From positions 10,188,341-10,252,340 of the forward strand of contig NZ_KQ976354.1 of the NCBI RefSeq assembly GCF_000346485.2: 64,000 nt of DNA. Direction: 5' to 3'. The position numbers were made by a program, and so were the translations under genes. The notes under the pieces are model-generated. The model was not told the origin of the DNA. It searched no databases and saw only the letters and a list, made by a program, of their open reading frames with translations. This DNA comes from Scytonema hofmannii PCC 7110. GTDB taxonomy: Bacteria > Cyanobacteriota > Cyanobacteriia > Cyanobacteriales > Nostocaceae. Below are positions 1 to 64,000 of this stretch, piece after piece (within the stretch, counting starts at the first letter, position 1; the number at the start of each line of letters is the position of its first letter).

Positions 1-1
1 G

Positions 2-1006
2 GGTACAAAGGAAGATGGTTCTCATGTCAATATGAAGGCTTACGGTGCAAGTCTATTACTGGCTGGTACTTCTGGTGGTGGTAAATCAACTTTGGCAACT
101 GCTATACTAGAGCGCATTGCAGAGCAAAATTATCAATTCTGTATCATTGACCCTGAAGGCGATTACGAAAACTTTGAAGATGCAGTCATTTTGGGTGATG
201 CTAACAGAGCACCAAGAATACAAGAAATTTTAGATCTACTAGAGCAACCGCACCAAAATATAATTATTAACTTACTGGGTATTGCTTTGGCAGATCGTCC
301 CGCATTTTTTGCCGAAGTTTTACCCCAATTGCAAGAATTAAGAGCACGCACTGGTCGTCCTCACTGGATAGTAGCAGATGAAGCCCATCACCTCATGCCT
401 GCTTCTTGGAATCCTGCCTCTCTGACACTGCCTCAAGAGCTTGATTGTATGATGTTTATAACTGTCCATCCCGACCAAGTTGCGCCCGCAGCACTGTCTC
501 TGGTAGACGCCATGATTACTGTAGGTTTGTCACCGGAGAAAAATATCGAGCAATTCTGTTCGGTTGTCGGTCATTGTCCCCCACAACTTGCTCCTCAAAA
601 GCTCGAACCAGGAGAGGCGATCGCATGGTTCCGGGAATCAAAGACCGAACCTTTCCGTTTCCGCATTACCCCTGGAAGTACAGAACGCCGCCGTCATGTC
701 CGCAAGTATGCTCAAGGACAATTGGGAGAAGATAAAAGCTTTTACTTTATAGGACCAGAAGGCAAACTCAATCTCCGCGCTCAAAACTTAATTTTGTTCA
801 CCCAAATTGCTGAAGGAGTCGATGATGAAACTTGGTTGTACCACCTCCACGAGGGAGATTATTCCCGTTGGTTCCAAGAAGCGATTAAGGATGACTCTTT
901 AGCAGAGGAAGCTGAAAAGATAGAGAAAAGTGCTAACGGTTCAGCAAGTGAAAGCCGTGCCGCCATCAAAGCAGCAATTGAACAGCGTTATACTCTACCA
1001 GCATAA
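2..1006 (+). CDS. Partial P-loop ATPase, HerA/DUF87-like (5' end outside window)
   Basis: The reading frame is open to the window edge (codons from base 2), so the ATG at 32 is probably internal and the gene begins upstream. Numbering from that ATG, a Walker A motif GTSGGGKST lies at residues 12-20 and a Walker B WIVADEAHH near 112-120, the order expected of FtsK/HerA-type (DUF87) ATPases. The rest is soluble and has no membrane segment. From memory, some cyanobacterial relatives carry an N-terminal HAD-type phosphatase domain; that part cannot be seen here. The substrate is unknown. It is followed by an unrelated cytochrome c biogenesis pair on the same strand after 121 bases. The ATPase call is firm, the role is not. 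Confidence 0.75.
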   Translation, partial: GTKEDGSHVNMKAYGASLLLAGTSGGGKSTLATAILERIAEQNYQFCIIDPEGDYENFEDAVILGDANRAPRIQEILDLLEQPHQNIIINLLGIALADRPAFFAEVLPQLQELRARTGRPHWIVADEAHHLMPASWNPASLTLPQELDCMMFITVHPDQVAPAALSLVDAMITVGLSPEKNIEQFCSVVGHCPPQLAPQKLEPGEAIAWFRESKTEPFRFRITPGSTERRRHVRKYAQGQLGEDKSFYFIGPEGKLNLRAQNLILFTQIAEGVDDETWLYHLHEGDYSRWFQEAIKDDSLAEEAEKIEKSANGSASESRAAIKAAIEQRYTLPA

Positions 1007-1127
1007 AATAAGACGTACCACTAAGTCAAGAAAAATTTGCCCCTAATCCTACTCTTAACCCCTTTCATACAGTTCAAAGTAAGCTAAAATGCAAGCAGAA
1101 TAAGCGTTTCTTCCTTTTAACAGCCTC

Positions 1128-1865
1128 ATGCTTGAAATCCTGCAAACCCGACTGTATGAACTAGAACAATTTGCGAATGCCCTGGTATCCAATCAACTGA
1201 CTCATTTAACTTGGATAAGTGTAGGTATTATTTTTATCGCAGGATTGCTCACCAGTTTGACTCCCTGTATGCTTTCCATGCTGCCAATTACCATTGCCTA
1301 CATTGGTGGTTATGAAGCAAAAAGCCGTTGGCAAGGTGTTGTCCAGTCAACTTGGTTTGCTTTGGGATTGGCAACCACGCTAGCTGGACTAGGCATTATA
1401 GCAGCTTTCGTGGGTAAAGTTTACGGTCAAGTAGGTCTTGGCTTACCAATTATTGTTAGTATTATTGCCATTCTCATGGGGTTAAACTTACTTGAAGCGT
1501 TACCCCTGCAATTACCTTCTTTTGGCGGTACAGAGTGGATTTCTCAAGAATTACCCCAAGGAGTGCGAGCATATTTCATCGGTCTCAGTTTTGGTGTTGT
1601 GGCTTCTCCTTGCAGTACTCCTGTTTTAGCGAGCCTGCTGGGTTGGGTTGCTCAAACACAAGATTTAGTTCTGGGTGCTGTTTTGCTCCTTTGCTATACA
1701 GCAGGTTATGTTGTTCCCCTGATTTTGGCTGGTACTTTTACAGCTTCTATAAAGAAATTACTAGAGTTACGCCGTTGGTCTAGTTGGATTAATCCAGTCA
1801 GTGGTGCTTTGTTGGTAGGATTTGGCGTATTTTCCTTAATGTCTCGGCTTCCAGTATTACAGTGA
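1128..1865 (+). CDS. ccdA: Cytochrome c biogenesis protein CcdA (thiol-reductant transporter)
   Basis: A 245-residue polytopic membrane protein with about six hydrophobic segments. Two cysteine-proline motifs, LTPCMLSMLP near residue 47 and ASPCSTPVL near residue 165, match the redox pair of CcdA/DsbD-type transporters. In cyanobacteria CcdA passes electrons across the thylakoid or plasma membrane to keep apocytochrome c cysteines reduced before haem attachment (System II). Its partner ccs1/resB follows 66 bases downstream on the same strand, so they are probably co-transcribed. The stop codon TGA is the first unit of a CCAGTGA repeat array that fills the gap. Confidence 0.93.
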   Translation: MLEILQTRLYELEQFANALVSNQLTHLTWISVGIIFIAGLLTSLTPCMLSMLPITIAYIGGYEAKSRWQGVVQSTWFALGLATTLAGLGIIAAFVGKVYGQVGLGLPIIVSIIAILMGLNLLEALPLQLPSFGGTEWISQELPQGVRAYFIGLSFGVVASPCSTPVLASLLGWVAQTQDLVLGAVLLLCYTAGYVVPLILAGTFTASIKKLLELRRWSSWINPVSGALLVGFGVFSLMSRLPVLQ

Positions 1866-1892
1866 CCAGTGACCAGTGACCAGTGACCAGTG
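1861..1892 (+). repeat. CCAGTGA heptad array
   Basis: About four and a half tandem copies of the 7-bp unit CCAGTGA. The array begins inside the last codons of ccdA and supplies its stop codon. The same unit recurs, in either orientation, at 10842, 12268, 31505, 32561, 38211, 47325, 47451 and 50190. Confidence 0.9.
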
Positions 1893-1931
1893 AGCGGTGA
1901 GCTTTTATAGAGAAATTTACACATAATTCCA

Positions 1932-3341
1932 ATGACTATAGAAAATCCAGTTTCTGACAAAATATCTATATGGACAGCACTAGGACGTCTGCTGCGACAA
2001 GAGTTTTTACCAGTTCTGACAGATTTGCGCTTGGCAATTTTGATGTTTCTTGCGATCGCACTCTTTAGCGTCAGTGGTACTGTTATAGAGCAAGGTCAAT
2101 CGGTAGCATACTATCAATCCAACTACCCAGAACACCCAGCCCTCTTTGGTTTTCTTTCATGGAAAGTCATCCTCATTTTGGGCTTAGACCATGTTTATCG
2201 AACTTGGTGGTTTTTGGCATTACTCATCTTTTTTGGCACTAGCTTAACAGCCTGTACCTTTACTCGTCAGTTACCAGCCTTAAAAACTGCCCAGAAATGG
2301 AAATATTACGAAGAACCCCGTCAATTTCAAAAGCTAGCTTTAAGTGCAGAATTTGATAATGTAGAAACCAGAAGTGCTACGACCCTACAAACTCTATTGC
2401 AAAAGCGGGGCTACAAAGTTTTTCAAGAAAAAGAGAATACTCTCTACGCCCGCAAAGGAATTATTGGACGCATTGGACCAATTGTAGTTCATATTGGAAT
2501 TGTTATGACTCTCCTGGGTGGTATTTGGGGGGCTATGACTGGCTTTGTTGCTCAAGAAATGGTAGCTAGCGGCGATACATTTCAAGTGAAAAACATTATC
2601 GATGCTGGACCTTTTGCAGTAGGGCGAGTTCCTAAAGATTGGTCTTTGCGCGTCAATCGCTTTTGGATTGACTACACTCCCTCTGGCGGTATCGACCAGT
2701 TTTACTCAGATATGTCTGTTTTAGACAATCAAGAACAAGAAGTTGACCGCAAGACAATTTTTGTTAACAGTCCTCTGCGCTATCATGGCGTCACCTTCTA
2801 CCAAACCGACTGGGGAATTTCTGCCATTCGAGTCAAAATCAACAACAGCCCGATCTTTCAAATCCCCATGGCTCCACTCAATACTAACGGTCAAGGAAAG
2901 ATTTGGGGAACGTGGATTCCTACCAAACCAGATTTAAGTGCAGGTGTATCCTTACTGGCAAAGGACTTGCAAGGAATGGTGCTTCTTTACGATGCAAGTG
3001 GTAAGCTGATTGATACAGTTCGCGCCGGAATGGCTACCCAAGTGAACGGTGTCAGCTTAAAGATACTAGATATTGTTGGCAGCACCGGTTTACAAATTAA
3101 AGCCGATCCGGGAATACCTATTGTTTATGGTGGATTCGGCTTACTCATGCTAGGTGTCGTCATGAGTTACTTCTCCCACTCTCAAATTTGGGCATTACAA
3201 AAAGATGGTCGCTTGTATGTAGGCGGTAAGACCAATCGCGCCCAAGTCACTTTTGAACGGGAAATGCTGGAAATCTTGGATACTTTGAGTTCACCCCACC
3301 CTAACCCAGACCTTGGAAAGGTTCGGGAACCGGAAAGCTAA
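1932..3341 (+). CDS. ccs1: Cytochrome c biogenesis protein Ccs1/ResB
   Basis: A 469-residue ResB-family protein. Hydrophobic segments lie near residues 35-55, 75-105 and 180-205 and one more near 400-420, with a large loop between the last two, the arrangement of Ccs1. In System II, Ccs1 with CcsA moves haem across the membrane and attaches it to apocytochromes such as cytochrome f and c6. CcsA is not in this window. Length is normal for cyanobacterial homologues. The gene follows ccdA, its usual functional partner. The charged C-terminal tail ends just before a G-rich hairpin region that may act in termination. Confidence 0.93.
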
Positions 3342-3862
3342 TTTCCCCCTTTTTCAAGTGGGGACTAAGGGGGGTAAGCTATTACAGACTGGTGTGTACA
3401 CCGTAGCTCCTCAAAGGAAAGGGAGCTGGGAGGGAGAGGTTTGTCGAACTCAGGTTATGTCCGGTTCCTTCCACTTCGGTTTTCCGCCACGACCTGGTAA
3501 TTCCCAAAGACTTTCTAGACCAAGTTTTTGCCATTTATGTAAAACTTCGTTAGGTTTTTTCCCACCCACCTACTTACTGGCTGTGAAAAAACTTGGTCAA
3601 TACGGGCTTTCACATGAAGCCAAGCTAAATTATTACTATATTCGCCGTATCCATTATTTTCCTTTATTCTCTTAAAGTTTAATTAGTGTACTTGTTGCGG
3701 AATAGAATACGTATGCGACAGATGGAGTTTTAAAAAAGCCATTATTCGCCTCCTTGGCACAACAAATAGCTCAGTTGTGTTATACCGCAACAAGTCTCGT
3801 AGATTGAAGTCTTTTTTGCATCATGAAAGTACTTAAGAGCTAATTCTGAAGAGGCTGCTGAA
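3342..3862. other. Non-coding gap between ccs1 and the S8 protease
   Basis: There is no convincing gene. The first 40 bases contain complementary C-rich and G-rich runs (ccccctttttcaagtgggg and following), a possible terminator of ccs1. A reading frame of about 120 codons crosses this stretch, but its composition is atypical and no family is recognisable. The AT-rich last 150 bases probably hold the promoter of the protease gene. Confidence 0.5.
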
Positions 3863-5095
3863 ATGACTATATATATCATCCAACCCCGTTCCAATCCTGC
3901 CAGTTCGCTAGATTTGATTTCAACAAAATTTACAGCACCTTGCCGACAAAAGCAAGTTAGGGAGGTCATTAATCTCTGGCAAGAAGACGTTACTTACCAA
4001 AAACTCCAAAACTGGCTTTTGGATGCTCAAAAAGAAGGAACTGTTCGCGCTGTCAGCAACCTTAGCAATCCTGGAATCACAGGTACTGTTATTGCTGATC
4101 TTTCGGATGAAGCAGTTATTCAAATTCAGGAAGACCTACCTGACATAGCTATCCTCAAAGATGAGCCAATTGAGTTAATTCAGCCTAACAGAAACATTGC
4201 ATCCTTGAAAGACAAAGTAACTGAAACAGATTTATGGCACCTAGCGGCTATTGGATTGACGAAAGCAAGGCAAAAAGGATGTGACTTTACTGGGAAAGGT
4301 ATCACTGTAGCAGTTTTAGACACAGGTATTGATGGCAGACATCCTGAATTATCTAGAAAAATTATAAGTTCATACAATTTGGATGCCAAACAGTTTGAAA
4401 TCTTTGGAGATGCTGAGTTGCTCGATCAAGATGAGGATACTGAAGGACATGGCACTCATGTAGCAGGGTTAATCTGTGGTAATGAAGTTGGCATTGCTCC
4501 AGAAGTAGGAATCATTAATGGCATCATGCTGCCTCAAGGAATTGGCTCTCTATTTAGCTTTGTTGTGGGAATGCGATGGATCAGCACCCGTTCTGATGTA
4601 GATATCGTGAATATTTCAGCAGGTGAACTTAGGGGAGGTCTGGAACTCTTAGATCTTTATGCAGAGACTCTTTTAGCTGTGGGGATTTTACCTGTATGTG
4701 CAGTAGGTAATGAGGGGCGCAACCGCACTCGTAGTCCTGGTAATTGTCGCAGTGTCATTTCAGTAGGAGCAACAACTCAATCTGGGAAAGTCGCGCCTTT
4801 CAGCAGTAGTGGAACTATTGTTCTAGATCATCATCAGTACACTGTACCACTCTTAGTTGCCCCTGGGTCTGCTGTTTACTCCTCTACTGTAGGAGGGCAC
4901 TACGAAGCTTGGGATGGCACCTCAATGGCAACGCCCATTGTTTCTGGAATAGCAGCTCTCATATTACAGGAATATCCCAATATTACAGTAATGGAATTAA
5001 CAGAAGCACTGCTGGAGAGGTGTACTCCTTTACCTGGTCAACTTGCAGAACGGCAGGGAGCGGGAATCATCAAAGTGGAACCACCAGCGCGATAA
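3863..5095 (+). CDS. S8 family (subtilisin-like) serine protease
   Basis: A 410-residue protease with the complete subtilase triad: Asp153 in AVLDTGIDG, His196 in GHGTHVAGL and Ser354 in GTSMATP, plus the oxyanion Asn283 in AVGNEG. No signal peptide is visible, so it is probably cytoplasmic. Residues 1-115 precede the catalytic domain and include a beta-alpha-beta stretch (about 70-110) that resembles an inhibitor-I9-type prodomain. A GAGG ribosome-binding sequence sits upstream of the ATG. The next gene, 165 bases downstream on the same strand, is a NACHT ATPase. Proteases paired with STAND/NACHT ATPases are typical of bacterial conflict systems, so this is inferred to be the effector of that module. 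A general housekeeping protease is the alternative. Confidence 0.88.
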   Translation: MTIYIIQPRSNPASSLDLISTKFTAPCRQKQVREVINLWQEDVTYQKLQNWLLDAQKEGTVRAVSNLSNPGITGTVIADLSDEAVIQIQEDLPDIAILKDEPIELIQPNRNIASLKDKVTETDLWHLAAIGLTKARQKGCDFTGKGITVAVLDTGIDGRHPELSRKIISSYNLDAKQFEIFGDAELLDQDEDTEGHGTHVAGLICGNEVGIAPEVGIINGIMLPQGIGSLFSFVVGMRWISTRSDVDIVNISAGELRGGLELLDLYAETLLAVGILPVCAVGNEGRNRTRSPGNCRSVISVGATTQSGKVAPFSSSGTIVLDHHQYTVPLLVAPGSAVYSSTVGGHYEAWDGTSMATPIVSGIAALILQEYPNITVMELTEALLERCTPLPGQLAERQGAGIIKVEPPAR

Positions 5096-5260
5096 ACGGT
5101 ATTTGCTAGTCTATATATTATTCAGTTTGAATTTTACAATCGAAAATAGTTATAAAGAGTTTATCATGAATTAAAGAACCGAAATCTATGGGCTGCTGAG
5201 TTTAGTACATTTCCTGTGAAGTTTATGTATTGCTCTTGACGATGTTTGGAGGGTTTCGCG

Positions 5261-8200
5261 ATGGATCTCAATGAAACGCAATTTTCCAAGGCTGATCCAC
5301 TATTACAAGAAGCGCTTATCCAAGCAAGTGATGATGAAGTCATTCGGTCAATTTTTGTTTTGGAGACAGGAGATATTAGGACTGAACCGATTTTGTCTCC
5401 TAGTCAATTTCCTTCACGTCAAGCTTATCGGGAAGCACTGATTGCACAGCGAAAGACTCAGATGGCAGAGACATTGGGTGGAACAATGAAAGAGATCCGT
5501 TCCCTATCTCTCAAAACAGCAGGAGATACGATTAGTCCGATCCTAATAGTAGAAGGTTCAGCTCGTCAAACAATATTAGCTCTGGAACTGCCAGGTGTCC
5601 GTAGTGCTACTTTGGAGCAATTAGTTGGTTCACCTGAAACTCTTCCTGCTGAACAAGTTGATGCTATTTCCAGCTTCTATTTCTACATCTTTAGTAAGTA
5701 CTTAGATGAACTTAGGGGAAGTTTAGATAAAAAAAATCAAGAACTGAGTAAAACAACCTTACTACTCACAAAACAGAAAGACAGGAAAAGAAAGTTAGAA
5801 GAGCAAATTAAAAATAAGCAACGAGAAAAAGAGTCAGACAAGGAAATTCTAAAGAAACTAGAGGATAACTTAGAAGAGTTAAATCAGGAGATAGCCCAAA
5901 TTACTAGAGAAGTTAATCAGCTTACTCAAGACATAGCTACATTACCCCAGCAAATAGACCGATCTCTCCAAGATAAAAATCGAGCTTCTCAATCCAGGAA
6001 TTTAGTCAATCAAACTATAGAGCAATATATTCTCAGCTACCATAAACGTTATGGCAAAATCAAAATTTTAGGAATGCAAAACTCAGTGAATTTAGAGAGT
6101 CTTTTTACAAGGGTAAGATTTTTGGATCAACCTGGCTTATGGCGGTTAGAATCTGCTGAAAATATGCAAGAGACATTTCGTCAAAGTATGAGAATGGGTT
6201 TTGAAATTAATAATGATATTAGAAAATTAGATGGACTCACAGTTGCCAAGCAGGAACCTCATCTCATGGTACTAGGAGCGCCAGGAGCCGGAAAATCAAC
6301 ATTCTTACGAAAACTTGGCTTAGAAGCATTCAAAGGAAAAAAAGGGATTTTTGAAGCAGAATATTTGCCAATTTTAATTGAACTCAAACGTTTAACCAGT
6401 TCCAAGGACAATCTTGTGCAAATTATTAAAGAGGAATTGAAGTCCTCTCATATTCCTTTGAGTGATGAGTTTGTAACCAAAGCTCTGGAATTAGGAAAAT
6501 TACTGATTTTGCTGGATGGACTCGACGAAATGCCTGCTGAAAATCTGAATCAATCTATTCAGCAATTTCAAGCATTTGTAAATCAATATCCTCACAATCA
6601 TGTCATTATATCTTGCCGTGTAGCAGCCTACCGTCAAGTATTTCAGCAGTTCAAAAATGTTGAAGTCGCTGATTTTGATGAAATACAAATTCAACAGTTT
6701 ATTCGGAATTGGTTCTGTTCAGAAGGTGATCGGCAAGCAAAAACTGCTGAAAGATGTTGGGTTTTGCTAAACCAATCTAGCCATAAATCGACAAAGGAGC
6801 TTGCACGTACTCCTCTGCTCTTAGCATTTATTTGCCTAGTTTATAATGATGCTCAGGATCTCCCTACAAATAGGTCAAGTCTTTACAAGGAGGCGCTCGA
6901 TATTTTGCTAAAGAAATGGTGGTCAGAGAAGCGAGTCAGTCATGAACCTGTGTATCGACATTTGGGAGTTGATCTGGAAGAGGAAATGTTGGCAGAGTTC
7001 GCTTATCAGAGTTTTAAAGCAGATCGGCTGTTTTTCTCAAAACAACAATTAATTCAAGATATCCAAGGTTTTCTCATCCGAAATGAGAACGCACCAAAAG
7101 ACCTAGATGCCGTATCCATACTAGAAGCAATAGCAATTCAACAAGGAATTCTGGTTGAACGAGCGCGAGACGTTTATTCTTTTTCCCATTTAACCCTTCA
7201 GGAATATCTAACAGCCCAATATACTCGCGATCACAATCAGATTGGAACATTAGTTACTGAACACTTATTTGATGAGCGTTGGCGAGAAGTATTCTTGCTT
7301 TTAGCAGGTCTTATAAGGGCAAGGGCGGATGAACTGCTGGTGTTGATGGAGAAAGAGGTGAAGTCGCGAGTTAAGAGATCTAGTAAGCTATCTGCTCTTC
7401 TGCGTTGGGCTGATCGGATGACTGATTCTTCAGAAGGTTCCTATGTGCCAGTTGCTGAAAGATCCGTCGCTATATTTATTGCGCTTGCATTTTCTCGTGC
7501 ATACAACTTTCTCAATCAGAATACTGCTAATAGCGATATTGATATGCAAATAAGTAGCGATTTTGATCGAATGATAGTTTTAGATGAATCTCTTGCTCTT
7601 CGCAGAAATCCTCTTTCCTTCTGGCCTTTAAACATTATTAATAATGTGACACCAGGTCTTAGAGTTCCTTCATCTTTTGAAATCAATTTCAGTCGTGCGA
7701 TCACCCTTTCTCAAGATTTTATCAGTTTGCTTGACCCTAGCCTTGCGATTTATCTAGATCTAAATCTCGATAATACTCGAAAAAAAGCTAATGGTCTGAA
7801 TCTTGATATATCTCATACTTTGAATTTTTCAATAGATCCTATACTTGCTCGTACTAAACCTCTAGATCTTGTACAGGATTTGGAAAAATCGAAAATTTTT
7901 AAGGATGTAAACTTTGCAAAGTTATCAGAAAGTTTACGAGAACTGCTCCAGAATTATTCAGGTAGTAAGCAAACGTATGAGAATTGGCGAAAGTTTCGCT
8001 CTCGTTTGCTTCAGGTTTGGTGTCAAACTTTGCAACTCAGTCCCAATCTAGTCCATTTATCTAAGAAAGAGGTGAAGGAACTAGAAAACTATCTTTATGC
8101 CAATCTGCTAATTGTATTATGTAAACAGGCAGCAGTAAAAGTATCTAAATCAACTTGGAAATTGATCGAGTCCGGAATGTTACGAGCTAACGAAAGATAG
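5261..8200 (+). CDS. NACHT-domain STAND ATPase with N-terminal I9-like region and coiled coil
   Basis: A 979-residue protein. I chose the ATG at 5261 because GGAGGG lies six bases upstream; the in-frame TTG at 5246 overlaps that site. Residues 1-135 resemble a small alpha/beta prodomain-like fold (pattern PILIVEGSAR, then LPGVRSA). Residues about 155-265 are strongly coiled coil, rich in K, E, Q and L. The NACHT core has Walker A GAPGAGKST at 339-347 and the Walker B-type LLDGLDEMP with Asp419, followed by the NACHT winged-helix region and SFSHLTLQEYLTAQY. The C-terminal 300 residues match nothing I recognise and may be the ligand-sensing part. It follows the S8 protease on the same strand. 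By analogy with NLR-like proteins it is inferred to oligomerise on sensing a trigger and to control the protease. Confidence 0.85.
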   Translation: MDLNETQFSKADPLLQEALIQASDDEVIRSIFVLETGDIRTEPILSPSQFPSRQAYREALIAQRKTQMAETLGGTMKEIRSLSLKTAGDTISPILIVEGSARQTILALELPGVRSATLEQLVGSPETLPAEQVDAISSFYFYIFSKYLDELRGSLDKKNQELSKTTLLLTKQKDRKRKLEEQIKNKQREKESDKEILKKLEDNLEELNQEIAQITREVNQLTQDIATLPQQIDRSLQDKNRASQSRNLVNQTIEQYILSYHKRYGKIKILGMQNSVNLESLFTRVRFLDQPGLWRLESAENMQETFRQSMRMGFEINNDIRKLDGLTVAKQEPHLMVLGAPGAGKSTFLRKLGLEAFKGKKGIFEAEYLPILIELKRLTSSKDNLVQIIKEELKSSHIPLSDEFVTKALELGKLLILLDGLDEMPAENLNQSIQQFQAFVNQYPHNHVIISCRVAAYRQVFQQFKNVEVADFDEIQIQQFIRNWFCSEGDRQAKTAERCWVLLNQSSHKSTKELARTPLLLAFICLVYNDAQDLPTNRSSLYKEALDILLKKWWSEKRVSHEPVYRHLGVDLEEEMLAEFAYQSFKADRLFFSKQQLIQDIQGFLIRNENAPKDLDAVSILEAIAIQQGILVERARDVYSFSHLTLQEYLTAQYTRDHNQIGTLVTEHLFDERWREVFLLLAGLIRARADELLVLMEKEVKSRVKRSSKLSALLRWADRMTDSSEGSYVPVAERSVAIFIALAFSRAYNFLNQNTANSDIDMQISSDFDRMIVLDESLALRRNPLSFWPLNIINNVTPGLRVPSSFEINFSRAITLSQDFISLLDPSLAIYLDLNLDNTRKKANGLNLDISHTLNFSIDPILARTKPLDLVQDLEKSKIFKDVNFAKLSESLRELLQNYSGSKQTYENWRKFRSRLLQVWCQTLQLSPNLVHLSKKEVKELENYLYANLLIVLCKQAAVKVSKSTWKLIESGMLRANER

Positions 8201-8705
8201 TTTGCCAGCAACAAGCTAACCACTCGCTTGGAGCGGACTGGTAAGAGATTCTGGTGCATTGTAGCCCACATTCCGCAGGTGAGGTCAGAAAATGGGGTAT
8301 TTTTAAAAATGACGTAAATGCTGCATTTTCTGAGCATGACAGCATCACCATTAGATCTCCCCATCTAATTACGCGTGCAAGTAGCATTGGAACCAAAATG
8401 TACGCTAACGACTGATTCCTGTGATAACGATAAAATTTCTACCTTCTTCAATGCCTCATTCTCACCGAGAATTCAGGCTTTGAGCGGATTTTTCCTGTGA
8501 TAACAATCTTTATCACAGGAATAGATAGAATTTAAGGCTACGCTCAAACTCAATTACAGTAAGCATCTTAGGCTTAGCGTACATTCCTGTTCCATTGCTA
8601 CGAAAGGGCGTAATACCAACTTTTGACTCAAAGTTGGTAACTTACTCCATATTGATGACGCCACTCCACGAGCATTCGTGACAGGTTAAGAAAATGGCAC
8701 ATTTG
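8201..8705. other. Non-coding stretch with two hairpins
   Basis: No gene is seen. A perfect 12-bp inverted repeat (ttcctgtgataa, six-base loop, ttatcacaggaa) lies at about 8490-8520, and another copy of its left arm occurs near 8415-8430. A second hairpin, taccaactttt/aaagttggta, is at about 8613-8639 and could be a terminator. The stretch separates the NACHT gene from insertion-sequence debris and may hold an old element end. Confidence 0.5.
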
Positions 8706-9119
8706 TCAAGAGGGTGCAGGAAAAGGAGACAAATCCAGTTGAGAGACTGGCTTTCGGACACTTTTAACCACACCTAAGTCCTGGTTTTCTTGAGCAGTAA
8801 AGTACTTAACTGGGTCATCTGCCTGACCTTTATCATAAGCAACACTAAAATGGTATAAACCGCGATAAGTCATCTCCAAAGAAATACGGTCAAAAGGCAG
8901 AGATAATTCGTCAGCAATCGCGTCTCCTAAATCAATCAAGACCGCATAAAATAACCAAGTTGCCCACACTTGTAACTTGATTCCATTAATAGAACCAGTC
9001 CATAAATAAGATAAACCTAGTACAGCACGGCTTAAATAAATAGACCAAAATCGTGGGATGATAAACAGTAAGGTAAAAATATTGTTGTCTCTAAGTACAG
9101 AGGGATAGAGGTGTGCCAA
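8706..9119 (-). pseudogene. IS4-family transposase, C-terminal fragment
   Basis: The translated segment SYLWTGSINGIKLQVWATWL and the following residues match the C-terminal third of cyanobacterial IS4-type transposases as I remember them. It ends in the typical DLSPFPAPS tail. The catalytic DDE core is missing and the first 35 residues do not look like transposase, so this is a 5'-truncated relic. It abuts an IS630 fragment head to head at 9113-9119, suggesting one element inserted into, or recombined with, the other. Not expected to be functional. Confidence 0.7.
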
Positions 9120-9640
9120 AATTAACTTTAAGAAGATTAACGATAAGCGATAGCGATCGCTATGAACTTGAACAATTAATCAACCGACACAACACGCCAC
9201 AACAAATAGTATTGAGAGCAAAAATAATCAAGATGGCATCTGACGGTCAAAATAATCGGGAAATCGCCAGAGATTTGGATATTAACAGGCATACAGTTAG
9301 TTTATGGCGAAACCGATGGTTGGAGACCGACGGAAAAGAATTATTGACTATTCAAAGATTACAGGATTCTGAGCGTGCTGGCGCACCAGTAAAATTTAGT
9401 ATGGAACAAGTAGTTGAATTATTAGCGAAAAGCTTGTTCACCACCATCCGATTACGGACGACCAATAAGTCATTGGACACCAAGAGAACTAGCGGATGAA
9501 ATTATAAAACTTGGCATCATCGAAAGCATATCAATACGACACGTTGGAAGATTATTAGAAGAAGCCCAATTAAAGCCACACCAAAGCCGATATTGGCTGA
9601 CTCCCCCCCCCAGATCAGGAATTTGATTCAAAAGTTGAAG
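9113..9640 (+). pseudogene. IS630-family transposase, frameshifted N-terminal part
   Basis: The first 105 codons encode the helix-turn-helix start of an IS630-type transposase (NREIARDLDINRHTVSLWRN). The frame then breaks near 9430-9450. The correct continuation runs in another frame (SHWTPRELADEIIKLGI, then RHVGRLLEEAQLKPHQSRYW). A second break lies in a run of nine C at 9603-9611, where eight would keep the frame open to the residues PDQEFDSKVED. Nothing of the catalytic domain follows. This is a relic with at least two frameshifts. Confidence 0.72.
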
Positions 9641-10104
9641 ATATTACTGGCTTATACATCCTCCATTCCGCACCCCAACTGTCACAAACGGTAATTACTG
9701 AAAAAAATCTCTAAAAAAAGAGTAAAATTATACTGTTTTTCTAAGAAAAACAGATGAGAAAGCGTCAAAACTCGGATCTAAGACATACTCGCTATTCTCA
9801 ATTATTAGCAATAAGACGGGAACAGATTTTCTGTGGTAATTGATAGATAAATTCCTATAGTTACTTATTCTGTATAGACATCTCTTCGACATTTAACATA
9901 ACAACAGAGTTCCCCAGAACAATTCTGTCTCAATTTTTCTATATTTCTTTTGGGAAATCTTAAAATTTTCTATTTCTTTTATTTTCGTGGCTCAAGCTTG
10001 AGACGCATTTCCTCTTCGCTCTTTGCACGGGAATGTGCCTCTAAATTCTCTTGTCAGTCTATTGCTATTAATTCTCAACTGTTTGATTGTTACCTACTCT
10101 TTTT
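9641..10104. other. Non-coding decayed region
   Basis: No gene is recognisable. One hairpin (ctgtttttctaagaaaaacag, about 9732-9752) could be a terminator or an element end. The rest is AT-rich, without open frames of note, and continues the insertion-sequence debris to its left. Confidence 0.4.
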
Positions 10105-10263
10105 TTAGTTTTTATGGATAGCTGATTTACCAGCCCCGTTTCGACCAACTAATACCCCAACTCGGTCAACCAGGAACACGGAAACCTGACCGCCTAGAGC
10201 AGTCCAACCGTCGAGAGTAAAAGATAAGAGACGAGGCTGACTTGTGTTGGGCAAAATATAGTT
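10105..10263 (-). pseudogene. AAA-family ATPase, N-terminal stub
   Basis: The minus-strand translation reads LLSFTLDGWTALGGQVSVFL and then VLVGRNGAGKSAIH before a stop. GRNGAGKS is a Walker A motif and the preceding strand pattern is that of an SMC/RecF-type AAA ATPase N-terminus. Everything after Walker A is missing and no start codon is evident, so this is the truncated start of a lost gene. Similar ATPases often occur in nuclease-linked defence cassettes, but nothing else of such a cassette is visible. Confidence 0.5.
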
Positions 10264-10450
10264 TTTCCCTTTTCTGCTGACAATCTAAGTAAATTTTACC
10301 TAATTGTATCTATGTTTTGGGATCGTTGTGGACAAGATTGCACTAAATGTTAGGTTCTCCCCTAAAAGGACATCGGCTGCAACCATTGTGTTTCACAAAC
10401 CAGGTAATAAAAAGACGTGCATCGCTGTTTTGTTTTTACTTTCTTGTAAC

Positions 10451-10828
10451 TTACGTATGCTTCTGATGCCGTACCTCAACTATCATGTGTACATTACCGC
10501 GAGGTGCAAAATCTGCTTTAACAACTACTTCTAAAGGATCGCAAGCCGCAACAAAATCATCCAAGATTTGATTGGCTGTTTCTTCATGGGAAATGTAGCG
10601 ATCGCGATAATTATTAATATATAGTTTCAGTGCCTTCAATTCCACTACTCGTTCATCTGGGATGTAGGTAATGTAAATTGTGGCAAAGTCAGGATAGCCA
10701 GAAAAGGGACACTTACAAGTAAATTCAGGCAAAGTTATATCAATGTTATATCGCCTTCCGACACGAGGATTAGGAAACGTAATAAGTTGTCCCTCCGCAA
10801 TATTACGCTCACCATACTTCATTTCCAT
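10451..10828 (-). CDS. queF: preQ1 synthase, NADPH-dependent 7-cyano-7-deazaguanine reductase
   Basis: A 125-residue short-type QueF. It reduces the nitrile of preQ0 to the aminomethyl of preQ1 in queuosine tRNA modification, in the cytosol. The catalytic segment EFTCKCPFSGYPDFATI contains the nucleophilic Cys40 and the acid Asp47. The later ELKALKLYINNYRDRYISHE helix is the family's substrate-binding signature. Length is normal for the unimodular class. A CCAGTGA-type repeat array separates it from the next minus-strand gene, which lies downstream of it. No queuosine neighbours are present. Confidence 0.95.
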   Translation of the reverse strand: MEMKYGERNIAEGQLITFPNPRVGRRYNIDITLPEFTCKCPFSGYPDFATIYITYIPDERVVELKALKLYINNYRDRYISHEETANQILDDFVAACDPLEVVVKADFAPRGNVHMIVEVRHQKHT

Positions 10829-10841
10829 AATTATTTATTTA

Positions 10842-10875
10842 CCACTGGTCACTGGTCACTGGTCACTGGTCACTG
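10842..10875 (-). repeat. CCAGTGA heptad array (minus orientation)
   Basis: About four copies of the 7-bp unit, seen on the plus strand as ggtcact. It lies just upstream of queF and ends close to the stop codon of the neighbouring minus-strand gene. Confidence 0.9.
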
Positions 10876-10877
10876 AT

Positions 10878-11288
10878 TTATAACTCATCTTGTTCCCAAT
10901 CGGGACAATTCTCATCATTCCATCCATATGGATGCATACCACAAACTAACAATCCCCCGCCATAGACTTGACCGTGGTAGTGACGACATCCAATACACGC
11001 AGCATTTCGCTCTGATGAGGGTTCAACTGGATATGGAAAACCAGAATCTAGAATAACATCGTCTATAACAATATCTTCAAGTTCCCAGTATGCTTCTAAA
11101 ATCGGTTCTGTCAAATCTTGTAAATACTGGTCAACATCAGATGCGATCGCATCCTGCACTTGTTCGCTCAGTTCTTCCGTAAGCTCAAAGAAGGTATCTA
11201 CCATTTCTGTCATCCCCAGAAAAAAGCGTTCTACTTCGTCAGCCACTGTTTCCATCATTTCCCAAAACTCTTTCTGCCACTTTTCCAT
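10878..11288 (-). CDS. Conserved cyanobacterial protein, acidic with C-terminal cysteine cluster
   Basis: A 136-residue acidic protein. Residues 1-75 are helical and very rich in Glu, Asp and Met. Residues 95-130 hold a compact cysteine motif (CIGCRHYHGQ, then CGMHPYGW and ENCPDWEQ), four cysteines plus histidines that could bind a metal. I recognise the type from other cyanobacteria but know no function. The stop codon borders the repeat array at 10842-10875. Alone on its strand after the phasin-like gene, 137 bases away. Confidence 0.7.
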   Translation of the reverse strand: MEKWQKEFWEMMETVADEVERFFLGMTEMVDTFFELTEELSEQVQDAIASDVDQYLQDLTEPILEAYWELEDIVIDDVILDSGFPYPVEPSSERNAACIGCRHYHGQVYGGGLLVCGMHPYGWNDENCPDWEQDEL

Positions 11289-11425
11289 AGTTTTTTACGT
11301 CCTTAACAGCCTCTTCAGTGGACGCCTAATTGTACATGGCTTCAAGCAATTGCGTACATTCTGAGGACTACTTAACTTACAAAACTTTGGAGGCACAATC
11401 AACTGTGTCTCCAATACTTAAATTA

Positions 11426-11812
11426 TTACTTATCTCGTTGCAACTTACGCAATTCTTCTTGCATTTGCCTGACTTGATCGCGCAGTTTATCTACATTCTC
11501 TGTAGGAGGAGTCGCTTTCGCTGTTGGCTCTTCGTCTTCTTCCAAAATTTCTATGCGACGTGGTTCCGACTGAGGCTTTGGATCGCTTGTCGAACCAGAT
11601 GTCGGTGTTTGTTGCGCTTGCTTCATCATATCTTCAACGAAGCGACGGGCTTCATCTGTCGTCATTTCACCCCGCGCAACCATTTCGTCTGCCAGTTTTT
11701 GGACTTGCGATCGCAATTCTGATAGTGTACCGCCTGCTTTCTCTCCCGCATAAGAAGCCAAGCCTACACCGAGATAAAAAGCTTTTTTAACAATATCGCC
11801 AAAACCGGGCAT
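11426..11812 (-). CDS. Phasin-like conserved cyanobacterial protein
   Basis: A 128-residue protein. Residues 1-60 form an amphipathic helical region (MPGFGDIVKKAFYLGVGLAS, then a Lys/Glu heptad stretch) similar to the phasin or PhaF-like family. A Pro/Thr/Ser-rich linker follows at about 70-100, and the last 25 residues form a short coiled coil. Such proteins are found across cyanobacteria with no established role. It starts just upstream of the SRP RNA gene on the same strand. Confidence 0.65.
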   Translation of the reverse strand: MPGFGDIVKKAFYLGVGLASYAGEKAGGTLSELRSQVQKLADEMVARGEMTTDEARRFVEDMMKQAQQTPTSGSTSDPKPQSEPRRIEILEEDEEPTAKATPPTENVDKLRDQVRQMQEELRKLQRDK

Positions 11813-11841
11813 TGTCGCTTCTGTGCTCCTAAAAATAGGGC

Positions 11842-11934
11842 GACCCGGAGACTACGCCTGCTACAAGCATCCCGTATTGCTGCTACCTTCCGGTCCTGAC
11901 AAGGTTTGGGCGTTGCAGCCGCGTAGATCCAGGT
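11842..11934 (-). ncRNA. ffs: Signal recognition particle RNA, small bacterial type
   Basis: On the minus strand the core reads gtcaggaccggaaggtagca, the conserved SRP RNA apical domain with its GGAA loop and the asymmetric internal loop that binds Ffh. The ends pair: acctggatctacgc at the 5' side with gcgtagtctccgggt at the 3' side. This gives a single hairpin of about 93 bases, the usual size. The RNA guides co-translational membrane targeting. Exact ends are estimated from the helix. Confidence 0.88.
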
Positions 11935-11970
11935 CTTTTTTATAATAGCACTAAATTTTTCAACTGAGTG

Positions 11971-12237
11971 TTATTCCATAACAATTTTCCACTCGTAGAC
12001 TTTGTAGCTCACACAACCGTTTTCTATCAATGGGTCTCTTGCTACAATTGCCTGTGCTTCATCCATTGATGCTGCCTCAAAGATCATCATACCACCTCCA
12101 CGCTGTGCCCAGTAACCCGTCTTTGCCTTGTGTCCTTTGGCAATCAGATCTTGTACGTAAGCTTTATGATCTGGTACATATTGGTCAAAAATAGGCTTAT
12201 CTACCTTACCTTCTTCTATCTTCACAAACCAAGGCAT
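11971..12237 (-). CDS. YCII-domain protein (YciI family)
   Basis: An 88-residue ferredoxin-like-fold protein with the YCII pattern: an N-terminal strand MPWFVKIEE, the helix with FDQYVPDHKAYVQDLIAKG, a glycine-rich GYWAQRGGGMMIFEA hairpin and DEAQAIVARDPLIENGC. The His-Asp pair of the active-site region is present as D23-H24. Family members are small dimeric enzymes or domains of mostly unknown reaction. Stand-alone gene; it lies upstream of ffs on the same strand with 36 bases between. Confidence 0.85.
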   Translation of the reverse strand: MPWFVKIEEGKVDKPIFDQYVPDHKAYVQDLIAKGHKAKTGYWAQRGGGMMIFEAASMDEAQAIVARDPLIENGCVSYKVYEWKIVME

Positions 12238-12267
12238 TCCTTTTACAACCTCATCAAACTGCTAAAA

Positions 12268-12318
12268 CAGTAACCAGTGACCAGTGACCAGTGACCAGTA
12301 ACCAGTGACCAGTGACCC
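12268..12318 (+). repeat. CCAGTGA/CCAGTAA heptad array
   Basis: About seven 7-bp units (ccagtga with some ccagtaa). The array ends directly at the start codon of the next gene, so the mRNA leader of that gene is built from the repeat. Confidence 0.9.
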
Positions 12319-12888
12319 ATGAAACTATATTTTATAGCTCTTCTCCCACCCCAAGAAATCCAAGACTACGCTAACCAAATCAAGCAGTATTTTGCTGACA
12401 AGTATGCTAGCAGCCATGCTCAAAAATCTCCACCGCACATTACCCTGCAACCACCTTTTGAATGGGAAGATACTGATATCCCTTTACTGGAGGAACATTT
12501 GAAAACTTTTGCTCTTCGTCAAAATTCAATACCGATTACCCTTAGCGGTTATGCAGCCTTTGTACCTCGTGTCATTTATATTGACGTTGTCAGAAGTCCT
12601 GAATTGCTTACTGTACATCAAAATTTCATGTCATATCTGGAAACTCACTTGGGAATTACAGACAAAGTTGGCCAAACACGTCCTTTTGTTCCTCACATGA
12701 CAGTTGCTTTTAAGGATTTAACCAGACAAAACTTTCAAGCTGCATGGTCAGAATTTGAAAAGCGTCAGTTACATTTTGAATTTACGGCTTCGGTTTTAAC
12801 ATTGCTAGCTCATGATGGCAATCGGTGGAATATTAAAAGTGAATTTCCTTTTGTAGCTTCTACAACCGAACAACAGCTTAACTTTTAA
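12319..12888 (+). CDS. 2'-5' RNA ligase / cyclic phosphodiesterase family protein
   Basis: A 189-residue 2H-phosphoesterase. The two signature motifs are HITL at residues 40-43 and HMTV at 126-129. The protein would act on 2',5' or 2',3'-cyclic phosphate RNA ends or on small nucleotides; family members differ in substrate. Length is typical of the LigT/ThpR class. There is no ordinary ribosome-binding site: the start codon abuts the heptad repeat array, whose unit gives only GTGA-like purines. Confidence 0.85.
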   Translation: MKLYFIALLPPQEIQDYANQIKQYFADKYASSHAQKSPPHITLQPPFEWEDTDIPLLEEHLKTFALRQNSIPITLSGYAAFVPRVIYIDVVRSPELLTVHQNFMSYLETHLGITDKVGQTRPFVPHMTVAFKDLTRQNFQAAWSEFEKRQLHFEFTASVLTLLAHDGNRWNIKSEFPFVASTTEQQLNF

Positions 12889-12996
12889 GATTTATATCTT
12901 TTGCTTCTCAAACTCTTTTCATGCTTTATACTATTTTTTTACTCAATTTTTCTAAGAAAATCTATTGAGTTGTAAGTTCTAAAAATCACAATATCT

Positions 12997-13416
12997 ATGT
13001 CTGTAAGAAATATTCATCAGAGACTGAATACCACTTTCTTAAGTGTAGCGATCGCTCCCTTTTCTATTGCAGCAATTTCCACACCAAGTCCAGCACAAGA
13101 GATTGTTGCTCAAAAAGTTAATTGTAACAACGCTAACACGACACCAGAACTGAAATATTGTTCTCAACTGTCTTATGAAGCAGCAGATAAACGCTTAAAT
13201 GAAGTGTATAAAAGAGTGACATCTAATCTAATCAACGACCAGAAACAAATACTTGTTTCCGCACAGCAAGCTTGGATTAAATTCCGCGATAACAACTGTA
13301 ATTTTGAAACCTACGGTTCTCGTGGTGGGACGGGGTATGAAGTTTTCCGCAACGGATGTCTTGAGAGATTGACAAAACAACGCACAAAGGATTTGCAAGA
13401 TTTTCTCTCTCGGTAA
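12997..13416 (+). CDS. Secreted LprI-like protein (lysozyme-inhibitor/DUF1311 family)
   Basis: A 139-residue protein with an N-terminal signal peptide (hydrophobic residues about 13-28, likely cleavage after SPAQE or nearby). The mature part has the LprI pattern: paired cysteines, AADKRLNEVYKR, then QQAWIKFRDNNCNFE and a final cysteine helix. Members are periplasmic; the Mycobacterium protein inhibits lysozyme, but the role in cyanobacteria is not known. It is followed 20 bases later by a palindromic hairpin that can serve as a terminator. Confidence 0.82.
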   Translation: MSVRNIHQRLNTTFLSVAIAPFSIAAISTPSPAQEIVAQKVNCNNANTTPELKYCSQLSYEAADKRLNEVYKRVTSNLINDQKQILVSAQQAWIKFRDNNCNFETYGSRGGTGYEVFRNGCLERLTKQRTKDLQDFLSR

Positions 13417-13436
13417 TATTTTAGAAATGTAGCTCA

Positions 13437-13467
13437 GATCCCCGACTTCTTTAAGAAGTCGGGGATC
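13437..13467. terminator. 31-bp palindromic hairpin (dispersed repeat)
   Basis: A perfect 14-bp stem (gatccccgacttct with agaagtcggggatc) around a TTA loop. It lies just after the LprI gene. An identical copy is at 52296-52326 and a diverged copy at 21707-21737, so it is a dispersed palindromic element also placed where a terminator would be. Confidence 0.75.
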
Positions 13468-14218
13468 TAGACCAAGTTGCGCTAACACGAGTTATTTGTC
13501 TAATTCTTATCAAGAGTCGAGATGAAGTTCATAAACTGAAAGTACAAAGTTTGATGACAAGAACTTTGATGAAGATGAGCAAGCTTGGATGGTGCGCGAA
13601 CAACTACCAGAGTAGAGTGTTTTGTCCATTGCTCTCAGAATGGAATTCTGGGGCTATACAAACAAAGTCCACCTGCGTGGACTTTATAAGAAGTCCGCGT
13701 TCGCGTAGCGTGCGCTTTGCGCTTAGGCGAACTTGGTCTGTATAGGCTTGATTTCAATCACAAGCGTGTTTTTTCCAAGTTGGGATGCTCCCGTTTTCGT
13801 GGAACAATTGCTGTGAAACTTGATTGAGGACTGCGATAGATTGTAGCAAGCTTCCTGCAATTTTGCTACCAACTCGTACCGGATATCTACTGTTATTGCC
13901 AGCTCATGTATTTTTAGGTTTGAACAGCTAACATCATGTTCGACTGATGACTTATCCATGAATTGGTTTGCAGTTGCACTCAGTACAAAGACCTCACAAC
14001 TACAAACAGATTCTCGTCTAATCGCGATCGCTGTTGGCAAATCTTAATAACAACTCTTCACGAGATAAATTACTTCAAGTTTAAGAGCGATAAGCAGAGT
14101 AGAGCTTGTGCTTCGCGATAAGCACTCTTTCGGCTTGTGCTTCGCAGCGCACTCTAGTTTGTTTTACTTTGAGGTTTGTAGGAATCTTTGTTACTTTAGA
14201 GTAAAATGGAGTGTCGAT
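13468..14218. other. Relic-rich non-coding stretch
   Basis: No intact gene. About 13513-13545 resembles the C-terminal coding part of the Trypco2 gene near 15603 (agtcgagatgaagttcata shared). A repeat with tatacaaacaaagtccacct plus nested palindromes lies at 13651-13735 and recurs near 43345. About 13803-13935 is roughly 80% identical to the leader of the DUF4351 gene at 25555-25690. About 14037-14070 resembles that gene's 3' end (24592-24635). These are remains of the same cassettes found intact between 15 and 26 kb. Confidence 0.55.
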
Positions 14219-14440
14219 ATGATAAACGTAGAATTTCAAGCCAAAGTTGAGAATGGAGTCATTGTGGTTCCTCAAGAATATCAGCACGAATTGGCAGAGG
14301 CTAGTACAGTCAAAGTTGTTGTCTTCAAGCAGCCTAAAAAGCAATCCATGCAATTTGATATTATGGATGGACTAGCGCAAAACCCGATTCCAGTGCCAGG
14401 AATTCGCTCAATGACCCGTGAAGAAATGCACGAGCGATAA
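14219..14440 (+). CDS. Putative antitoxin of a PIN toxin-antitoxin pair
   Basis: A 73-residue protein whose N-terminus (NVEFQAKVENGVIVVPQEYQ) has the swapped-hairpin AbrB-like look of many cyanobacterial antitoxins, followed by a flexible toxin-binding tail. I chose the ATG at 14219; an upstream in-frame ATG at 14108 would add 37 residues derived from repeat sequence. The stop is followed at once by the start of a PIN-domain gene, the standard antitoxin-toxin order. It probably represses its own promoter and neutralises the toxin, if the toxin is still made. Confidence 0.7.
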   Translation: MINVEFQAKVENGVIVVPQEYQHELAEASTVKVVVFKQPKKQSMQFDIMDGLAQNPIPVPGIRSMTREEMHER

Positions 14441-14873
14441 ATGATGAGCGAACTTTGTTTTATCGACTCGAATATTTGGCTCTATCTCTTCATGGTCGAT
14501 CCAATCTCTAGTGAGACTGAAGAAATTAGAAAACGGTCTTTGGCAATCAATTTAATTAATAATGTTAATGCTGTTGTCAGCACTCAAGTTATTAATGAGG
14601 TGTGCTCTGTCTTGTGTCGAAAAGCCTCATTTACTGCTATAGCAAATTAAGCAAGTTATTCAATCCTTTTATAACCGAGTTTTAGTAATAGAACTAGACT
14701 ATGAAATTTTTATCAATGCGTCCGATTTACGAACTCGATACGGATTTTCGTTTTGGGATGGTTTGATAGTTGCTAATGCGTTATCTGTAAATAGTGATAT
14801 TCTTTACTCAGAAGATATGCAAGATAATTTGGTCATCGCTCGACAACTTACAATTGTAAACCCTTTTAAGTAA
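14441..14873 (+). pseudogene. PIN-domain toxin, single frameshift
   Basis: The first 69 codons give a PIN start with the acidic residue in CFIDSNIWLYLF and a second in the helix region. The frame then stops at 14650. A one-base shift near 14640 restores a full C-terminal half (RVLVIELDYE, then TRYGFSFWDGLIVANAL and ILYSEDMQD), which contains the remaining PIN acidic residues. Together the two parts make a normal PIN ribonuclease of about 144 residues. Either the gene is dead, leaving the antitoxin as an orphan, or there is a base error or slippage here. Confidence 0.75.
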
Positions 14874-15274
14874 AGCGAAATTATTGGGAAAAATACCTGC
14901 TTTCTCATGGTAGCGATCGCAATAGTTGCTTCCAAAATCCCGTCATGTTAAACAATGATATAGTTTTGCGATCGCTTATCCAACTACACAAACAGGACTT
15001 AGCGCCTACCAAGTTAAGCTGTCATCCTCTCCCTTTCACGCGTGGAGGGTTAGGGTGGGGTAAAACATAAGCTCAAACCGTCTATTTGTAAGCTATTTCA
15101 GACTGGTGCGTCATTGTTGCTTGGCAAGGGGGTTATTGCAAAGTAATAGGGGAATTGCTTATTTACAAGGATTATAGTTTAATAAGATTGGTTATCAGCC
15201 AAAATCGGGTTTGTGTAGTAGCAAACTACATTTGTTAAAAACTCATACATTAAAATCCTATTATAGCAAAACTA
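14874..15274. other. Non-coding gap upstream of the conflict operon
   Basis: No gene seen. Two HIP1-like octamers and a G-rich tract (gtggagggttagggtgggg, 15043-15061) occur. The last 100 bases, AT-rich, probably contain the promoter for the operon that starts at 15275. Confidence 0.4.
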
Positions 15275-15782
15275 ATGTCTGAACAAGATAAAGGCTCCAT
15301 TGAACTGGCTGAATTGATTCAACAGGTTAAAGAAGACCTTCTTTCAGTTGCACCAGGAAACGATAAGCCGGGTACGGCTTGCGTCAAGGGCGATCGCGAT
15401 GCTCCTTTCCTGTTTGTGGAGTCTGTGGAACTGGAGTTACAGGTGACTATCAAGCGGACTGGTAAAGCAGGTGCTAAGGGAAGCGTCAAAATTAACGTGC
15501 TGGGGGTTGGGGGTGAAATTGGTGGTGAGGTAGGAGGCGATAAGCTGGGTACAGCTTGCGCTTCGCGATAAGCCGGGTACGGCGGCGCTGCCATGCGATC
15601 GCAGTCGAGATGAAGTTCATAAGGTGAAAGTCAAACTATCTCCTCTGTTTGATAAAGAACTTTTAGTGAAGTTTTACGAGAAGAAGTATTCGGAAAAAAT
15701 GCCCGCGACGTTGAATAACAGTTTAACAGGACTCTTTAAAGGTGATGAGGAGAGCAACCTGAATGATGACCTTGGTGAATAA
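15275..15782 (+). pseudogene. Trypco2-domain protein, interrupted by a small palindromic repeat
   Basis: The start (IELAELIQQVKEDLLS, then VESVELELQVTIKR and GSVKINVLGVGGEIGGEV) follows the trypsin-co-occurring domain 2 (Trypco2) pattern, a component of EAD-type conflict systems. A palindrome-rich insertion at about 15538-15602 brings a stop at 15571. The expected ending (SRDEVHKVKVKLSPLF and a tail to the stop at 15780-15782) resumes in another frame. A related repeat segment also lies in frame near 15362-15395. It sits 11 bases before the EAD1 gene, as the first gene of the operon. Probably inactive, unless an N-terminal fragment is used. Confidence 0.68.
15538..15602. repeat. Palindrome-rich insertion inside the Trypco2 gene
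   Basis: About 65 bp made of two near copies of a gataagc-ggtac-gct-gcg unit ending in a HIP1 octamer. Similar units lie in frame at 15362-15395 and in the non-coding DNA near 14104-14155. It breaks the reading frame, and the flanks rejoin as a continuous Trypco2 sequence when it is removed. Ends are approximate. Confidence 0.6.
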
Positions 15783-15793
15783 TATTCAGACCA

Positions 15794-16534
15794 ATGAGTA
15801 AAGTTAACTTGCTGGAACTGCGATTTTATCCGATTGAAGGAAACCAACAGCGCTTTAAAGTGAGTGTGGAAGGTTTTTCTGGGGAAGTCCATCACGAACC
15901 AGTTCTACCTTTTTTGCGATCGCCTACACCTCCAGTGAAATCATCTGAAAATAAATTACCACCGACTATGACTTTGACATTAGACAATGAGCAACGAAGA
16001 AAACTGAGAGATGCTTTAATCAGTGCGTTTCCAAGTGAAGCTGAATTAGAGAGAATGCTAGACGATAAGTTAGGAATTCCTTTAAATACTATTGCAGATG
16101 GTAAAAATTATACAGAGCTTATATTCAATCTTATAAAATGGTTTAATAGCCAGGGGCAATCGCAAGACCTTGTGCAAGCTGCATATGCTGCTAATTCAGG
16201 TAATCCTGAGTTAAAAGAATTTATTCGAGAAATCAATTATCAGATACCTAATGAACCAAAGGACACGTTGGAACAGCAGATCGATACGCTTCAAGGTCGG
16301 TTACTTGTTTTATCTTCCAATCAATCTTGGAGTCGGGTGCAAGCAATTAAACTTAAAGAATTGAACAAACGATTGGAAATTCTGGGAAGTGACTTTGAAG
16401 CAGTATCTAACCAGTTGAATTACACCGAAAACGCTCAAACTCGCAATAACTTGCAACGACAGCTTGATGCGATCGAGCAGGATATGAAAAAAGTTGAAGA
16501 ACAGATTAACGAATTGGAACATGGTAGAAAGTAG
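15794..16534 (+). CDS. EAD1 (effector-associated domain 1) adaptor protein with coiled coil
   Basis: A 246-residue protein. Residues 1-55 form a beta-rich N-terminal piece (LLELRFYPIEGNQQRFKVSV) of unknown type. Residues about 60-145 match effector-associated domain 1: LRDALISAFPSEAELERML, then NYTELIFNLIKWFNSQG and DLVQAAYAANSGNPELKEF. The remainder is a coiled coil. EAD1 is a death-domain-like helical bundle believed to join effectors and sensors by homotypic contacts. No effector domain is fused here, so the effector is probably another EAD1 protein encoded elsewhere. The end overlaps the next start by 14 bases, pointing to translational coupling. Confidence 0.8.
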   Translation: MSKVNLLELRFYPIEGNQQRFKVSVEGFSGEVHHEPVLPFLRSPTPPVKSSENKLPPTMTLTLDNEQRRKLRDALISAFPSEAELERMLDDKLGIPLNTIADGKNYTELIFNLIKWFNSQGQSQDLVQAAYAANSGNPELKEFIREINYQIPNEPKDTLEQQIDTLQGRLLVLSSNQSWSRVQAIKLKELNKRLEILGSDFEAVSNQLNYTENAQTRNNLQRQLDAIEQDMKKVEEQINELEHGRK

Positions 16535-17879
16535 AGTTTCGCAAATCAAAAAGAAGGTTCTTCAAGAACGCTTAGACGCTCGGATGAAGGAATATAAGGC
16601 GCTGAATCAGCAATTAAACAACGAGGGAAATGCAGCAACTCTAGAGAAATTAAAGCGACAAATTCTGGAAAAAGAGAAAGAGATGCGAGAGGTTGAAGAT
16701 GAGCTAAATAGCCTTACCAATTCAGAATATCCTCTAGATTCTCTGCTTCAAATTCTTCAACTTTATCAAAAATCAGATATTTCTCCTATTAAAAGAGCGT
16801 ATCAAGTTTGCTGTCCTCAAGGGTTTCTGCAACAGAGCGATACTGTAAAAGACATTTTAGCAACTTTACAAGATCTCCCTAGTAATAATCAAAAATTTAC
16901 TCCTATTGATTTCTTTGTAGCCCATCTAGTTCTTGATTCTAAAATATCTCAAGAATTGGCTGAAAATATAAAAAAATGGGGAGAAAATAATATTGCTCAG
17001 TTTACTCAATTACTTCACGATTGTAAACAAGACTTGATTAATAAAAATCAACCTTCAGATTCTTATTTATTAATAAATATTAATCAAAAAAAATCGAATT
17101 TCAATCAATTTCAAGTGAAAGCTTGGTTGATTCCTAATATTCAAAATTATCAACCCGAACGTGAAGAAGGTTATAAAACTCTTTATGTATCTGATTCTCC
17201 AGATGATATCTTTACACTCGATGATTTGCCTCAAATCGTGGATTTGCTTTTAGAGCAAAGTGATGACTATCCTCTACAAAATCTAACTGTAGAATTTTTT
17301 CTACCTTACGAACTGCTTAGCTATCCAGTTGATAAATGTATAAAAGAGGAATATGGTTATGAAGAAAAAATTGGACAAAAATATAGAGTGACTGTCCGTG
17401 CATTTGAACGTTTGGACAAGAAGTATCGTAGCAAGCATGAAGTCCGTTGGCGCGAAAAATGGCAGAAAGTAACACAAGTATGTAAGTGTAGAGAGACATT
17501 TATATGTTCGCAAAATTATGAACCAACAGATCTTCGTCGATCGCTAGATGAAAAAGTAGGTTTGATACTTACTAAATTCCCAGAAGAGCCAAAAAAGACG
17601 AGCCAAATATTTTCTGTGTTGCTGATCGCTGCTACTCCCGTGGCTATTTGCCTAAGATCGACTTTTAAGAGTATAGAAACTCAAGACAACAACTTAATTG
17701 ATTTTCTTTTAGAATGCAGTATTGGAGAAATTCCAGAAAATGTTAGAAAAAAACGCCTTGATGCACCACAAGAAGAAGATGACCATGTAGGACATCATCT
17801 TTCGTTGATTTGGGAAGACCCCGATCGCCTAACACCTGATGTAGACTTTTTTTATCAAGTACCAAAATTTATATCTTAA
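16521..17879 (+). CDS. VMAP-like protein (vWA-MoxR associated protein)
   Basis: A 452-residue protein. I prefer the ATG at 16521 over the in-frame ATG at 16494, because it begins the coiled coil (residues 1-65) that continues the pattern of the preceding gene. Residues about 70-170 are a helical middle domain. Residues about 185-452 resemble the VMAP C-terminal domain, ending in the characteristic DDHVGHHLSLIWEDPDRLTP. VMAP is the third partner in MoxR-vWA ternary conflict systems. Its molecular activity is not known. Four bases separate its stop from the moxR start, so the genes are one operon. Confidence 0.72.
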   Translation: MVESRVSQIKKKVLQERLDARMKEYKALNQQLNNEGNAATLEKLKRQILEKEKEMREVEDELNSLTNSEYPLDSLLQILQLYQKSDISPIKRAYQVCCPQGFLQQSDTVKDILATLQDLPSNNQKFTPIDFFVAHLVLDSKISQELAENIKKWGENNIAQFTQLLHDCKQDLINKNQPSDSYLLININQKKSNFNQFQVKAWLIPNIQNYQPEREEGYKTLYVSDSPDDIFTLDDLPQIVDLLLEQSDDYPLQNLTVEFFLPYELLSYPVDKCIKEEYGYEEKIGQKYRVTVRAFERLDKKYRSKHEVRWREKWQKVTQVCKCRETFICSQNYEPTDLRRSLDEKVGLILTKFPEEPKKTSQIFSVLLIAATPVAICLRSTFKSIETQDNNLIDFLLECSIGEIPENVRKKRLDAPQEEDDHVGHHLSLIWEDPDRLTPDVDFFYQVPKFIS

Positions 17880-17883
17880 GCAT

Positions 17884-18879
17884 ATGAATGACTGGAAAAT
17901 CTTTAAGGGGGATGGAACGCAAAATAATGATTGGAAACTTCCAGAGCCGCCTAGTTGGAGAAATTTCAGTAACAATACTGACGAGGGGACTGCTAAAAAG
18001 CAAAGACGAGGTGAAACATACCAAGCCCGTCCTGAAGAAATAGAGTTAGTCAATGCAGCTTTATATTTACGGCGACCTTTATTAGTAACTGGTAAGCCAG
18101 GAACAGGTAAAACATCTCTGGCTTACGCCGTTGCTTATGAATTGAATTTGGGAGAAGTATTACACTGGTCAATTACAACTCGCACTACACTAAAGGATGG
18201 GCTTTATCGTTATGATGCGATCGGGCGGTTGCAGGATGCAAAAGGTGCAAGTGAAGATAATCTGAAAGAAATTGGCAAGTATATTGACTTAGGACCATTA
18301 GGAACGGCTTTACTTCCTTCAGAAAAACCAAGAATATTGTTAATCGACGAAATTGATAAAAGTGATATTGATTTGCCTAACGATCTACTGCACATCTTTG
18401 AGGAAGGAGAGTTTGAAATTCCAGAACTCAGGCGGATTGCTGGTAAATTAAATGAAGTGGAAGTGCAAACGGCATATACTAGTACAGCAGACACTAGTAA
18501 AGCAGAAACAACAGTAAAAATTCGCGAGGGACGTGTTCGTTGTACAACTTTTCCATTTGTGATTCTTACAAGTAATGGGGAAAGAGATTTTCCACCGCCC
18601 TTTTTGCGGCGCTGTCTGAGACTAAATATCAAAGAGCCTGAGCAGAAAGAGTTAGAGCGTATTGTAAGCGTACATCTAAAGTTAGACAACAAGTTACCCG
18701 AACAAGCAAATAGTTTGATTGCTAGGTTCCTGGATAAACGGAAAAAAGGAGAGTTAGCAACCGATCAATTGCTCAATGCAGTTTACCTAGTAACAAAAGG
18801 AAATTTTCCAATAGGCAACAATAAAGATGACTTAATTGAGCAGGTATTGAAGTATTTGGATAGTTCAGAGGAGTTATGA
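17884..18879 (+). CDS. MoxR-type AAA+ ATPase
   Basis: A 331-residue AAA+ protein. After a 45-residue N-terminal tail come Walker A GKPGTGKTS (Gly70, Lys76), Walker B LLIDEIDK (Asp155, Glu156), sensor 1 ILTSNGERDFPPPFLRR with its arginine finger, and a C-terminal lid. MoxR ATPases remodel partner proteins that carry vWA domains. The partner is the next gene, whose ATG overlaps this stop (ATGA at 18876-18879). It is inferred to be the ATP-driven switch between the sensor protein and the VMAP/EAD1 side. A truncated second moxR lies at 25703. Confidence 0.9.
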   Translation: MNDWKIFKGDGTQNNDWKLPEPPSWRNFSNNTDEGTAKKQRRGETYQARPEEIELVNAALYLRRPLLVTGKPGTGKTSLAYAVAYELNLGEVLHWSITTRTTLKDGLYRYDAIGRLQDAKGASEDNLKEIGKYIDLGPLGTALLPSEKPRILLIDEIDKSDIDLPNDLLHIFEEGEFEIPELRRIAGKLNEVEVQTAYTSTADTSKAETTVKIREGRVRCTTFPFVILTSNGERDFPPPFLRRCLRLNIKEPEQKELERIVSVHLKLDNKLPEQANSLIARFLDKRKKGELATDQLLNAVYLVTKGNFPIGNNKDDLIEQVLKYLDSSEEL

Positions 18880-21524
18880 TTGGATCGTTAATTGCTCGTT
18901 TAGAAAAGGCTGGGCTAGAGCTAAATGCGGAAGAAATTGCCGATATCCTTTGGCTGGCAAATCAGATGGAACAAGTTACCCAAAAGTCAAGTGAAACTAA
19001 GCAAGCATTGGAAGGATCTAGTCAACCTCCTACACAGATAAAATCTACTTCAGCAAATACTGCACAAACTTCTCCTCCATTACCTACCCCTTCTATAAAA
19101 GAGCCTACTGTTCCTGCTTACGCGTCTGATACCCTTCCTGAATCTAGTTCTTCTGACAAATCATCACCCACACTAGAAGGACTTCCCTTTAAAGCTCCTG
19201 CTGTAGCCGCTTTACAAAATTCATTGGCTTTAGGGCGATCAATTCGTCCCCTCATGCGAAAAGTGCCATCCCGAACAGAATTAGTTTTGGATGAAGAAGG
19301 TACGGCTCGACAGATTGCAGAATATCAGGTTTGGTCGCCTGTTTTGCAACCCGCACGGGAACGCTGGTTGGAGTTAGTGTTGGTGGTGGAAGAAACCCGT
19401 ACAACAGTTGTTTGGGCACAAACCATTGCAGAATTCCAAAAGTTAATGGAGCAGCATGGGGCATTTCGCAACGTGTATACTTGGAGTCTACAAACGAAAA
19501 CAGATGGAACACCCCAGCTTTTCCCAAAACAACAAAAAATCCGAAAAAAACAACGTTCTCGAAGTCCAAAAGAGTTATTGGATGCTACAGGTAGGCGATT
19601 GATATTGTTGATTAGTGATTGTATTTCACCTCTATGGTGGAAAGGGGAAATACACAAACTATTAAAGCTTTGGGGAGATCGCGTTCCAGTTGCGGTACTA
19701 CAATTGTTGCCAGAGCAATTGTGGGAGCGAACAGTATTAGGATTGGGAACCTCCGTGCAACTAAGCGCTCTCACTCCTGGTGTCCTCAATTCACAACTGA
19801 TTGTTAGTGGATTACCCATTTGGCAAGAAGAAAAACCAACAGTAGCTTTACAGTTTCCTGTAGTGACGCTAGAACCCGAACTCTTAACAGAGTGGGCGCG
19901 AGTCGTTGCTGGAGTTGGTAATATTCAGACATTAGGTGTTTTATTTGAGCCGAATTGGACTGAGTTCATACCAGAATCTCCATCTCCGAACTCCAAGCAA
20001 ACATCAGATCCAGAACTATTAGTCAAACGATTCCATGCAACAGCGTCTCCTCTTGCAAGACAATTAGCAGGTTTAATGGCAGCTGCACCTGTCAGTTTGC
20101 CTGTAATCCATCTCATTCAGAAAGAACTTTTGCCAAAATCAAGGCAAATTCACTTGGCAGAGGTTTTTATGAGTGGACTGTTGCAACTAGTTCAAGAGCA
20201 CTCACAGACTCAAGCAGATCGTTGGCAGTATAAATTTGTAGATGGAGTTCGGGAAAGTTTGCTTGGTTCTGTAAGAATTACCAAAATTGATGAGGTGTTG
20301 GAAGTTGTTTCTCAATATATAGCTAGTAAGACAGGATTACAAATCAAGAGTTTTGCAGCATTATTGGTTCCTAACCCTGAGTGGGATACTCACACGCAAG
20401 AAGAAATTATTCCCTTTGCTCAAGTTACCAAGCAGGTATTGCGTCAACTAGGTGAAGACTATGCTGCTTTAGTAGAACAATTAGAACAAAAATCGCAAGT
20501 TATCCCCAAATTTACAGAAATATCTGATAACCTTCCTAAGTTATTAACCTTTGAATTTGAGGTAGCAACTATCTCCATTGAGGATGAGACAGATAATTCT
20601 TTAGGTATCAACCTGCAACCTTTTGAATTTGAAGTAGCTACCATCGAACTGAAAAAAACAGGTTTGTTCCGGCGAAAAACAGAGTTGATAGTTAAACGGA
20701 GCCGGAAACAAGCTTGGGGCTTTATCGAAGATTTGGGGGATGGAGTGCAGCTAGAGATGGTAGCTATTCCTGAAGGTAACTTTTTGATGGGTTCGCCAAA
20801 AGATGAATTGGAGCGAAGAAGTAGTGAAGGACCTCAACATAAGGTGACAATTAAACCTTTTTTCTTAGGCAAATACCCAGTTACCCAAGCACAGTGGAAG
20901 GCTGTTGTGTCCCTTCCTCAAGTTAACCGCGAACTCAAACCCGATCCATCTTATTTTAAAGGTGACAATCGACCTGTGGAAAAAGTTTCATGGTATGATT
21001 GTGTAGAGTTCTGCGATCGCCTTTCCCGATACACTAACAAAACCTACCGTCTGCCTAGCGAAGCTGAGTGGGAGTATGCTTGTCGAGCAGGTACTACAAC
21101 TCCGTTTCATTTCGGTGAAACGATTACCTCTGATTTAGCTAACTATAATGCCAACTCTACTTATGGTTCGGGTGTTAAAGGTGTTTATCGTGAAGAGAAC
21201 AAACCTGTTGGAAGTACACCTGTCGGAAGCTTTAACGTAGCTAATGCTTTTGGAATATACGATATGCATGGGCAAGTGTGGGAATGGTGTGAAGACCATT
21301 GGCATGAGAATTATCATGGAGCACCTACAAATGCTGAAGCGTGGATAAATCGACTAGAAGATAATGAGAATCATTTAAGAATCCTGCGCGGTGGTTCGTG
21401 GTACATCAGCCCCGAACTCTGTCGTTCTGCGTGTCGCAGTTCCGTCAATCCGAAGAACAACACCGACCATATCAGTTTTCGAGTTGTGTGCGTTGTGTTG
21501 CCGATAACTCATAGCCGCCATTGA
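18876..21524 (+). CDS. SAV_2336/vWA-like protein fused to FGE-sulfatase domain (DGR target 1)
   Basis: An 882-residue fusion. Residues 1-75 are helical, followed by a Ser/Pro/Thr-rich linker to about 115. Residues about 150-330 are the SAV_2336 N-terminal-type domain, a vWA-like fold in which the metal site appears degenerate (VVEETRTT instead of DxSxS). Helical repeats follow to about 550, then two FEFEVATI motifs. From about residue 612 to the end is an FGE-sulfatase (C-type-lectin-like) domain with [30 protein letters not shown] and the RGGSW core. Its last 50 residues are a DGR variable repeat. The layout suggests a sensor whose ligand face is rewritten by mutagenic retrohoming while the vWA part talks to MoxR. 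Confidence 0.85.
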   Translation: MIGSLIARLEKAGLELNAEEIADILWLANQMEQVTQKSSETKQALEGSSQPPTQIKSTSANTAQTSPPLPTPSIKEPTVPAYASDTLPESSSSDKSSPTLEGLPFKAPAVAALQNSLALGRSIRPLMRKVPSRTELVLDEEGTARQIAEYQVWSPVLQPARERWLELVLVVEETRTTVVWAQTIAEFQKLMEQHGAFRNVYTWSLQTKTDGTPQLFPKQQKIRKKQRSRSPKELLDATGRRLILLISDCISPLWWKGEIHKLLKLWGDRVPVAVLQLLPEQLWERTVLGLGTSVQLSALTPGVLNSQLIVSGLPIWQEEKPTVALQFPVVTLEPELLTEWARVVAGVGNIQTLGVLFEPNWTEFIPESPSPNSKQTSDPELLVKRFHATASPLARQLAGLMAAAPVSLPVIHLIQKELLPKSRQIHLAEVFMSGLLQLVQEHSQTQADRWQYKFVDGVRESLLGSVRITKIDEVLEVVSQYIASKTGLQIKSFAALLVPNPEWDTHTQEEIIPFAQVTKQVLRQLGEDYAALVEQLEQKSQVIPKFTEISDNLPKLLTFEFEVATISIEDETDNSLGINLQPFEFEVATIELKKTGLFRRKTELIVKRSRKQAWGFIEDLGDGVQLEMVAIPEGNFLMGSPKDELERRSSEGPQHKVTIKPFFLGKYPVTQAQWKAVVSLPQVNRELKPDPSYFKGDNRPVEKVSWYDCVEFCDRLSRYTNKTYRLPSEAEWEYACRAGTTTPFHFGETITSDLANYNANSTYGSGVKGVYREENKPVGSTPVGSFNVANAFGIYDMHGQVWEWCEDHWHENYHGAPTNAEAWINRLEDNENHLRILRGGSWYISPELCRSACRSSVNPKNNTDHISFRVVCVVLPITHSRH
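21378..21506 (+). repeat. DGR variable repeat VR1
   Basis: A 129-bp segment at the 3' end of the vWA-FGE gene that aligns without gaps to the template at 24249-24377. It differs at 14 template adenines and at 10 other positions. The last 30 bases (gttgtgtgcgttgtgttg and flanks) are almost identical to the template, the expected initiation region for homing. The non-adenine changes mark this copy as the older or less recently rewritten target. Confidence 0.92.
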
Positions 21525-21591
21525 CACTTGAGCACTTTTGCCCTTGGCTCCTTTTTTCTTAGCACTTGGTTAGCGTAACGGAGTGGAGGAA
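21525..21591 (+). repeat. Shared downstream flank of both DGR targets (copy 1)
   Basis: About 67 bp after the first target gene, closely matching 22640-22705 after the second (cttttgcccttggctc and cgtaacggagtggag are common). The shared flank shows the two target 3' ends arose by duplication. It may also take part in homing or termination. Confidence 0.8.
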
Positions 21592-21706
21592 ATAAAACTT
21601 TTTTTTCGATTGAGTCTGCCTAATAACTAACTAGAACTCCATAAAAGTATGTTTTATTTAACTTGCCTTACGACGTATCATGCTTTTAGAAGAATTATGT
21701 TATTCC

Positions 21707-21737
21707 GATTCCTGACTTCTTGAAGAAGTTGAGAATC
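21707..21737. repeat. Diverged copy of the 31-bp palindrome
   Basis: gattcctgacttct, TGA loop, agaagttgagaatc: same element as at 13437 and 52296 but with several stem mismatches. It lies between the two DGR target genes. Confidence 0.6.
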
Positions 21738-21786
21738 TTGTAGCCGATCATCAACCATAAAAATCTTTTTTCCCTAACCTCTAAAA

Positions 21787-22632
21787 ATGACAAAAGTAGT
21801 CATCAACCGTTCTCGACAAACAGCACAATATTTTATTGAAGAATTGGGCTATGGAGTCCAACTAGAAATTGTGCTGATCCCTGGTGGCAGTTTTCTGATG
21901 GGTTCTCCAGAAGAAGAACTTGAACGCTTAAGCTGGGAAAGTCCTCAACACTCAGTCACAGTTAAACCTTTTGGTATGGGCAAGTACCCAGTTACTCAAG
22001 CACAGTGGCGAGCAGTAGCGTTTCTTCCCCAAGTGAACCGCGAACTCAAACCCGATCCATCTTATTTTAAAGGTAAAAATCGACCAGTTGAACGAGTTTC
22101 ATGGTATGATTGTGTAGAGTTCTGCGATCGCCTATCCAACTACACGAAAAGAACTTACCGTCTACCAAGTGAAGCTGAGTGGGAGTATGCTTGTCGAGCA
22201 GGTACTACAACTCCATTTCACTTTGGCGAGACAATTTCCACTGACTTAGCTAATTATAGAGGTACAGACGACGAAGAATATAAATGGTCAGGTTCCTACG
22301 GGAAAGGAAACAAAGGAATTTACCGCCAAGAAACCACACCTGTTGGCAGCTTTGGTGTAGCTAATGCTTTTGGGTTATACGATATGCACGGGCAAGTGTG
22401 GGAATGGTGTGCCGACCATTGGCACGAGAGTTATGAAGGAGCACCCACAGATGGAGAAGCTTGGATAGATTTGGGAAATAATGATAACCAAAGTCGTCTT
22501 CAGCGCGGTGGTTCGTGGTACCTCAACCCTGTTTACTGTCGTTCCGCGTGTCGCCTCTACTACAACCCGGACAACGGCTACGACCTTATCGGTTTTCGAG
22601 TTGTGTGCGTTGTGTTGCCGAGAACTCAGTAG
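21787..22632 (+). CDS. Free-standing FGE-sulfatase-domain protein (DGR target 2)
   Basis: A 281-residue single-domain protein closely related to the C-terminal domain of the preceding gene: [53 protein letters not shown] and RGGSW occur in order. Such domains in DGRs use the C-type-lectin fold to display variable residues; catalytic formylglycine-generating activity is not expected. The last 43 residues are a variable repeat matching the template except at adenines. Placed between target 1 and avd on the same strand. It may be a soluble binding protein working with the ternary complex, or a duplicated sensor domain that lost its vWA part. Confidence 0.9.
22495..22623 (+). repeat. DGR variable repeat VR2
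   Basis: A 129-bp segment ending three codons before the stop of target 2. It aligns gap-free to the template and differs at 17 positions, all of them adenine in the template (changed to T, C or G); all other positions are identical. Changes cluster in AAC/AAT codons. This adenine-only pattern is the hallmark of DGR mutagenic retrohoming and suggests recent activity at this copy. Confidence 0.97.
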
Positions 22633-22639
22633 CCCTTAG

Positions 22640-22705
22640 CACTTGAGCGCTTTTGCCCTTGGCTCTTCTTTTCTTAGCACTTAGTAAGCGTAACGGAGTG
22701 GAGCG
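22640..22705 (+). repeat. Shared downstream flank of both DGR targets (copy 2)
   Basis: Second copy of the flank at 21525-21591. It follows the stop of target 2 and precedes avd. Confidence 0.8.
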
Positions 22706-22801
22706 ATCTAAATTTTTTTTTCAAAAATCCAACTACACAAATATAGTATATCATGTAAATTCCAGTCTGTAAATTTTGCCTGAAATTTTCTCAGCACCCA
22801 C

Positions 22802-23158
22802 ATGGAAGAACTACCTATTATCCAAAAAACCTATGATTTGATTAAATGGTACGTGCCGATTCTGAATCGCCTACCTAACACTCATAAATTTATCTTAGGG
22901 GATAGGATGATTAAAGAACTGTACGATCTCTTAGAAAATTTAATAGATGCTCGATATGATACAAAAGATAAATTATCCAAATTAGAACCATTAAGCAGCA
23001 AACTGGATATTTTACGTCATCAAACCAGACTTTTACTGGATTTCGAGTTAATTGCCGTACATCGTTACGAATACGCAGGTAAGTTTATTAATGAGATTGG
23101 AAGGGAGTTAGGCGGTTGGATCAAACAGCAGAACAAGCTCAAGCAATCGAACAGCTAA
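22802..23158 (+). CDS. avd: DGR accessory variability determinant (Avd)
   Basis: A 118-residue all-helical protein with the four-helix-bundle pattern of Avd/bAvd and 23S-rRNA intervening-sequence proteins ([20 protein letters not shown] near the start, then a second helix with [19 protein letters not shown]). Avd forms a basic pentameric barrel that binds the reverse transcriptase and template RNA and is needed for cDNA synthesis in studied DGRs. It sits directly before the reverse transcriptase (13-base gap), the usual order. Basic C-terminal tail. Confidence 0.9.
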
Positions 23159-23171
23159 TACAAACGATCGC

Positions 23172-24230
23172 ATGAAACGCCACGGAAACCTCTACCCTCA
23201 AATTCTCGAATTGGAAAACCTCTTAATAGCTGCAAAGAAAGCCCAAAAAGGAAAAAGATTTCGAGATAACGTTCTAGCTTTTAATTACAACTTAGAAGAA
23301 GAATTAATTAAACTACAAACAGAACTAGCTCAGAAAACTTACCAACCCGGAGCTTATAAAACCTTTTATATCAAAGAGCCAAAAAGTCGGATGATTTCTG
23401 CAGCACCATATAAAGACAGGGTGGTGCATCATGCCTTGTGTAACATAATAGTCCCTCTTATTGAACCTGCATTTATAGATGATTGCTATGCTAATCGAGT
23501 AGGATTTGGCACACATCGCGCCTTACGTCAATTTACCCAGTTTTCTCGTTCCAATCGCTACGTACTTCAATGCGATATCAAAAAGTATTTTCCCAGTATT
23601 GACCATCAAATACTAAAGATTTTGCTTCACCGTAAAATCAAATGCTCCGATACACTGTGGTTAATTGATGCGATCGTTGACAACAGTAACGAACAGTTAG
23701 CCACAGTTGAGTATTTCGAGGGAGATGATTTATTAACACCAGTACAACGAAGGAGAGGTTTACCCATTGGAAATCTTACCAGTCAGTTTTTCGCCAATTT
23801 CTATCTGAATAATTTTGACCACTTCATTAAAGAACATCTAAAAGCCCAGAAATACCTTCGCTATGTCGATGACTTTGCTTTGTTTTCTGACGACTGGGGG
23901 TTTTTAACCGAAGCGCAGTGGGCTGTTGAAGAATATTTAGCTCAATTAAGACTCAAGATTCATCCGATAAAGAGCCAATTATTTGAAACAAAGCACGGTG
24001 CTAATTTTTTAGGCTTTCGCGTCTTACCAGACAAAATCCGAGTCCGCACAGAAAACTTGCGAAGAGCAAAGCGTAGATTGAGAAAGATGAAGAGAGACTA
24101 TATTTGTGATAAGATTACAGCAGATAAAGTAGCCCAATCAATTCAAAGTTGGTTTGCTCATTTAGAGCATGGGGATACATGGCGATTACGCCAACAGATA
24201 TTTGCCTCTCTTGCCTGGACAAGGGGGTAG
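23172..24230 (+). CDS. DGR reverse transcriptase
   Basis: A 352-residue group II-like reverse transcriptase. The polymerase motif is YVDD (residues 231-234) and motif 4 is LPIGNLTSQ (197-205), whose I-G-N-L-T-S-Q core is characteristic of DGR enzymes rather than of retrons or group II introns. Motif 3 ([14 protein letters not shown]) supplies the other catalytic aspartate. No maturase or endonuclease domain follows, as expected for this class. It copies the adjacent template RNA with adenine-specific errors. The template starts 19 bases after the stop. Confidence 0.96.
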
Positions 24231-24248
24231 AGAAGGGGTAGGCAACCC

Positions 24249-24377
24249 CGAATACAGCGCGGTGGTTCGTGGAACAACAACCCTGAAAACTGTCGTTCCG
24301 CGTGTCGCAACTACAACAACCCGGACAACGACAACAACAATATCGGTTTTCGAGTTGTGTGCGTTGTGTTGCCGAGA
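24249..24377 (+). repeat. DGR template repeat (TR)
   Basis: A 129-bp non-coding template with about 35 adenines, mostly in AAC codons in the phase of the targets. AAC codons can mutate at the two adenines to many amino acids but never to a stop. The conserved 3' part is free of adenine for over 20 bases except at its edges, which suits it as the invariant initiation region. It lies immediately downstream of the reverse transcriptase and is probably transcribed with it. Confidence 0.96.
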
Positions 24378-24575
24378 TCTCTCCTGTGCCAGAATTGTCG
24401 TATGGGAATGCGTCAAGCGTGCCAAAGAAGAGTTCAGACCTATTCCTGTGATGTTGGTAACAGCATCCAAATATCAAGCAAGATGGGGTAGCTTAGTAAG
24501 CATGCTGAAAAGTTGCCTCATCTCAGAAAAGAATTAACCGCAGATGAACGCTGATAGACGCAGATACGTCACTGG
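24378..24575. other. Post-template spacer with left 45-bp direct repeat
   Basis: About 200 bases without a gene. In studied DGRs the RNA just beyond the template folds to prime cDNA synthesis, so 24378-24480 may hold that element, but I cannot confirm a structure. From 24486 to 24530 lies a direct repeat (gggtagc, agtaagc, gctgaaa, gttgcctcatctca) nearly repeated at 26012-26056. Confidence 0.45.
24486..24530 (+). repeat. Direct repeat, left copy
   Basis: About 45 bp matching 26012-26056 with only about three mismatches over the first 41 bases (shared gttgcctcatctca). The two copies enclose the DUF4351 gene and the truncated moxR, suggesting a recombination unit. Confidence 0.7.
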
Positions 24576-25541
24576 TTAGTGTTCAGTGTTCCCAAATCTT
24601 GCCAACAGTTCTTCACGTGATAAATTAGGTAACTGTAATAACAAAGCCGCATAATCAGATGAAGGTAAATCGGCGATTGGCTGGATCGCTGCTGTTAACT
24701 CTTCATCCACTGTTCCAAACCGCATTCTCAACAAAGCATCTATTGTATTGCGACGATCTGCTTGAACACCTTGCTGAACTCCTTGTTCGATTCCTTGCTG
24801 AACTCCTTGTTCGATTCCTTGCTGAACTCCTTGTTCTCTAGCTTCGACGAGTCGCTGTTCGTACACTGGTGATAGCTGCATAATTAACTCTCTCTCCTCT
24901 TGGTCTAAATCTTGTTTCAGTTCTAATGTCGTTTTGAGATTACTCAATAAATCAATAGCTACTTTCCGCAAGGAATTTTCTGCTGGTAATGCTTGTAACT
25001 CTTGAATCGCTTGTTGCTGTACTCTTCCTTTTCCGAGTATCCTCAACCATAACGTCTCTTGTGTCTGTGGTAACTGATGTATTGCAACAATTGCTCCGCG
25101 ATAAAACTCTCCTAATAAGTAAACTCCTGGCAACCAGTTTTCTTCATCTAATATAGCTCTGAATCCCTCCAACTGAGCCTCTGAGGCTGTGGGTGACAGA
25201 ATCCACAGAAACGGTAATTCTTCTTCGACTATTTCCGTCCCGTTGCGCTTGGCTTCCCGTTCCAATTCTGCAAAAATGTCAAATAACTTGTTAAGACAAC
25301 TCCGTACTTCTGTGCGTTTGACAGCATTTCTAAATGGTTCAAACACTGTTGATGTGGCGGCAAACCGTCCTAACAACCCTAACTGTTCTCGCTCCTGACT
25401 TTCTTGAGGTGATGGTGCGAAATAAACATCTATTTCTTTAATTTCTGCAGCGACTTTCCGGCTGGTTTCGACTTTGCCTGATGGCGATAGCAATTCTTTG
25501 AAGTAATTCTTGGTAAATTGGTCGTAAGGAAATCTTGTCAT
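24576..25541 (-). CDS. Rpn-like / DUF4351-type protein
   Basis: A 321-residue protein of a type abundant in cyanobacteria, related to Rpn (recombination-promoting nuclease, PD-(D/E)XK) proteins. The start MTRFPYDQFTKNYFKELLSP and the motif IKEIDVYFAP fit the nuclease fold, with a D in the beta strand. Residues about 228-255 are a tandem QGVQQGIE octad repeat. The end (LPNLSREELLARFG) is DUF4351-like. It is opposite in strand to the DGR operon. Homologues are mobile and often decayed; relics of the same gene lie at 13.8-14.1 kb. The nuclease activity is inferred only. Confidence 0.65.
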   Translation of the reverse strand: MTRFPYDQFTKNYFKELLSPSGKVETSRKVAAEIKEIDVYFAPSPQESQEREQLGLLGRFAATSTVFEPFRNAVKRTEVRSCLNKLFDIFAELEREAKRNGTEIVEEELPFLWILSPTASEAQLEGFRAILDEENWLPGVYLLGEFYRGAIVAIHQLPQTQETLWLRILGKGRVQQQAIQELQALPAENSLRKVAIDLLSNLKTTLELKQDLDQEERELIMQLSPVYEQRLVEAREQGVQQGIEQGVQQGIEQGVQQGVQADRRNTIDALLRMRFGTVDEELTAAIQPIADLPSSDYAALLLQLPNLSREELLARFGNTEH

Positions 25542-25702
25542 TGTTTTTGAAGGACAATTGCTGTGAAACTGGATTGCGGACTTCGATAGATTGTAGCCAG
25601 CTTACTCTATTTTTGCTACAAAATGATACCGTATATATACTGTTATCTCAAGTGCTTGTGTTTTGAGGTTTGCACAGCGAGCAGAGCGATCGCATTACAA
25701 AG

Positions 25703-26016
25703 ATGCCTTCACCTCCACCTTGGCGACAGTTTTGGCATCCTGTTGACCCCAAAAATCTTGCTCCAAGTGCTCGTGATTATAGGAAACAACTTCCAAACAC
25801 TATTCCTATTCCTGATTCTGCTTCCTCTTCTGATTCTACTTCTAATTCTTCTGCCGAATTCTCCCGCGATAAAAACAGAGGACAAACTTTCCGCTTGCAC
25901 TCAGCTAAAGAGCAGATTGTTGATGCAGTTAATGCTGCTCTTTATCTGCGCCGTCCCCTTTTGGTAACTGGAAGACCGGGTACTGGAAAAACTTCGCTAG
26001 CGTATGCGATCGGGTA
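25703..26016 (+). pseudogene. moxR N-terminal fragment truncated just after Walker A
   Basis: From MPSPPPWRQFWHP to the Walker A GRPGTGKTSLAYA this follows the first 80 residues of the intact MoxR at 17884 in pattern, though with a different N-terminal linker. The frame ends within a HIP1-like gcgatcg, exactly where the right 45-bp direct repeat begins (26012). The whole ATPase core is missing. It is a relic of a second MoxR cassette, so a second ternary system probably once stood here. Confidence 0.8.
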
Positions 26017-26056
26017 GCCTAGTAAGCTTGCTGAACAGTTGCCTCATCTCAAGAAA
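26012..26056 (+). repeat. Direct repeat, right copy
   Basis: Right copy of the 45-bp repeat at 24486-24530. It begins at the truncation point of the moxR fragment, so the deletion that removed the ATPase core probably used this sequence. Confidence 0.7.
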
Positions 26057-26362
26057 TTGATATCATGACAAAAAAAGACAATTGGAATTGGAAAGGCATT
26101 TTTCTCTGGACGGGCGAGGACGCCCGTACCACAAGAAGCAATTTTGGGCATTTTTCTCTGGACGGGCTAGAAGCCCGTACCACAAATTCAACTAAGCTAA
26201 TAATTCTTTAACTTGCACAGCCTTAATAAACCTAGCTCTTGTGACTCTTGTGACTCTTGTGACTCTTGTGGCTCTTGTGACTCTTATGACTCTTGTGGCT
26301 CTTGTGGCTCTTGTGGCTCTTGTGGTACGGGCGTCCTCGCCCGTCCTACTGTGCAAATTCAA
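26057..26362. other. Repeat-filled non-coding stretch
   Basis: A short frame at 26065 (MTKKDNWNWKGIFLW) may be another relic start. Two copies of the gacgggc-gcccgtacc palindrome family lie at about 26110-26190, and a tandem array of ten 9-bp units at 26236-26325, followed by a further half palindrome. No gene. Confidence 0.5.
26236..26325 (+). repeat. Ten tandem copies of a 9-bp unit (ctcttgtgR)
   Basis: Ten nearly identical 9-mers, ctcttgtga or ctcttgtgg, with one variant (ctcttatga). The array ends against a gtacgggcgtcctcgcccgtc palindrome half. A slippage-prone microsatellite with no visible coding role. Confidence 0.9.
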
Positions 26363-27640
26363 CTACCGCTTTCCATTGGGACGTTGAATAATGGTTTCCA
26401 CAACTCGCCGCTTTGCATTCGGGTCAATCCCTACCAAGCGCACATACTCATTGCCATGTTCTCCAAGACAAGATTCAATGGTTGAGATAGCATCATCTTC
26501 AGCAGTGATGGGGCTTGTTATACCACTAGTCCATGAACCTGTACGAAAGCGACGCTCATCTACATACTCAATCCCAATTCTGTAACCTTGAGATAATATC
26601 TGACGCACTTGTTCTATTGTCTCAAGACTTAATTTTGTATTGAGTCGTTGCTGTTGTTGGTGACCATGACCATTTGTTGGTGCTACAGGCTGAGTAGAAC
26701 CATTCGTTGATGGCTGATAAGTTGGCGCTGCAGGTGGAGGTGCTGGTTGATAATTTGAGCGCATCCTGGTGTTGTACTCAGTGACTAATCGAGAATCATC
26801 AACTCGTTTTTGCTCGCCAACCATCAACTGACCTGTCTCAAGTAAATGGGATAAGCTAAAATCTGGCTTTCTAAATTGTGGCGGTCCTTCAACACTATTT
26901 ACGATACGCCGGGATACGTGTTCAATCCCCACATCATAAATAAACTGGCGGATTTGTTCGTCATAAATTCGCGATCGCATAGCACTGAAGAAATCTACCG
27001 ACTGATTTGGAAAAGTATCTACCAGTTGTTCGACATCTCGTTGTGAAAGCCCGTCTTCACTAAAAATCCCCCCGACGATACCAACTTTATCATTTCGGTC
27101 TGGGTCCCAGTAAAATTTCTCCATCCTGCCATCACGAATAAGTGGCGCGTAGAGGGTAGAGAAATCATTCCCTGTTACAATAATTGGTACGCGATGTATA
27201 GGTGTAGCGTCGTAACTACCAGGCAGTTGCACATCAGTTGGATTGTCAGCGATATTCATCAGCGTGGCATTCACCAATTGAGTATTGACCGTGTATTGCG
27301 TACCTTCATCAAAACGTCCCGCACCTGCATCTAAATCGTTAATCATCAACACGCACATTTTACCGCGCACGCGAATGAGTTCGGCTGTTTCTCGATAGCG
27401 CAGACGAATGAGACGTGCTGGATCGCCAGCATCAGGGCTTTCGAGTTCACCGCCTGATAAGAGAGTCGCTTCGATACCCATTCTCTCGAAGACTAACTCA
27501 CATTGAAAAGACTTACCCTCACCTTTGCGACCGTGAATACCCAGAATTAGGGGAACTCGGATACCAGGAATATCGAGAAAATTTTTGGTGATGTGGACAG
27601 CGAGTTTGTCCAAAAAGCGAGGGGAAATATAATAACCCAT
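26363..27640 (-). CDS. rca: Rubisco activase with RbcS-like C-terminal domain
   Basis: A 425-residue AAA+ protein. I chose the ATG at 27640 (MGYYISPRFLDK) because GGAGAGG lies just upstream; an earlier in-frame ATG overlaps it. Walker A is GIHGRKGEGKS, Walker B MCVLMINDLDAG, and the DPDRNDK pore and sensor regions follow. After a Pro/Gln-rich linker (about 290-340) the last 85 residues (LSLETIEQVRQILSQGYRIG, then EYVDERRFRTGSW) are a Rubisco small-subunit-like domain. In cyanobacteria this SSUL domain tethers the activase to Rubisco and carboxysomes, and the AAA+ ring removes inhibitory sugar phosphates. No rbc genes are adjacent. Confidence 0.95.
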   Translation of the reverse strand: MGYYISPRFLDKLAVHITKNFLDIPGIRVPLILGIHGRKGEGKSFQCELVFERMGIEATLLSGGELESPDAGDPARLIRLRYRETAELIRVRGKMCVLMINDLDAGAGRFDEGTQYTVNTQLVNATLMNIADNPTDVQLPGSYDATPIHRVPIIVTGNDFSTLYAPLIRDGRMEKFYWDPDRNDKVGIVGGIFSEDGLSQRDVEQLVDTFPNQSVDFFSAMRSRIYDEQIRQFIYDVGIEHVSRRIVNSVEGPPQFRKPDFSLSHLLETGQLMVGEQKRVDDSRLVTEYNTRMRSNYQPAPPPAAPTYQPSTNGSTQPVAPTNGHGHQQQQRLNTKLSLETIEQVRQILSQGYRIGIEYVDERRFRTGSWTSGITSPITAEDDAISTIESCLGEHGNEYVRLVGIDPNAKRRVVETIIQRPNGKR

Positions 27641-28109
27641 GAACCTCTCCGATTGTTTCAATCCCTATAAGGGATCGCTTGGGGAAGGATAAAGTATGAA
27701 GCATAAAGAATCAAGAATTTTAAGCCTAGTGGAGAGTCGTCACATTTCCTACTTTTGGCGGTTGACTTAAATTTTGCCCTTATACTTCATGCTTTATCCT
27801 TCAAGTAGCTTCCTTCAATCTTAATTTCTTCTGGCTGTGACTTTTCAGCCCTTTTGGAAAAAAAGCTATTTTCTCTACTTATCGATCCAATTAGGAAGCC
27901 GCATTTAAATAACGTACCAATCAGTTCATAACAACAATCGTAGGGGCGCAATGCCTTGCGCCCCTACAAATCCTTCTGTTGATGAACTCCCCCACCCTAA
28001 CGAAGCAGGTCGGGGCTTTGATGCGAATAATTTGGTAAATTTTTACTTGAAAGTCGGATTCATTATGAGTATGATTTATCAGTAGATTCACAAAGGAGCC
28101 GCTTTACTC
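27641..28109. other. Divergent promoter region between rca and the peroxiredoxin gene
   Basis: No gene. Two inverted matches (aagtatgaagcataaa and ttcatgctttat) frame 27690-27800. A strong palindrome, gtaggggcgcaa tgc cttgcgcccctac, sits at about 27941-27968. The stretch must contain the promoters of rca (leftward) and of the peroxiredoxin hybrid (rightward); an AAAGGAGC ribosome site lies before 28110. Confidence 0.5.
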
Positions 28110-28844
28110 ATGTTAGCTCATAAAGAAGGACAAAGAGTTCCCTATGTAACATTTCGTTTGCGTCAAGACCACAATTGGGTGAATCTAACTACCAATGACT
28201 TGTTTGGCGGTAAAACCGTAATAGTCTTTTCCCTTCCAGGAGCATTTACACCGACTTGCTCCTCAACTCATGTCCCCGGTTACAACCAACTGGCAAAAGT
28301 TTTTAAAGACAATGGGGTGGATGATATCATCTGCGTCTCTGTGAATGACGCCTTTGTGATGAATGAATGGGCAAAAGACCAACAGGCTGAAAACATAAAG
28401 TTTATAGCTGATGGCAATGGCGAATTTACAGAAGCCATGGGAATGCTAGTTGATAAATCCGACTTAGGCTTCGGGAAACGGTCTTGGCGCTATTCCATGT
28501 TGGTGAAAAATGGCATCATTGACAAGATGTTTATTGAGCCAGAAGAACCAGGCGATCCCTTTAAAGTATCTGATGCAGAGACTATGCTGAGATACATCAA
28601 CCCTCGAGCTGCGAAACCCCAATTGGTTTCCTTGTTTACAAGAGTCGGTTGTCCCTATTGTGCTCGCGCCAAAGATATGCTGTCTGGACGTGGCATTGAT
28701 TATGAAGAAATCGTGTTAGGTAAAGATGTGACAGCTCGTACATTACAAGCTGTGACAGGTGCATCAACTGTTCCTCAAGTGTTTGTTGATGGCAAACTGA
28801 TTGGTGGTTCCGAAGCATTGGCTGATTACTTAAGTGCTAGGTAA
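28110..28844 (+). CDS. Peroxiredoxin-glutaredoxin hybrid (Prx5-Grx)
   Basis: A 244-residue two-domain enzyme. Residues 1-165 are a Prx5-type peroxiredoxin with the peroxidatic cysteine in [12 protein letters not shown]. Residues about 170-244 are a glutaredoxin with the CPYC redox site and [14 protein letters not shown]. The fusion reduces peroxides using glutathione, its own glutaredoxin domain recycling the peroxiredoxin. Often annotated as glutathione peroxidase. The ribosome site AAAGGAGC is well placed. A single gene followed by G/C-rich repeats. Confidence 0.93.
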
Positions 28845-28871
28845 ATTTTAAATCTGCATCTACAACTTCCC

Positions 28872-29036
28872 CTGTGGTGTACACATACCCCCCTTAATCC
28901 CCCCTTGGAAAGGGGGGAAAATGAATTTCCAGTTCCCTTGGAAAGGGGGAAAATGAATTTCCAGTTCCCTTGGAAAGGGGGAAAATGAATTTCCAGTTCC
29001 CTCCCCTTTCCAAGGGGAGGGCTAGGGTGGGGTAAA
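28872..29036. repeat. Tandem 32-bp repeats with C/G-rich inverted ends
   Basis: About three copies of a 32-bp unit (ttggaaagggggaaaatg plus aatttccagttccc), bounded by ccccccttgg on one side and ccctttccaagggg on the other, so the array can fold on itself. Lies between converging genes and may terminate both. Confidence 0.85.
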
Positions 29037-29055
29037 ACCCAAGCGCCAATCCCTT

Positions 29056-30669
29056 TTACCTCAAAGAGCGACGCATCAGAGTACTTATCAAATCTACAAA
29101 AAAGGTAATGACTATGAGAACAATTAAAGTTGTCAGCAAACCTTTATAGTCAAAACTACTGAGCTGCTCTGTCAAAAGACGCCCCAAACCACCAGCACCG
29201 ACAAAACCGACAATCACTGTAGCACGAACGCAAACTTCCCAACGGTAGAGGATATAAGCAAGGAAGCGGGGAAAAGTCAGAGGAATCACGCCGTAGAGAA
29301 AGACTTGGGAATCACTAGCACCATTAGCTTGTAGCGATCGCAATGGTCTATCATCCAAATTTTCTATCACCTCTGCCATTAAACGCCCCAAGATACCCAA
29401 GTTGTGGATAGCCAGAGCGATCGCACCCGGTAAAATTCCCGGAAACATCACAAACAGAAGGATTAAAGCCCATATAGGTTCAGGAACAGCACGAGCAAAG
29501 AGGAGTAAAAAACGAGTCAAGGGGAGTACAACAGAACGAAGAGACCTCTCGCCAATTTTCCTGGCTGCAAAAAAGGAAAGTAATATCCCACCCAAACCGG
29601 CTCCTGTAGTTGCCAAAACAGACATAGCCAAAGTTTGTGCTGACAGGGTAAACATTTGATTGAGCAGAGAAACGTCTGGAGGAAAGAGATTCTGAAGAAT
29701 TTCTATCAATAGTTGTGCAGTCCGTGGTGACCAAAGTTTTGTAAAATCAGCTTTAACATACCAGAACGAAAAGATTAATAGAATCAGAGCACCCACCAAT
29801 AAAAAAGTCACCACTGGATCGTGCTCTTGACCAAGCTTTTGTCGTTGCTTAAGATGCAAAACATTTAAATCCAAACGACTAGGAACACCCAAACGCTGGC
29901 GCAACCAACCACTTAAAAAATCCGTGCTACCACTTAAAAACAGCAGAGCAAACAAGAAAGTCCACATTTGCTGGTAACGTAATGATTGAAGACTGAGAAG
30001 AATTTGATAACCCAATCCACCAGCACCAATAATACCCAACACAGCCGCAGCACGAATCGAACATTCAAATCGATAAAAACTATAAGAAAGTAGATTGGGA
30101 AAAGCTTGAGGAATCAAACTGTAAATAAAAGCCTGACTGGGAGAAACACCACTGTTAAGTAACGCCAATAAAGGAGCGCGAGGAGTTTCATCCAAAATTT
30201 CCGAAAACACCTTAGCAGTGATAGCACCAAAAGGAATAGCGATCGCCAGAACAGCAACCAGTGGATCGAGACCAAAAATATTCAGAAAAAACAAACCCCA
30301 AATCAATTCATGAATCGCTCTAGGAATGGCCAGAATTGCCCGTACAATTAACCAAGGAACAGGAAAACCCCTTAAAGAAACTGACCTCCACCAAACCTCA
30401 CACGATAAAACACCACCCACAAATCCAATTAAAACACTCAAAAACGTGCCACACACAGCATAGGCAAAAGTTTTCAGAGTAGCATCCAAAGTCAACAACA
30501 AAAATTCCCAACTCAATTCCGGTGAAAACGCCGCCAAGAGAAAGCGGACAACAAGATTCCAGCCTCCCTCATTAATCAAATCTTGCTGGAACACACCAGC
30601 AAATTGTAAAGACCAAACCAATAAAATAACAAACAGTAACCACCAGAAACTTCGCCAGTTTAACGTCAT
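29056..30669 (-). CDS. phnE: PhnE-type ABC permease, two permease modules fused
   Basis: A 537-residue membrane protein made of two consecutive binding-protein-dependent permease modules, about residues 1-265 and 280-537. Each carries the cytoplasmic EAA loop pattern (VIGFVGAGGLG in the second, VLGIIGAGGLGY in the first). Ordinary PhnE has one module of about 270 residues; the fusion would form the whole channel with one chain. It is downstream of phnC and phnD on the minus strand. Substrate class: phosphonate, phosphite or, from the binding protein, possibly selenate. Confidence 0.88.
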   Translation of the reverse strand: MTLNWRSFWWLLFVILLVWSLQFAGVFQQDLINEGGWNLVVRFLLAAFSPELSWEFLLLTLDATLKTFAYAVCGTFLSVLIGFVGGVLSCEVWWRSVSLRGFPVPWLIVRAILAIPRAIHELIWGLFFLNIFGLDPLVAVLAIAIPFGAITAKVFSEILDETPRAPLLALLNSGVSPSQAFIYSLIPQAFPNLLSYSFYRFECSIRAAAVLGIIGAGGLGYQILLSLQSLRYQQMWTFLFALLFLSGSTDFLSGWLRQRLGVPSRLDLNVLHLKQRQKLGQEHDPVVTFLLVGALILLIFSFWYVKADFTKLWSPRTAQLLIEILQNLFPPDVSLLNQMFTLSAQTLAMSVLATTGAGLGGILLSFFAARKIGERSLRSVVLPLTRFLLLFARAVPEPIWALILLFVMFPGILPGAIALAIHNLGILGRLMAEVIENLDDRPLRSLQANGASDSQVFLYGVIPLTFPRFLAYILYRWEVCVRATVIVGFVGAGGLGRLLTEQLSSFDYKGLLTTLIVLIVITFFVDLISTLMRRSLR

Positions 30670-30722
30670 TTGTTAGTTGTTAGTTGTCTTTCATCACTCC
30701 CTCAATCCCTCATTCTTCTTTC

Positions 30723-31505
30723 TCATTTCTCTTCGCGTCCTTCGCGTCTTTGCGGTTCAATTTTATATAATTCCTCAATCACACCTGATGAAACCTCCCC
30801 AGCAGAAAGATCGAACAAAACTTCCCCCTGTCGTAAACCGATAATACGTTGAAAATAACTGCGAGCATACTCAATAGCATGCAAACTAGTCACCAGAGTT
30901 TTCCCCGACTCCTCACTCAACTGACATAACAAATTCATCACCTCACGACCCCGTTCTGGGTCAAGACTAGATATCGGTTCATCTGCAAGGATAGCAGCCG
31001 GATCTTGCACCAATACGCGAGCTATAGCCACCCGTTGTTGCTGTCCGCCAGACAATCGGTCTGTACGTTCGTAGAGCTTTTCAGGAATTCCTACCTGTGC
31101 TAACGCTTTAAAAGCTGTTTGTACCTCCAACGGGTAAATCAGCGAAATCGCCGCTTTAAAGAACGACCAGCGTCCCAAATGTCCAGCATTGACATTATGA
31201 ATAACTTGTAGATTATCTACTAAATGAAACTGTTGGTAAATCGTACCAATTTGCTTTTGCACTTGTCGAAGAGACTTGGGACTCAGATTCACTAAATTAC
31301 GACCCAGTACCCAAACCTCCCCTTGAGTAGGTTGCAGCGTACCATTAAGCAAGCTTAATAAAGTACTTTTCCCTGCACCACTCGGACCAACAAGAGCAAT
31401 TCGTTCACCCGAGTAAATTTTCAAGTTAATATTTCTGAGAGACTGAAATCTCCCAAATTGTTTTGTAACGTTTTTCAGTTCAAAAATTAATGCACCTCGA
31501 TTCAT
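30723..31505 (-). CDS. phnC: PhnC-type ABC transporter ATP-binding protein
   Basis: A 260-residue ABC ATPase with Walker [10 protein letters not shown], the Q-loop, signature [15 protein letters not shown], Walker B AILADEP and the switch histidine in TSLHAIEYA. It energises import through the double permease downstream. Located between the binding-protein gene and phnE, all on one strand, so the three form a transporter operon. The start codon is flanked upstream by a CCAGTGA-type array. Confidence 0.9.
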
Positions 31506-31560
31506 CAGTAATCAGTGACCAGTAATCAGTGACCAGTGACCAGTAATCAGTGACCAGTAA
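31505..31560 (-). repeat. Heptad array (CCAGTGA with CAGTAAT variants)
   Basis: About eight 7-bp units between phnD and phnC, with alternating cagtaat and cagtgac variants like those at 50190. It fills the whole intergenic space. Confidence 0.9.
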
Positions 31561-31564
31561 ATAA

Positions 31565-32482
31565 TTATTTAATTTTGCCAATTTTTCGACCAATTTGTTC
31601 AATTTGTGCATAGTTTTCATTCTTGGTAGGAATGAATTTTTCTGCTTGTAAAAGGTCGAGAATTTCTTTTTGCTCTGGTATCTTGGGATCTAAGTTAAAG
31701 AGTGCAGTTTGAACTTTTTTGACAAAATCTTCGCCGTAGCGCTTTTTGACTTGAGGGTTAATTATCCAGTGATAATCGTAGTATTCTGGAGTACGCCAGA
31801 TAACTTCTACTTTACTTGAGTCTATTTCTTTAGCGTCAAGACGCTTTTGCCAGATTTTTTCGTTTAATGCACCCGCTTCAAAACTTCCGGCTTCGACAAG
31901 TTTAATTGTTTTGTCGTGGTCGCCAGAAAAACCAGCTTCACCTTTAAAATCTGTGAGTTTTACGTCAGCTTGTTCTAGAAAGTATTGTGGCATTAAACGA
32001 CCTGATGTGGATGATTCGCTTCCAAAAGTAAAGGTACGTCCTTTAAGTTGTTTGAGGTCAGAGATATCTTTGAAGGGTTTGATCCCACTTTTTTTGTTAG
32101 CAATAAATACACTATGAAATTTTTCATCGACATCACGTTGAGCAATGGCTTCTGCTCCAGGGACTTGCAGTCTTGCTTGAACGCCAGTTAATCCTCCAAA
32201 CCACACTAGATCTAAATCTCCGACTTTAAATGCTGTCACGGCTGCTGTATAATCGGTGACTGGTTTGTATTCTACTGGAACGCCAAGTTCTTTTTGTAAA
32301 TAAGAAGCTAATTTGGTATACTGGCGTTGCAATTTCTCTGGGTCTTGATCGGGAATTGCTCCTGTTACTAAGGGTTTTGTTTCTGTTGTATTAGTTCTCT
32401 GCGAACTTCCAGATGTGTTAGAAGAACAAGCTGTTAATGATAGCAAGAGTAGAAACAAGCCTGATACGAAAAATTTGTGCAT
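31565..32482 (-). CDS. phnD: Phosphonate/selenate-type ABC substrate-binding lipoprotein
   Basis: A 305-residue periplasmic binding protein with a lipoprotein signal (LFLLLLSLTACSS, lipidated cysteine 19). The mature part follows the PhnD family (GAIPDQDPEKLQRQY, then DLDLVWFGGLTGVQARLQ). Its start resembles proteins annotated as putative selenate ABC transporter periplasmic proteins, so the ligand may be an oxyanion other than phosphonate. No C-P lyase or phosphite dehydrogenase genes are near. It is first in the phnD-phnC-phnE order. Confidence 0.85.
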   Translation of the reverse strand: MHKFFVSGLFLLLLSLTACSSNTSGSSQRTNTTETKPLVTGAIPDQDPEKLQRQYTKLASYLQKELGVPVEYKPVTDYTAAVTAFKVGDLDLVWFGGLTGVQARLQVPGAEAIAQRDVDEKFHSVFIANKKSGIKPFKDISDLKQLKGRTFTFGSESSTSGRLMPQYFLEQADVKLTDFKGEAGFSGDHDKTIKLVEAGSFEAGALNEKIWQKRLDAKEIDSSKVEVIWRTPEYYDYHWIINPQVKKRYGEDFVKKVQTALFNLDPKIPEQKEILDLLQAEKFIPTKNENYAQIEQIGRKIGKIK

Positions 32483-32489
32483 TATTCTG

Positions 32490-32619
32490 CTAATTTTGGA
32501 TTTTAGATTTTGGATTTTGGATTCAAAAATTTTGCTTCTAAACTATAGTTATAGTTATAGTGGTCACTGGTCACTGGTCACTGGTCACTGGTCACTGGTC
32601 ACTGGTCACTGGTCACTGA
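32490..32619. repeat. GGATTTT heptads and CCAGTGA array
   Basis: About 32490-32522 carries tttggatt-type heptads, and 32561-32619 about eight CCAGTGA units in minus orientation. The second array overlaps the 3' end of the NACHT-HEAT gene and supplies its last three residues (SDQ) and stop. Confidence 0.88.
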
Positions 32620-35608
32620 CACAGTGCCATATTTTAAGAAAATCTACATATTTCATTTTTTCAGAACAGTACCATAAAAGTTTATAACAGTGACGAAATT
32701 CTTCTAGTTCGTTTTCTTTGACTTCATCAGAAAAACAGTTCTTTAATAATCCTATTAATTCTGGTATTTGTGCGTCAAGAAGAACTTTTTTCAAATTATC
32801 TGCTGTGCGCTTGCGAACAACTTCACTATTTGCAGCTTTGACAAGATGGACTAAGGTATAAAATGCTATTTTGTTACCTGGATCGGCTTTGGCTAACCTG
32901 CAAGCTCTGCGTCTTTTGGTATCTTCATCGGTAGTGAGTGCTATTCCTTGGACTAGGGCTGTTATAACTCTGGCATGACCACTAGTGTCTTCTGCGGAAT
33001 TATAGCGTGAAAGTGTCTCTCTATCTTCTGAATTACTAAATTCTTGATGCAAAAGTTCTTTTTCCCCACGAAGTACTTTTAAATTATCCCCTGCTTGTTG
33101 TCTTAAAGAATCATAAGTTGTTGTATTAATAATTTTTTCGAGCGTGGAGAAAGCAATTGGGTTTTGTGGCGCAATTTTGCCCAAGCTATAAGCAGCTTTC
33201 CTGCGAGTTGAATCCTTTTTGGTGGACTCAATGATTGTTATCAGTGCTGCGATCGCAATTGGGTTACCTGGGTCAACTTTTCCCAAGCTATCTGCTGCTT
33301 GCCAACATAGGTTTTCATGCTGGATTGATGTTACAATGTGCTCTAAAGCTGCGATCGCAATTCGATTCCCCGGATCGAAGACTTTTCCCAGGCTGTAAGC
33401 GGCATTCCATTTATCAAAGTCGTTCTGACTGGTTTGGATAAACTCTTCTAGAGATGCGATCGCACATCTGCGGTCTGTTTTCAATAATGCGATGCGTGCT
33501 CCCTCTAAAATGGGCGAGGGAAACCTCCACCACTTTTGTTTTGTGTGATGGTAGTAACCAAATCGCCACTCAATCAGTTGTTTCACAATTTCATGACATA
33601 AGGAACACTCAGCAAATTCAGCAATTCCCTGTGCTGCTAGAAAGTAAGCTTGATAGCTGAAAAAACCCCCGCAACCGTCTTTAAATTGGGTCAGTGCTTG
33701 AATAAATTCTTCTTTATCTGCTTGCGGTATACTATCCCTTCCCAACCATAGCAAAATAACCTGCCGCCATTCAGGTTCAAAAATACGGAAACTAGGGAGT
33801 GGGAGAGTGGGAGTAGAGAGTAGGGTATTTTCACTACTCACCACTCCCCACTCACCACTCACCACTCCCCAATTATCAATTGCAAGTGCAGCAAAGTATT
33901 CTTGAAAAGTGGGATGGTAGAAAGCATAAACTTTTTCCCCTTGGGTTTCTGATATTCCTACTTGATTCAGCCAACCTAGTTGTAGTGCTAATTGAAACAT
34001 CCCTTCATCTGGCGCACCTAATACTTGGCAAACAAAGCGATGGCTGAGGCGGAATTTGGTTTTTTCTTGCGCTATAGCCTGCAAAGCTAATTGTCCTAAT
34101 GCCTTGTTTAATTCTTGACGCTGAGTAGAAGTTGTGGGAAAGCGATCTTGTTTCCATTCATATATAGCTTCCACAAACTGCTCGTAAAGCATAGCTTTAG
34201 TATTGGGCAATCCTCCCCGCCCCAATCCCCAACTGTGACACATCAGTGCCAAGCGTAACGGATTTTTGACAGCATCTTTTATCCGCCCTTTCCCTGGTTG
34301 GTCTAATTCAGATCTTAATTTCTGTCCCAATGCAGGATTGTCACGAAACCAACGGTAAATAAAGAGCTCTACTTGGTCTGGTGTTTGAGAATCACCATAA
34401 GTAAAATTAAGGTTGCGATAAGTATCAAAAGATTCTAAAACATTTTTCCCTGCATCCCAAACATTAAGCCGACAAGTGAGTATGATTCTCGCATCGGCTA
34501 CCCATCCAGTTAAGAAACTCGCAATCTTGACCAAAGCGTGACTGGATTCAATTGCCATTTCATCAACTGCGTCTAGCAATAACCACACTCTTCCTTGGTT
34601 GAACTGTTGGCAAAATGCCTCTTGTATTTCTTGGGAAACAGACAGCTTGCGAGTCGCCGACTTCAACCAATCCTGAACGAGATACTGTTCCAAAGTCTTT
34701 CCCTGTAAATCCGCAAGAGAGACCCAGACAGGTAAGTCTTCAGTATTATCCAATACCCAAAATGCAATCTTTTGCAGTAAGGTTGTTTTTCCTGCACCTG
34801 GTTCTCCAACAATCGCAAGCCGTCTGCTGCGTCTTTGCTTTAGAACCTGTTCCAAAAATTCATTAGGTGTAAAAGTTTGAGTAACTAGCCTATCTTCCGC
34901 TTCGTATAATTGCGAACCCTGGACTGGAGAAACATCTTCACTGCGCCTATCTCTATGTTTTCGTTCCATCAATCCCAAGGGGACATAAACTTCATCTAGA
35001 TCAAAACTCAATCCATCCAAACTTGTCAGGGGATTGGTCGTTAACCGTCTTTGATTTTGTGCTTCTAGAGTACTACGGCATAGTTGTTGCCAATCTAGGA
35101 GTGAAGAAGAGAATAATGCTTCATTTCTCTCTCGTCCCCCCTCTCCCTTTCCCCCACTCCCCCCCTCCTCTTCACGGGTGACTTGCTTCGACTTCTCAGG
35201 ACGACGGCTTTCCCACTCTGTGTCAAATTGTCGTAAGTTGGCTTCCTTGTCCCAACGGCTATACCAAAGCTTTAGTGTAAAGTGCCAAGTTTCGGAACCA
35301 CCCCTAGATGCACGGTTATCTTCTAAAATCTCCAAAAAATCCTCGAATCGCTTTAAGGCTTCCTTAATTTGTTCGCCGTTTAACGAATTTTGCCCGGACT
35401 CCAAACCTGTCAACGCTGCCAAAAATCTGACTTTCGTTCTCACAACCAAGCAATTTTCTGTTTGCCATCGTGTCTGAACTTGGGGACGTAGCGCATCTAA
35501 TGCTGCTTCATTACACTCACCCAATTCGTCAGCAGCATACATCAGCAGCACTTCTAACAAACGCTTTGCTCGTTTTTTTGCTTCTGGTCCATAGCTTGGT
35601 CTTGCCAT
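32606..35608 (-). CDS. NACHT-domain ATPase with C-terminal HEAT-like repeats
   Basis: A 1000-residue NLR-like protein. Residues 1-215 form a helical N-terminal region, with a low-complexity acidic/Gly stretch (EEEGGSGGKGEGGRER) near 145-160. The NACHT has Walker A GEPGAGKTT near 270 and RVWLLLDAVDEM near 345, then the CRLNVWDAGKN sensor and a winged helix. Residues about 705-960 are HEAT-like repeats (AAYSLGKIAPQNPIA and relatives). Near residues 580-605 the text WGVVSGEWGVVSS derives from an in-frame genomic repeat. Such proteins are known in bacteria as anti-phage NACHT sensors; the target here is unknown and no separate effector is adjacent. Confidence 0.85.
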   Translation of the reverse strand: MARPSYGPEAKKRAKRLLEVLLMYAADELGECNEAALDALRPQVQTRWQTENCLVVRTKVRFLAALTGLESGQNSLNGEQIKEALKRFEDFLEILEDNRASRGGSETWHFTLKLWYSRWDKEANLRQFDTEWESRRPEKSKQVTREEEGGSGGKGEGGRERNEALFSSSLLDWQQLCRSTLEAQNQRRLTTNPLTSLDGLSFDLDEVYVPLGLMERKHRDRRSEDVSPVQGSQLYEAEDRLVTQTFTPNEFLEQVLKQRRSRRLAIVGEPGAGKTTLLQKIAFWVLDNTEDLPVWVSLADLQGKTLEQYLVQDWLKSATRKLSVSQEIQEAFCQQFNQGRVWLLLDAVDEMAIESSHALVKIASFLTGWVADARIILTCRLNVWDAGKNVLESFDTYRNLNFTYGDSQTPDQVELFIYRWFRDNPALGQKLRSELDQPGKGRIKDAVKNPLRLALMCHSWGLGRGGLPNTKAMLYEQFVEAIYEWKQDRFPTTSTQRQELNKALGQLALQAIAQEKTKFRLSHRFVCQVLGAPDEGMFQLALQLGWLNQVGISETQGEKVYAFYHPTFQEYFAALAIDNWGVVSGEWGVVSSENTLLSTPTLPLPSFRIFEPEWRQVILLWLGRDSIPQADKEEFIQALTQFKDGCGGFFSYQAYFLAAQGIAEFAECSLCHEIVKQLIEWRFGYYHHTKQKWWRFPSPILEGARIALLKTDRRCAIASLEEFIQTSQNDFDKWNAAYSLGKVFDPGNRIAIAALEHIVTSIQHENLCWQAADSLGKVDPGNPIAIAALITIIESTKKDSTRRKAAYSLGKIAPQNPIAFSTLEKIINTTTYDSLRQQAGDNLKVLRGEKELLHQEFSNSEDRETLSRYNSAEDTSGHARVITALVQGIALTTDEDTKRRRACRLAKADPGNKIAFYTLVHLVKAANSEVVRKRTADNLKKVLLDAQIPELIGLLKNCFSDEVKENELEEFRHCYKLLWYCSEKMKYVDFLKIWHCVSDQ

Positions 35609-35690
35609 TTGAGGATTTTGGATTTTGGATTTTGGATTTTGGATTTTGGATTTTGGATTTTGGATTGGGGATTGGGGATTGGGAATAGAA
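35609..35690 (+). repeat. GGATTTT heptad array
   Basis: About eight ggatttt units then ggattgggg units, directly upstream of the NACHT-HEAT start (minus strand), so the array occupies its leader. The remaining 220 bases to the next gene show no gene. Confidence 0.9.
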
Positions 35691-35910
35691 TGAGCCTATT
35701 TTTCATTGCCCATCTAGTTAAAATTCCCTGTTTACTGAAAAGTTCGGGGATTCCCCTAAGTTTAACAACTTCCCCTAAGAGTCTAATCCAGATTTTACAA
35801 GCTTTCTCACTGTTGCGACTTCTGTTAGCTTTAGGGAATTTGCCCCAAGTAAAGTGATGTATAGAAAAGGAAACACCAAGGATTCTATAACCGTATGTCG
35901 GGAAGTTGAT

Positions 35911-36297
35911 ATGCTAAAACTAACTTATACTGAGAATAACTTCATCCTAGAGCGTTTAGATGAATCTTTGGAAGATTGGGTAAACGTCAGAGTTGTATTA
36001 GCTGTACGCTTGGCTACGGGTATCCACGTTGAACCCAGTACTGCTTCTTTTCTACTAACTGCAGGGGTTTCTTGCTTACTTGATATGGAAGAAAAGTCTC
36101 TACAGGAAAATAGTGTAAAAATTTACCCTTGTGATGCTGATTTTGTTGAGGTTGTTCTCAAAGGTCTTTGGTTGACATCAAACGTAGAAAGTGAAGCTGG
36201 TGTTTTTGTGACTGCACTTTCACCATCTGTAGAGTTATTGTTGCAGCAACTGTCGCAATTATCAGTTACCAGTTATCAATCATCAGTTCGCGGTTAA
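35911..36297 (+). CDS. Conserved cyanobacterial protein (alr0857-like)
   Basis: A 128-residue protein starting MLKLTYTENNFILERL. I recall this as a small family present in many filamentous cyanobacteria and named after an Anabaena gene (alr0857); no function is known. The ATG at 35911 has GGGAAG upstream; an earlier in-frame ATG would add 19 atypical residues. Residues 20-90 mix strands and helices and contain two cysteines. The C-terminal SVTSYQSSVRG matches the heptad-like repeat tcagttaccagttatcaa, so the tail is repeat-derived. Confidence 0.65.
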   Translation: MLKLTYTENNFILERLDESLEDWVNVRVVLAVRLATGIHVEPSTASFLLTAGVSCLLDMEEKSLQENSVKIYPCDADFVEVVLKGLWLTSNVESEAGVFVTALSPSVELLLQQLSQLSVTSYQSSVRG

Positions 36298-36790
36298 GTG
36301 AATTTTGGATTTTGGATTGAGAAATCTATCGCTTATCTATAAATATTCAGTCTTGCTGTTTGCGGGACTTTAGTGCGACTTCCGTCATAGCCTGTTAAGC
36401 TGTTTAACCTAGTCGTGCATCCTTTCCCCAAACAGCATTCCAATAAACTCATAGCAGTTTTCAAGTAAATAAACCACAGCATTTTCTTGTGGTCTCGGCT
36501 CTTGTGGTACGGGCGTCCCCGCCCGTAAAGAGATTAAGAGGGCTGGCGTCCCCGCCCGTAAAAAGATTAAGAGGGCTGGCGTCCCCGCCCGTAAAGAGAT
36601 TAAGAGGGCTGGCGTCCCCGCCCGTAAAGAGATTAAGAGGGCTGGCGTCCCCGCCCGTAAAGAGATTAAGAGGGCGGGCGAGGACGCCCACCCCACTCTA
36701 TGTGGTCTATCGATCTGAAAACTGCTGTAATCAACCTAGTTGGGATGCATGCGAAGACAGCGCTACTACAAACCTTTTTTTATTTAGTTT
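36298..36790. other. Non-coding stretch with 33-bp tandem repeats
   Basis: No gene. The centre (about 36507-36690) holds the repeat array below. The first 150 bases are unremarkable, and the last 90 bases hold the promoter region for the vWA gene. Confidence 0.5.
36507..36690. repeat. Five tandem 33-bp units built on a gcgtccccgcccgt palindrome
   Basis: Each unit reads gctggcgtccccgcccgta followed by aagagattaagagg. Both strands are open because the unit length is a multiple of three, which produces false reading frames in three phases. The palindromic core is the same family as at 26110, 26330 and 55383. Confidence 0.93.
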
Positions 36791-38224
36791 ATGACTGCTA
36801 ATTTTAATCATCGAGTCGAGCAGGTTGCACGAGAAGATTTAGTCATGTTTATTAATGCCTGTCTTGCTTGCACCGGACAAAAAGAATTTTATGATGATGC
36901 CTACGGGCAGCGAGTTTCTATTGATTTTTTACATGACTATATTCTAGGTAATTACCGTTTGCTATACGCTCGCACTTTGGCATCTGGTATCAATCACTTT
37001 AATCAAGCACAAATTATTTTGAAACTGTTAGCAACTGGACGAGATGTTAAAACAGAAAATCGTAAGGAAGAAGGTGCATTAATTGCAACAGCACTCAAAC
37101 AATTACCTCCACAAAGGGCTTGGGGAGTGTTGCAGCAGTTGCGGAAACAGCAAATTAATAACCGTCGCAGTCGTGCGATTGCACGCGAATATGTTCAACA
37201 GCGTCGAGATATCAGCTTTGATGCTGTCAAATACCGTTCAAAGGTAAGAGCAATTGTTTCCCATGCCCATCTTAAACTACAAGGCGAACTAGGTAACTTT
37301 CTTTTTCACAATTGGAAACAAAAGGTTTACGAAACAGAATTATTTGAAAAGTTTCGTCAAGCACATTACAGTGCTGAAGCTGTTTATGACTTACCCTTTA
37401 CTATTGCAGAAGGTTTGGCGGCAAAACATAAAATTCCTCGTGACGTGTTCTTGTCTCGCATTCAAGAACGCATGACTTTGACTGAAAAGTTACGTTTTCA
37501 GAAAACAGCAGAACGTACCAATGAAGTGGAAATTAACCTCGATTTGGGTCGTCTTCCTTTAACTCGTCTGGCGTTATATATTCTCTCCTTACCTATAGAA
37601 ACTCGACAGCAGGAATGGCAAACCTTAGATCGAGCATTAGAAGAATCTGCTTGGTTGGCATTAAAAAAAGCGCCTTTGAAACTAGGTCGAGTGGCAGCTG
37701 TTTTAGATTGCAGTTATTCTAGTTCTGGATCTTTAGAAAAGCGCCGCCGTCCCTTAGGTGTGGCACTAGCTACACATTATTTATTAAAAGCTGCATCTCA
37801 AGAATACCAAGCTTTTTGGACAACACCTATCAAAGATGCACTCCTGGTTCATCCTCGCGGACAAACTGACTTAGCCTCCCCCTTACTAGATGCTTTGGAG
37901 TGGGGGGCGGACTTGATAATTATTGTTTCTGATGGTTGTGAGAACGATCCTCCCCGTGGGGCTGCAGAAATTTTGCGTGTCTACCGTACCCGCATAGATC
38001 CAATGCAGAAAACCTCAATTGTTCACTGCAATCCGGTCTTCAATTCTGAAGATTACTCTTTGCGTTCCCTCAGTTCTAGCATTCCCACTGTAGGGCTGCG
38101 AGATGCGGAAGATTTACCTACGATGCTTGGCTTTGCACGGTTTGCTGATGGTTCTGCACCTCTGTCAGAACTCGAAGCATATTTGGCAAAGCGTGTGGAA
38201 TTGATGTTGAACAGTGACCAGTGA
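36791..38224 (+). CDS. vWA-domain protein with helical TROVE-like N-terminus
   Basis: A 477-residue protein. Residues 1-285 are helical repeats, with a stretch (NRRSRAIAREYV, then DAVKYRSKVRAIVSHAHLKL) reminiscent of the TROVE/Ro60 RNA-binding module. Residues about 300-470 are a vWA domain with an intact metal-ion site: DCSYSSSGS (DxSxS), the threonine in GQTDLASPL, and VSDGCEND. Ro60-type proteins bind misfolded or Y RNAs. The next gene is an ARPP-like protein 107 bases away on the same strand, a pairing suggestive of an RNA-linked conflict or repair module. Its last residues SDQ and the stop come from the CCAGTGA array. Confidence 0.7.
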   Translation: MTANFNHRVEQVAREDLVMFINACLACTGQKEFYDDAYGQRVSIDFLHDYILGNYRLLYARTLASGINHFNQAQIILKLLATGRDVKTENRKEEGALIATALKQLPPQRAWGVLQQLRKQQINNRRSRAIAREYVQQRRDISFDAVKYRSKVRAIVSHAHLKLQGELGNFLFHNWKQKVYETELFEKFRQAHYSAEAVYDLPFTIAEGLAAKHKIPRDVFLSRIQERMTLTEKLRFQKTAERTNEVEINLDLGRLPLTRLALYILSLPIETRQQEWQTLDRALEESAWLALKKAPLKLGRVAAVLDCSYSSSGSLEKRRRPLGVALATHYLLKAASQEYQAFWTTPIKDALLVHPRGQTDLASPLLDALEWGADLIIIVSDGCENDPPRGAAEILRVYRTRIDPMQKTSIVHCNPVFNSEDYSLRSLSSSIPTVGLRDAEDLPTMLGFARFADGSAPLSELEAYLAKRVELMLNSDQ

Positions 38225-38297
38225 CCAGTGACCAGTGACCAGTGACCAGTGACCAGTGACCAGTGACCAGTGACCAGTGACCAGTGACCAGTGACCA
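38211..38297 (+). repeat. Long CCAGTGA heptad array
   Basis: Twelve nearly perfect copies, the longest such array in the window. It begins inside the vWA gene and gives its stop codon, and fills most of the gap to the next gene. Confidence 0.95.
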
Positions 38298-38331
38298 AAC
38301 TATGAATAACTAGGCACTAACAAATATTCTT

Positions 38332-39516
38332 ATGGCAAAAAAAATTAACTTAATCTCCGACATATCATTAAAAGGATTAGAAATCGCCCCTTCACAAGTT
38401 TGGGGTTCGGTGCGGCTTGTACCTCTGTTGCGCTGTCAGGTGCGTAGTGACTTGCGCTTGCTACGCCGCAACTATAACGAAGACCTCACAGTCGTTTCTT
38501 TGGAAGGGCAAATGATGGAACCAGGAATGAAGTACTTTTCTTATGTACCTCACGGACTGGTACTGTCTTGGACAAATGATGGTAGCCCAGTTGCTGCTTA
38601 TGGGGGACAGATAGCGAACAGTCACGGAAAACGCCTTGACTGCGGTTGTGCAACCGTGCGATTGATGCATCGCATGGCGAAGCGTTCGGGGAATAACCAA
38701 CTGCGTTTTTTACCCCTGCATCTGGCAATGGAAGGTTTTTTGTCAATGTTTTTCTCTGGTCCTGATATTGCTTGGAGTGAATATTCTAAGTATGCTCTTT
38801 CTCATGGCTTGGGATGCCGTTACGAAACTTCTGTGGGTGGACGTTATATTGCTGGGCTAGAAGAAGCTTTGCGGGTATTTGAAATTCATCAAGGACAAGT
38901 TGGGGTTTTGGTGTTTGTTGCGGAAGCCCTCGCTTCTGCGTTTGTGGTTCCAACTCCGGAAGATTACCGACTGCTTCATACTAGTTTGCTAGAAGACTTT
39001 TATGGTGAATTGCTCTATGAGTATGGCTTGCTGTACGATACGACTTTTCCTATGGATGTTTCTGTAGAGGAGTCGAAGGTTAATAGTTTGGCTTCTTTGA
39101 GGCAAGCTATACAAACAATGCGTTCTGATTGGGCATCATTTCAGGGTTTCATGGCTTCTGGACTATTGGGACGTAGGGTTGCATCTAAGATAGTTTACAG
39201 TGCTGGACCTTTCTCTCTACAAAGATTTATTTCTAATTTGAACCCTAAAGACGAAAATCACATTGGGGAAGCGATCGCACGCGAGAATGGGGAGTTAGAA
39301 TACCTCAAAACTTATCGTCTGTCAGCTGCACAAACTCGTCGAGTTTACTTACTGAGCGTATTAGCCGAACACAATTGGAATGTAGATGCTACTGCAGTAG
39401 CATTGAGCCATACTCGTGAGGAGTTTGTACACCGTCTGGAAAAAGCAGGTTTTGGTTACTTGTTAAATCAACAGGTACGCGATGCCGCACGTAAGAAAGT
39501 ACGTAAGGTGAAATGA
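38332..39516 (+). CDS. ARPP-like protein, partner of the vWA gene
   Basis: A 394-residue protein. Residues 1-200 (LEIAPSQVWGSVRLVPLLRC, then MKYFSYVPHGLVLSW) resemble the ARPP type, named for association with ADP-ribosylglycohydrolase and rhodanese-phosphatase operons. The middle is helical. The C-terminal end (LSVLAEHNWNVDATAVALSH) has the look of a Fis-type helix-turn-helix. I have no biochemical function to offer. It follows the vWA/TROVE-like gene and is probably its operon partner. No ADP-ribosylglycohydrolase is adjacent, so the family call rests on sequence resemblance recalled from memory. Confidence 0.5.
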   Translation: MAKKINLISDISLKGLEIAPSQVWGSVRLVPLLRCQVRSDLRLLRRNYNEDLTVVSLEGQMMEPGMKYFSYVPHGLVLSWTNDGSPVAAYGGQIANSHGKRLDCGCATVRLMHRMAKRSGNNQLRFLPLHLAMEGFLSMFFSGPDIAWSEYSKYALSHGLGCRYETSVGGRYIAGLEEALRVFEIHQGQVGVLVFVAEALASAFVVPTPEDYRLLHTSLLEDFYGELLYEYGLLYDTTFPMDVSVEESKVNSLASLRQAIQTMRSDWASFQGFMASGLLGRRVASKIVYSAGPFSLQRFISNLNPKDENHIGEAIARENGELEYLKTYRLSAAQTRRVYLLSVLAEHNWNVDATAVALSHTREEFVHRLEKAGFGYLLNQQVRDAARKKVRKVK

Positions 39517-39697
39517 TTTTCTCAAGTGTGTCGATCTTGTTTAAATTTGGCAAGAGTTTGAAACTTTTCAACACATTTTAAAATTTGTGTTATCTTCGAT
39601 AGATAGGATTATATTCGGTTGTGCAATTTGTCTTTATCTATTTACAAGTGTCTCTCCGAATTTAACTCTCAAAACTACGTATTTTCGGAGACGTTTT

Positions 39698-40012
39698 ATG
39701 TCAATCTATGTTGGTAACCTATCTTATGAAGTCGCACAAGACGACCTCAGACAAGTTTTTGCAGAATATGGAACTGTTAAAAACGTTCAACTCCCTACAG
39801 ACCGAGAAACTGGTCGCGTGCGGGGATTTGCCTTTGTAGAAATGGAAACAGATGCTGAAGAAACTGCAGCGATTGAAGCTCTTGACACTGCAGAGTGGAT
39901 GGGTCGTAGCCTGAAAGTTAATAAGGCTAAGCCACGTGAAGAAAAGCGTTCTTCCTTTGGTGGTGACAGACGCGGAAACAGCGGTGGCGGTTACTCCAGA
40001 GGACGCTACTAA
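39698..40012 (+). CDS. Glycine-tailed RRM RNA-binding protein (Rbp type)
   Basis: A 104-residue RNA-binding protein. One RRM occupies residues 1-80, with RNP2 IYVGNL and RNP1 RGFAFVEM. A short arginine/glycine tail (GGDRRGNSGGGYSRGRY) follows. In cyanobacteria these proteins are cold-inducible and affect mRNA fate. I chose the ATG at 39698 with CGGAG upstream. The long AT-rich leader (39517-39697) may carry the cold-responsive element seen for such genes, although I cannot point to a specific box. Confidence 0.92.
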   Translation: MSIYVGNLSYEVAQDDLRQVFAEYGTVKNVQLPTDRETGRVRGFAFVEMETDAEETAAIEALDTAEWMGRSLKVNKAKPREEKRSSFGGDRRGNSGGGYSRGRY

Positions 40013-40136
40013 GCTTGAACATGAGTTTTGGAGATGTCCCTAATCGGTTCATCTCAACACATAATTTAATTTAAGCATATTTTGGGCAGACACCAGTTCT
40101 GTCCTTTTTTGCTTTGATAGCTGCGAGTCAAATCCT

Positions 40137-42548
40137 CTACACACCTCTACCACGTCCGGTAAGCTTGGCAACGGCTGTAACTAAAGCGGTGGGATCTACT
40201 GGCTTGGTAATATGCTGCTGAAATCCGGCTGCGATCGCCTGTTGGTAATCCCCCTCAAGAGCGTAAGCGGTGAGAGCAAGTGCTGGAATTTGCCCTCCTA
40301 GGTTTGGTGACATTGCTCTGATTTGGCGCATCAGCATATAACCGTCTACTTCTGACATTCCAATATCGCTTAACAACAAGTCAGGCTGGAATTGCATCAG
40401 GGCTTGTATTGCTTCGCTAGCTGACGCCACCTGTGTGACTTCTGCTCCAGACTGCTCTAGAATGAAAGCGATTAACTCTCGCGTATCAATTTCATCATCC
40501 ACAACCAAAACTTTCACCCCATTGAGAGGGGGAGGCTCAACAGATTGTTTGAGATTGGGAGCACTATGTAGGGGCATTTTCATCAGTGGTAGGGTGACTG
40601 TAAAAGTTGCTCCCTGTCCTTCACCCAAACTTTCTGCCTTGACCGTACCGCCATGTAGTTCTACGATATGGCGAACAATGGCTAATCCTAAACCGAGTCC
40701 ACCAAATTTCCTAGTAGTTGTGCCGTCAGCTTGTCGGAAGTAGTCAAACACGTAGGGTAAAAACTCAGGACTAATTCCTTTACCCGTGTCGCACACCTGA
40801 ATCTGAGCCATTGAACCATGGGACTCTAAACGGACTTCTACTTGTCCGCCAGAGGGTGTAAACTTGATGGCATTGGACAGCAGATTCCAAACAACTTGCT
40901 GTAAGCGAACTGAATCGCCCCAAACCTGTCCTATGTTTGGTTCCAGCACGGTCAATAGCTGAATCGAATTGGCTTGGACAGCTAAGCGTACAGTTTCTAT
41001 TGCTGTTGCGATCGCAGATGCCAGATCGACTGTACCAATATTTAGGGTGAGTTTGCCTTGCAGGATGCGAGAGACATCTAACAAATCTTCGATGAGTTCG
41101 GTCTGGAGTTTGGCGTTCCGCTCAATAATTTCCAAAGCGCGAACAGTGGTTGCTTCATCATACTTTCTAGTTCGCAGTAACTTCGACCATCCAAGTATGG
41201 GGTTGAGCGGTGTACGAAGTTCGTGGGAGAGGACTGCCAAGAATTCATCTTTGATCCGGTTAGCTTGAACCAATTGTTCTGTCTGCTTCTGGAGTGCTTG
41301 TTCTGCACGGTGGCGTTCCCGATATGCGCGTTCTCGTTCGGTGATGTCAACTGCAACTCCTCCTACCAAGCATTGTCCTGACCCATCTGTTAGGGGAAAT
41401 TTATAGACCAAAAAGTCACCAAGCGTACCATCAGTGCGAGGAGCACGCTCAATTGCTTCCAGCACTTGATTTATCCGAGCAACCATTCTGATGTTGTCCA
41501 GGAATTGTTGAGCGATTTCAATCGGATACAGATCGAAGATGCTTTTGCCGATCGCGTTGTTTGTTGGTAGCTTGAAGATGCGATAATAAGTAGGATTAAG
41601 GTAAAGCACGCGCCCATCTACATCAGTAATCCATGCTGCGGTTGGGCTGTTCTCCATAAAAGCCTGAAATCGTTCTTCACTTTGGCGCAGTGCTTTCTCC
41701 GCTTGCTTGCGAGCAGTAATATTCATAATGCTCACCAACACGTTATTTAGTTTTGTGGTTTGGGGCGGTAATGTAATCGTAAACAGGACGTTGAGGCGAT
41801 CTCCGTTTATGGTTTGCAGAATTGTTTCAGATTCAAAGTAAGTTTGACCGCTAGCGAATGCCAAAAGTTCTTCAACAAATACCTCTAAAGTTTCTGGTAC
41901 AAAGACTTGGTGAAGTGAATTCAAGAGTTCCTGTTTGTCAAGAGCACCAAACATTCGTACCGCCGTGTCATTCACATCGACAATTTTCACCATGCCAATT
42001 GCCTGTTGAACAAACTCAGGATGTTCCGCAAAAAAAGCTCGAAAATCTTGGACGCCTTGCGCTTTTAAACTCTCAATAGCTTCAAAGACAACAGAAAAAT
42101 CTTCTTTCCAAATCGCCACCCCTGCGGCTTCAAAGATGTAGCGGTATTTTCTCTCCTGTTCTTTAAGCACCTCTTGAACCTGTTTGCGATCGCTGATGTC
42201 GCGAAAATAAACAGCAAGACCATCACTCGAAGGGTAAGCGTGGATTTCAAGCCATTTCCCTAGCAACTGACTAAAGTGTTCAAATACAACAGTCACTTGT
42301 TCAGTGACAGCACGGTGAAGTTCTTGATATGCCCAATTTCCGACTGTCTCTGGAAAAACCTCTTCCCATACCTGTCTGCCAAGCAGTTCTTCACGGGTTT
42401 TGTTTAAAAGCTTTGCAGCTTGCTGATTGACATAAGTGTAGCGCCACTGCTGGTCAAAAGCTACAAAGGCATCAGTGATGCTTTCAAGAATCTTGCTGAT
42501 TTGGTCACGGATTGCCTTAGGCTCAGTTGCTTTTTCTGGATCGCTCAC
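40137..42548 (-). CDS. Hybrid sensor histidine kinase (PAS x3-4, HisKA, HATPase, receiver)
   Basis: An 803-residue signalling protein without membrane segments. Three to four PAS domains occupy residues 1-410 (starts near 15, 130 and 285; VYLNPTYYRIFKLP is a typical PAS strand). The H box is FLAVLSHELRTPLNP near residue 435. N and G boxes follow (WNLLSNAIKFTPSGG, DTGKGISPEF, GLGLGLAIVRH). A C-terminal receiver domain has the acidic pair in VVDDEIDT and the phosphorylation site in LLLSDIGMSEVDG. The signal is unknown. Its start overlaps a small HTH gene by 26 bases, so that gene may set its expression. Confidence 0.93.
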   Translation of the reverse strand: MSDPEKATEPKAIRDQISKILESITDAFVAFDQQWRYTYVNQQAAKLLNKTREELLGRQVWEEVFPETVGNWAYQELHRAVTEQVTVVFEHFSQLLGKWLEIHAYPSSDGLAVYFRDISDRKQVQEVLKEQERKYRYIFEAAGVAIWKEDFSVVFEAIESLKAQGVQDFRAFFAEHPEFVQQAIGMVKIVDVNDTAVRMFGALDKQELLNSLHQVFVPETLEVFVEELLAFASGQTYFESETILQTINGDRLNVLFTITLPPQTTKLNNVLVSIMNITARKQAEKALRQSEERFQAFMENSPTAAWITDVDGRVLYLNPTYYRIFKLPTNNAIGKSIFDLYPIEIAQQFLDNIRMVARINQVLEAIERAPRTDGTLGDFLVYKFPLTDGSGQCLVGGVAVDITERERAYRERHRAEQALQKQTEQLVQANRIKDEFLAVLSHELRTPLNPILGWSKLLRTRKYDEATTVRALEIIERNAKLQTELIEDLLDVSRILQGKLTLNIGTVDLASAIATAIETVRLAVQANSIQLLTVLEPNIGQVWGDSVRLQQVVWNLLSNAIKFTPSGGQVEVRLESHGSMAQIQVCDTGKGISPEFLPYVFDYFRQADGTTTRKFGGLGLGLAIVRHIVELHGGTVKAESLGEGQGATFTVTLPLMKMPLHSAPNLKQSVEPPPLNGVKVLVVDDEIDTRELIAFILEQSGAEVTQVASASEAIQALMQFQPDLLLSDIGMSEVDGYMLMRQIRAMSPNLGGQIPALALTAYALEGDYQQAIAAGFQQHITKPVDPTALVTAVAKLTGRGRGV

Positions 42549-42789
42549 TCTCTAGGCTCCGCTTCTGAACAATATTTGATGAGGAGGTTTTCACCATGTC
42601 CTGCTGGCTTGATTCTAACGAATTGCGCGGTTTGTCTAACACTGCTATTCGTGTCAGCCGTAGAGGGTATGGTTGCATGTGAACGTTTTCCCAGTTTTCA
42701 ATTGTACCATAAGCGACATCTAGTAAGGTTGGGAGTTGCTCTTTGGTCAATTTTGTCAATCGCCAAAGTTCACGAGTCAGTTTGCTCAC
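42523..42789 (-). CDS. Small helix-turn-helix protein upstream of the hybrid kinase
   Basis: An 88-residue protein. Residues 10-48 (TKEQLPTLLDVAYGTIENWE and on to PYPLRLTRI) form an XRE-like helix-turn-helix. The tail is Ser/Arg-rich and disordered. Its stop is 26 bases inside the kinase gene, consistent with translational coupling. A regulator-kinase pair is inferred; the HTH call is moderate because the domain is short. Confidence 0.55.
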   Translation of the reverse strand: MSKLTRELWRLTKLTKEQLPTLLDVAYGTIENWENVHMQPYPLRLTRIAVLDKPRNSLESSQQDMVKTSSSNIVQKRSLESERSRKSN

Positions 42790-42937
42790 TTCTGGTTGCC
42801 TTCGGCAAAGCTAGATGTAACGGACTCGTATTTAATATTTTTCCTATAATATGGCACAAGTGCTTCTCTACCTTTAGACTGAAGTTTCCCTTTGACCTAT
42901 CCTTGGACTTGATGCTGACAAAGGTTTTTGGCGATTT

Positions 42938-43220
42938 TTAGTGACAGATTTTCAATTCTTCTACCAATGCCTTACCCCTAGCTAAATCTACAGCGTTTAA
43001 TTCAACAACTTGCCACGGAGGATTGCCATTACGCAAGCGATCGCGAATAAATTTATCCCGCAATCTGTTTCCTCAGCTTTTTAGCATCACCTTGGGCGGA
43101 AATCGGGTCTTTTTCTAAGATTTTAACGGTTTTGGGCAAACGCTGGCTGATTTTTTTTGGTATATTCAGGATTTCATTAAGTAAAGTTATGGGCGAAGGA
43201 TACCGTCCAAGTAGATGTCG
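42938..43220 (-). pseudogene. Decayed coding fragment, frameshifted
   Basis: The minus strand reads HLLGRYPSPITLLNEILNIP, then KTVKILEKDPISAQGDAKKL before a stop, and resumes in another frame as IRDRLRNGNPPWQVVELNAV to a stop at 42938-42940. The amino-acid composition is convincing for protein, but I do not recognise the family. No start codon is visible. Confidence 0.4.
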
Positions 43221-43492
43221 CTAAAGTTGACATGAGGTATTCAATATGCCGAACTGGTTTTTATTATAGTAATCAATACTGAGATGTGTTGCATAGGACA
43301 GTAGAATTTGCCAATACGCATAGCCCAAGCGATTGAAATCGCGGCTATACAAACAAAGTCCGCCTACGCGGACTACTCTTCTTCTTTTCTTTCTTCGTGT
43401 CCTTTGCGTCTTCGCGGTTCATTAAATAAAGCTCACGCAAAGGCGCAAAGAAAGACACAATTCTTGCGATCGCTAATTAAGCTGATATGGTA
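43221..43492. other. Non-coding gap with dispersed repeat
   Basis: About 43341-43378 carries ggctatacaaacaaagtccg plus its palindrome, the repeat also seen at 13651. Nothing else is evident. Confidence 0.4.
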
Positions 43493-43789
43493 TCACTTCT
43501 TTCTTTTCCGCTTTGTTTTCTCCTTTGGAGGTGCAGTGAGTTGGAAGCTACCATCTTCTGTGGAAACTGCATTTTCACTACTTTGATTGGGGATGGGTAA
43601 ATCTATTACAGGTTTTGGTAAGTTTTCATTTAGGGGAATATCCCAGTAAGGATCGTATTTCTTTGTAAATGCTTCGAGTCCGATGTTTTGCAGTTCTTCA
43701 AAGCAGGCGAGACACAGTTGTGGTGCTTTGGGGTAACTTTTGTGACTGAAGGTTGAGAGGATGTGGGCGTATTTATTTGTTTTCTTGTG
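43493..43789 (-). pseudogene. Unrecognised coding fragment lacking a start
   Basis: An open minus-strand frame of 98 codons with no ATG. It reads SYPKAPQLCLACFEELQNIG, then FTKKYDPYWDIPLNENLPKP and ends PPKEKTKRKRKK. The sense is protein-like with a basic tail, probably the C-terminal end of a lost gene. Family unknown. Confidence 0.4.
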
Positions 43790-43821
43790 TTATGATGGGA
43801 TAAGGAAATTTATCTTCTCAA

Positions 43822-43893
43822 TTAGTCTTGTGTCGATCGCAATTCTTTTAGGTCTTGGGTCGCAAGAATGTTAATCAAATAACGACGATTCAT
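43822..43893 (-). pseudogene. Truncated ParE-like toxin start
   Basis: Twenty-three codons, MNRRYLINILATQDLKELRS and three more, then a stop. This is the usual N-terminus of a ParE/RelE toxin. The ATG overlaps the antitoxin's stop (ATGA), the normal coupling for this pair. The rest of the toxin is gone. Confidence 0.65.
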
Positions 43894-44156
43894 TCTTGCG
43901 GCTCACGTACTTGCTGAAAATGTGTCAGAATTTTGTTAACGAAAGTTTTTCCGTCGATAGGTGGAGTTTGTTCGCTCACTGCGATCGCCGCATCTATTTT
44001 TTCTCTCACAGAATTTATCAAGTCATCATCAGCTTGCTCATATTCATCAAGTAGCCTGAAAGCAAACTCTAACAATTCTTCAGCATTATGATATTTACCT
44101 GTTTGCAACTTGGCTTGGATAAATTTTTCTTGCTTTGGTGTAAGTATAATGTTCAT
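43890..44156 (-). CDS. ParD-family antitoxin
   Basis: An 88-residue protein: MNIILTPKQEKFIQAKLQTG begins the ribbon-helix-helix typical of CC2985/ParD antitoxins, followed by NAEELLEFAFRLL and a long C-terminal toxin-binding helix. Its stop overlaps the start of a ParE gene that is truncated after 23 codons. It is therefore an orphan antitoxin, still able to bind DNA and perhaps related toxins made elsewhere. Confidence 0.8.
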   Translation of the reverse strand: MNIILTPKQEKFIQAKLQTGKYHNAEELLEFAFRLLDEYEQADDDLINSVREKIDAAIAVSEQTPPIDGKTFVNKILTHFQQVREPQE

Positions 44157-44167
44157 GATATTCTATG

Positions 44168-44388
44168 CTATGCCAACGGTCTTACTGCTTTTGCTTCTTG
44201 ATAAACTCTGGTTTGCTCTAAATCAATTCCTAACATGGCTTCGACCTCTTCTCGGCTCAGATTAATCAACTTGTAAACGGCGATGGTTGTGATTACGTCT
44301 ATTATGTCATCCTTCGGTAGGGGACTTGTTCAAACAGCAATCTGGGGGAACGCTTGAAAAGCGTATAAAAAATGGCATCGCGTCTCAC
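44168..44388 (-). pseudogene. Rpn/DUF2887-type nuclease with internal deletion
   Basis: The minus strand starts with a GTG and RRDAIFYTLFKRSPRLLFE, the usual start of DUF2887/Rpn-type proteins, then breaks. Another frame continues as TIAVYKLINLSREEVEAMLG and LEQTRVYQEAKA, the usual end. The catalytic middle (about 150 residues) is lost. A second relic of the Rpn class besides those at 13.8-14.1 kb. Confidence 0.65.
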
Positions 44389-44929
44389 AACTAACTCCTA
44401 TAACAATAGTGAAGTCAGGAAATTTGTCTTGTAACGATACCATCATCTTGTGTCAATTACAACCACACACTTGCTCAAGTTAATGACGCGATTGGCTGAA
44501 CAATGGCTGCATATGTGAAGCATTGCTAAAAATAGTCACAAATGAAACCTCTTTGCAACGCAATTACCAGTTAGCATAAGGTTTTCTTGTACAGCACGCA
44601 CCCGATCGCTTTATTCACGTGTTATAAAGGTTGTGCTCTTTATTTTTAATTTAAAATGCATAAAAAATATATTTTGTCAATAGACAGCGACACAACTTTG
44701 CCAAATATGGCACTAGTACAGGTCGGCGAAATAAGCTTACTATACAAAACAGTACACAAGCAGAGAAAATTGGACTTTTGACAAGTGCGATACGCTATGC
44801 GATCGCTTTGCAACTCAACGGTACTAAATACTTCTAATACTCTCTTATGTGCTAGATTCTACCTGTACACAAGAAAGTTGGGAATGTATAAAGAATCAAT
44901 TAAACTTATAAATATCTTGTTATTCGCTT
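44389..44929. other. Non-coding gap
   Basis: No gene or strong repeat is visible. One HIP1-type octamer lies near 44800. The last 100 bases are AT-rich and presumably hold the promoter of the following membrane-anchored protein. Confidence 0.4.
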
Positions 44930-45709
44930 ATGCTCAAGCGACTATTATTCCTATTTAGCCTTACTGTTACTAGCACTGGCGCTGTTTTCTTCTTTTTTTG
45001 GTATCAGGCCACCCAATTACCCGACTGGTATAAGAATTCACAAACTCAGCAAGTCAGCCCGCCGACGGTTGCAAATCTGGCTCCTCCAACTGACCAAACC
45101 GAGCAACTTCAAAAAGCACAAAAGCAACAAGCGCAAAAGCAAGTGTTGCATAAAATTTCCGACCGTCTCAAAGGCTCAAAAGCTAAACGTGAAGTGCAAC
45201 TAGATGCGGATGAAGTCAATGCTCTCATTGATTCAGGAATTGCTCAATCCACTGACAAAAGTCGTCTTGCTCAAGCTGTTGTCAGCACAAAGACTCAAAT
45301 TGAAAACGGTAAAATCTCCGCAGGTGCAGTGATTGATTTAAGAGCAATTCCTTTCAACGAGTTGCAAAAGGGAGAACAGATAGTGGTTTCCAAGTTACTC
45401 TCCGCTATACCAATCTTGAGGTATCGCCCCGTCTATGTGGAGGTGGAAGGAAAACCAACTCTCCGTAACAAACAAGTGAGCTTAGATGACACCACCCGCA
45501 TTAAGCTTGGTAACATCAGTTTTTCTCTCTTAGATTTATCTAAGCGGTTTGGATTTTCTGAAGAACGATTAAACCAACAAGTTGCCAAAAAATTGGAAAA
45601 TCTACCCGTAGAGGTAGACGAGGTGGAAGTGGTGGGCGATCGCTTGGTTGTTCGTGGTTCAGCAGGCAATAAAAAAGGGACTAGAAATACCTTAAGAGAA
45701 TCAACCTAG
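44930..45709 (+). CDS. Membrane-anchored conserved cyanobacterial protein
   Basis: A 259-residue protein with one N-terminal hydrophobic segment (residues 4-26, SLTVTSTGAVFFFFW) and a Gln/Lys-rich stretch (about 60-85). The remainder is a soluble alpha/beta domain (VQLDADEVNALIDSG, then GAVIDLRAIPFNEL and VYVEVEGKPTL) that looks like a lipid- or protein-binding fold. I recognise it as conserved in cyanobacteria but know no function. It most likely faces the periplasm or thylakoid lumen, anchored by its first segment. Confidence 0.65.
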   Translation: MLKRLLFLFSLTVTSTGAVFFFFWYQATQLPDWYKNSQTQQVSPPTVANLAPPTDQTEQLQKAQKQQAQKQVLHKISDRLKGSKAKREVQLDADEVNALIDSGIAQSTDKSRLAQAVVSTKTQIENGKISAGAVIDLRAIPFNELQKGEQIVVSKLLSAIPILRYRPVYVEVEGKPTLRNKQVSLDDTTRIKLGNISFSLLDLSKRFGFSEERLNQQVAKKLENLPVEVDEVEVVGDRLVVRGSAGNKKGTRNTLREST

Positions 45710-45879
45710 CGTGGCTAACGAGTTCACTTTAATGATACTTACTCGTTAGTAAAAACATAGATTTTGTCAACTATCCAATGATTGATTTAAATATAAAAAA
45801 ATATGTAATAATCATAATACTTAAACATATATACTTAATTTTTTTGAACTAACTTTTAACAATTAGGTATTACTATATT

Positions 45880-46254
45880 ATGCAATTTGCTCAACGTCGC
45901 CGAATCTTGGTTGTAGATGATTTTGCACTCAATGTATCGTTACTTCAAACTGCTTTACAAGCTCAAGGTTATGACGTTGATACAGCAACAAATGGAAATT
46001 CGGCGTTGGCTAAAATTGAAGCTTCCCCACCCGATTTAGTGCTGCTAGATGTTGTAATGCCGGGAATGAATGGCTATGAAATCACTCAATGTATCCGTCA
46101 AAATGAGAAGTTACCTTTTATTCCAATTTTACTTGTCACCGGTTCTAATGACACTCGTGTCATAGAGGAATTGAAGATAAAAGAAGATGATTTTATCCGC
46201 AAACCAATTAACTTCGAGCGGTTGTTAGCTAGAATCAACTCCGTTTGGAATTAA
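45880..46254 (+). CDS. Single-domain response regulator
   Basis: A 124-residue receiver domain (CheY-like). The acidic pocket is DDF near residues 13-14, the phosphorylated Asp57 in LLLDVVMPGMNG, the conserved Thr in LLVTGSND, and the Lys in IRKPINF. No output domain. Its partner kinase is not adjacent; the hybrid kinase at 40 kb has its own receiver. The leader is very AT-rich. Confidence 0.93.
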   Translation: MQFAQRRRILVVDDFALNVSLLQTALQAQGYDVDTATNGNSALAKIEASPPDLVLLDVVMPGMNGYEITQCIRQNEKLPFIPILLVTGSNDTRVIEELKIKEDDFIRKPINFERLLARINSVWN

Positions 46255-46370
46255 AGTTAAGAAGAACTTATCGTCGCGCACTTCTTCCAAAAATACTGTA
46301 CAGCTAGGTGGGTTAGCAGTTAGCAAGGAAACTACTAACCACTAACCACTAACCACTAACCCCCAACTAC

Positions 46371-47234
46371 TTATAAATCAGGGGGTAAAATAACGTTATC
46401 AATCACATGAATAACGCCATTGCTAGCTTTGACATCAGCTTGAACGACCTTAGCGTCATTGACCATGACACCACCTTGTTCAACTTTGACATTAATTGCA
46501 CCGCCTTCAACACTTTTGACTTCGCCTGATTTCAAATCGCTAGACTGTACAGAACCAGAAACAACATGATATCTCAGGATTTTTGTCAGTACTTCCTTGT
46601 TTTCAGGCTTTAACAAATCTTGTACGGCCTCTTGTGGTAACTTGGCAAAGGCTGCATCAGTCGGCGCAAAAACAGTGAAGGGTCCTTTACCTTGTAAAGT
46701 TTCCACTAGCCCAGCTGCTTTTAATGCTTTGGTTAGCATTGTAAAAGACCCGTTAGACTCTGCCACTGCGACTATATTCTTGCCTTCTGAACTATCGGTG
46801 GAAGGCTTATCTGGCGGTGTAGTCGGTGTAGTTGGCGTAGTCGGTATTTCTGTTGGACTAGAAGGAGGTGTGCTGTCAGGCGTCGTGGATGGAAGTTCTG
46901 TGGGACTTGTCGATCCCCCAGGACAAGCAGCACGGTTATAAGGACACTCCTGCAAAATGCTTGGTTTTGGATTTGTTGCACCGCCTTGCGCCACTAGATT
47001 TTTGGCTGGAGTTTTCTTAGTGGACTTTGTGACTTCCGATGCAGGCCTTCCGGGCGTATACTGTGAGTCAACTCGAAGACGTAGACTCTTGTTATAAGGC
47101 ATTTCTTTGAAAATACTGGGGTTAGGATTTAATACCTCGTTTGCCCCAACAGGTAACCCAAGCAGGAAACTAATACCCGTCACTCCTACAATGCTAGCCA
47201 ATTGCTTCAGCAAATTGCCGTATTCAACCTTCAT
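46371..47234 (-). CDS. Secreted fasciclin (FAS1) domain protein
   Basis: A 287-residue protein, starting at the ATG at 47234 ([11 protein letters not shown]) because a signal peptide follows directly (hydrophobic residues about 14-32, cleavage near VGANE). Then two related motifs, [13 protein letters not shown] and [13 protein letters not shown], a Pro/Thr-rich linker, and one FAS1 domain at about 150-285 with [15 protein letters not shown] and [13 protein letters not shown], ending [17 protein letters not shown]1 proteins act in cell-surface adhesion. The extracellular location is inferred. Confidence 0.9.
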
Positions 47235-47324
47235 AAAACTTACTTGGTTTTTATTTTCACATATCACCACTATTGATTTATATCATTTTGTTACACATAA
47301 AATCTCACTCAAGCAGTAATTAAC

Positions 47325-47498
47325 AGTGACCAGTGACCAGTGACCAGTGACCAGTTAATTTCCACACTTATAAAGTAGGGAATTTAAATAATGACTGTAC
47401 GCTTTTTTCCTAAATAAATTTGGAGACTTACACAGTATATTTTACCGATGACTGGTCACTAGTCACTAGTCACTGGTCACTGGTCACTGGTCACTGAT
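47325..47498. repeat. Two heptad arrays in opposite orientation
   Basis: CCAGTGA units at 47325-47357 and TCACTGG/TCACTAG units at 47451-47498, an inverted pair about 95 bases apart between the divergent fasciclin and GST genes. Together they could form a long hairpin. Confidence 0.85.
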
Positions 47499-47542
47499 TG
47501 AAGTGTAGAATCAATAAGTACACTAAGCACAGGAACTGAAGA

Positions 47543-48331
47543 ATGCTGGAATTATACCAGTTTGAACTGTCTCAGTACTCAGAGAAAGTGCGTCTGATTC
47601 TAGATTACAAGGGTCTGGATTACCGTAAGATCGAGGTAACACCCGGAATTGGACAGATAGAGTTGTTCCGTTTAACAGGTCAACGGCAAGTGCCAGTATT
47701 AAAAGACGGTATTAGGTATATAGCAGATTCTACAGAAATAGCTAAGTATTTAGACTCTGAGTATCCCGAACGTCCATTGCTACCAACAAACTCAAAGCAA
47801 CGAGCTCTAACTTTATTGATTGAAGAATGGGCAGATGAGTCAATAGGGATAAAAAGTCGCAAAGCATTATTTTCTGCAATTAGCCAAAATCAAAATTTTC
47901 GCAAATCTCTACTGCCAACTACAACACCAGATATTCTGAAAACTGTCGTCCAAGGCGTACCTAGCGAATTGCTGCAAATGATGGGCGTGGGAGTTGGTTA
48001 TACTCCAGATGTCATCAGAGGTGCGATCGCGGACTTAAAGCAAGACTTGGAAGCGCTCACCCTATTGTTGGCAGATAGCCCCTATTTGACAGGCGATGAA
48101 CCAACCCTAGCTGATTTTGCCGTGGCTGGTTTATCGATGTTGTTGAAGTTTCCTGATGGTCCTTATTTGGATTTACCAGTCTCTCTAAGAGGTAAGGGAG
48201 TCCCTGTATTTGCAGAAGATCTAGCATATGAACCATTTTTTAGCTGGAGAGACAGGCTGTATGCTCAATTTCGCAAACCTCTATTAAGTTTCACTACACC
48301 AGGTGCTCCAACTTCAATTCAAATTGAATAG
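47543..48331 (+). CDS. Glutathione S-transferase family protein
   Basis: A 262-residue GST. The thioredoxin-like N-terminal half (MLELYQFELSQYSEKVRLIL, then GQRQVPVLKDG and IADSTEIAKYL) binds glutathione; the SYSEKV-type Ser/Tyr is the likely catalytic residue. The helical C-terminal half ends in a DEPTLADFAVAG motif. Some insertion between the two makes it slightly longer than the standard 200-220 residues. Substrate unknown. It runs divergently from the fasciclin gene. Confidence 0.88.
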   Translation: MLELYQFELSQYSEKVRLILDYKGLDYRKIEVTPGIGQIELFRLTGQRQVPVLKDGIRYIADSTEIAKYLDSEYPERPLLPTNSKQRALTLLIEEWADESIGIKSRKALFSAISQNQNFRKSLLPTTTPDILKTVVQGVPSELLQMMGVGVGYTPDVIRGAIADLKQDLEALTLLLADSPYLTGDEPTLADFAVAGLSMLLKFPDGPYLDLPVSLRGKGVPVFAEDLAYEPFFSWRDRLYAQFRKPLLSFTTPGAPTSIQIE

Positions 48332-48461
48332 TTAGTGGTTAGTTGTTAGTGGTTAGTGGTTAGTGGAAAAACAACTCACAACTAACAACTAATAAAAACT
48401 TAGTGCAAATTGTATAGTTTGCATTTACAATGCAACATATGCAAGAAACAAAAATGTAAAA

Positions 48462-50192
48462 ATGAATTTGGGACAGCCATTAGGTTCAGTTATACAAGGC
48501 TCTCTCATAGGGGGATTAGAAGTAAGATTGCACCCCGATATTTCTGTGGAAGATATGCGGGTAGGGAAATTTTTGGTGGTACAAGGGGTGCGATCGCGTT
48601 TCTTCTGTATGCTCACAGATGTCTCGTTGGGAATAGCCAATCAGAGAATCACTGCTAACCCTCCTAATTGGGAAGATACTTTTTTACGAGAAATTTTGGC
48701 GGGAGGCGGTACATATGGCACGATTAACCTTGCTCCAATGCTAATGTTTACTCCAGAATCTGAAGAATCTTTTTCCTCCACTAACGGTAAATCTATAAAT
48801 CCTTTTGTTCCATCAACAACAGGTTTGGCATCATTTCAGCCTCAAACAAGTACGACGATGGAATTGCTACCAGTAAAAACAATTCCCAGCCACTTTAGCC
48901 AAGTTTATGAGGCTTCTGTGGAGGATTTTCGGCGAGTATTTGGATGGGAAGATGACCCGCAAAGGAAAAACTTTTCTGTAGGAAAACCTCTCGATATGGA
49001 GGTGCCAGTTTGTATCGATTTAAACAGATTTGTAGAGCGAAGTAACGGGATTTTTGGTAAATCGGGGACTGGGAAATCCTTTTTGACAAGGTTACTTTTG
49101 GCTGGGACAATCCGTAAAAATGCAGCAGTCAATTTGATTTTTGATATGCACTCCGAGTATGGCTGGGAAGCTGTTTCGGAAGGCAAACAATTTAGTACCG
49201 TAAAAGGTTTAAAGCAGCTATTTCCCGGAAAAGTAGAGGTATATACTCTCGATCCAGAATCTACAAAGCGTCGGGGAGTTCCTCACGCACAAGAACTTTA
49301 TTTGAGTTATGACCAAATTGAAGTAGAAGACGTAAAGTTATGTGCTAGAGATTTGGGTCTTTCGGAAGCCAGTATCGATAACGCGAACATTCTCTACGCC
49401 GAGTTTGGCAAGTCTTGGATTCTTCAGTTGTTAAATATGACAAATGAGGAAATCAAGATGTTTTGTGAGGAAAAGCGAGGTCACCAGGGTTCGATTACTG
49501 CTTTGCAGAGGAAACTTCTGCGATTGGATAATTTAAAGTATATGCGTGCTGCTTGCCCTCAGAACTACGTCAATCAGATGTTACGTTCTTTGGAAGGTGG
49601 TAAAAACATTGTGGTGGAGTTTGGCTCCCAGGCGGATATGCTTTCCTATATGTTGGTCACCAATATGATTACTCGCCGGATTCACCAACACTATGTGAAT
49701 AAGGCAGAAAAGTTTTTACAATCGAAAAACCCCCTCGATAAACCGACCCAACTGATGATTACTATTGAGGAGGCACACCGCTTTCTAGATCCTGCGACCG
49801 TACAAAGTACTATTTTCGGTACAATCGCCCGAGAAATGCGTAAGTATTTTGTCACCCTCTTAGTGGTAGATCAACGTCCATCGGGTATAGATAATGAAGT
49901 CATGTCTCAGATTGGGACTCGGATCACTGCTTTGTTAAATGATGAAAAAGATATAGACGCGATTTTTACTGGTGTTTCTGGTGCTGGTAGTTTGAAGTCA
50001 GTTTTGGCAAAGTTGGACTCAAAGCAACAAGCTTTGGTTCTGGGTCATGCTGTTCCCATGCCTGTTGTGGTGCGGACTCGTCCCTACGATGCCAAATTCT
50101 ATGAGGAAATTGGTGATACCGATTGGGAGGACAAGCCAGATGCGGAGGTGTTTGCTGCGGCTGAACTTGCTAAAGCAGACCTTGGTTTTTGA
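48462..50192 (+). CDS. HerA-like ATPase (HAS-barrel, DUF87)
   Basis: A 576-residue P-loop ATPase of the FtsK/HerA superfamily. Residues 1-110 make a HAS-barrel-like beta domain (VIQGSLIGGLEVRLHPDISV). Walker A is GIFGKSGTGKSFLTR near residue 190 and Walker B MITIEEAHRFLDP near 430, followed by the arginine-bearing VDQRPSGID region. HerA-type helicases process DNA ends with NurA nucleases, but no NurA is visible. A DUF87-class partner lies at the window start (2-1006). Its stop is at the edge of a heptad array. Confidence 0.88.
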   Translation: MNLGQPLGSVIQGSLIGGLEVRLHPDISVEDMRVGKFLVVQGVRSRFFCMLTDVSLGIANQRITANPPNWEDTFLREILAGGGTYGTINLAPMLMFTPESEESFSSTNGKSINPFVPSTTGLASFQPQTSTTMELLPVKTIPSHFSQVYEASVEDFRRVFGWEDDPQRKNFSVGKPLDMEVPVCIDLNRFVERSNGIFGKSGTGKSFLTRLLLAGTIRKNAAVNLIFDMHSEYGWEAVSEGKQFSTVKGLKQLFPGKVEVYTLDPESTKRRGVPHAQELYLSYDQIEVEDVKLCARDLGLSEASIDNANILYAEFGKSWILQLLNMTNEEIKMFCEEKRGHQGSITALQRKLLRLDNLKYMRAACPQNYVNQMLRSLEGGKNIVVEFGSQADMLSYMLVTNMITRRIHQHYVNKAEKFLQSKNPLDKPTQLMITIEEAHRFLDPATVQSTIFGTIAREMRKYFVTLLVVDQRPSGIDNEVMSQIGTRITALLNDEKDIDAIFTGVSGAGSLKSVLAKLDSKQQALVLGHAVPMPVVVRTRPYDAKFYEEIGDTDWEDKPDAEVFAAAELAKADLGF

Positions 50193-50257
50193 CAGTAATC
50201 AGTGACCAGTGACCAGTAATCAGTGACCAGTGACCAGTAATCAGTGACCAGTGACTG
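50190..50257 (+). repeat. Mixed heptad array (CAGTGAC/CAGTAAT)
   Basis: About nine 7-bp units alternating cagtgac and cagtaat in threes, beginning at the stop codon of the HerA-like gene. The alternation suggests higher-order 21-bp duplication. Confidence 0.9.
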
Positions 50258-51275
50258 TGGGATTTATTTTTTATGCTACTTGCTGTAGTATAATGTATTA
50301 TAAAGAGATATCTGAATTTGTGATGGGAGGTATTGTCATTGATCATAGAAGCAATATCTTGTCATATATAGCAGGAATGAGCTATAATGAGATACAAACA
50401 CTTCTTAGAAATTTTTAGGGCAGTTTACATTAAGCGAGTTAAGGTTTTAAGCAAAAACCAAAAGCGCTCAGATGTCAAGAATCTGTATCACAGTGTGTTT
50501 TACAGATGTACCAGTAAGTAAAGGTTTCGTTAGGGTTTGTCCTTGGAAAGAGGTAAAAAAAGCTACAGTAATTGTGTGCGATCGCTGTATGGACTTATTG
50601 AAGGAGACCTAGCGTCATGCTGAAAACAAAGGTAGATTTTATTCTGAGAGCGGATGCTGACTAACAGATGTTTGTAGTAGCTGTCATGCCGCTTGAAGTG
50701 AGAAAGACTCAGCGTTTAACCCTGTTTCTCTGATGGTGGGTATTTGCGAACTAGAGGAACTAACTACCAATTGTTAAATTTCTATTTCCAATTCTGAGAT
50801 TTCGTGACATCCCTCCATAATAAGAAGCGATTCAGTTCGGTTATCCGGCTATTGGAGGAAGACCGAAAGGGGGGTTTTAGAGTCATTATAAATATATGAA
50901 AAATAATGTCAGAGATTTCGTGCAACAAAAACGTTTTGTTTTATAATTGAAAGATTTAACTCCACCACTTTACGTTCGGCAAAAATTGTCGTACTATAAT
51001 GTAAGTAAAACTCATACCGACTTCATATTATATCCGTTACCGCCAAAAGCTAAAGGAAACAAAGAATTCTTGATAATCACGAGAATGCTTAAGAGCGATT
51101 CCAAAATCTGGAAAAGGTGGGGAACTTACCTTAAGGGATGACCGTCACCACAAAATCTGTATATAACAGTTTGTTATTGGTAGTTTCCTGCATACGTAAT
51201 AAGGAGTGCATTGCTCTTCCCCTTTTGTCTTCATTATTTATTAACTTTGTTTACGGAATAGAGGAAAACGCACCG
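50258..51275. other. Long leader/intergenic region before the sigma factor
   Basis: About 1 kb with no convincing gene. A 15-codon reading frame at 50617-50664 (MLKTKVDFILRADAD) has an excellent AAGGAGA ribosome site eight bases upstream. A frame of 31 codons near 50323 has no family. Frames in the last 330 bases begin at non-ATG codons and are unconvincing. The length suggests a long regulated leader for the sigma gene, with more than one promoter. Confidence 0.45.
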
Positions 51276-52259
51276 ATGCCTACAGTTGATGCCCAAACCG
51301 AAAACCTAAACGCCAAATTCACGGCTGATATGGTGCGAACCTATCTGCGCGAGATTGGTCGTGTACCACTGTTAACCCGTGAGCAAGAGATTGTCTTCGG
51401 GAAGCAGGTACAACAAATGATGGTGCTTGTAGAAGCGAAAGAAGCTTTAGAGAAAAAACTGAATCACGAAGCAACATTACAAGAGTGGGCGACTCATGTC
51501 CGCAAGCCAGAAGCTGAGGTGACACAAATTGTTCACCAAGGCAAACGGGCTAAGCAGAAGATGATCGAGGCGAATTTACGCCTAGTGGTTGCTATTGCCA
51601 AGAAATACCAGAAGCGGAACATGGAGTTTCTGGATCTGATCCAGGAAGGAACTCTAGGATTAGAGAGAGGTGTAGAGAAATTTGACCCAACACGGGGTTA
51701 TAAGTTCTCAACCTACGCCTACTGGTGGATTCGCCAAGCAATTACAAGAGCGATCGCTCAACAAGGTCGTACTATTCGCTTACCCATCCACATTACAGAA
51801 AAACTCAACAAAATCAAGAAAGTGCAGAGGGAACTCGCTCAGAAATTGGGAAGATCTCCCTCTCCTGCTGAAATTGCCAAAGAACTCGAATTAGAACCAG
51901 CCCAAATTCGAGAGTATTTAAACATGGCGCGTCAGCCTGTTTCTTTGGATGTAAAAGTTGGCGACAACCAAGACACCGAATTACAAGAAATGCTCGAAGA
52001 TGATGGTCCATCGCCAGAGTATTACACCACTCAGGAGTTCTTGCGCCAAGACTTGAACAATATGCTCGCAGAACTGACTCCCCAGCAGAGAGAAGTTCTA
52101 GCCCTGCGCTTTGGCTTAGTAGATGGAAACGAAATGTCTTTAGCGAAAGTTGGCGAACGCCTCAACCTCAGCCGCGAACGCGTTCGTCAGTTAGAGCATC
52201 AAGCTCTTGCTCATCTGCGCCGTCGCCGCGCTAATGTCAAAGAATATGTCGCTAGCTAG
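51276..52259 (+). CDS. Group 2 sigma-70 family RNA polymerase sigma factor
   Basis: A 327-residue primary-like sigma factor. I chose the ATG at 51276 (MPTVDAQTENLNAK) with GAGGA upstream; an earlier in-frame start adds 46 hydrophobic residues not seen in this family. Region 1.2 (FTADMVRTYLREIGRVPLLT), region 2 (MIEANLRLVVAIAKKYQKRN and FSTYAYWWIRQAITRAIAQQ), region 3 and region 4 with the HTH (SLAKVGERLNLSRERVRQLE) are all intact. It lacks the long region 1.1 of SigA, so it is a group 2 factor of the SigB/SigC/SigD set, used in stress or nutrient responses. A hairpin terminator follows. Confidence 0.93.
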   Translation: MPTVDAQTENLNAKFTADMVRTYLREIGRVPLLTREQEIVFGKQVQQMMVLVEAKEALEKKLNHEATLQEWATHVRKPEAEVTQIVHQGKRAKQKMIEANLRLVVAIAKKYQKRNMEFLDLIQEGTLGLERGVEKFDPTRGYKFSTYAYWWIRQAITRAIAQQGRTIRLPIHITEKLNKIKKVQRELAQKLGRSPSPAEIAKELELEPAQIREYLNMARQPVSLDVKVGDNQDTELQEMLEDDGPSPEYYTTQEFLRQDLNNMLAELTPQQREVLALRFGLVDGNEMSLAKVGERLNLSRERVRQLEHQALAHLRRRRANVKEYVAS

Positions 52260-52295
52260 TACTTGACTGCATTAATTCTCAAAGACTAGAAAAAA

Positions 52296-52326
52296 GATCC
52301 CCGACTTCTTTAAGAAGTCGGGGATC
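52296..52326. terminator. 31-bp palindromic hairpin (copy of 13437-13467)
   Basis: Perfect 14-bp stem with TTA loop, followed by TTTGG, placed 36 bases after the sigma-factor stop. Identical in sequence to the copy behind the LprI gene. Confidence 0.8.
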
Positions 52327-52758
52327 TTTGGTAGTATGCCTCCTGATTTAAGAGATAATTTTTTATTTATAGTTATTTTGATAAATACTCAATTTTAGAC
52401 TTTACAAATAGAACATTATATGTTTATTTTTCAGAACGACTAATAGAGAAAGAAATTGGAAAAATTCCTGGTTCTTATCCGGAATTAACAAATTTACTTT
52501 TGTAGTTTCATCTTGTCCAGAGCACACTAGCAAATACGGGCTATGACACTAGAAGTAGGAGTAGCTAAAGATGGATACCTTAACATTAACAATCCAAAAT
52601 TAGTAGTAATTTAATTCTTTAATAGAGGATTTTTCTGAAAAATACAAATCAAACTATTGATGGAGACAAATACATTACAACTCAAGTACGGTTGATAGTA
52701 AGTTAAAAATACAGAACTCGATAGTAAATTTTAGTTGGCAAGTAGGTTGCCTAAAAAT
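52327..52758. other. Non-coding gap with small coding-like remains
   Basis: A frame RLIEKEIGKIPGSYPELTNL near 52433-52505 and another, MTLEVGVAKDGYLNINNPKL at about 52543, look like traces of lost genes but are too short to name. Confidence 0.35.
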
Positions 52759-53337
52759 ATGAAACAGCACTTTTCTTCACGTCAGTTAGGGTTTCCCCTT
52801 GTTGGCTTAGTTCTTATACTCGGCACCTTTGCCAGCCAAACTAAAGCAGTATTTAGTAACGAGTCCAACCCCGTTAAGGTAACAAATAATTTACAACAAG
52901 TCAATACTCTTGGTACACCAAGTAACAATTCTCAAAGATTGGTAAGAAACTCTACCTCTGCATTAAGTAGAGCCAAAATTCCACAAAAAGATGGTATTTA
53001 TCTATATGGTGAATCACCTAAACCAAGTCAACTTGGACAAGGTTATATTGTGTTTGAAAAGCAACAGGGTAAAGTGTTAGGCGCTTTATATATGCCTCAC
53101 TCGGAATTTAGCTGTTTTAACGGTACGCTTGATTCAAGAGGTGAGTTGGCAATGACTGTGACTGGTTATCCCGGTGACAAAAGTCAGACACAAATAGCCA
53201 CTAGCAGTAGCGTACCTCGTCTCATGGATGATGAATCTACCACTTATGACCACTCTGTTGTACTACAAAAATATCATCCACTGAATGCAAATGCAAACGA
53301 TCGCCGGATGTTGCAAATGTGTAAAAATGAATTATGA
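52759..53337 (+). CDS. Secreted conserved cyanobacterial protein
   Basis: A 192-residue protein starting at the ATG at 52759 (MKQHFSSRQLGFPLVGLVLI); an upstream TTG is less likely. Residues 11-32 are a signal peptide or anchor. A low-complexity Asn/Ser region follows to about 85, then a compact domain (KDGIYLYGESPKPSQLGQGY, then YIVFEKQQGKVLGALYMPHS and FSCFNGTLDSRGEL) with a late cysteine. The family is common in filamentous cyanobacteria and exported; I know no function for it. Confidence 0.65.
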   Translation: MKQHFSSRQLGFPLVGLVLILGTFASQTKAVFSNESNPVKVTNNLQQVNTLGTPSNNSQRLVRNSTSALSRAKIPQKDGIYLYGESPKPSQLGQGYIVFEKQQGKVLGALYMPHSEFSCFNGTLDSRGELAMTVTGYPGDKSQTQIATSSSVPRLMDDESTTYDHSVVLQKYHPLNANANDRRMLQMCKNEL

Positions 53338-53355
53338 CCAATTCACAATTCATAA

Positions 53356-54018
53356 TTAATACTCGATTCCTGGCTGTGCTTTAATGCCTTGATCCCGAAA
53401 AGGGTGTTTGACTAATGTCATTTCTGTAACTAGATCTGCCCGTTCAATTAATGCCTGAGGCGCACCTCTACCTGTCAGAATAACGTGAGTGTTATAGGGC
53501 TTTTGTTCTAATCCTGCCACAACCTCTTCAGTTTTTAAGTAGCCTAGTTTTAGAGCAATATTGACTTCATCCAACAAAATTAACTTATAATTTGGGTTGC
53601 AAATGTATGAGAGTGCTTTTTGCCAAGCCGCAACCGCTTTTTCAATATCGCGATCGCGGTCTTGAGTTTCCCAGGTAAAGCCTTCGCCTAAAGCATGAAA
53701 TTCTAACAAGTCTCCTTGCCAAATGCTGAGCACGTTTTTCTCAGCAGGTTCCCAAGCTCCTTTGATAAATTGAATAATCGCCACTTTATAACCATGACCT
53801 AGCGATCGCAACACCATTCCAAGTGCAGCTGTTGTTTTGCCCTTACCATTACCAGTATTAATAATAATTAACCCCTTTTCGGTTGACGCTTTAGCGACTC
53901 TCTGATCTTGAATTTCTTTACGCCGCTGCATCTTTTGGCGATACTGCTCTGATGTTAGGGAAGAATTTTCTCCTACAGAAACATTACTGGTTGTTTCCCA
54001 AGTTTCATTGGTTGTCAT
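53356..54018 (-). CDS. cobO: Corrinoid (cob(I)alamin) adenosyltransferase
   Basis: A 220-residue CobO/BtuR-type enzyme. It transfers the 5'-deoxyadenosyl group of ATP to reduced corrinoids in cobalamin synthesis or salvage. The ATP-binding P-loop is NTGNGKGKTTAALG near residue 53. Further signatures are AIIQFIKGAW, DEVNIALKLG and ILTGRGAPQ. The first 45 residues are a disordered tail. No other cobalamin gene is adjacent. Confidence 0.93.
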   Translation of the reverse strand: MTTNETWETTSNVSVGENSSLTSEQYRQKMQRRKEIQDQRVAKASTEKGLIIINTGNGKGKTTAALGMVLRSLGHGYKVAIIQFIKGAWEPAEKNVLSIWQGDLLEFHALGEGFTWETQDRDRDIEKAVAAWQKALSYICNPNYKLILLDEVNIALKLGYLKTEEVVAGLEQKPYNTHVILTGRGAPQALIERADLVTEMTLVKHPFRDQGIKAQPGIEY

Positions 54019-54077
54019 GGCGATCGTCTTGAAATGGTCATTACATTTTATCGAAAGGCTGGGAATATTGCGCTGAA

Positions 54078-55262
54078 TTACGAATTTTCCTTTGCTGGTT
54101 TTGCAATGCCAATACGAACTAGATTAGCTTCAAGTTCCTTAATAAATCTCAAATCTTTTTCTGGTAGGGGCTGATTTCCTCCTACAGATGGTTGCTTTTC
54201 TAGAAACGCAAATGCTTGACGAAATTGCTCCGGGCTGGCTTCAATCGGCGAGTCAAAGTGACAAGAAATTATCCAGTGAATATCCCAAGTGGCAACTTTA
54301 TCAGCCCAATGAAGAACTTGTTTTGGTGCTTGGGGAAGAATCAGGGTTTGTAGAATTGGTGCTACAAAGGGACGCCCCCCACCTCGTAGGGTATCGAAAG
54401 AGTACTTCCAGTTCTGTTGCCATTGAAAGGGAAAAAAACCAAAGTATGCCTTTGCGGATCGATCTGGTGCTTTCAAAGCATCGCGTACCATCCTTCCCCA
54501 TTCCAACATTTCCAACTCGCCAGGACGGAAGTAAATTGCGAACAATGAAATGCGCTGCCATCCCTTACGGCGGTTTGCTTCGTTGTTATCAATCGCTTCT
54601 AGTGCGCTGTCTTTGGCATGAAACAGCAAGGGGTATGGGTCTAATTGAACGATCGCAGGTGGTTCTTCTGGCACTGAAAGTATAGTATCAGTCAAGAGTA
54701 GAGTGCGCGATCGCTTGTGAAAGAGAGCAACTTCTACGAAATAACCCCTTCCCAAGTTGATGTCTAACACAGCACAATCAAAGTCATCAGCGAAGGGAAG
54801 ACTGCTATTCTTTGGAATGATTTGGGTTCGGTTGGAAGGAAAGCCAAGCCAACTCAAAGGCAGGTCTACCGGAAAACTCCACTGATGGGGAGCAACAAAT
54901 ACCTGAGCTTGAGGAAAACGACGAGCAAAGGGGCCAACAAAAACTTTATGCTCCAAACCAGAACTGGTTGGTAAGATGATATACTTAACATCACCGTGTT
55001 TTGCTTCTAGTTCCTTCACCAAACGGATACACTCAGGTGTTGGAGCAACGGGCGCGTAAATGAGAAGACCCCCCGCAGAAAGCTTTACAACAGTCATGCG
55101 GATCGGGACAACAGTGTAGAGAATGCCCTGAACTTGCTCCAATGTCCAGATAGTTCCTTCAACGACTTCCCTACAGAGTGTGCGCCTCTTACCATAGGGA
55201 TAAAGCGGTACAATCGGCCAGAACGGCCATGACCAATCTTTTGGATTGGGTAAGGAATGCAT
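54078..55262 (-). CDS. DUF4336-domain protein
   Basis: A 394-residue protein of the DUF4336 family, found widely in cyanobacteria and plastids. It begins PNPKDWSWPFWPIVPLYPYG. A metallo-beta-lactamase-like core (VKLSAGGLLIYAPVAPTPEC, then KYIILPTSSGLEHK and ISCHFDSP) has lost most canonical metal ligands. No function is established. Plus-strand frames over this gene are shadows. It is in a run of minus-strand genes with cobO downstream. Confidence 0.8.
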   Translation of the reverse strand: MHSLPNPKDWSWPFWPIVPLYPYGKRRTLCREVVEGTIWTLEQVQGILYTVVPIRMTVVKLSAGGLLIYAPVAPTPECIRLVKELEAKHGDVKYIILPTSSGLEHKVFVGPFARRFPQAQVFVAPHQWSFPVDLPLSWLGFPSNRTQIIPKNSSLPFADDFDCAVLDINLGRGYFVEVALFHKRSRTLLLTDTILSVPEEPPAIVQLDPYPLLFHAKDSALEAIDNNEANRRKGWQRISLFAIYFRPGELEMLEWGRMVRDALKAPDRSAKAYFGFFPFQWQQNWKYSFDTLRGGGRPFVAPILQTLILPQAPKQVLHWADKVATWDIHWIISCHFDSPIEASPEQFRQAFAFLEKQPSVGGNQPLPEKDLRFIKELEANLVRIGIAKPAKENS

Positions 55263-55382
55263 TTTTTGCTCCTGTAGCTTAGTTAGTTTATGAAGATGTA
55301 TCTTTCAACTAATCTGTCAGGAGTCCCCAAGCAAAGCTGTACTCAGGTTAGGGACTTCTAAATAAAAAAGTCTTCAAATTCT

Positions 55383-55442
55383 CTTGTGGTACGGGCGTCT
55401 CGCCCGTCCTATACTAGTGACGGGCTAGAAGCCCGTACCACA
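55383..55442. repeat. Dispersed gtacgggcgtc-cgcccgtcc palindromes
   Basis: A gtacgggcgtctcgcccgtcc palindrome and a related gacgggctagaagcccgtacc one in tandem, of the family also at 26110, 26330, 36500 and, in a short form, 60200. They lie between minE and DUF4336. Confidence 0.88.
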
Positions 55443-55521
55443 ATTAGAGATAATTACTTGGAAATCTCTTAATGTTTTATTTAAACTACAACTGCTGAGA
55501 ATAACCAATCCTCGTGCGACT

Positions 55522-55884
55522 TTATTCGGTAGCCTTATCGGTAACTTCCACTTCTGGTGTTGCTTCTTTTGGTTTTGCTTCTTTTGGTACAACTTCAGGT
55601 TTCAGTGTATCTTCTGGTAAATTTTCTTTAATTCTCCGAATTGGCAAATTGGCAATCAGAGCCGTTGTCCGTTGGCTGCTTTCTAGGGAAAACTCCAATC
55701 CATCTTGGTCAATTTCGACATAACGGCAGACAATTTCTAAAATCTCTTGCCGCATTTTTTCTAAGATTTGAGGGCTGAGATCAGCGCGATCGTGAGCTAT
55801 AACTAATTGCAGGCGACGTTTAACCTGAGTGCGGCTGGTGTCAGCACTGCGAAAAAAAAGTTTTTCTAAAAGTTCGACAATCAT
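55522..55884 (-). CDS. minE: Cell division topological specificity factor MinE
   Basis: A 120-residue MinE. The N-terminal helix ([13 protein letters not shown]) is the membrane/MinD-binding region, followed by [15 protein letters not shown] and the beta-sheet dimerisation part. A C-terminal Glu/Pro/Lys-rich tail (about 25 residues from [13 protein letters not shown]) is longer than usual. MinE stimulates MinD ATPase activity so that the MinCD inhibitor is kept from midcell. Start 29 bases after the minD stop on the same strand. Confidence 0.95.
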
Positions 55885-55913
55885 TGCGGCTAGAAGGGCA
55901 GACGGTGGGAAAG

Positions 55914-56720
55914 TTAAACAATCTTTGTTCGGAACAACTTTTTCAGACGAGAAAAGAGGTTGTCGCGATCTGAATCTAAATCAAGAAATTCGATTGATTC
56001 TCCTTCTAATCTGCGAGCAATGTTATCAAAAGCTGTGGCAGCTAAAGAAGAATTTTCCGACAGTACTAAAGGTTCGCCGCGATTGGTAGAGACTATGACG
56101 CGCTCATCATCAGGGACTACCCCAATTAAGGGAATAGCTAAAAGTTCCTGAACGTCTTGAACGGACATCATATCATTTGCCCGTACCATTGCGGGTCTGA
56201 TGCGGTTAATAATGAGATGAGTTCTCTTAATACCCTGCGCCTCTAGCAACCCCACAACCCGGTCAGCATCACGGACTGAGGCTATTTCTGGTGTGGATAC
56301 CACTAAAGCTTCTTTTGCTGGGGCGATCGCATTTTTAAACCCCATCTCAATTCCTGCTGGGCTATCAATCAAAACATACTCATACTTCTGTGCCAGCGCA
56401 TTCACCAAAAGCTTCATTTGGTCGGGAGTGACAGCATCTTTGGTACGATTTTGTGCTGCAGGTAACAAGACTAGATTGGGTTGCCGTTTGTCCTTAACTA
56501 AAGCTTGCTCCAGACGACATTCTCTAGCCAAAACTTCAACTGCAGTGTATACTATGCGATTTTCTAGTCCTAGCAGCAAATCCAAATTTCTCAAACCAAA
56601 ATCAGCGTCAACTAAAGCCACTTGACGCCCCATTTTGGCTAAAGCCATACCTAGGTTTGCTGTTATCGTGGTTTTACCCACCCCTCCTTTGCCAGAGGTA
56701 ACGACAATAATGCGAGTCAT
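55914..56720 (-). CDS. minD: Septum site-determining ATPase MinD
   Basis: A 268-residue MinD with the deviant Walker A KGGVGKTT (residues 10-17), the switch aspartates in [10 protein letters not shown] and [10 protein letters not shown], and a C-terminal amphipathic membrane-targeting helix ([14 protein letters not shown]). It recruits MinC to the membrane and oscillates with MinE to place the division site. Order on the minus strand is minC, minD, minE; the minC-minD gap holds short repeats. Confidence 0.97.
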
Positions 56721-56762
56721 GATCGAAATGCGCTCGATTGGTGATTAAAAATATACAACAGA

Positions 56763-56887
56763 ATAGGGAGTAGGGAGTAGGGAGTAGGGAGTAGGGAGTA
56801 GAGATTGAAGATTGTTAAAACTCGATCAATGCCCAATGCCCAATGCCCAATGCTCAATGCTCAATGCTCAATGCTCAATGCCCCAAT
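56763..56887. repeat. GGGAGTA and CCAATGC heptad arrays between minC and minD
   Basis: Five gggagta-type units at about 56765-56800 and about eight ccaatgc or tcaatgc units at 56828-56882. The same two units recur together at 62786-62935. Confidence 0.92.
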
Positions 56888-56894
56888 TCCATTT

Positions 56895-58025
56895 TCATCC
56901 TTCATCCTTTTTTTGACTGAGCCGACTTAATAAGATTTTAGAGAAATCAGTAGACCGGGCGATGCGAATTCCTTCTGATGTGACGTAAGCCACTTCAGGA
57001 TAATACTGAGTGGGAGATTTTTCCGGTGCTCTAGCGACTGCATCTGCTATCCGCAACTGGGTTGGTTCCATTTGCAAAGCCATAATCAAACACTCTCGAT
57101 TACCATTAGCACCTGCATGAGTAATTCCACGCAGACGACCCCAAATGAGAATATCCCCGTCTGCAATTACGATACCACCCGGATTTAAATCTCCTAAAAG
57201 AATGATATGACCTGGGTGGCGAACTTCCTCGCCTGAACGAACGGTTTTTTCTAAATAGAGAGGTTCTGCTAGAGGTAGCCTGGTAGGTTTGGGTTCGGAA
57301 CGAAGCGTTTTTGGGGGCTGTATTTGTTCTACAGAGTAGCCTGAAGTAGCAGCTGCAATAGCAGTTTGGCGACGACTGGTGGAAACAGATTTCAGATAAA
57401 CTTGATATTGACCTAAACTCTCAGCCAGTTCTTGTAGTTGTCTGCCATCTAACAAGCGGTCTTGCGCTTCCAAATACACGGGAGTATTTGGTGAAAAAGA
57501 GCGATGGCAAGCTAAAAGTCGCAACTTCATCTGTTGCCAGATGTCAGTCCAATTGTATTCTGATGAAGGCACTTGGGATTCTGTAGGTAAAATTAATAAC
57601 AGCCTTTCTTTCTCACTTTTAAGTTGGACTTGAATATTTGGATTAACCGTATTTTCTAGAGACGGCAATTCATTCAAATCTATGATTAGTGGAGCGGGTT
57701 TGGACTCAGCATTGATAGGGACAACATTTGACTCCACACCGAGAAGGTTAGAATCAGACTCTGTTTCAGGAACGGCAACATTTTGCTCTACATCAGCAGC
57801 AACAGAATTTGACTCTACATTCACAACTACAGAATGTGAGTCTTCTTCAGAAGTGACAAAATGTGACGCTGTCTTAACAACAGCAGAATGTGAATTTTCA
57901 CTGACACTGACAGAAATCACTTCTGCATTGCCCTCAGCAGAATTTGATTTTAAATACACAAGAACAGAATTGACCTCGGATTCAGGGATAATAGGATTTT
58001 CTTCTGCATTAGAGTAAGTAGACAT
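56895..58025 (-). CDS. minC: Septum site-determining protein MinC, long N-terminal extension
   Basis: A 376-residue MinC. The C-terminal domain (about 255-360) is typical: SGEEVRHPGHIILLGDLNPG, then GDILIWGRLRGITHAGANG and MEPTQLRIADAVAR. The N-terminal MinC domain is at about 135-230. The first 125 residues are a low-complexity Ser/Glu/Val-rich extension with repeated (S/N)VVV-like segments, unlike MinC of model bacteria. Acts with MinD to inhibit FtsZ assembly away from midcell. First gene of the min operon. Confidence 0.93.
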   Translation of the reverse strand: MSTYSNAEENPIIPESEVNSVLVYLKSNSAEGNAEVISVSVSENSHSAVVKTASHFVTSEEDSHSVVVNVESNSVAADVEQNVAVPETESDSNLLGVESNVVPINAESKPAPLIIDLNELPSLENTVNPNIQVQLKSEKERLLLILPTESQVPSSEYNWTDIWQQMKLRLLACHRSFSPNTPVYLEAQDRLLDGRQLQELAESLGQYQVYLKSVSTSRRQTAIAAATSGYSVEQIQPPKTLRSEPKPTRLPLAEPLYLEKTVRSGEEVRHPGHIILLGDLNPGGIVIADGDILIWGRLRGITHAGANGNRECLIMALQMEPTQLRIADAVARAPEKSPTQYYPEVAYVTSEGIRIARSTDFSKILLSRLSQKKDEG

Positions 58026-58043
58026 TGACTTTACATTTTAGAT

Positions 58044-58136
58044 ATTGTTAGTGGATAATTGTTAGTGGTTAGTTGTTAGTTTTTAGTGGTAAAGAACGAC
58101 TAACGACTAACGACTATCTACTAACCACTAACCACT
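58044..58136. repeat. TTAGTGG/CTAACCA heptad arrays
   Basis: Several ttagtggttagttg-like units followed by ctaacga/ctaacca units in the opposite sense, forming a potential hairpin just before minC. Its end overlaps the last codons of the acid-sugar kinase. Related arrays lie at 46315-46365 and 48328-48366. Confidence 0.85.
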
Positions 58137-59464
58137 TTTAACCTTTGATACACCGTTGCTAAAGCATGGGCATCGCCCACATTTCCAGGAAATAATACCA
58201 CTGGTAATTCGGGAAACTGAGGATGGTCTAATGGAGTTTTGACTATTGAACAACCAGCGAGAATTTGGCCGAGTAATCGTGCTGAAGTCAAAGCTAAACC
58301 AGTACTTAAAACATCGTTAGAAGTAATGCCACCCTTGCTAATTAAAAATCCAATATCTGATGGTAGATGCCGTACAATATCCATCAATAAAGCTGAAACT
58401 TTCAGACCAAATTGCAATCTAGTTTCCACGTTTTCAAATGTTAGCTCTTGACGGCTGGTATAAATCACTGGTGTTTTGCGAGCATCGTGTACTGCTTGAA
58501 CACTATCAACAACCTTGGTTAGCAGTGTAGCAGATTCATCTACACTAGCATTAACCAACTGGGCAACATCAACTTCTATACCCACTGTTCCCTCTTCTTG
58601 TAACAGCATCTTTAATTGCTCGGTTGTTTTCTTGACGTGGGAACCTACGATGACTGCACCAGGATTACCCCCTCTGACATACTGTGCCATATTTTCTGCT
58701 GCAATAGGTTGGGGTGGCAATCCTGCCAAAGCTGTTAAGATACTGGCAGCGCTGCGAAACAAAAATCTTTTTCCTTGACTTGCTGCGGCTAGTACGTCTT
58801 GTGCAAAGCGGTTAAGATCTGCTTGAGTTTCTCCATCCACAACAGCACACTGATTGTGACTGAGTTGCATTAAGCGTTTCAAACTTCCAGATCGAATATC
58901 CGCAAGTAAAAAGCGTTCTACTGATTCCTCACGAATACGTCCAGTAGTTTTTTCTTCCACATACTTGGGTAAATAACTGTGATGGTAGGCAAAAACTGAA
59001 TCACGAGCAAACTCAGTTTCATGCACTGGAGTTGGAACACCATTAACAATCAAATAATGTACGCTGTCACTAGTGATACGTCCGCCCTCGAAAAACGCTG
59101 GTACAAGGAAATGAGCATCAAAAAGACCGAGTTCTTCAGCAATAACATCGGTTTCAATTGGATAATGTCCCCGCAAAGTGGAGTCGGAACGACTGACGAT
59201 CAGAAAATCGTGTATTTCCTCAGCTTCGATAGCTAGCTTCAAGTTATGGCAAACTTCCCTGGTGACCGATGCTGCTTGATCTGCTGGAAGAGATCTTGTA
59301 TTAGTTAGTACAAAGAAAATAAGTGAATCCTCTTGTAACCCCAAACGCAGGGTATCTACATCCCAGTGCATGAGCAGTAAGCAACTGTGAACTGTTTGAG
59401 AACCTGTGGGGTCGTCATCCAGGACAATAATTTTTGGTTTAGTGGTCATCTTTGTGTCACTCAC
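58121..59464 (-). CDS. Four-carbon acid sugar kinase family protein (OtnK/DUF1537)
   Basis: A 447-residue kinase. The N-terminal half begins KIIVLDDDPTGSQTVH, the conserved acid-sugar-binding strand, with SRSDSTLRGHYPIETD. The C-terminal ATP-binding half has ISKGGITSNDVLSTGLAL, as in DUF1537 kinases that phosphorylate D-erythronate, threonate or 3-dehydrotetronate. Physiological substrate in cyanobacteria is not known. The start overlaps the stop of the upstream minus-strand gene (ATGA), so the two are coupled. Confidence 0.85.
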   Translation of the reverse strand: MSDTKMTTKPKIIVLDDDPTGSQTVHSCLLLMHWDVDTLRLGLQEDSLIFFVLTNTRSLPADQAASVTREVCHNLKLAIEAEEIHDFLIVSRSDSTLRGHYPIETDVIAEELGLFDAHFLVPAFFEGGRITSDSVHYLIVNGVPTPVHETEFARDSVFAYHHSYLPKYVEEKTTGRIREESVERFLLADIRSGSLKRLMQLSHNQCAVVDGETQADLNRFAQDVLAAASQGKRFLFRSAASILTALAGLPPQPIAAENMAQYVRGGNPGAVIVGSHVKKTTEQLKMLLQEEGTVGIEVDVAQLVNASVDESATLLTKVVDSVQAVHDARKTPVIYTSRQELTFENVETRLQFGLKVSALLMDIVRHLPSDIGFLISKGGITSNDVLSTGLALTSARLLGQILAGCSIVKTPLDHPQFPELPVVLFPGNVGDAHALATVYQRLKVVSG

Positions 59465-60123
59465 CGGGGAGACTGCAATTTTCTGATCTCTGCTTGCACA
59501 TCAAGAGCAATTTGCAACGATTGATTGAGAAATTGAGCGTATTCGCTAGCTTGAGCGCTCACTTGCAAGGTTTGCAGATTCGTTAAATTATTGACAAATA
59601 GCTCTTGGCTGTTGGCAAGCAGTTTTTTATTATCTCGCAAAATTCGTTCCGTTTTCAAAGCCCGGACTAAATCTTCTCTAATAAGTTGCAAAGCGGCGAT
59701 CGCTGTCTCGCGATCGTTAAAATGGCTGTCATTGCCCGATGTTGTGAGTTGGTCGTGAATATCTATTGCTTTGATGACAGAATGATACTTATCAACTTCG
59801 TCTAAAAGTGTTGTGAGTGTTTTTGGACAGCTTATACGCCGCCAAACCCATCGCCCGATCGCTACAGTCACTGGTACTATAATTAACAAGAGCAGCCCTA
59901 GAGGGATTGAGGAACCGAAGATGGGCAAAATCATAAACGCATAAATTCCACCGACAACAATCGGTGTTAGAGCGAGTGCCACTATCATTTCATTTATAAG
60001 AAAACCCAATCGCTTCTCGCGATTTTGCATAATAGAAGGTCGGAACACGTCATCTGGGTCTAACCCAATCAAGCGTTTTAGTTCGCCCTTCGTAATTTCC
60101 AAGCCCATTAAATCTGGCTGCAA
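59461..60123 (-). CDS. Conserved membrane protein of unknown function
   Basis: A 220-residue protein with two hydrophobic segments near residues 45-70 and 75-95 (MIVALALTPIVVGGIYAFMI and LGLLLLIIVPVTVAIG), an N-terminal LKRLIGLDPDDVFRP helix and a long helical, possibly coiled, C-terminal half with ends on the cytoplasmic side. It overlaps the kinase gene by four bases. I do not know a function; the association with the kinase could be accidental. Confidence 0.7.
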   Translation of the reverse strand: MQPDLMGLEITKGELKRLIGLDPDDVFRPSIMQNREKRLGFLINEMIVALALTPIVVGGIYAFMILPIFGSSIPLGLLLLIIVPVTVAIGRWVWRRISCPKTLTTLLDEVDKYHSVIKAIDIHDQLTTSGNDSHFNDRETAIAALQLIREDLVRALKTERILRDNKKLLANSQELFVNNLTNLQTLQVSAQASEYAQFLNQSLQIALDVQAEIRKLQSPR

Positions 60124-60324
60124 GATTTATACTCCTGTTATACCCCCATGTACGTATTTATAGTATAGGAACTTTGAAATAAAAAAATGCACCAAATTTT
60201 CTTGTGGTGCGGGCATCTTGCCCGCTTCCTTGTAATTAATGATATACCCAATGTAATCGGTAGGGAGTAGGGGGTAGGGAGTAGAAAAATTTTGATTTGT
60301 TTTGGTGTACGAAAGTATATGATG

Positions 60325-61800
60325 CTACTGTGATTTTACCTTGCTGCGTAATTCATCCTTGATTCTATTGAGAATAGAACTTTCATCAAGGTCTGCCAAA
60401 ATTTTACTAATGACAGCTTTCGGTCCAGTCGGTCCCCATGATGCTCCATTGGCTAAATATGCTTTAGTGACTTGCCCTATAGCGTAGGAAGAAACGCCAG
60501 CAACGCCTGCTTGCGTCAGGGCTACAGATAAATAGGGACCTAAAGAAATCCCACCAGTTGCAGGTGCAGATAGCCCAAGCAGTGTTTTGAGGGAACTTAA
60601 ACCCAAGTTTGCCAGTAATTCGCTGGCTGTGATGCCACCCATGCCAAGAGCAATTTGTTTTAATAAGTTTACCGCTCCTGCTTCTGTCATAGGAATGCTG
60701 TATAGTCTGGATAAACCCACAATGAGGACAACATCAATTACCGCTCCACTCAAAAAATCAACTACCGTCACAGGATTGAGTGCGATCGCAATTGCCTTTG
60801 TCATAACTGACTTCCAAATGAGTTGATTGGCGGCTTCGGCGCGAATTTTGAGCTTGCGCTGCACCAATTGTTCATTTACATTATCAGCATAAATCATGGT
60901 GTTAAGAGCAACCAAAGCTTTCCCCTCACGTTGCAGAACTTCCAAAATTTTTAGTTTGAGTTCCTCTATTTGAGCAGTTCCCGACCTTAGCTGTACACCA
61001 TGAGTTCCATCAGAACGGCGAACCATCGTTCTGATTAATGGTGATGCTGCTGCCATAACAATTTCATCTGGTGAAAGGAGTTCTCTTACCCTCTGAGACC
61101 GAATTTTCTCATAAATTGCCATTCGGTCTGCTTCTGGATACTGGTCTACTTTATTAAACACCAGCAAAATAGGCTTACCCACCTCACGCAACTGCGAAAG
61201 GGCTTCGTGTTCGACCTTAGTCATATCACCGGAAATCACAAACAGAATTAAATCCGCCTGTTTTGCAATCTGTTCTGCTAGTGCTGCGCGGGTATCACCA
61301 TCTACTTCATCTAAACCGGGAGTGTCAATTAATTGCACTTGAGATTGACCTATTCCGGGTAAAGTGACTCGCACAGCACGTTCTGTTGTGCCGATTTCTT
61401 CTGAAGAAAAGCTCCAGTCTACTGTTTGAGTATTGCGAGTAACACCGTGCAACGGACCGGTTTCAAAGACTGTTTGTCCTACCAATGCGTTAAGTAAGGA
61501 GGATTTGCCACGTCCGACCAAGCCAAAAGCTGCTATTTGGACTACCATGCGTTCTAGTTTTCCCAACATGGTTTCTAGGTCAGAAATTTCTGTTTCTAGC
61601 CCTTCTTTTTCTTGGGAGGTGAGATCGAGATGGGCTACCAAATTTTGTAGTGCTGTTTGTGCTTGTTTGTAGTTGAGTTCTGCTTGAATGTCTTCAAAGG
61701 TGAAAATGGCACTATCAAGTTCTTCTTCCCATTGGGGAGAGTTGTCGTCTGGACTGGGTGAATTACTACTAGGTTCGGGCGTGGGCAATGTTGAAGTCAT
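60325..61800 (-). CDS. Era-like GTPase with DUF697 domain
   Basis: A 491-residue GTP-binding protein. G1 is GLVGRGKSSLLNAL near residue 95, G3 DTPGLDEVDG, G4 NKVDQYPE and an SAK-like G5 region. After a linker, the C-terminal 160 residues form a hydrophobic DUF697 domain (VDFLSGAVIDVVLIVGLSRL, then TKAYLANG) with about three membrane segments. Relatives in cyanobacteria and plants are envelope-associated; the role is unresolved. The N-terminal 40 residues are a low-complexity Ser/Pro tail. Separate promoter from its neighbours. Confidence 0.88.
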   Translation of the reverse strand: MTSTLPTPEPSSNSPSPDDNSPQWEEELDSAIFTFEDIQAELNYKQAQTALQNLVAHLDLTSQEKEGLETEISDLETMLGKLERMVVQIAAFGLVGRGKSSLLNALVGQTVFETGPLHGVTRNTQTVDWSFSSEEIGTTERAVRVTLPGIGQSQVQLIDTPGLDEVDGDTRAALAEQIAKQADLILFVISGDMTKVEHEALSQLREVGKPILLVFNKVDQYPEADRMAIYEKIRSQRVRELLSPDEIVMAAASPLIRTMVRRSDGTHGVQLRSGTAQIEELKLKILEVLQREGKALVALNTMIYADNVNEQLVQRKLKIRAEAANQLIWKSVMTKAIAIALNPVTVVDFLSGAVIDVVLIVGLSRLYSIPMTEAGAVNLLKQIALGMGGITASELLANLGLSSLKTLLGLSAPATGGISLGPYLSVALTQAGVAGVSSYAIGQVTKAYLANGASWGPTGPKAVISKILADLDESSILNRIKDELRSKVKSQ

Positions 61801-62058
61801 ATCAATTTTGGGTTTTGAACCGCAGATGAACGCTGATGGACGCGGATAGTTTTAAGAATTATGTAGGTTTATTTTTGGTTGTTATTTTAAATTTTTATAT
61901 ACTACTCTATTTACCATCCTAGTGATTTTCGGAAGCACAGTCAGGGGAATCAAGGGTCACGCGAGAATCAATTTCCAATGCCCAATCCCCAAATGACCGA
62001 CAAAACATCCTAAACTGAAGAATGCATCTGTAGCAGTAAGATATTGACGAAATCACTT

Positions 62059-62784
62059 GTGCGAAAAATAGTTATTGCCGGTAACTGGAAAATGTATAAA
62101 ACCCAGGCAGAATCTGAAGATTTTTTAAGAGGATTTTTGCCTGCTTTGGACGCCACCCCTGATGAGCGAGAGGTGGTTTTGTGCGTCCCCTTCACCGATC
62201 TAAGCGCTTTGTCAAAAAATTTACATGGCAGTCGCGTACAATTGGGAGCGCAAAATATCCATTGGGAGGAATTTGGAGCCTACACGGGTGAAATTTCTGG
62301 ACCTATGCTGGCTGAAATTGGGGTACGCTATGTTGTTGTCGGTCATAGCGAACGACGGCAATATTTCGGGGAAACGGATGAAACCGTTAATCTACGTCTC
62401 AAAGCAGCTCAACGCTTTGGTTTAACCCCGATTCTTTGTGTGGGTGAAACTAAACAACAACGAGATGCGGACGAAACAGAATCGCTGATTACTAACCAAA
62501 TAAAAACAGATTTGGTGGATGTGAATCAGGAGAATTTGGTGATTGCCTATGAACCTATTTGGGCGATTGGCACTGGCGATACTTGTGAATGCAAGGAAGC
62601 CAATCGTGTCATTGGCTTAATTCGCAGTTTGTTGAGCAATCCCAATGTACCAATTCAGTATGGCGGTTCCGTAAAGCCAAATCTTATAGATGAAATCATG
62701 GCTGAACCTGAGATTGATGGGGTTTTAGTGGGGGGAGCAAGTCTTGAACCTGCAAGCTTTGCTCGAATTGTCAACTATCAATGA
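62059..62784 (+). CDS. tpiA: Triosephosphate isomerase
   Basis: A 241-residue TIM-barrel enzyme that interconverts dihydroxyacetone phosphate and glyceraldehyde-3-phosphate in the Calvin cycle and glycolysis. I chose the GTG at 62059, which gives the usual N-terminus (start codon, then [11 protein letters not shown]); a TTG 15 bases upstream would be non-standard. Catalytic residues: Lys in NWKM, His in VVVGHSERR, Glu in [11 protein letters not shown]. The phosphate loop is YGGSVKP. It is followed by heptad repeats and then folP. Confidence 0.96.
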
Positions 62785-62785
62785 A

Positions 62786-62935
62786 AATAGGGAGTAGGGA
62801 GTAGGGAGTAGGGAGTAGGGGGGTAGGGAGTGAGGGAGGGGGGGAGTGAGGGAGCAGAGGTGATAACTCATACTCAATGCCCAATGCCCAATGCCCAATG
62901 CCCAATGCCCAATGCCCAATGCCCAGTCCTCAATC
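62786..62935. repeat. GGGAGTA and CCAATGC arrays between tpiA and folP
   Basis: Five or so gggagta units at 62788-62828, then a G-rich tract, and about seven ccaatgc units at 62875-62926. The reading frame of folP runs open through the second array, which could mislead start assignment. Confidence 0.92.
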
Positions 62936-62946
62936 CAAAATCCAAA

Positions 62947-63801
62947 ATGGTATTAATTATCCGAGAACGCTGTTTTGAGTGGGGACAGCGCACTTACTTA
63001 ATGGGTGTTTTAAATGTCACTCCAGACAGCTTTAGTGATGGTGGCGATTTTTACACGCTCCCTGCTGCTTTAGCACAGGCGCGGGCTATGGTAGCAAGTG
63101 GTGTAGATATTATCGATATTGGAGGTCAGTCTACTCGACCTGGAGCAGAGCAAATTTCTCTGGCAGAAGAGATTGACCGTGTCTTACCCGTCTTGCGCTT
63201 GTTGCGAAAAGAGCTACAAGTTCCTCTTTCTGTGGATACCACAAGAGCGGATGTAGCAAAGGCTGCGGTGGAAGAAGGAGCAGATATAATTAATGACATT
63301 TCTGGTGGTACCTTTGACCCAGAAATGTTGCCAACTGTAAGCAGTCTCAATGTGCCTGTTATACTCATGCATATCCGGGGAAACCCACAGAATATGCAAG
63401 AACTGACTGATTATCCGGATTTGATGGGGGAGATTTTAAGTTTTCTGACACAGCAAATCGCTGCTGCAACAGATGCTGGTATCGATCGCCAAAAAATTAT
63501 TATCGATCCTGGCATTGGTTTTGCTAAAAACTACGAGCACAATTTAAAAATTTTTCGCCGCTTACCGGAATTGCGTCAACTTAACTGCCCTATCTTAGTA
63601 GGACCTTCCCGTAAAAGTTTCATTGGTCGAATTCTCAACCAACCAGATCCAAAAGCAAGAGTTTGGGGAACGGCTGCGGCGTGTTGTGCTGCCATCTTTA
63701 GTGGTGCCGATCTTCTCCGAGTTCATGATGTTACGGAGATGCGGGATGTGTCGTTGGTTGCTGATGCTATCTTTCGACTATCGCCGCCCAATTTACTCTA
63801 G
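62947..63801 (+). CDS. folP: Dihydropteroate synthase
   Basis: A 284-residue TIM-barrel enzyme of folate synthesis that joins p-aminobenzoate to dihydropterin pyrophosphate. Signatures: GVLNVTPDSFSDGG, DIIDIGGQSTRPGA, SVDTTRADVAK, INDISGG and GPSRKSFIG. The ATG at 62947 starts the conserved protein; the open frame upstream is only heptad repeat. The stop overlaps that of the converging minus-strand gene (TAG/CTA at 63798-63801). Confidence 0.96.
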   Translation: MVLIIRERCFEWGQRTYLMGVLNVTPDSFSDGGDFYTLPAALAQARAMVASGVDIIDIGGQSTRPGAEQISLAEEIDRVLPVLRLLRKELQVPLSVDTTRADVAKAAVEEGADIINDISGGTFDPEMLPTVSSLNVPVILMHIRGNPQNMQELTDYPDLMGEILSFLTQQIAAATDAGIDRQKIIIDPGIGFAKNYEHNLKIFRRLPELRQLNCPILVGPSRKSFIGRILNQPDPKARVWGTAAACCAAIFSGADLLRVHDVTEMRDVSLVADAIFRLSPPNLL

Positions 63802-64000
63802 GTCGAACCATTTCCATTTTCACCTTTTTTGCCCCCGTCATCATTGAGACTCTCAGAAATCAAATCCATCATTTCGCCACCTTTCCCCGGATCGACGAAG
63901 ACAACTTTGGCATTCTCGCTTTCTCCTAGTCTGTAGCTAGCATTGATGTAATCTTGAGCGACAAGATAACGCAAGATTTCTTTACTTTCTGAATGGTTAC
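63798..64000 (-). CDS. SPFH/Band 7 (stomatin-like) protein, C-terminal part only
   Basis: The minus strand is open from the window edge and reads EILRYLVAQDYINASYRLGE, then SENAKVVFVDPGKGGEMMDL and a basic Gly/Lys tail. This is the end of an SPFH-domain protein of the stomatin/prohibitin class, which scaffolds membrane microdomains. The N-terminus lies outside the window. It overlaps folP tail to tail. Confidence 0.78.
   Translation of the reverse strand, partial: NHSESKEILRYLVAQDYINASYRLGESENAKVVFVDPGKGGEMMDLISESLNDDGGKKGENGNGST

Follow-up and report, generated by a model that had tools for sequence, protein, structure and literature searches.

The stretch analysed here, a window of 64,000 nucleotides from Scytonema hofmannii PCC 7110, contains a cyanobacterial diversity-generating retroelement (DGR) that belongs to a putative ternary conflict system of the VMAP type, a class that has already been published. 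The parts of the locus, from the Trypco2 gene to the remnants of a second copy, lie on the forward strand. The upstream genes comprise a Trypco2 (trypsin-co-occurring domain 2) gene of a putative conflict system (15275–15571; Pfam PF19631, E 2.8e-12), an adaptor combining TCAD3, EAD1 and EAD9 (15794–16534; Pfam PF19972, PF19955 and PF19962), a VMAP protein of uncertain start codon with EAD9, VMAP-M1 and VMAP-C regions (16494–17879; Pfam PF19962, PF19963 and PF20028) and, directly before the first DGR target gene, an AAA+ ATPase (17884–18879; Pfam AAA_5 and AAA), which is named MoxR-like by context and literature and not by a model. A Pfam scan of ten proteins revealed no effector (peptidase, TIR or nucleotide cyclase). 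A subtilase is encoded about 10 kb upstream (3863–5095; PADLOC subtilase model, 2e-26), and, apart from those of the reverse transcriptase, the other PADLOC matches are weak.

Target proteins, Avd and reverse transcriptase

Target 1 (18876–21524; 882 aa) joins a SAV_2336-type N-terminal region (NCBIfam NF041121, 529 bits against a cut-off of 200) to a C-terminal FGE domain (Pfam FGE-sulfatase). The N-terminal region probably holds a vWA-like core with a degenerate MIDAS. DxSxS is a vWA motif; a MIDAS-type motif, DESxSM, is present in five of nine aligned rows and is degenerate (EETRT) in the target 1 of the window. The structure model of target 1 is of low confidence (pLDDT 62) and its fold matches are weak, with vWA domains among other folds and none reaching E 0.001; Pfam gave no vWA match, and a profile of its N-terminal region found no match in the PDB up to E 0.1. 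Target 2 (21787–22632; 281 aa) consists only of an FGE/C-type-lectin-fold protein (Pfam E 8.1e-54), and its model (pLDDT 83) is matched by PvdO, FGE and Treponema variable protein 1 in Foldseek searches. The last of these, from Treponema denticola (PDB identifier 2y3c), shares its fold with the target 2 model with a TM-score of 0.72 and a sequence E of 4e-17, whereas identity in the fold alignment is 24% and the host differs. The domains of the two targets are 75.6% identical in DNA outside the variable repeats, and the genes are tandem paralogues. The first-pass annotation had placed the 3' ends of both targets in the FGE-sulfatase region, and both do end in FGE/C-type-lectin-fold domains according to Pfam and, for target 2, the fold search.

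Given the strength of the FGE-sulfatase match (E 8e-54) and the presence of FGE structures among the best fold matches, the diversified proteins could be read as formylglycine-generating enzymes with a varied substrate range rather than as sensors. However, of the catalytic pair of human FGE, C336 and C341, only the second aligns to a Cys; the first is absent from both targets and from the template, and its position is a diversified codon (human GGSYMCHRSYC aligned with target 2). The numbering of these cysteines was assigned by their spacing of five from the C336S and C341S mutants named in PDB titles. On the cysteine pair we reject an active FGE enzyme, and we regard the enzymatic reading as very unlikely.

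Downstream of the targets lie an Avd accessory protein (22802–23158) and a reverse transcriptase of 352 aa (23172–24230), both with intact reading frames and both situated between the targets and the template. Avd is recognized by NCBIfam (NF033474, 139.8 bits against a cut-off of 80), Pfam (bAvd) and PHROG 3206 ('Avd protein of DGR'), and matches PDB identifiers 4dwl (E 8e-5) and 8ub7_B (E 1e-3). The reverse transcriptase matches Pfam RVT_1 and, as its closest PDB entry, 8ub7_A (E 1.6e-48); 8ub7 and 4dwl (Bbp7) are presumably from the Bordetella phage DGR. PADLOC assigned it only to generic reverse transcriptase families (best E 4e-50). The motifs IGNLTSQ and YVDD, which had been read from the translation, are both present in the alignment and are unchanged in four of six other aligned reverse transcriptases; L093 departs from them in the first motif (LGNLTSQ) and L100 in both (LGNLTSQ and YCDD). 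The earlier identification of an Avd and a DGR-type reverse transcriptase is borne out by NF033474, matched above its cut-off, and by 8ub7_A.

Adenine bias in the differences between template and variable repeats

The template repeat (TR; 24249–24377) contains 35 adenines, with ten AAC codons in the frame of the target. When both strands of the window were scanned without gaps, the best matches to TR were the variable repeat of target 2 (VR2; 22495–22623), identical at 112 of 129 positions, and that of target 1 (VR1; 21378–21506), identical at 105 of 129, the next best place having 57 identities. Counting stop codons, 9 nt of target 2 follow VR2 and 18 nt of target 1 follow VR1. Near the 3' end TR shares an identical run of 37 nt with VR2 and one of 30 nt with VR1 that stops two bases short of the end of TR; no common stem-loop was established downstream of the variable repeats.

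It had been claimed from the sequence that every difference between template and VR2 falls on an adenine. Realignment of the 129-bp segments and tabulation of substitutions by template base gave the same result: all 17 mismatches in the 129 ungapped columns are at template A (11 A to T, 4 A to C and 2 A to G), template C, G and T contribute none, and VR2 is identical to TR at all 94 non-adenine sites. This concentration has P = 6.4e-12 (hypergeometric, 35 A in TR), and the corresponding tests for template C, G or T give 1.0. The adenine-only pattern does not extend to VR1, where 10 of the 24 differences from TR are not at A, the other 14 being at A (P = 3.4e-4). At the ten non-adenine sites the templates of 31 relatives agree with TR 5.8 times and with VR1 1.9 times on average, with VR1 favoured at positions 51 and 82 (31 of 45 templates were used, the window's own and those of other length being left out). 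VR1 has drifted and, by this comparison, seems not to have been rewritten lately. A change of TR after VR1 was written is rejected as the main cause, since the relatives' templates side with TR when these ten sites are pooled. An origin of VR1 from the two sister templates of the genome (TRb and TRc) is likewise rejected, its non-adenine identity being 0.73 to TRb and 0.60 to TRc against 0.89 to the TR of the window (TRa).

The same bias recurs outside this genome. Among 42 loci of relatives, 39 of whose reverse transcriptases come from records named as cyanobacteria, 31 have near-repeat mismatches concentrated at template A (P < 1e-3); at the same threshold 2 have them at T and none at C or G. 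Of the 31 adenine-biased loci, 25 resemble the window in having the template copy 3' of the reverse transcriptase match, at a distance of 25 to 206 nt, and in the other 6 it is not just 3' of the reverse transcriptase; the remaining 11 of the 42 loci have no adenine-biased pair, some of them having a partial reverse transcriptase or a short contig. Ordinary tandem duplication followed by mutation and selection, with no retroelement involved, would agree with the target genes being tandem paralogues at 75.6% DNA identity outside the variable repeats, but not with 17 of 17 differences at adenines (P 6e-12), nor with a DGR-type reverse transcriptase and Avd in place, nor with a bias found in 31 of 42 relatives' loci for adenine against 0 to 2 for the other bases. 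Base specificity contradicts this origin, which we reject as extremely improbable. The first-pass reading of the locus as a DGR accordingly gains support from the adenine bias, Avd, the DGR-type reverse transcriptase, the location of the variable repeats at the 3' ends of the targets and the FGE/C-type-lectin fold, and for the sequence of VR2 the description 'active-looking' is reasonable.

A structured RNA element 3' of the template and related copies

Directly 3' of TR, and overlapping its last 7 nt, is a structured RNA element of 153 nt (24371–24523) with strong covariation, whose most probable role is that of a scaffold for the template RNA. In alignment A3 (42 sequences), 28 of 38 pairs show two-sided changes, and 97% of cells are paired against 84% in shuffles. 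A3 holds 42 of 46 distinct element matches, with L001 replaced by the window sequence and with L039, which diverges in its 3' half, omitted together with L082, L085 and the second copy of L075; it supersedes alignments A1 (20 of 27 pairs with two-sided changes in 36 sequences) and A2. The derived model, R1, scores the element at 145.7 bits, a value to be read with the inclusion of the window's own sequence in the model. Rfam found nothing up to E 1 over 20500–26500. Neither the consensus of this RNA nor its occurrence without a reverse transcriptase appears in those parts of the DGR literature examined (including PMC8867640), though the RNA may already have been described in print. The RNA element, two sister DGRs and the surrounding conflict-system genes go beyond the first-pass annotation.

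The genome as a whole has three DGRs and four strong copies of the RNA, one of them without a reverse transcriptase. Among 120 related genomes, 27 (this one included) have a reverse transcriptase match at E <= 1e-80, all 27 also having the RNA element at E <= 1e-3, and in 14 a strong RNA match is present with no full-length reverse transcriptase found. One further reading, which we hold to be rather improbable, treats the cyanobacterial template RNA and its conserved 3' fold as a separable genetic unit; cassettes of target, TR and fold that lack a reverse transcriptase would be non-autonomous and served in trans by any DGR reverse transcriptase in the cell, and one genome would link remote targets and interchangeable templates in a single network (here three reverse transcriptases, four templates and at least eight variable repeats) instead of running isolated cassettes. 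For TRa we claim no trans target anywhere else in this genome. TRa has only seven matches in the whole-genome DNA, namely itself, VR2, VR1, the TR and the VR of the DGR at 3.43 Mb, 53 nt at 7.26 Mb (85%) and 42 nt at 5.42 Mb; of the 11 ends compared that are neither a TR nor VR1 or VR2, the VR of the 3.43-Mb DGR has the highest non-adenine identity to TRa, 0.83. The set compared comprised 17 sequences, either gene ends or repeats, all bearing an RGGSW-type motif.

The window also holds traces of a second copy: a remnant of a second MoxR-like gene retaining the N-terminus only (25670–26017; 72 aa aligned at 47% identity with the product of 17884–18879), the end of which is overlapped by what survives of the 3' end of another DGR RNA element (26008–26056; 90% identity over 49 nt to 24482–24529; R1 18.4 bits, E 3e-4 at 26008–26048). 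The block is absent from a sister species and is thus dispensable. The collapse of the second copy to remnants, the missing block in the sister species, the drift of VR1 and the 14 genomes with RNA but no full-length reverse transcriptase found are all compatible with a cassette that was recently active and is now idle or silenced, with VR2 as the frozen product of its last rewriting. Against this stand the intact reading frames of the reverse transcriptase and Avd, the retained reverse transcriptase motifs and the full identity of VR2 to TR at non-adenine sites where the target domains outside the repeat are only 75.6% identical. We therefore view an idle cassette as possible though rather unlikely, and a DGR active at present, still putative, as the probable state.

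Proposed mechanism and relation to known systems

We consider it very probable that a DGR mechanism produced the TR/VR pattern, rewriting two tandem FGE-fold genes of a VMAP/MoxR-type system at their 3' ends. In the scheme that we propose, the region 3' of the reverse transcriptase gene would be transcribed into one RNA comprising TR and the folded 3' element. The reverse transcriptase and Avd would bind the folded part, and TR would be primed and copied with errors at adenines. The cDNA would then replace VR2, and formerly VR1 too, by retrohoming anchored on the identical 3' run. Each round would leave the FGE/C-type-lectin domain unchanged except at residues whose codons carry adenines, perhaps altering its binding. 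As target 1 couples its FGE domain to a probable vWA-like part beside a MoxR-like ATPase and VMAP, such binding could reach an effector, and the target proteins may sense invaders; on a putative sensor role for the diversified proteins our judgement is evenly balanced.

As far as the parts consulted of the published accounts go (clade 5E, Dore et al. 2024, PMC10907252; Vallota-Eastman et al. 2020, PMC7517822), cyanobacterial DGRs have in common with this one the reverse transcriptase, Avd, TR and FGE/C-type-lectin targets, as well as MoxR/VMAP neighbours, several DGRs per genome and remote targets; within them we found no difference in kind, and clade 5E is a candidate placement for this reverse transcriptase. 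In Nostoc punctiforme, low-level adenine-specific variation in both targets is described in culture (PMC12691664, consulted in part). The VMAP (MoxR-vWA) ternary conflict systems, in the sections seen of Kaur et al. 2020 (PMC7159879), share with the window a VMAP-M/C protein, EADs, Trypco2, a MoxR-like ATPase and an FGE (FGS) component, whereas here the probable vWA part is MIDAS-degenerate and no effector peptidase is among the ten proteins scanned. The reverse transcriptase and Avd of the Bordetella phage BPP-1 DGR are homologous to those of the window. In BPP-1, according to the portion consulted of PMC12875486, a folded spacer 3' of TR recruits the RT-Avd complex; the gene order there is avd-TR-RT and here Avd-RT-TR, and the target is a phage tail-fibre protein in BPP-1 and FGE-fold proteins in the window.

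The covariation-supported consensus offers a handle on template RNAs that is independent of the reverse transcriptase, and has found some with no full-length one. With it, the role of the scaffold in priming and in the choice of reverse transcriptase is now testable beyond the Bordetella phage model, and the two sister DGRs of the same genome provide internal comparisons. The locus presents an intact-looking system of programmed hypermutation coupled to a possible immune sensor of bacteria.

Adenine-biased differences and the DGR proteins

The first-pass annotation had read positions 21378-24377 as an active-looking diversity-generating retroelement (DGR) with adenine-only differences between template and targets. 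Ungapped re-alignment of the template repeat (TR, 24249-24377) with the variable repeat of target 2 (VR2, 22495-22623), tabulated by template base, reproduces its VR2 count exactly: over 129 columns there are 17 differences, all 17 at template adenines (11 A to T, four A to C and two A to G). The TR contains 35 adenines, and the hypergeometric probability of this concentration is 6.4e-12, with P of 1.0 for each of C, G and T as template base. The adenine-only description does not extend to the variable repeat of target 1 (VR1, 21378-21506), where 14 of the 24 differences from the TR lie at adenines and 10 do not.

VR2 equals the TR at all 94 non-adenine sites and VR1 at 84; at the ten deviating sites, the TRs of 31 related loci match the TR of the window 5.8 times and VR1 1.9 times on average, and side with the base of VR1 at positions 51 and 82. 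Given these matches and votes, an earlier rewriting from this TR or a close template probably produced VR1, which has drifted since, and VR2 was probably written later, an order read from sequence rather than a dated event. Outside the variable repeats, the FGE domains of the two targets are identical at 517 of 684 nucleotides (75.6%). Read in the frame of the targets, the TR encodes 43 residues; 20 of its 21 adenine-bearing codons are stop-proof under A-to-N change, and the encodable space amounts to ~10^21 DNA or ~10^18 protein sequences.

Both proteins named in the first-pass annotation are present. The accessory protein Avd (22802-23158) scores 139.8 bits against the NCBIfam DGR Avd model (curated cut-off 80); it also hits PHROG 3206 ('Avd protein of DGR'), and its matches among solved structures are Bbp7 (4dwl, E 8e-5) and, at E 1e-3, the Avd chain of 8ub7. 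The reverse transcriptase (RT, 23172-24230) is an intact 352-residue reading frame with the motifs IGNLTSQ and YVDD, both unchanged in four of six aligned RTs, the two most distant being one residue off in one or both. Its closest solved structure is the RT of 8ub7 (E 1.6e-48), with a group II intron-type RT far behind (2.7e-21); 8ub7, with chains labelled 'Reverse transcriptase' and 'Avd', is presumably the Bordetella phage DGR complex. The genome itself holds two near RT relatives, at 3.43 Mb (78%) and 10.13 Mb (70%) of contig C1; at E <= 1e-5 a further six, more remote, are matched.

A single RT search of genome contigs gave 42 loci, 39 of them from records titled cyanobacteria or cyanobacterial genera. 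A near-repeat pair with mismatches concentrated at template adenines (P < 1e-3) is found in 31, the control bases T, C and G reaching this level in two, none and none of the 42; the best 90-nt window of the template copy starts 25 to 206 nt past the RT match in 25 of the 31 and elsewhere in six. With its adenine bias, Avd and DGR-type RT, the cassette is a genuine, well-preserved DGR of known class. The first-pass annotation is right in its finding and, VR1 aside, in its interpretation, except that the cassette can be called only putatively active.

Target proteins and their neighbourhood

Target 2 (21787-22632) is an FGE-fold protein. The structures matched by its AlphaFold model (pLDDT 83, 25 sequences) include PvdO, FGEs and Treponema denticola variable protein 1. 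Target 1 (18876-21524) carries the identical domain type behind a SAV_2336-type N-terminal part (529 bits). The targets are unlikely to be FGE enzymes, because in both a diversified codon occupies the first of the two FGE cysteine positions. A vWA-type DESxSM motif is present in five of nine aligned rows of the N-terminal part of target 1, the window having EETRT. Its low-confidence model (pLDDT 62) gives weak vWA matches, including NorD (E 0.02 to 0.07), beside other folds, and no match in the fold search reaches E 0.001; a 'degenerate vWA' is likely, not proven.

Directly upstream are genes for Trypco2, a TCAD3/EAD1/EAD9 protein, an EAD9/VMAP-M1/VMAP-C protein and an AAA+ ATPase. The kind of cassette, its context and the sensing hypothesis are already known, since antigen sensing was proposed by Dore et al. 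2024 (PMC10907252) and VMAP systems, with FGS domains in cyanobacterial ones, were described by Kaur et al. 2020 (PMC7159879). A subtilase (Peptidase_S8) followed by a 984-residue NACHT-NCH2 protein at 3863-8200 is possibly another conflict system. Adjoining the cassette, 26363-27661 encodes a Rubisco-activase-like protein that carries a Rubisco small-subunit domain at its C-terminus; short imperfect direct and inverted repeats (29 to 40 nt) occur at 26095-26346 and near 36.5, 55.4 and 60.2 kb.

A structured RNA element 3' of the template

A stretch just 3' of the TR, at 24371-24523 in the window, is conserved in relatives, and Rfam gave zero matches for it. RNAalifold, applied to 42 aligned sequences out of 46 distinct matches, predicts 38 pairs, 28 with two-sided changes. 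Scored on the same alignment from which the structure was taken, paired cells amount to 97.0% against 83.9% in shuffles, two-sided cells to 247 against 68.7 and the covariation score to 0.577 against 0.304, and none of 500 shuffles attains the observed value for any of five measures. Since kinship alone can beat shuffles without structure, most weight falls on two other observations: sliding the partners by 1 to 3 columns drops pairing to 31-48%, and all 12 pairs of the 3' helix vary on both sides.

The derived covariance model detects the element at 34 of the 42 RT loci. Sixteen of these lie outside the alignment, several being near-copies of sequences already in it. The loci without a match are the three from non-cyanobacterial records (L093, L100, L101), L078, on a short contig, and L094, L096, L099 and L102, all four with an incomplete RT match. 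The BPP-1 TR is followed on its 3' side by a folded spacer to which RT-Avd is recruited and which primes cDNA synthesis (PMC12875486), and by analogy the element is most likely its counterpart. Conserved structure has been predicted for the trailing RNA in a review (PMC8867640) and for the flanks in Nostoc punctiforme, where TR RNA is reported to be very highly expressed (PMC12691664); 70 copies of a potential DGR1 ncRNA element are reported from Nodularia spumigena (PMC3610870). An earlier description of this RNA is conceivable; possible novelty lies in the covariation-supported consensus and its occurrences without an RT.

Possible loss and relics, and templates without a reverse transcriptase

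At 8.91 Mb of the sister species' genome, homologues of 10456-13415, 24594-25674 and 26356-27876 lie inside 6.3 kb, the block at ~13.4-24.6 kb (13415-24594) being missing, and that genome has zero matches to the DGR RT or the covariance model. The block may never have been present there, or may have been lost; a 66-bp Trypco2 piece (15342-15407), found with a piece matching 13805-13983 between the homologues of 24594-25674 and 26356-27876, favours loss. In the window, an N-terminal MoxR remnant (25670-26017) continues into a stretch (26008-26056) that shares 90% identity with the 3' end of the RNA element; 25670-26056 is probably the scar left when a second copy of the entire unit collapsed.

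The organism's own genome has four strong copies of the element, three in DGRs and an orphan at C1:10956356-10956512 (143 bits), and a weak fifth match (38.9 bits). In the orphan's FGE array, tblastn found neither RT nor Avd over 19.9 kb (C1:10948000-10967900). Its two variable repeats differ from the TR at adenines in 10 of 13 and eight of nine cases (117 nt), the second counted after skipping one inserted base; as the first lies in a truncated gene and the second is frameshifted, this template may be a relic. The 10.13 Mb DGR has two remote targets, one at 1.736 Mb and one at 9.116 Mb, both with open frames; seven of seven and nine of nine differences over 120 nt fall at template adenines there, a cleaner pattern than in the local repeat (eight of 10).

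Among 120 related genomes, the own one included, the RT (E <= 1e-80) occurs in 27, in one spanning residues 155-351 only, and the element (E <= 1e-3) in 54, including all 27. Fourteen genomes outside these 27 carry it at E <= 1e-20 and 13 more have only weaker matches; re-searching the 14 for the RT at E <= 1e-25 found a fragment in three and nothing in 11. Assembly gaps may play a part, as some of the 14 are drafts, but G010 is in four contigs and G066 in two. In a phylum sample, 27 of 292 genomes match at E <= 1e-8. Sixteen element loci were chosen for having no known full RT alongside (two in the own genome, two where the genome has a full RT at another place); none has a full-length RT, three have pieces, and nine have a variable repeat with adenine bias (P < 1e-3). 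For some Thiohalocapsa loci, service in trans has been reported as what explains them best (PMC10907252), and for the RT-less templates found here both recent RT loss and service in trans fit.
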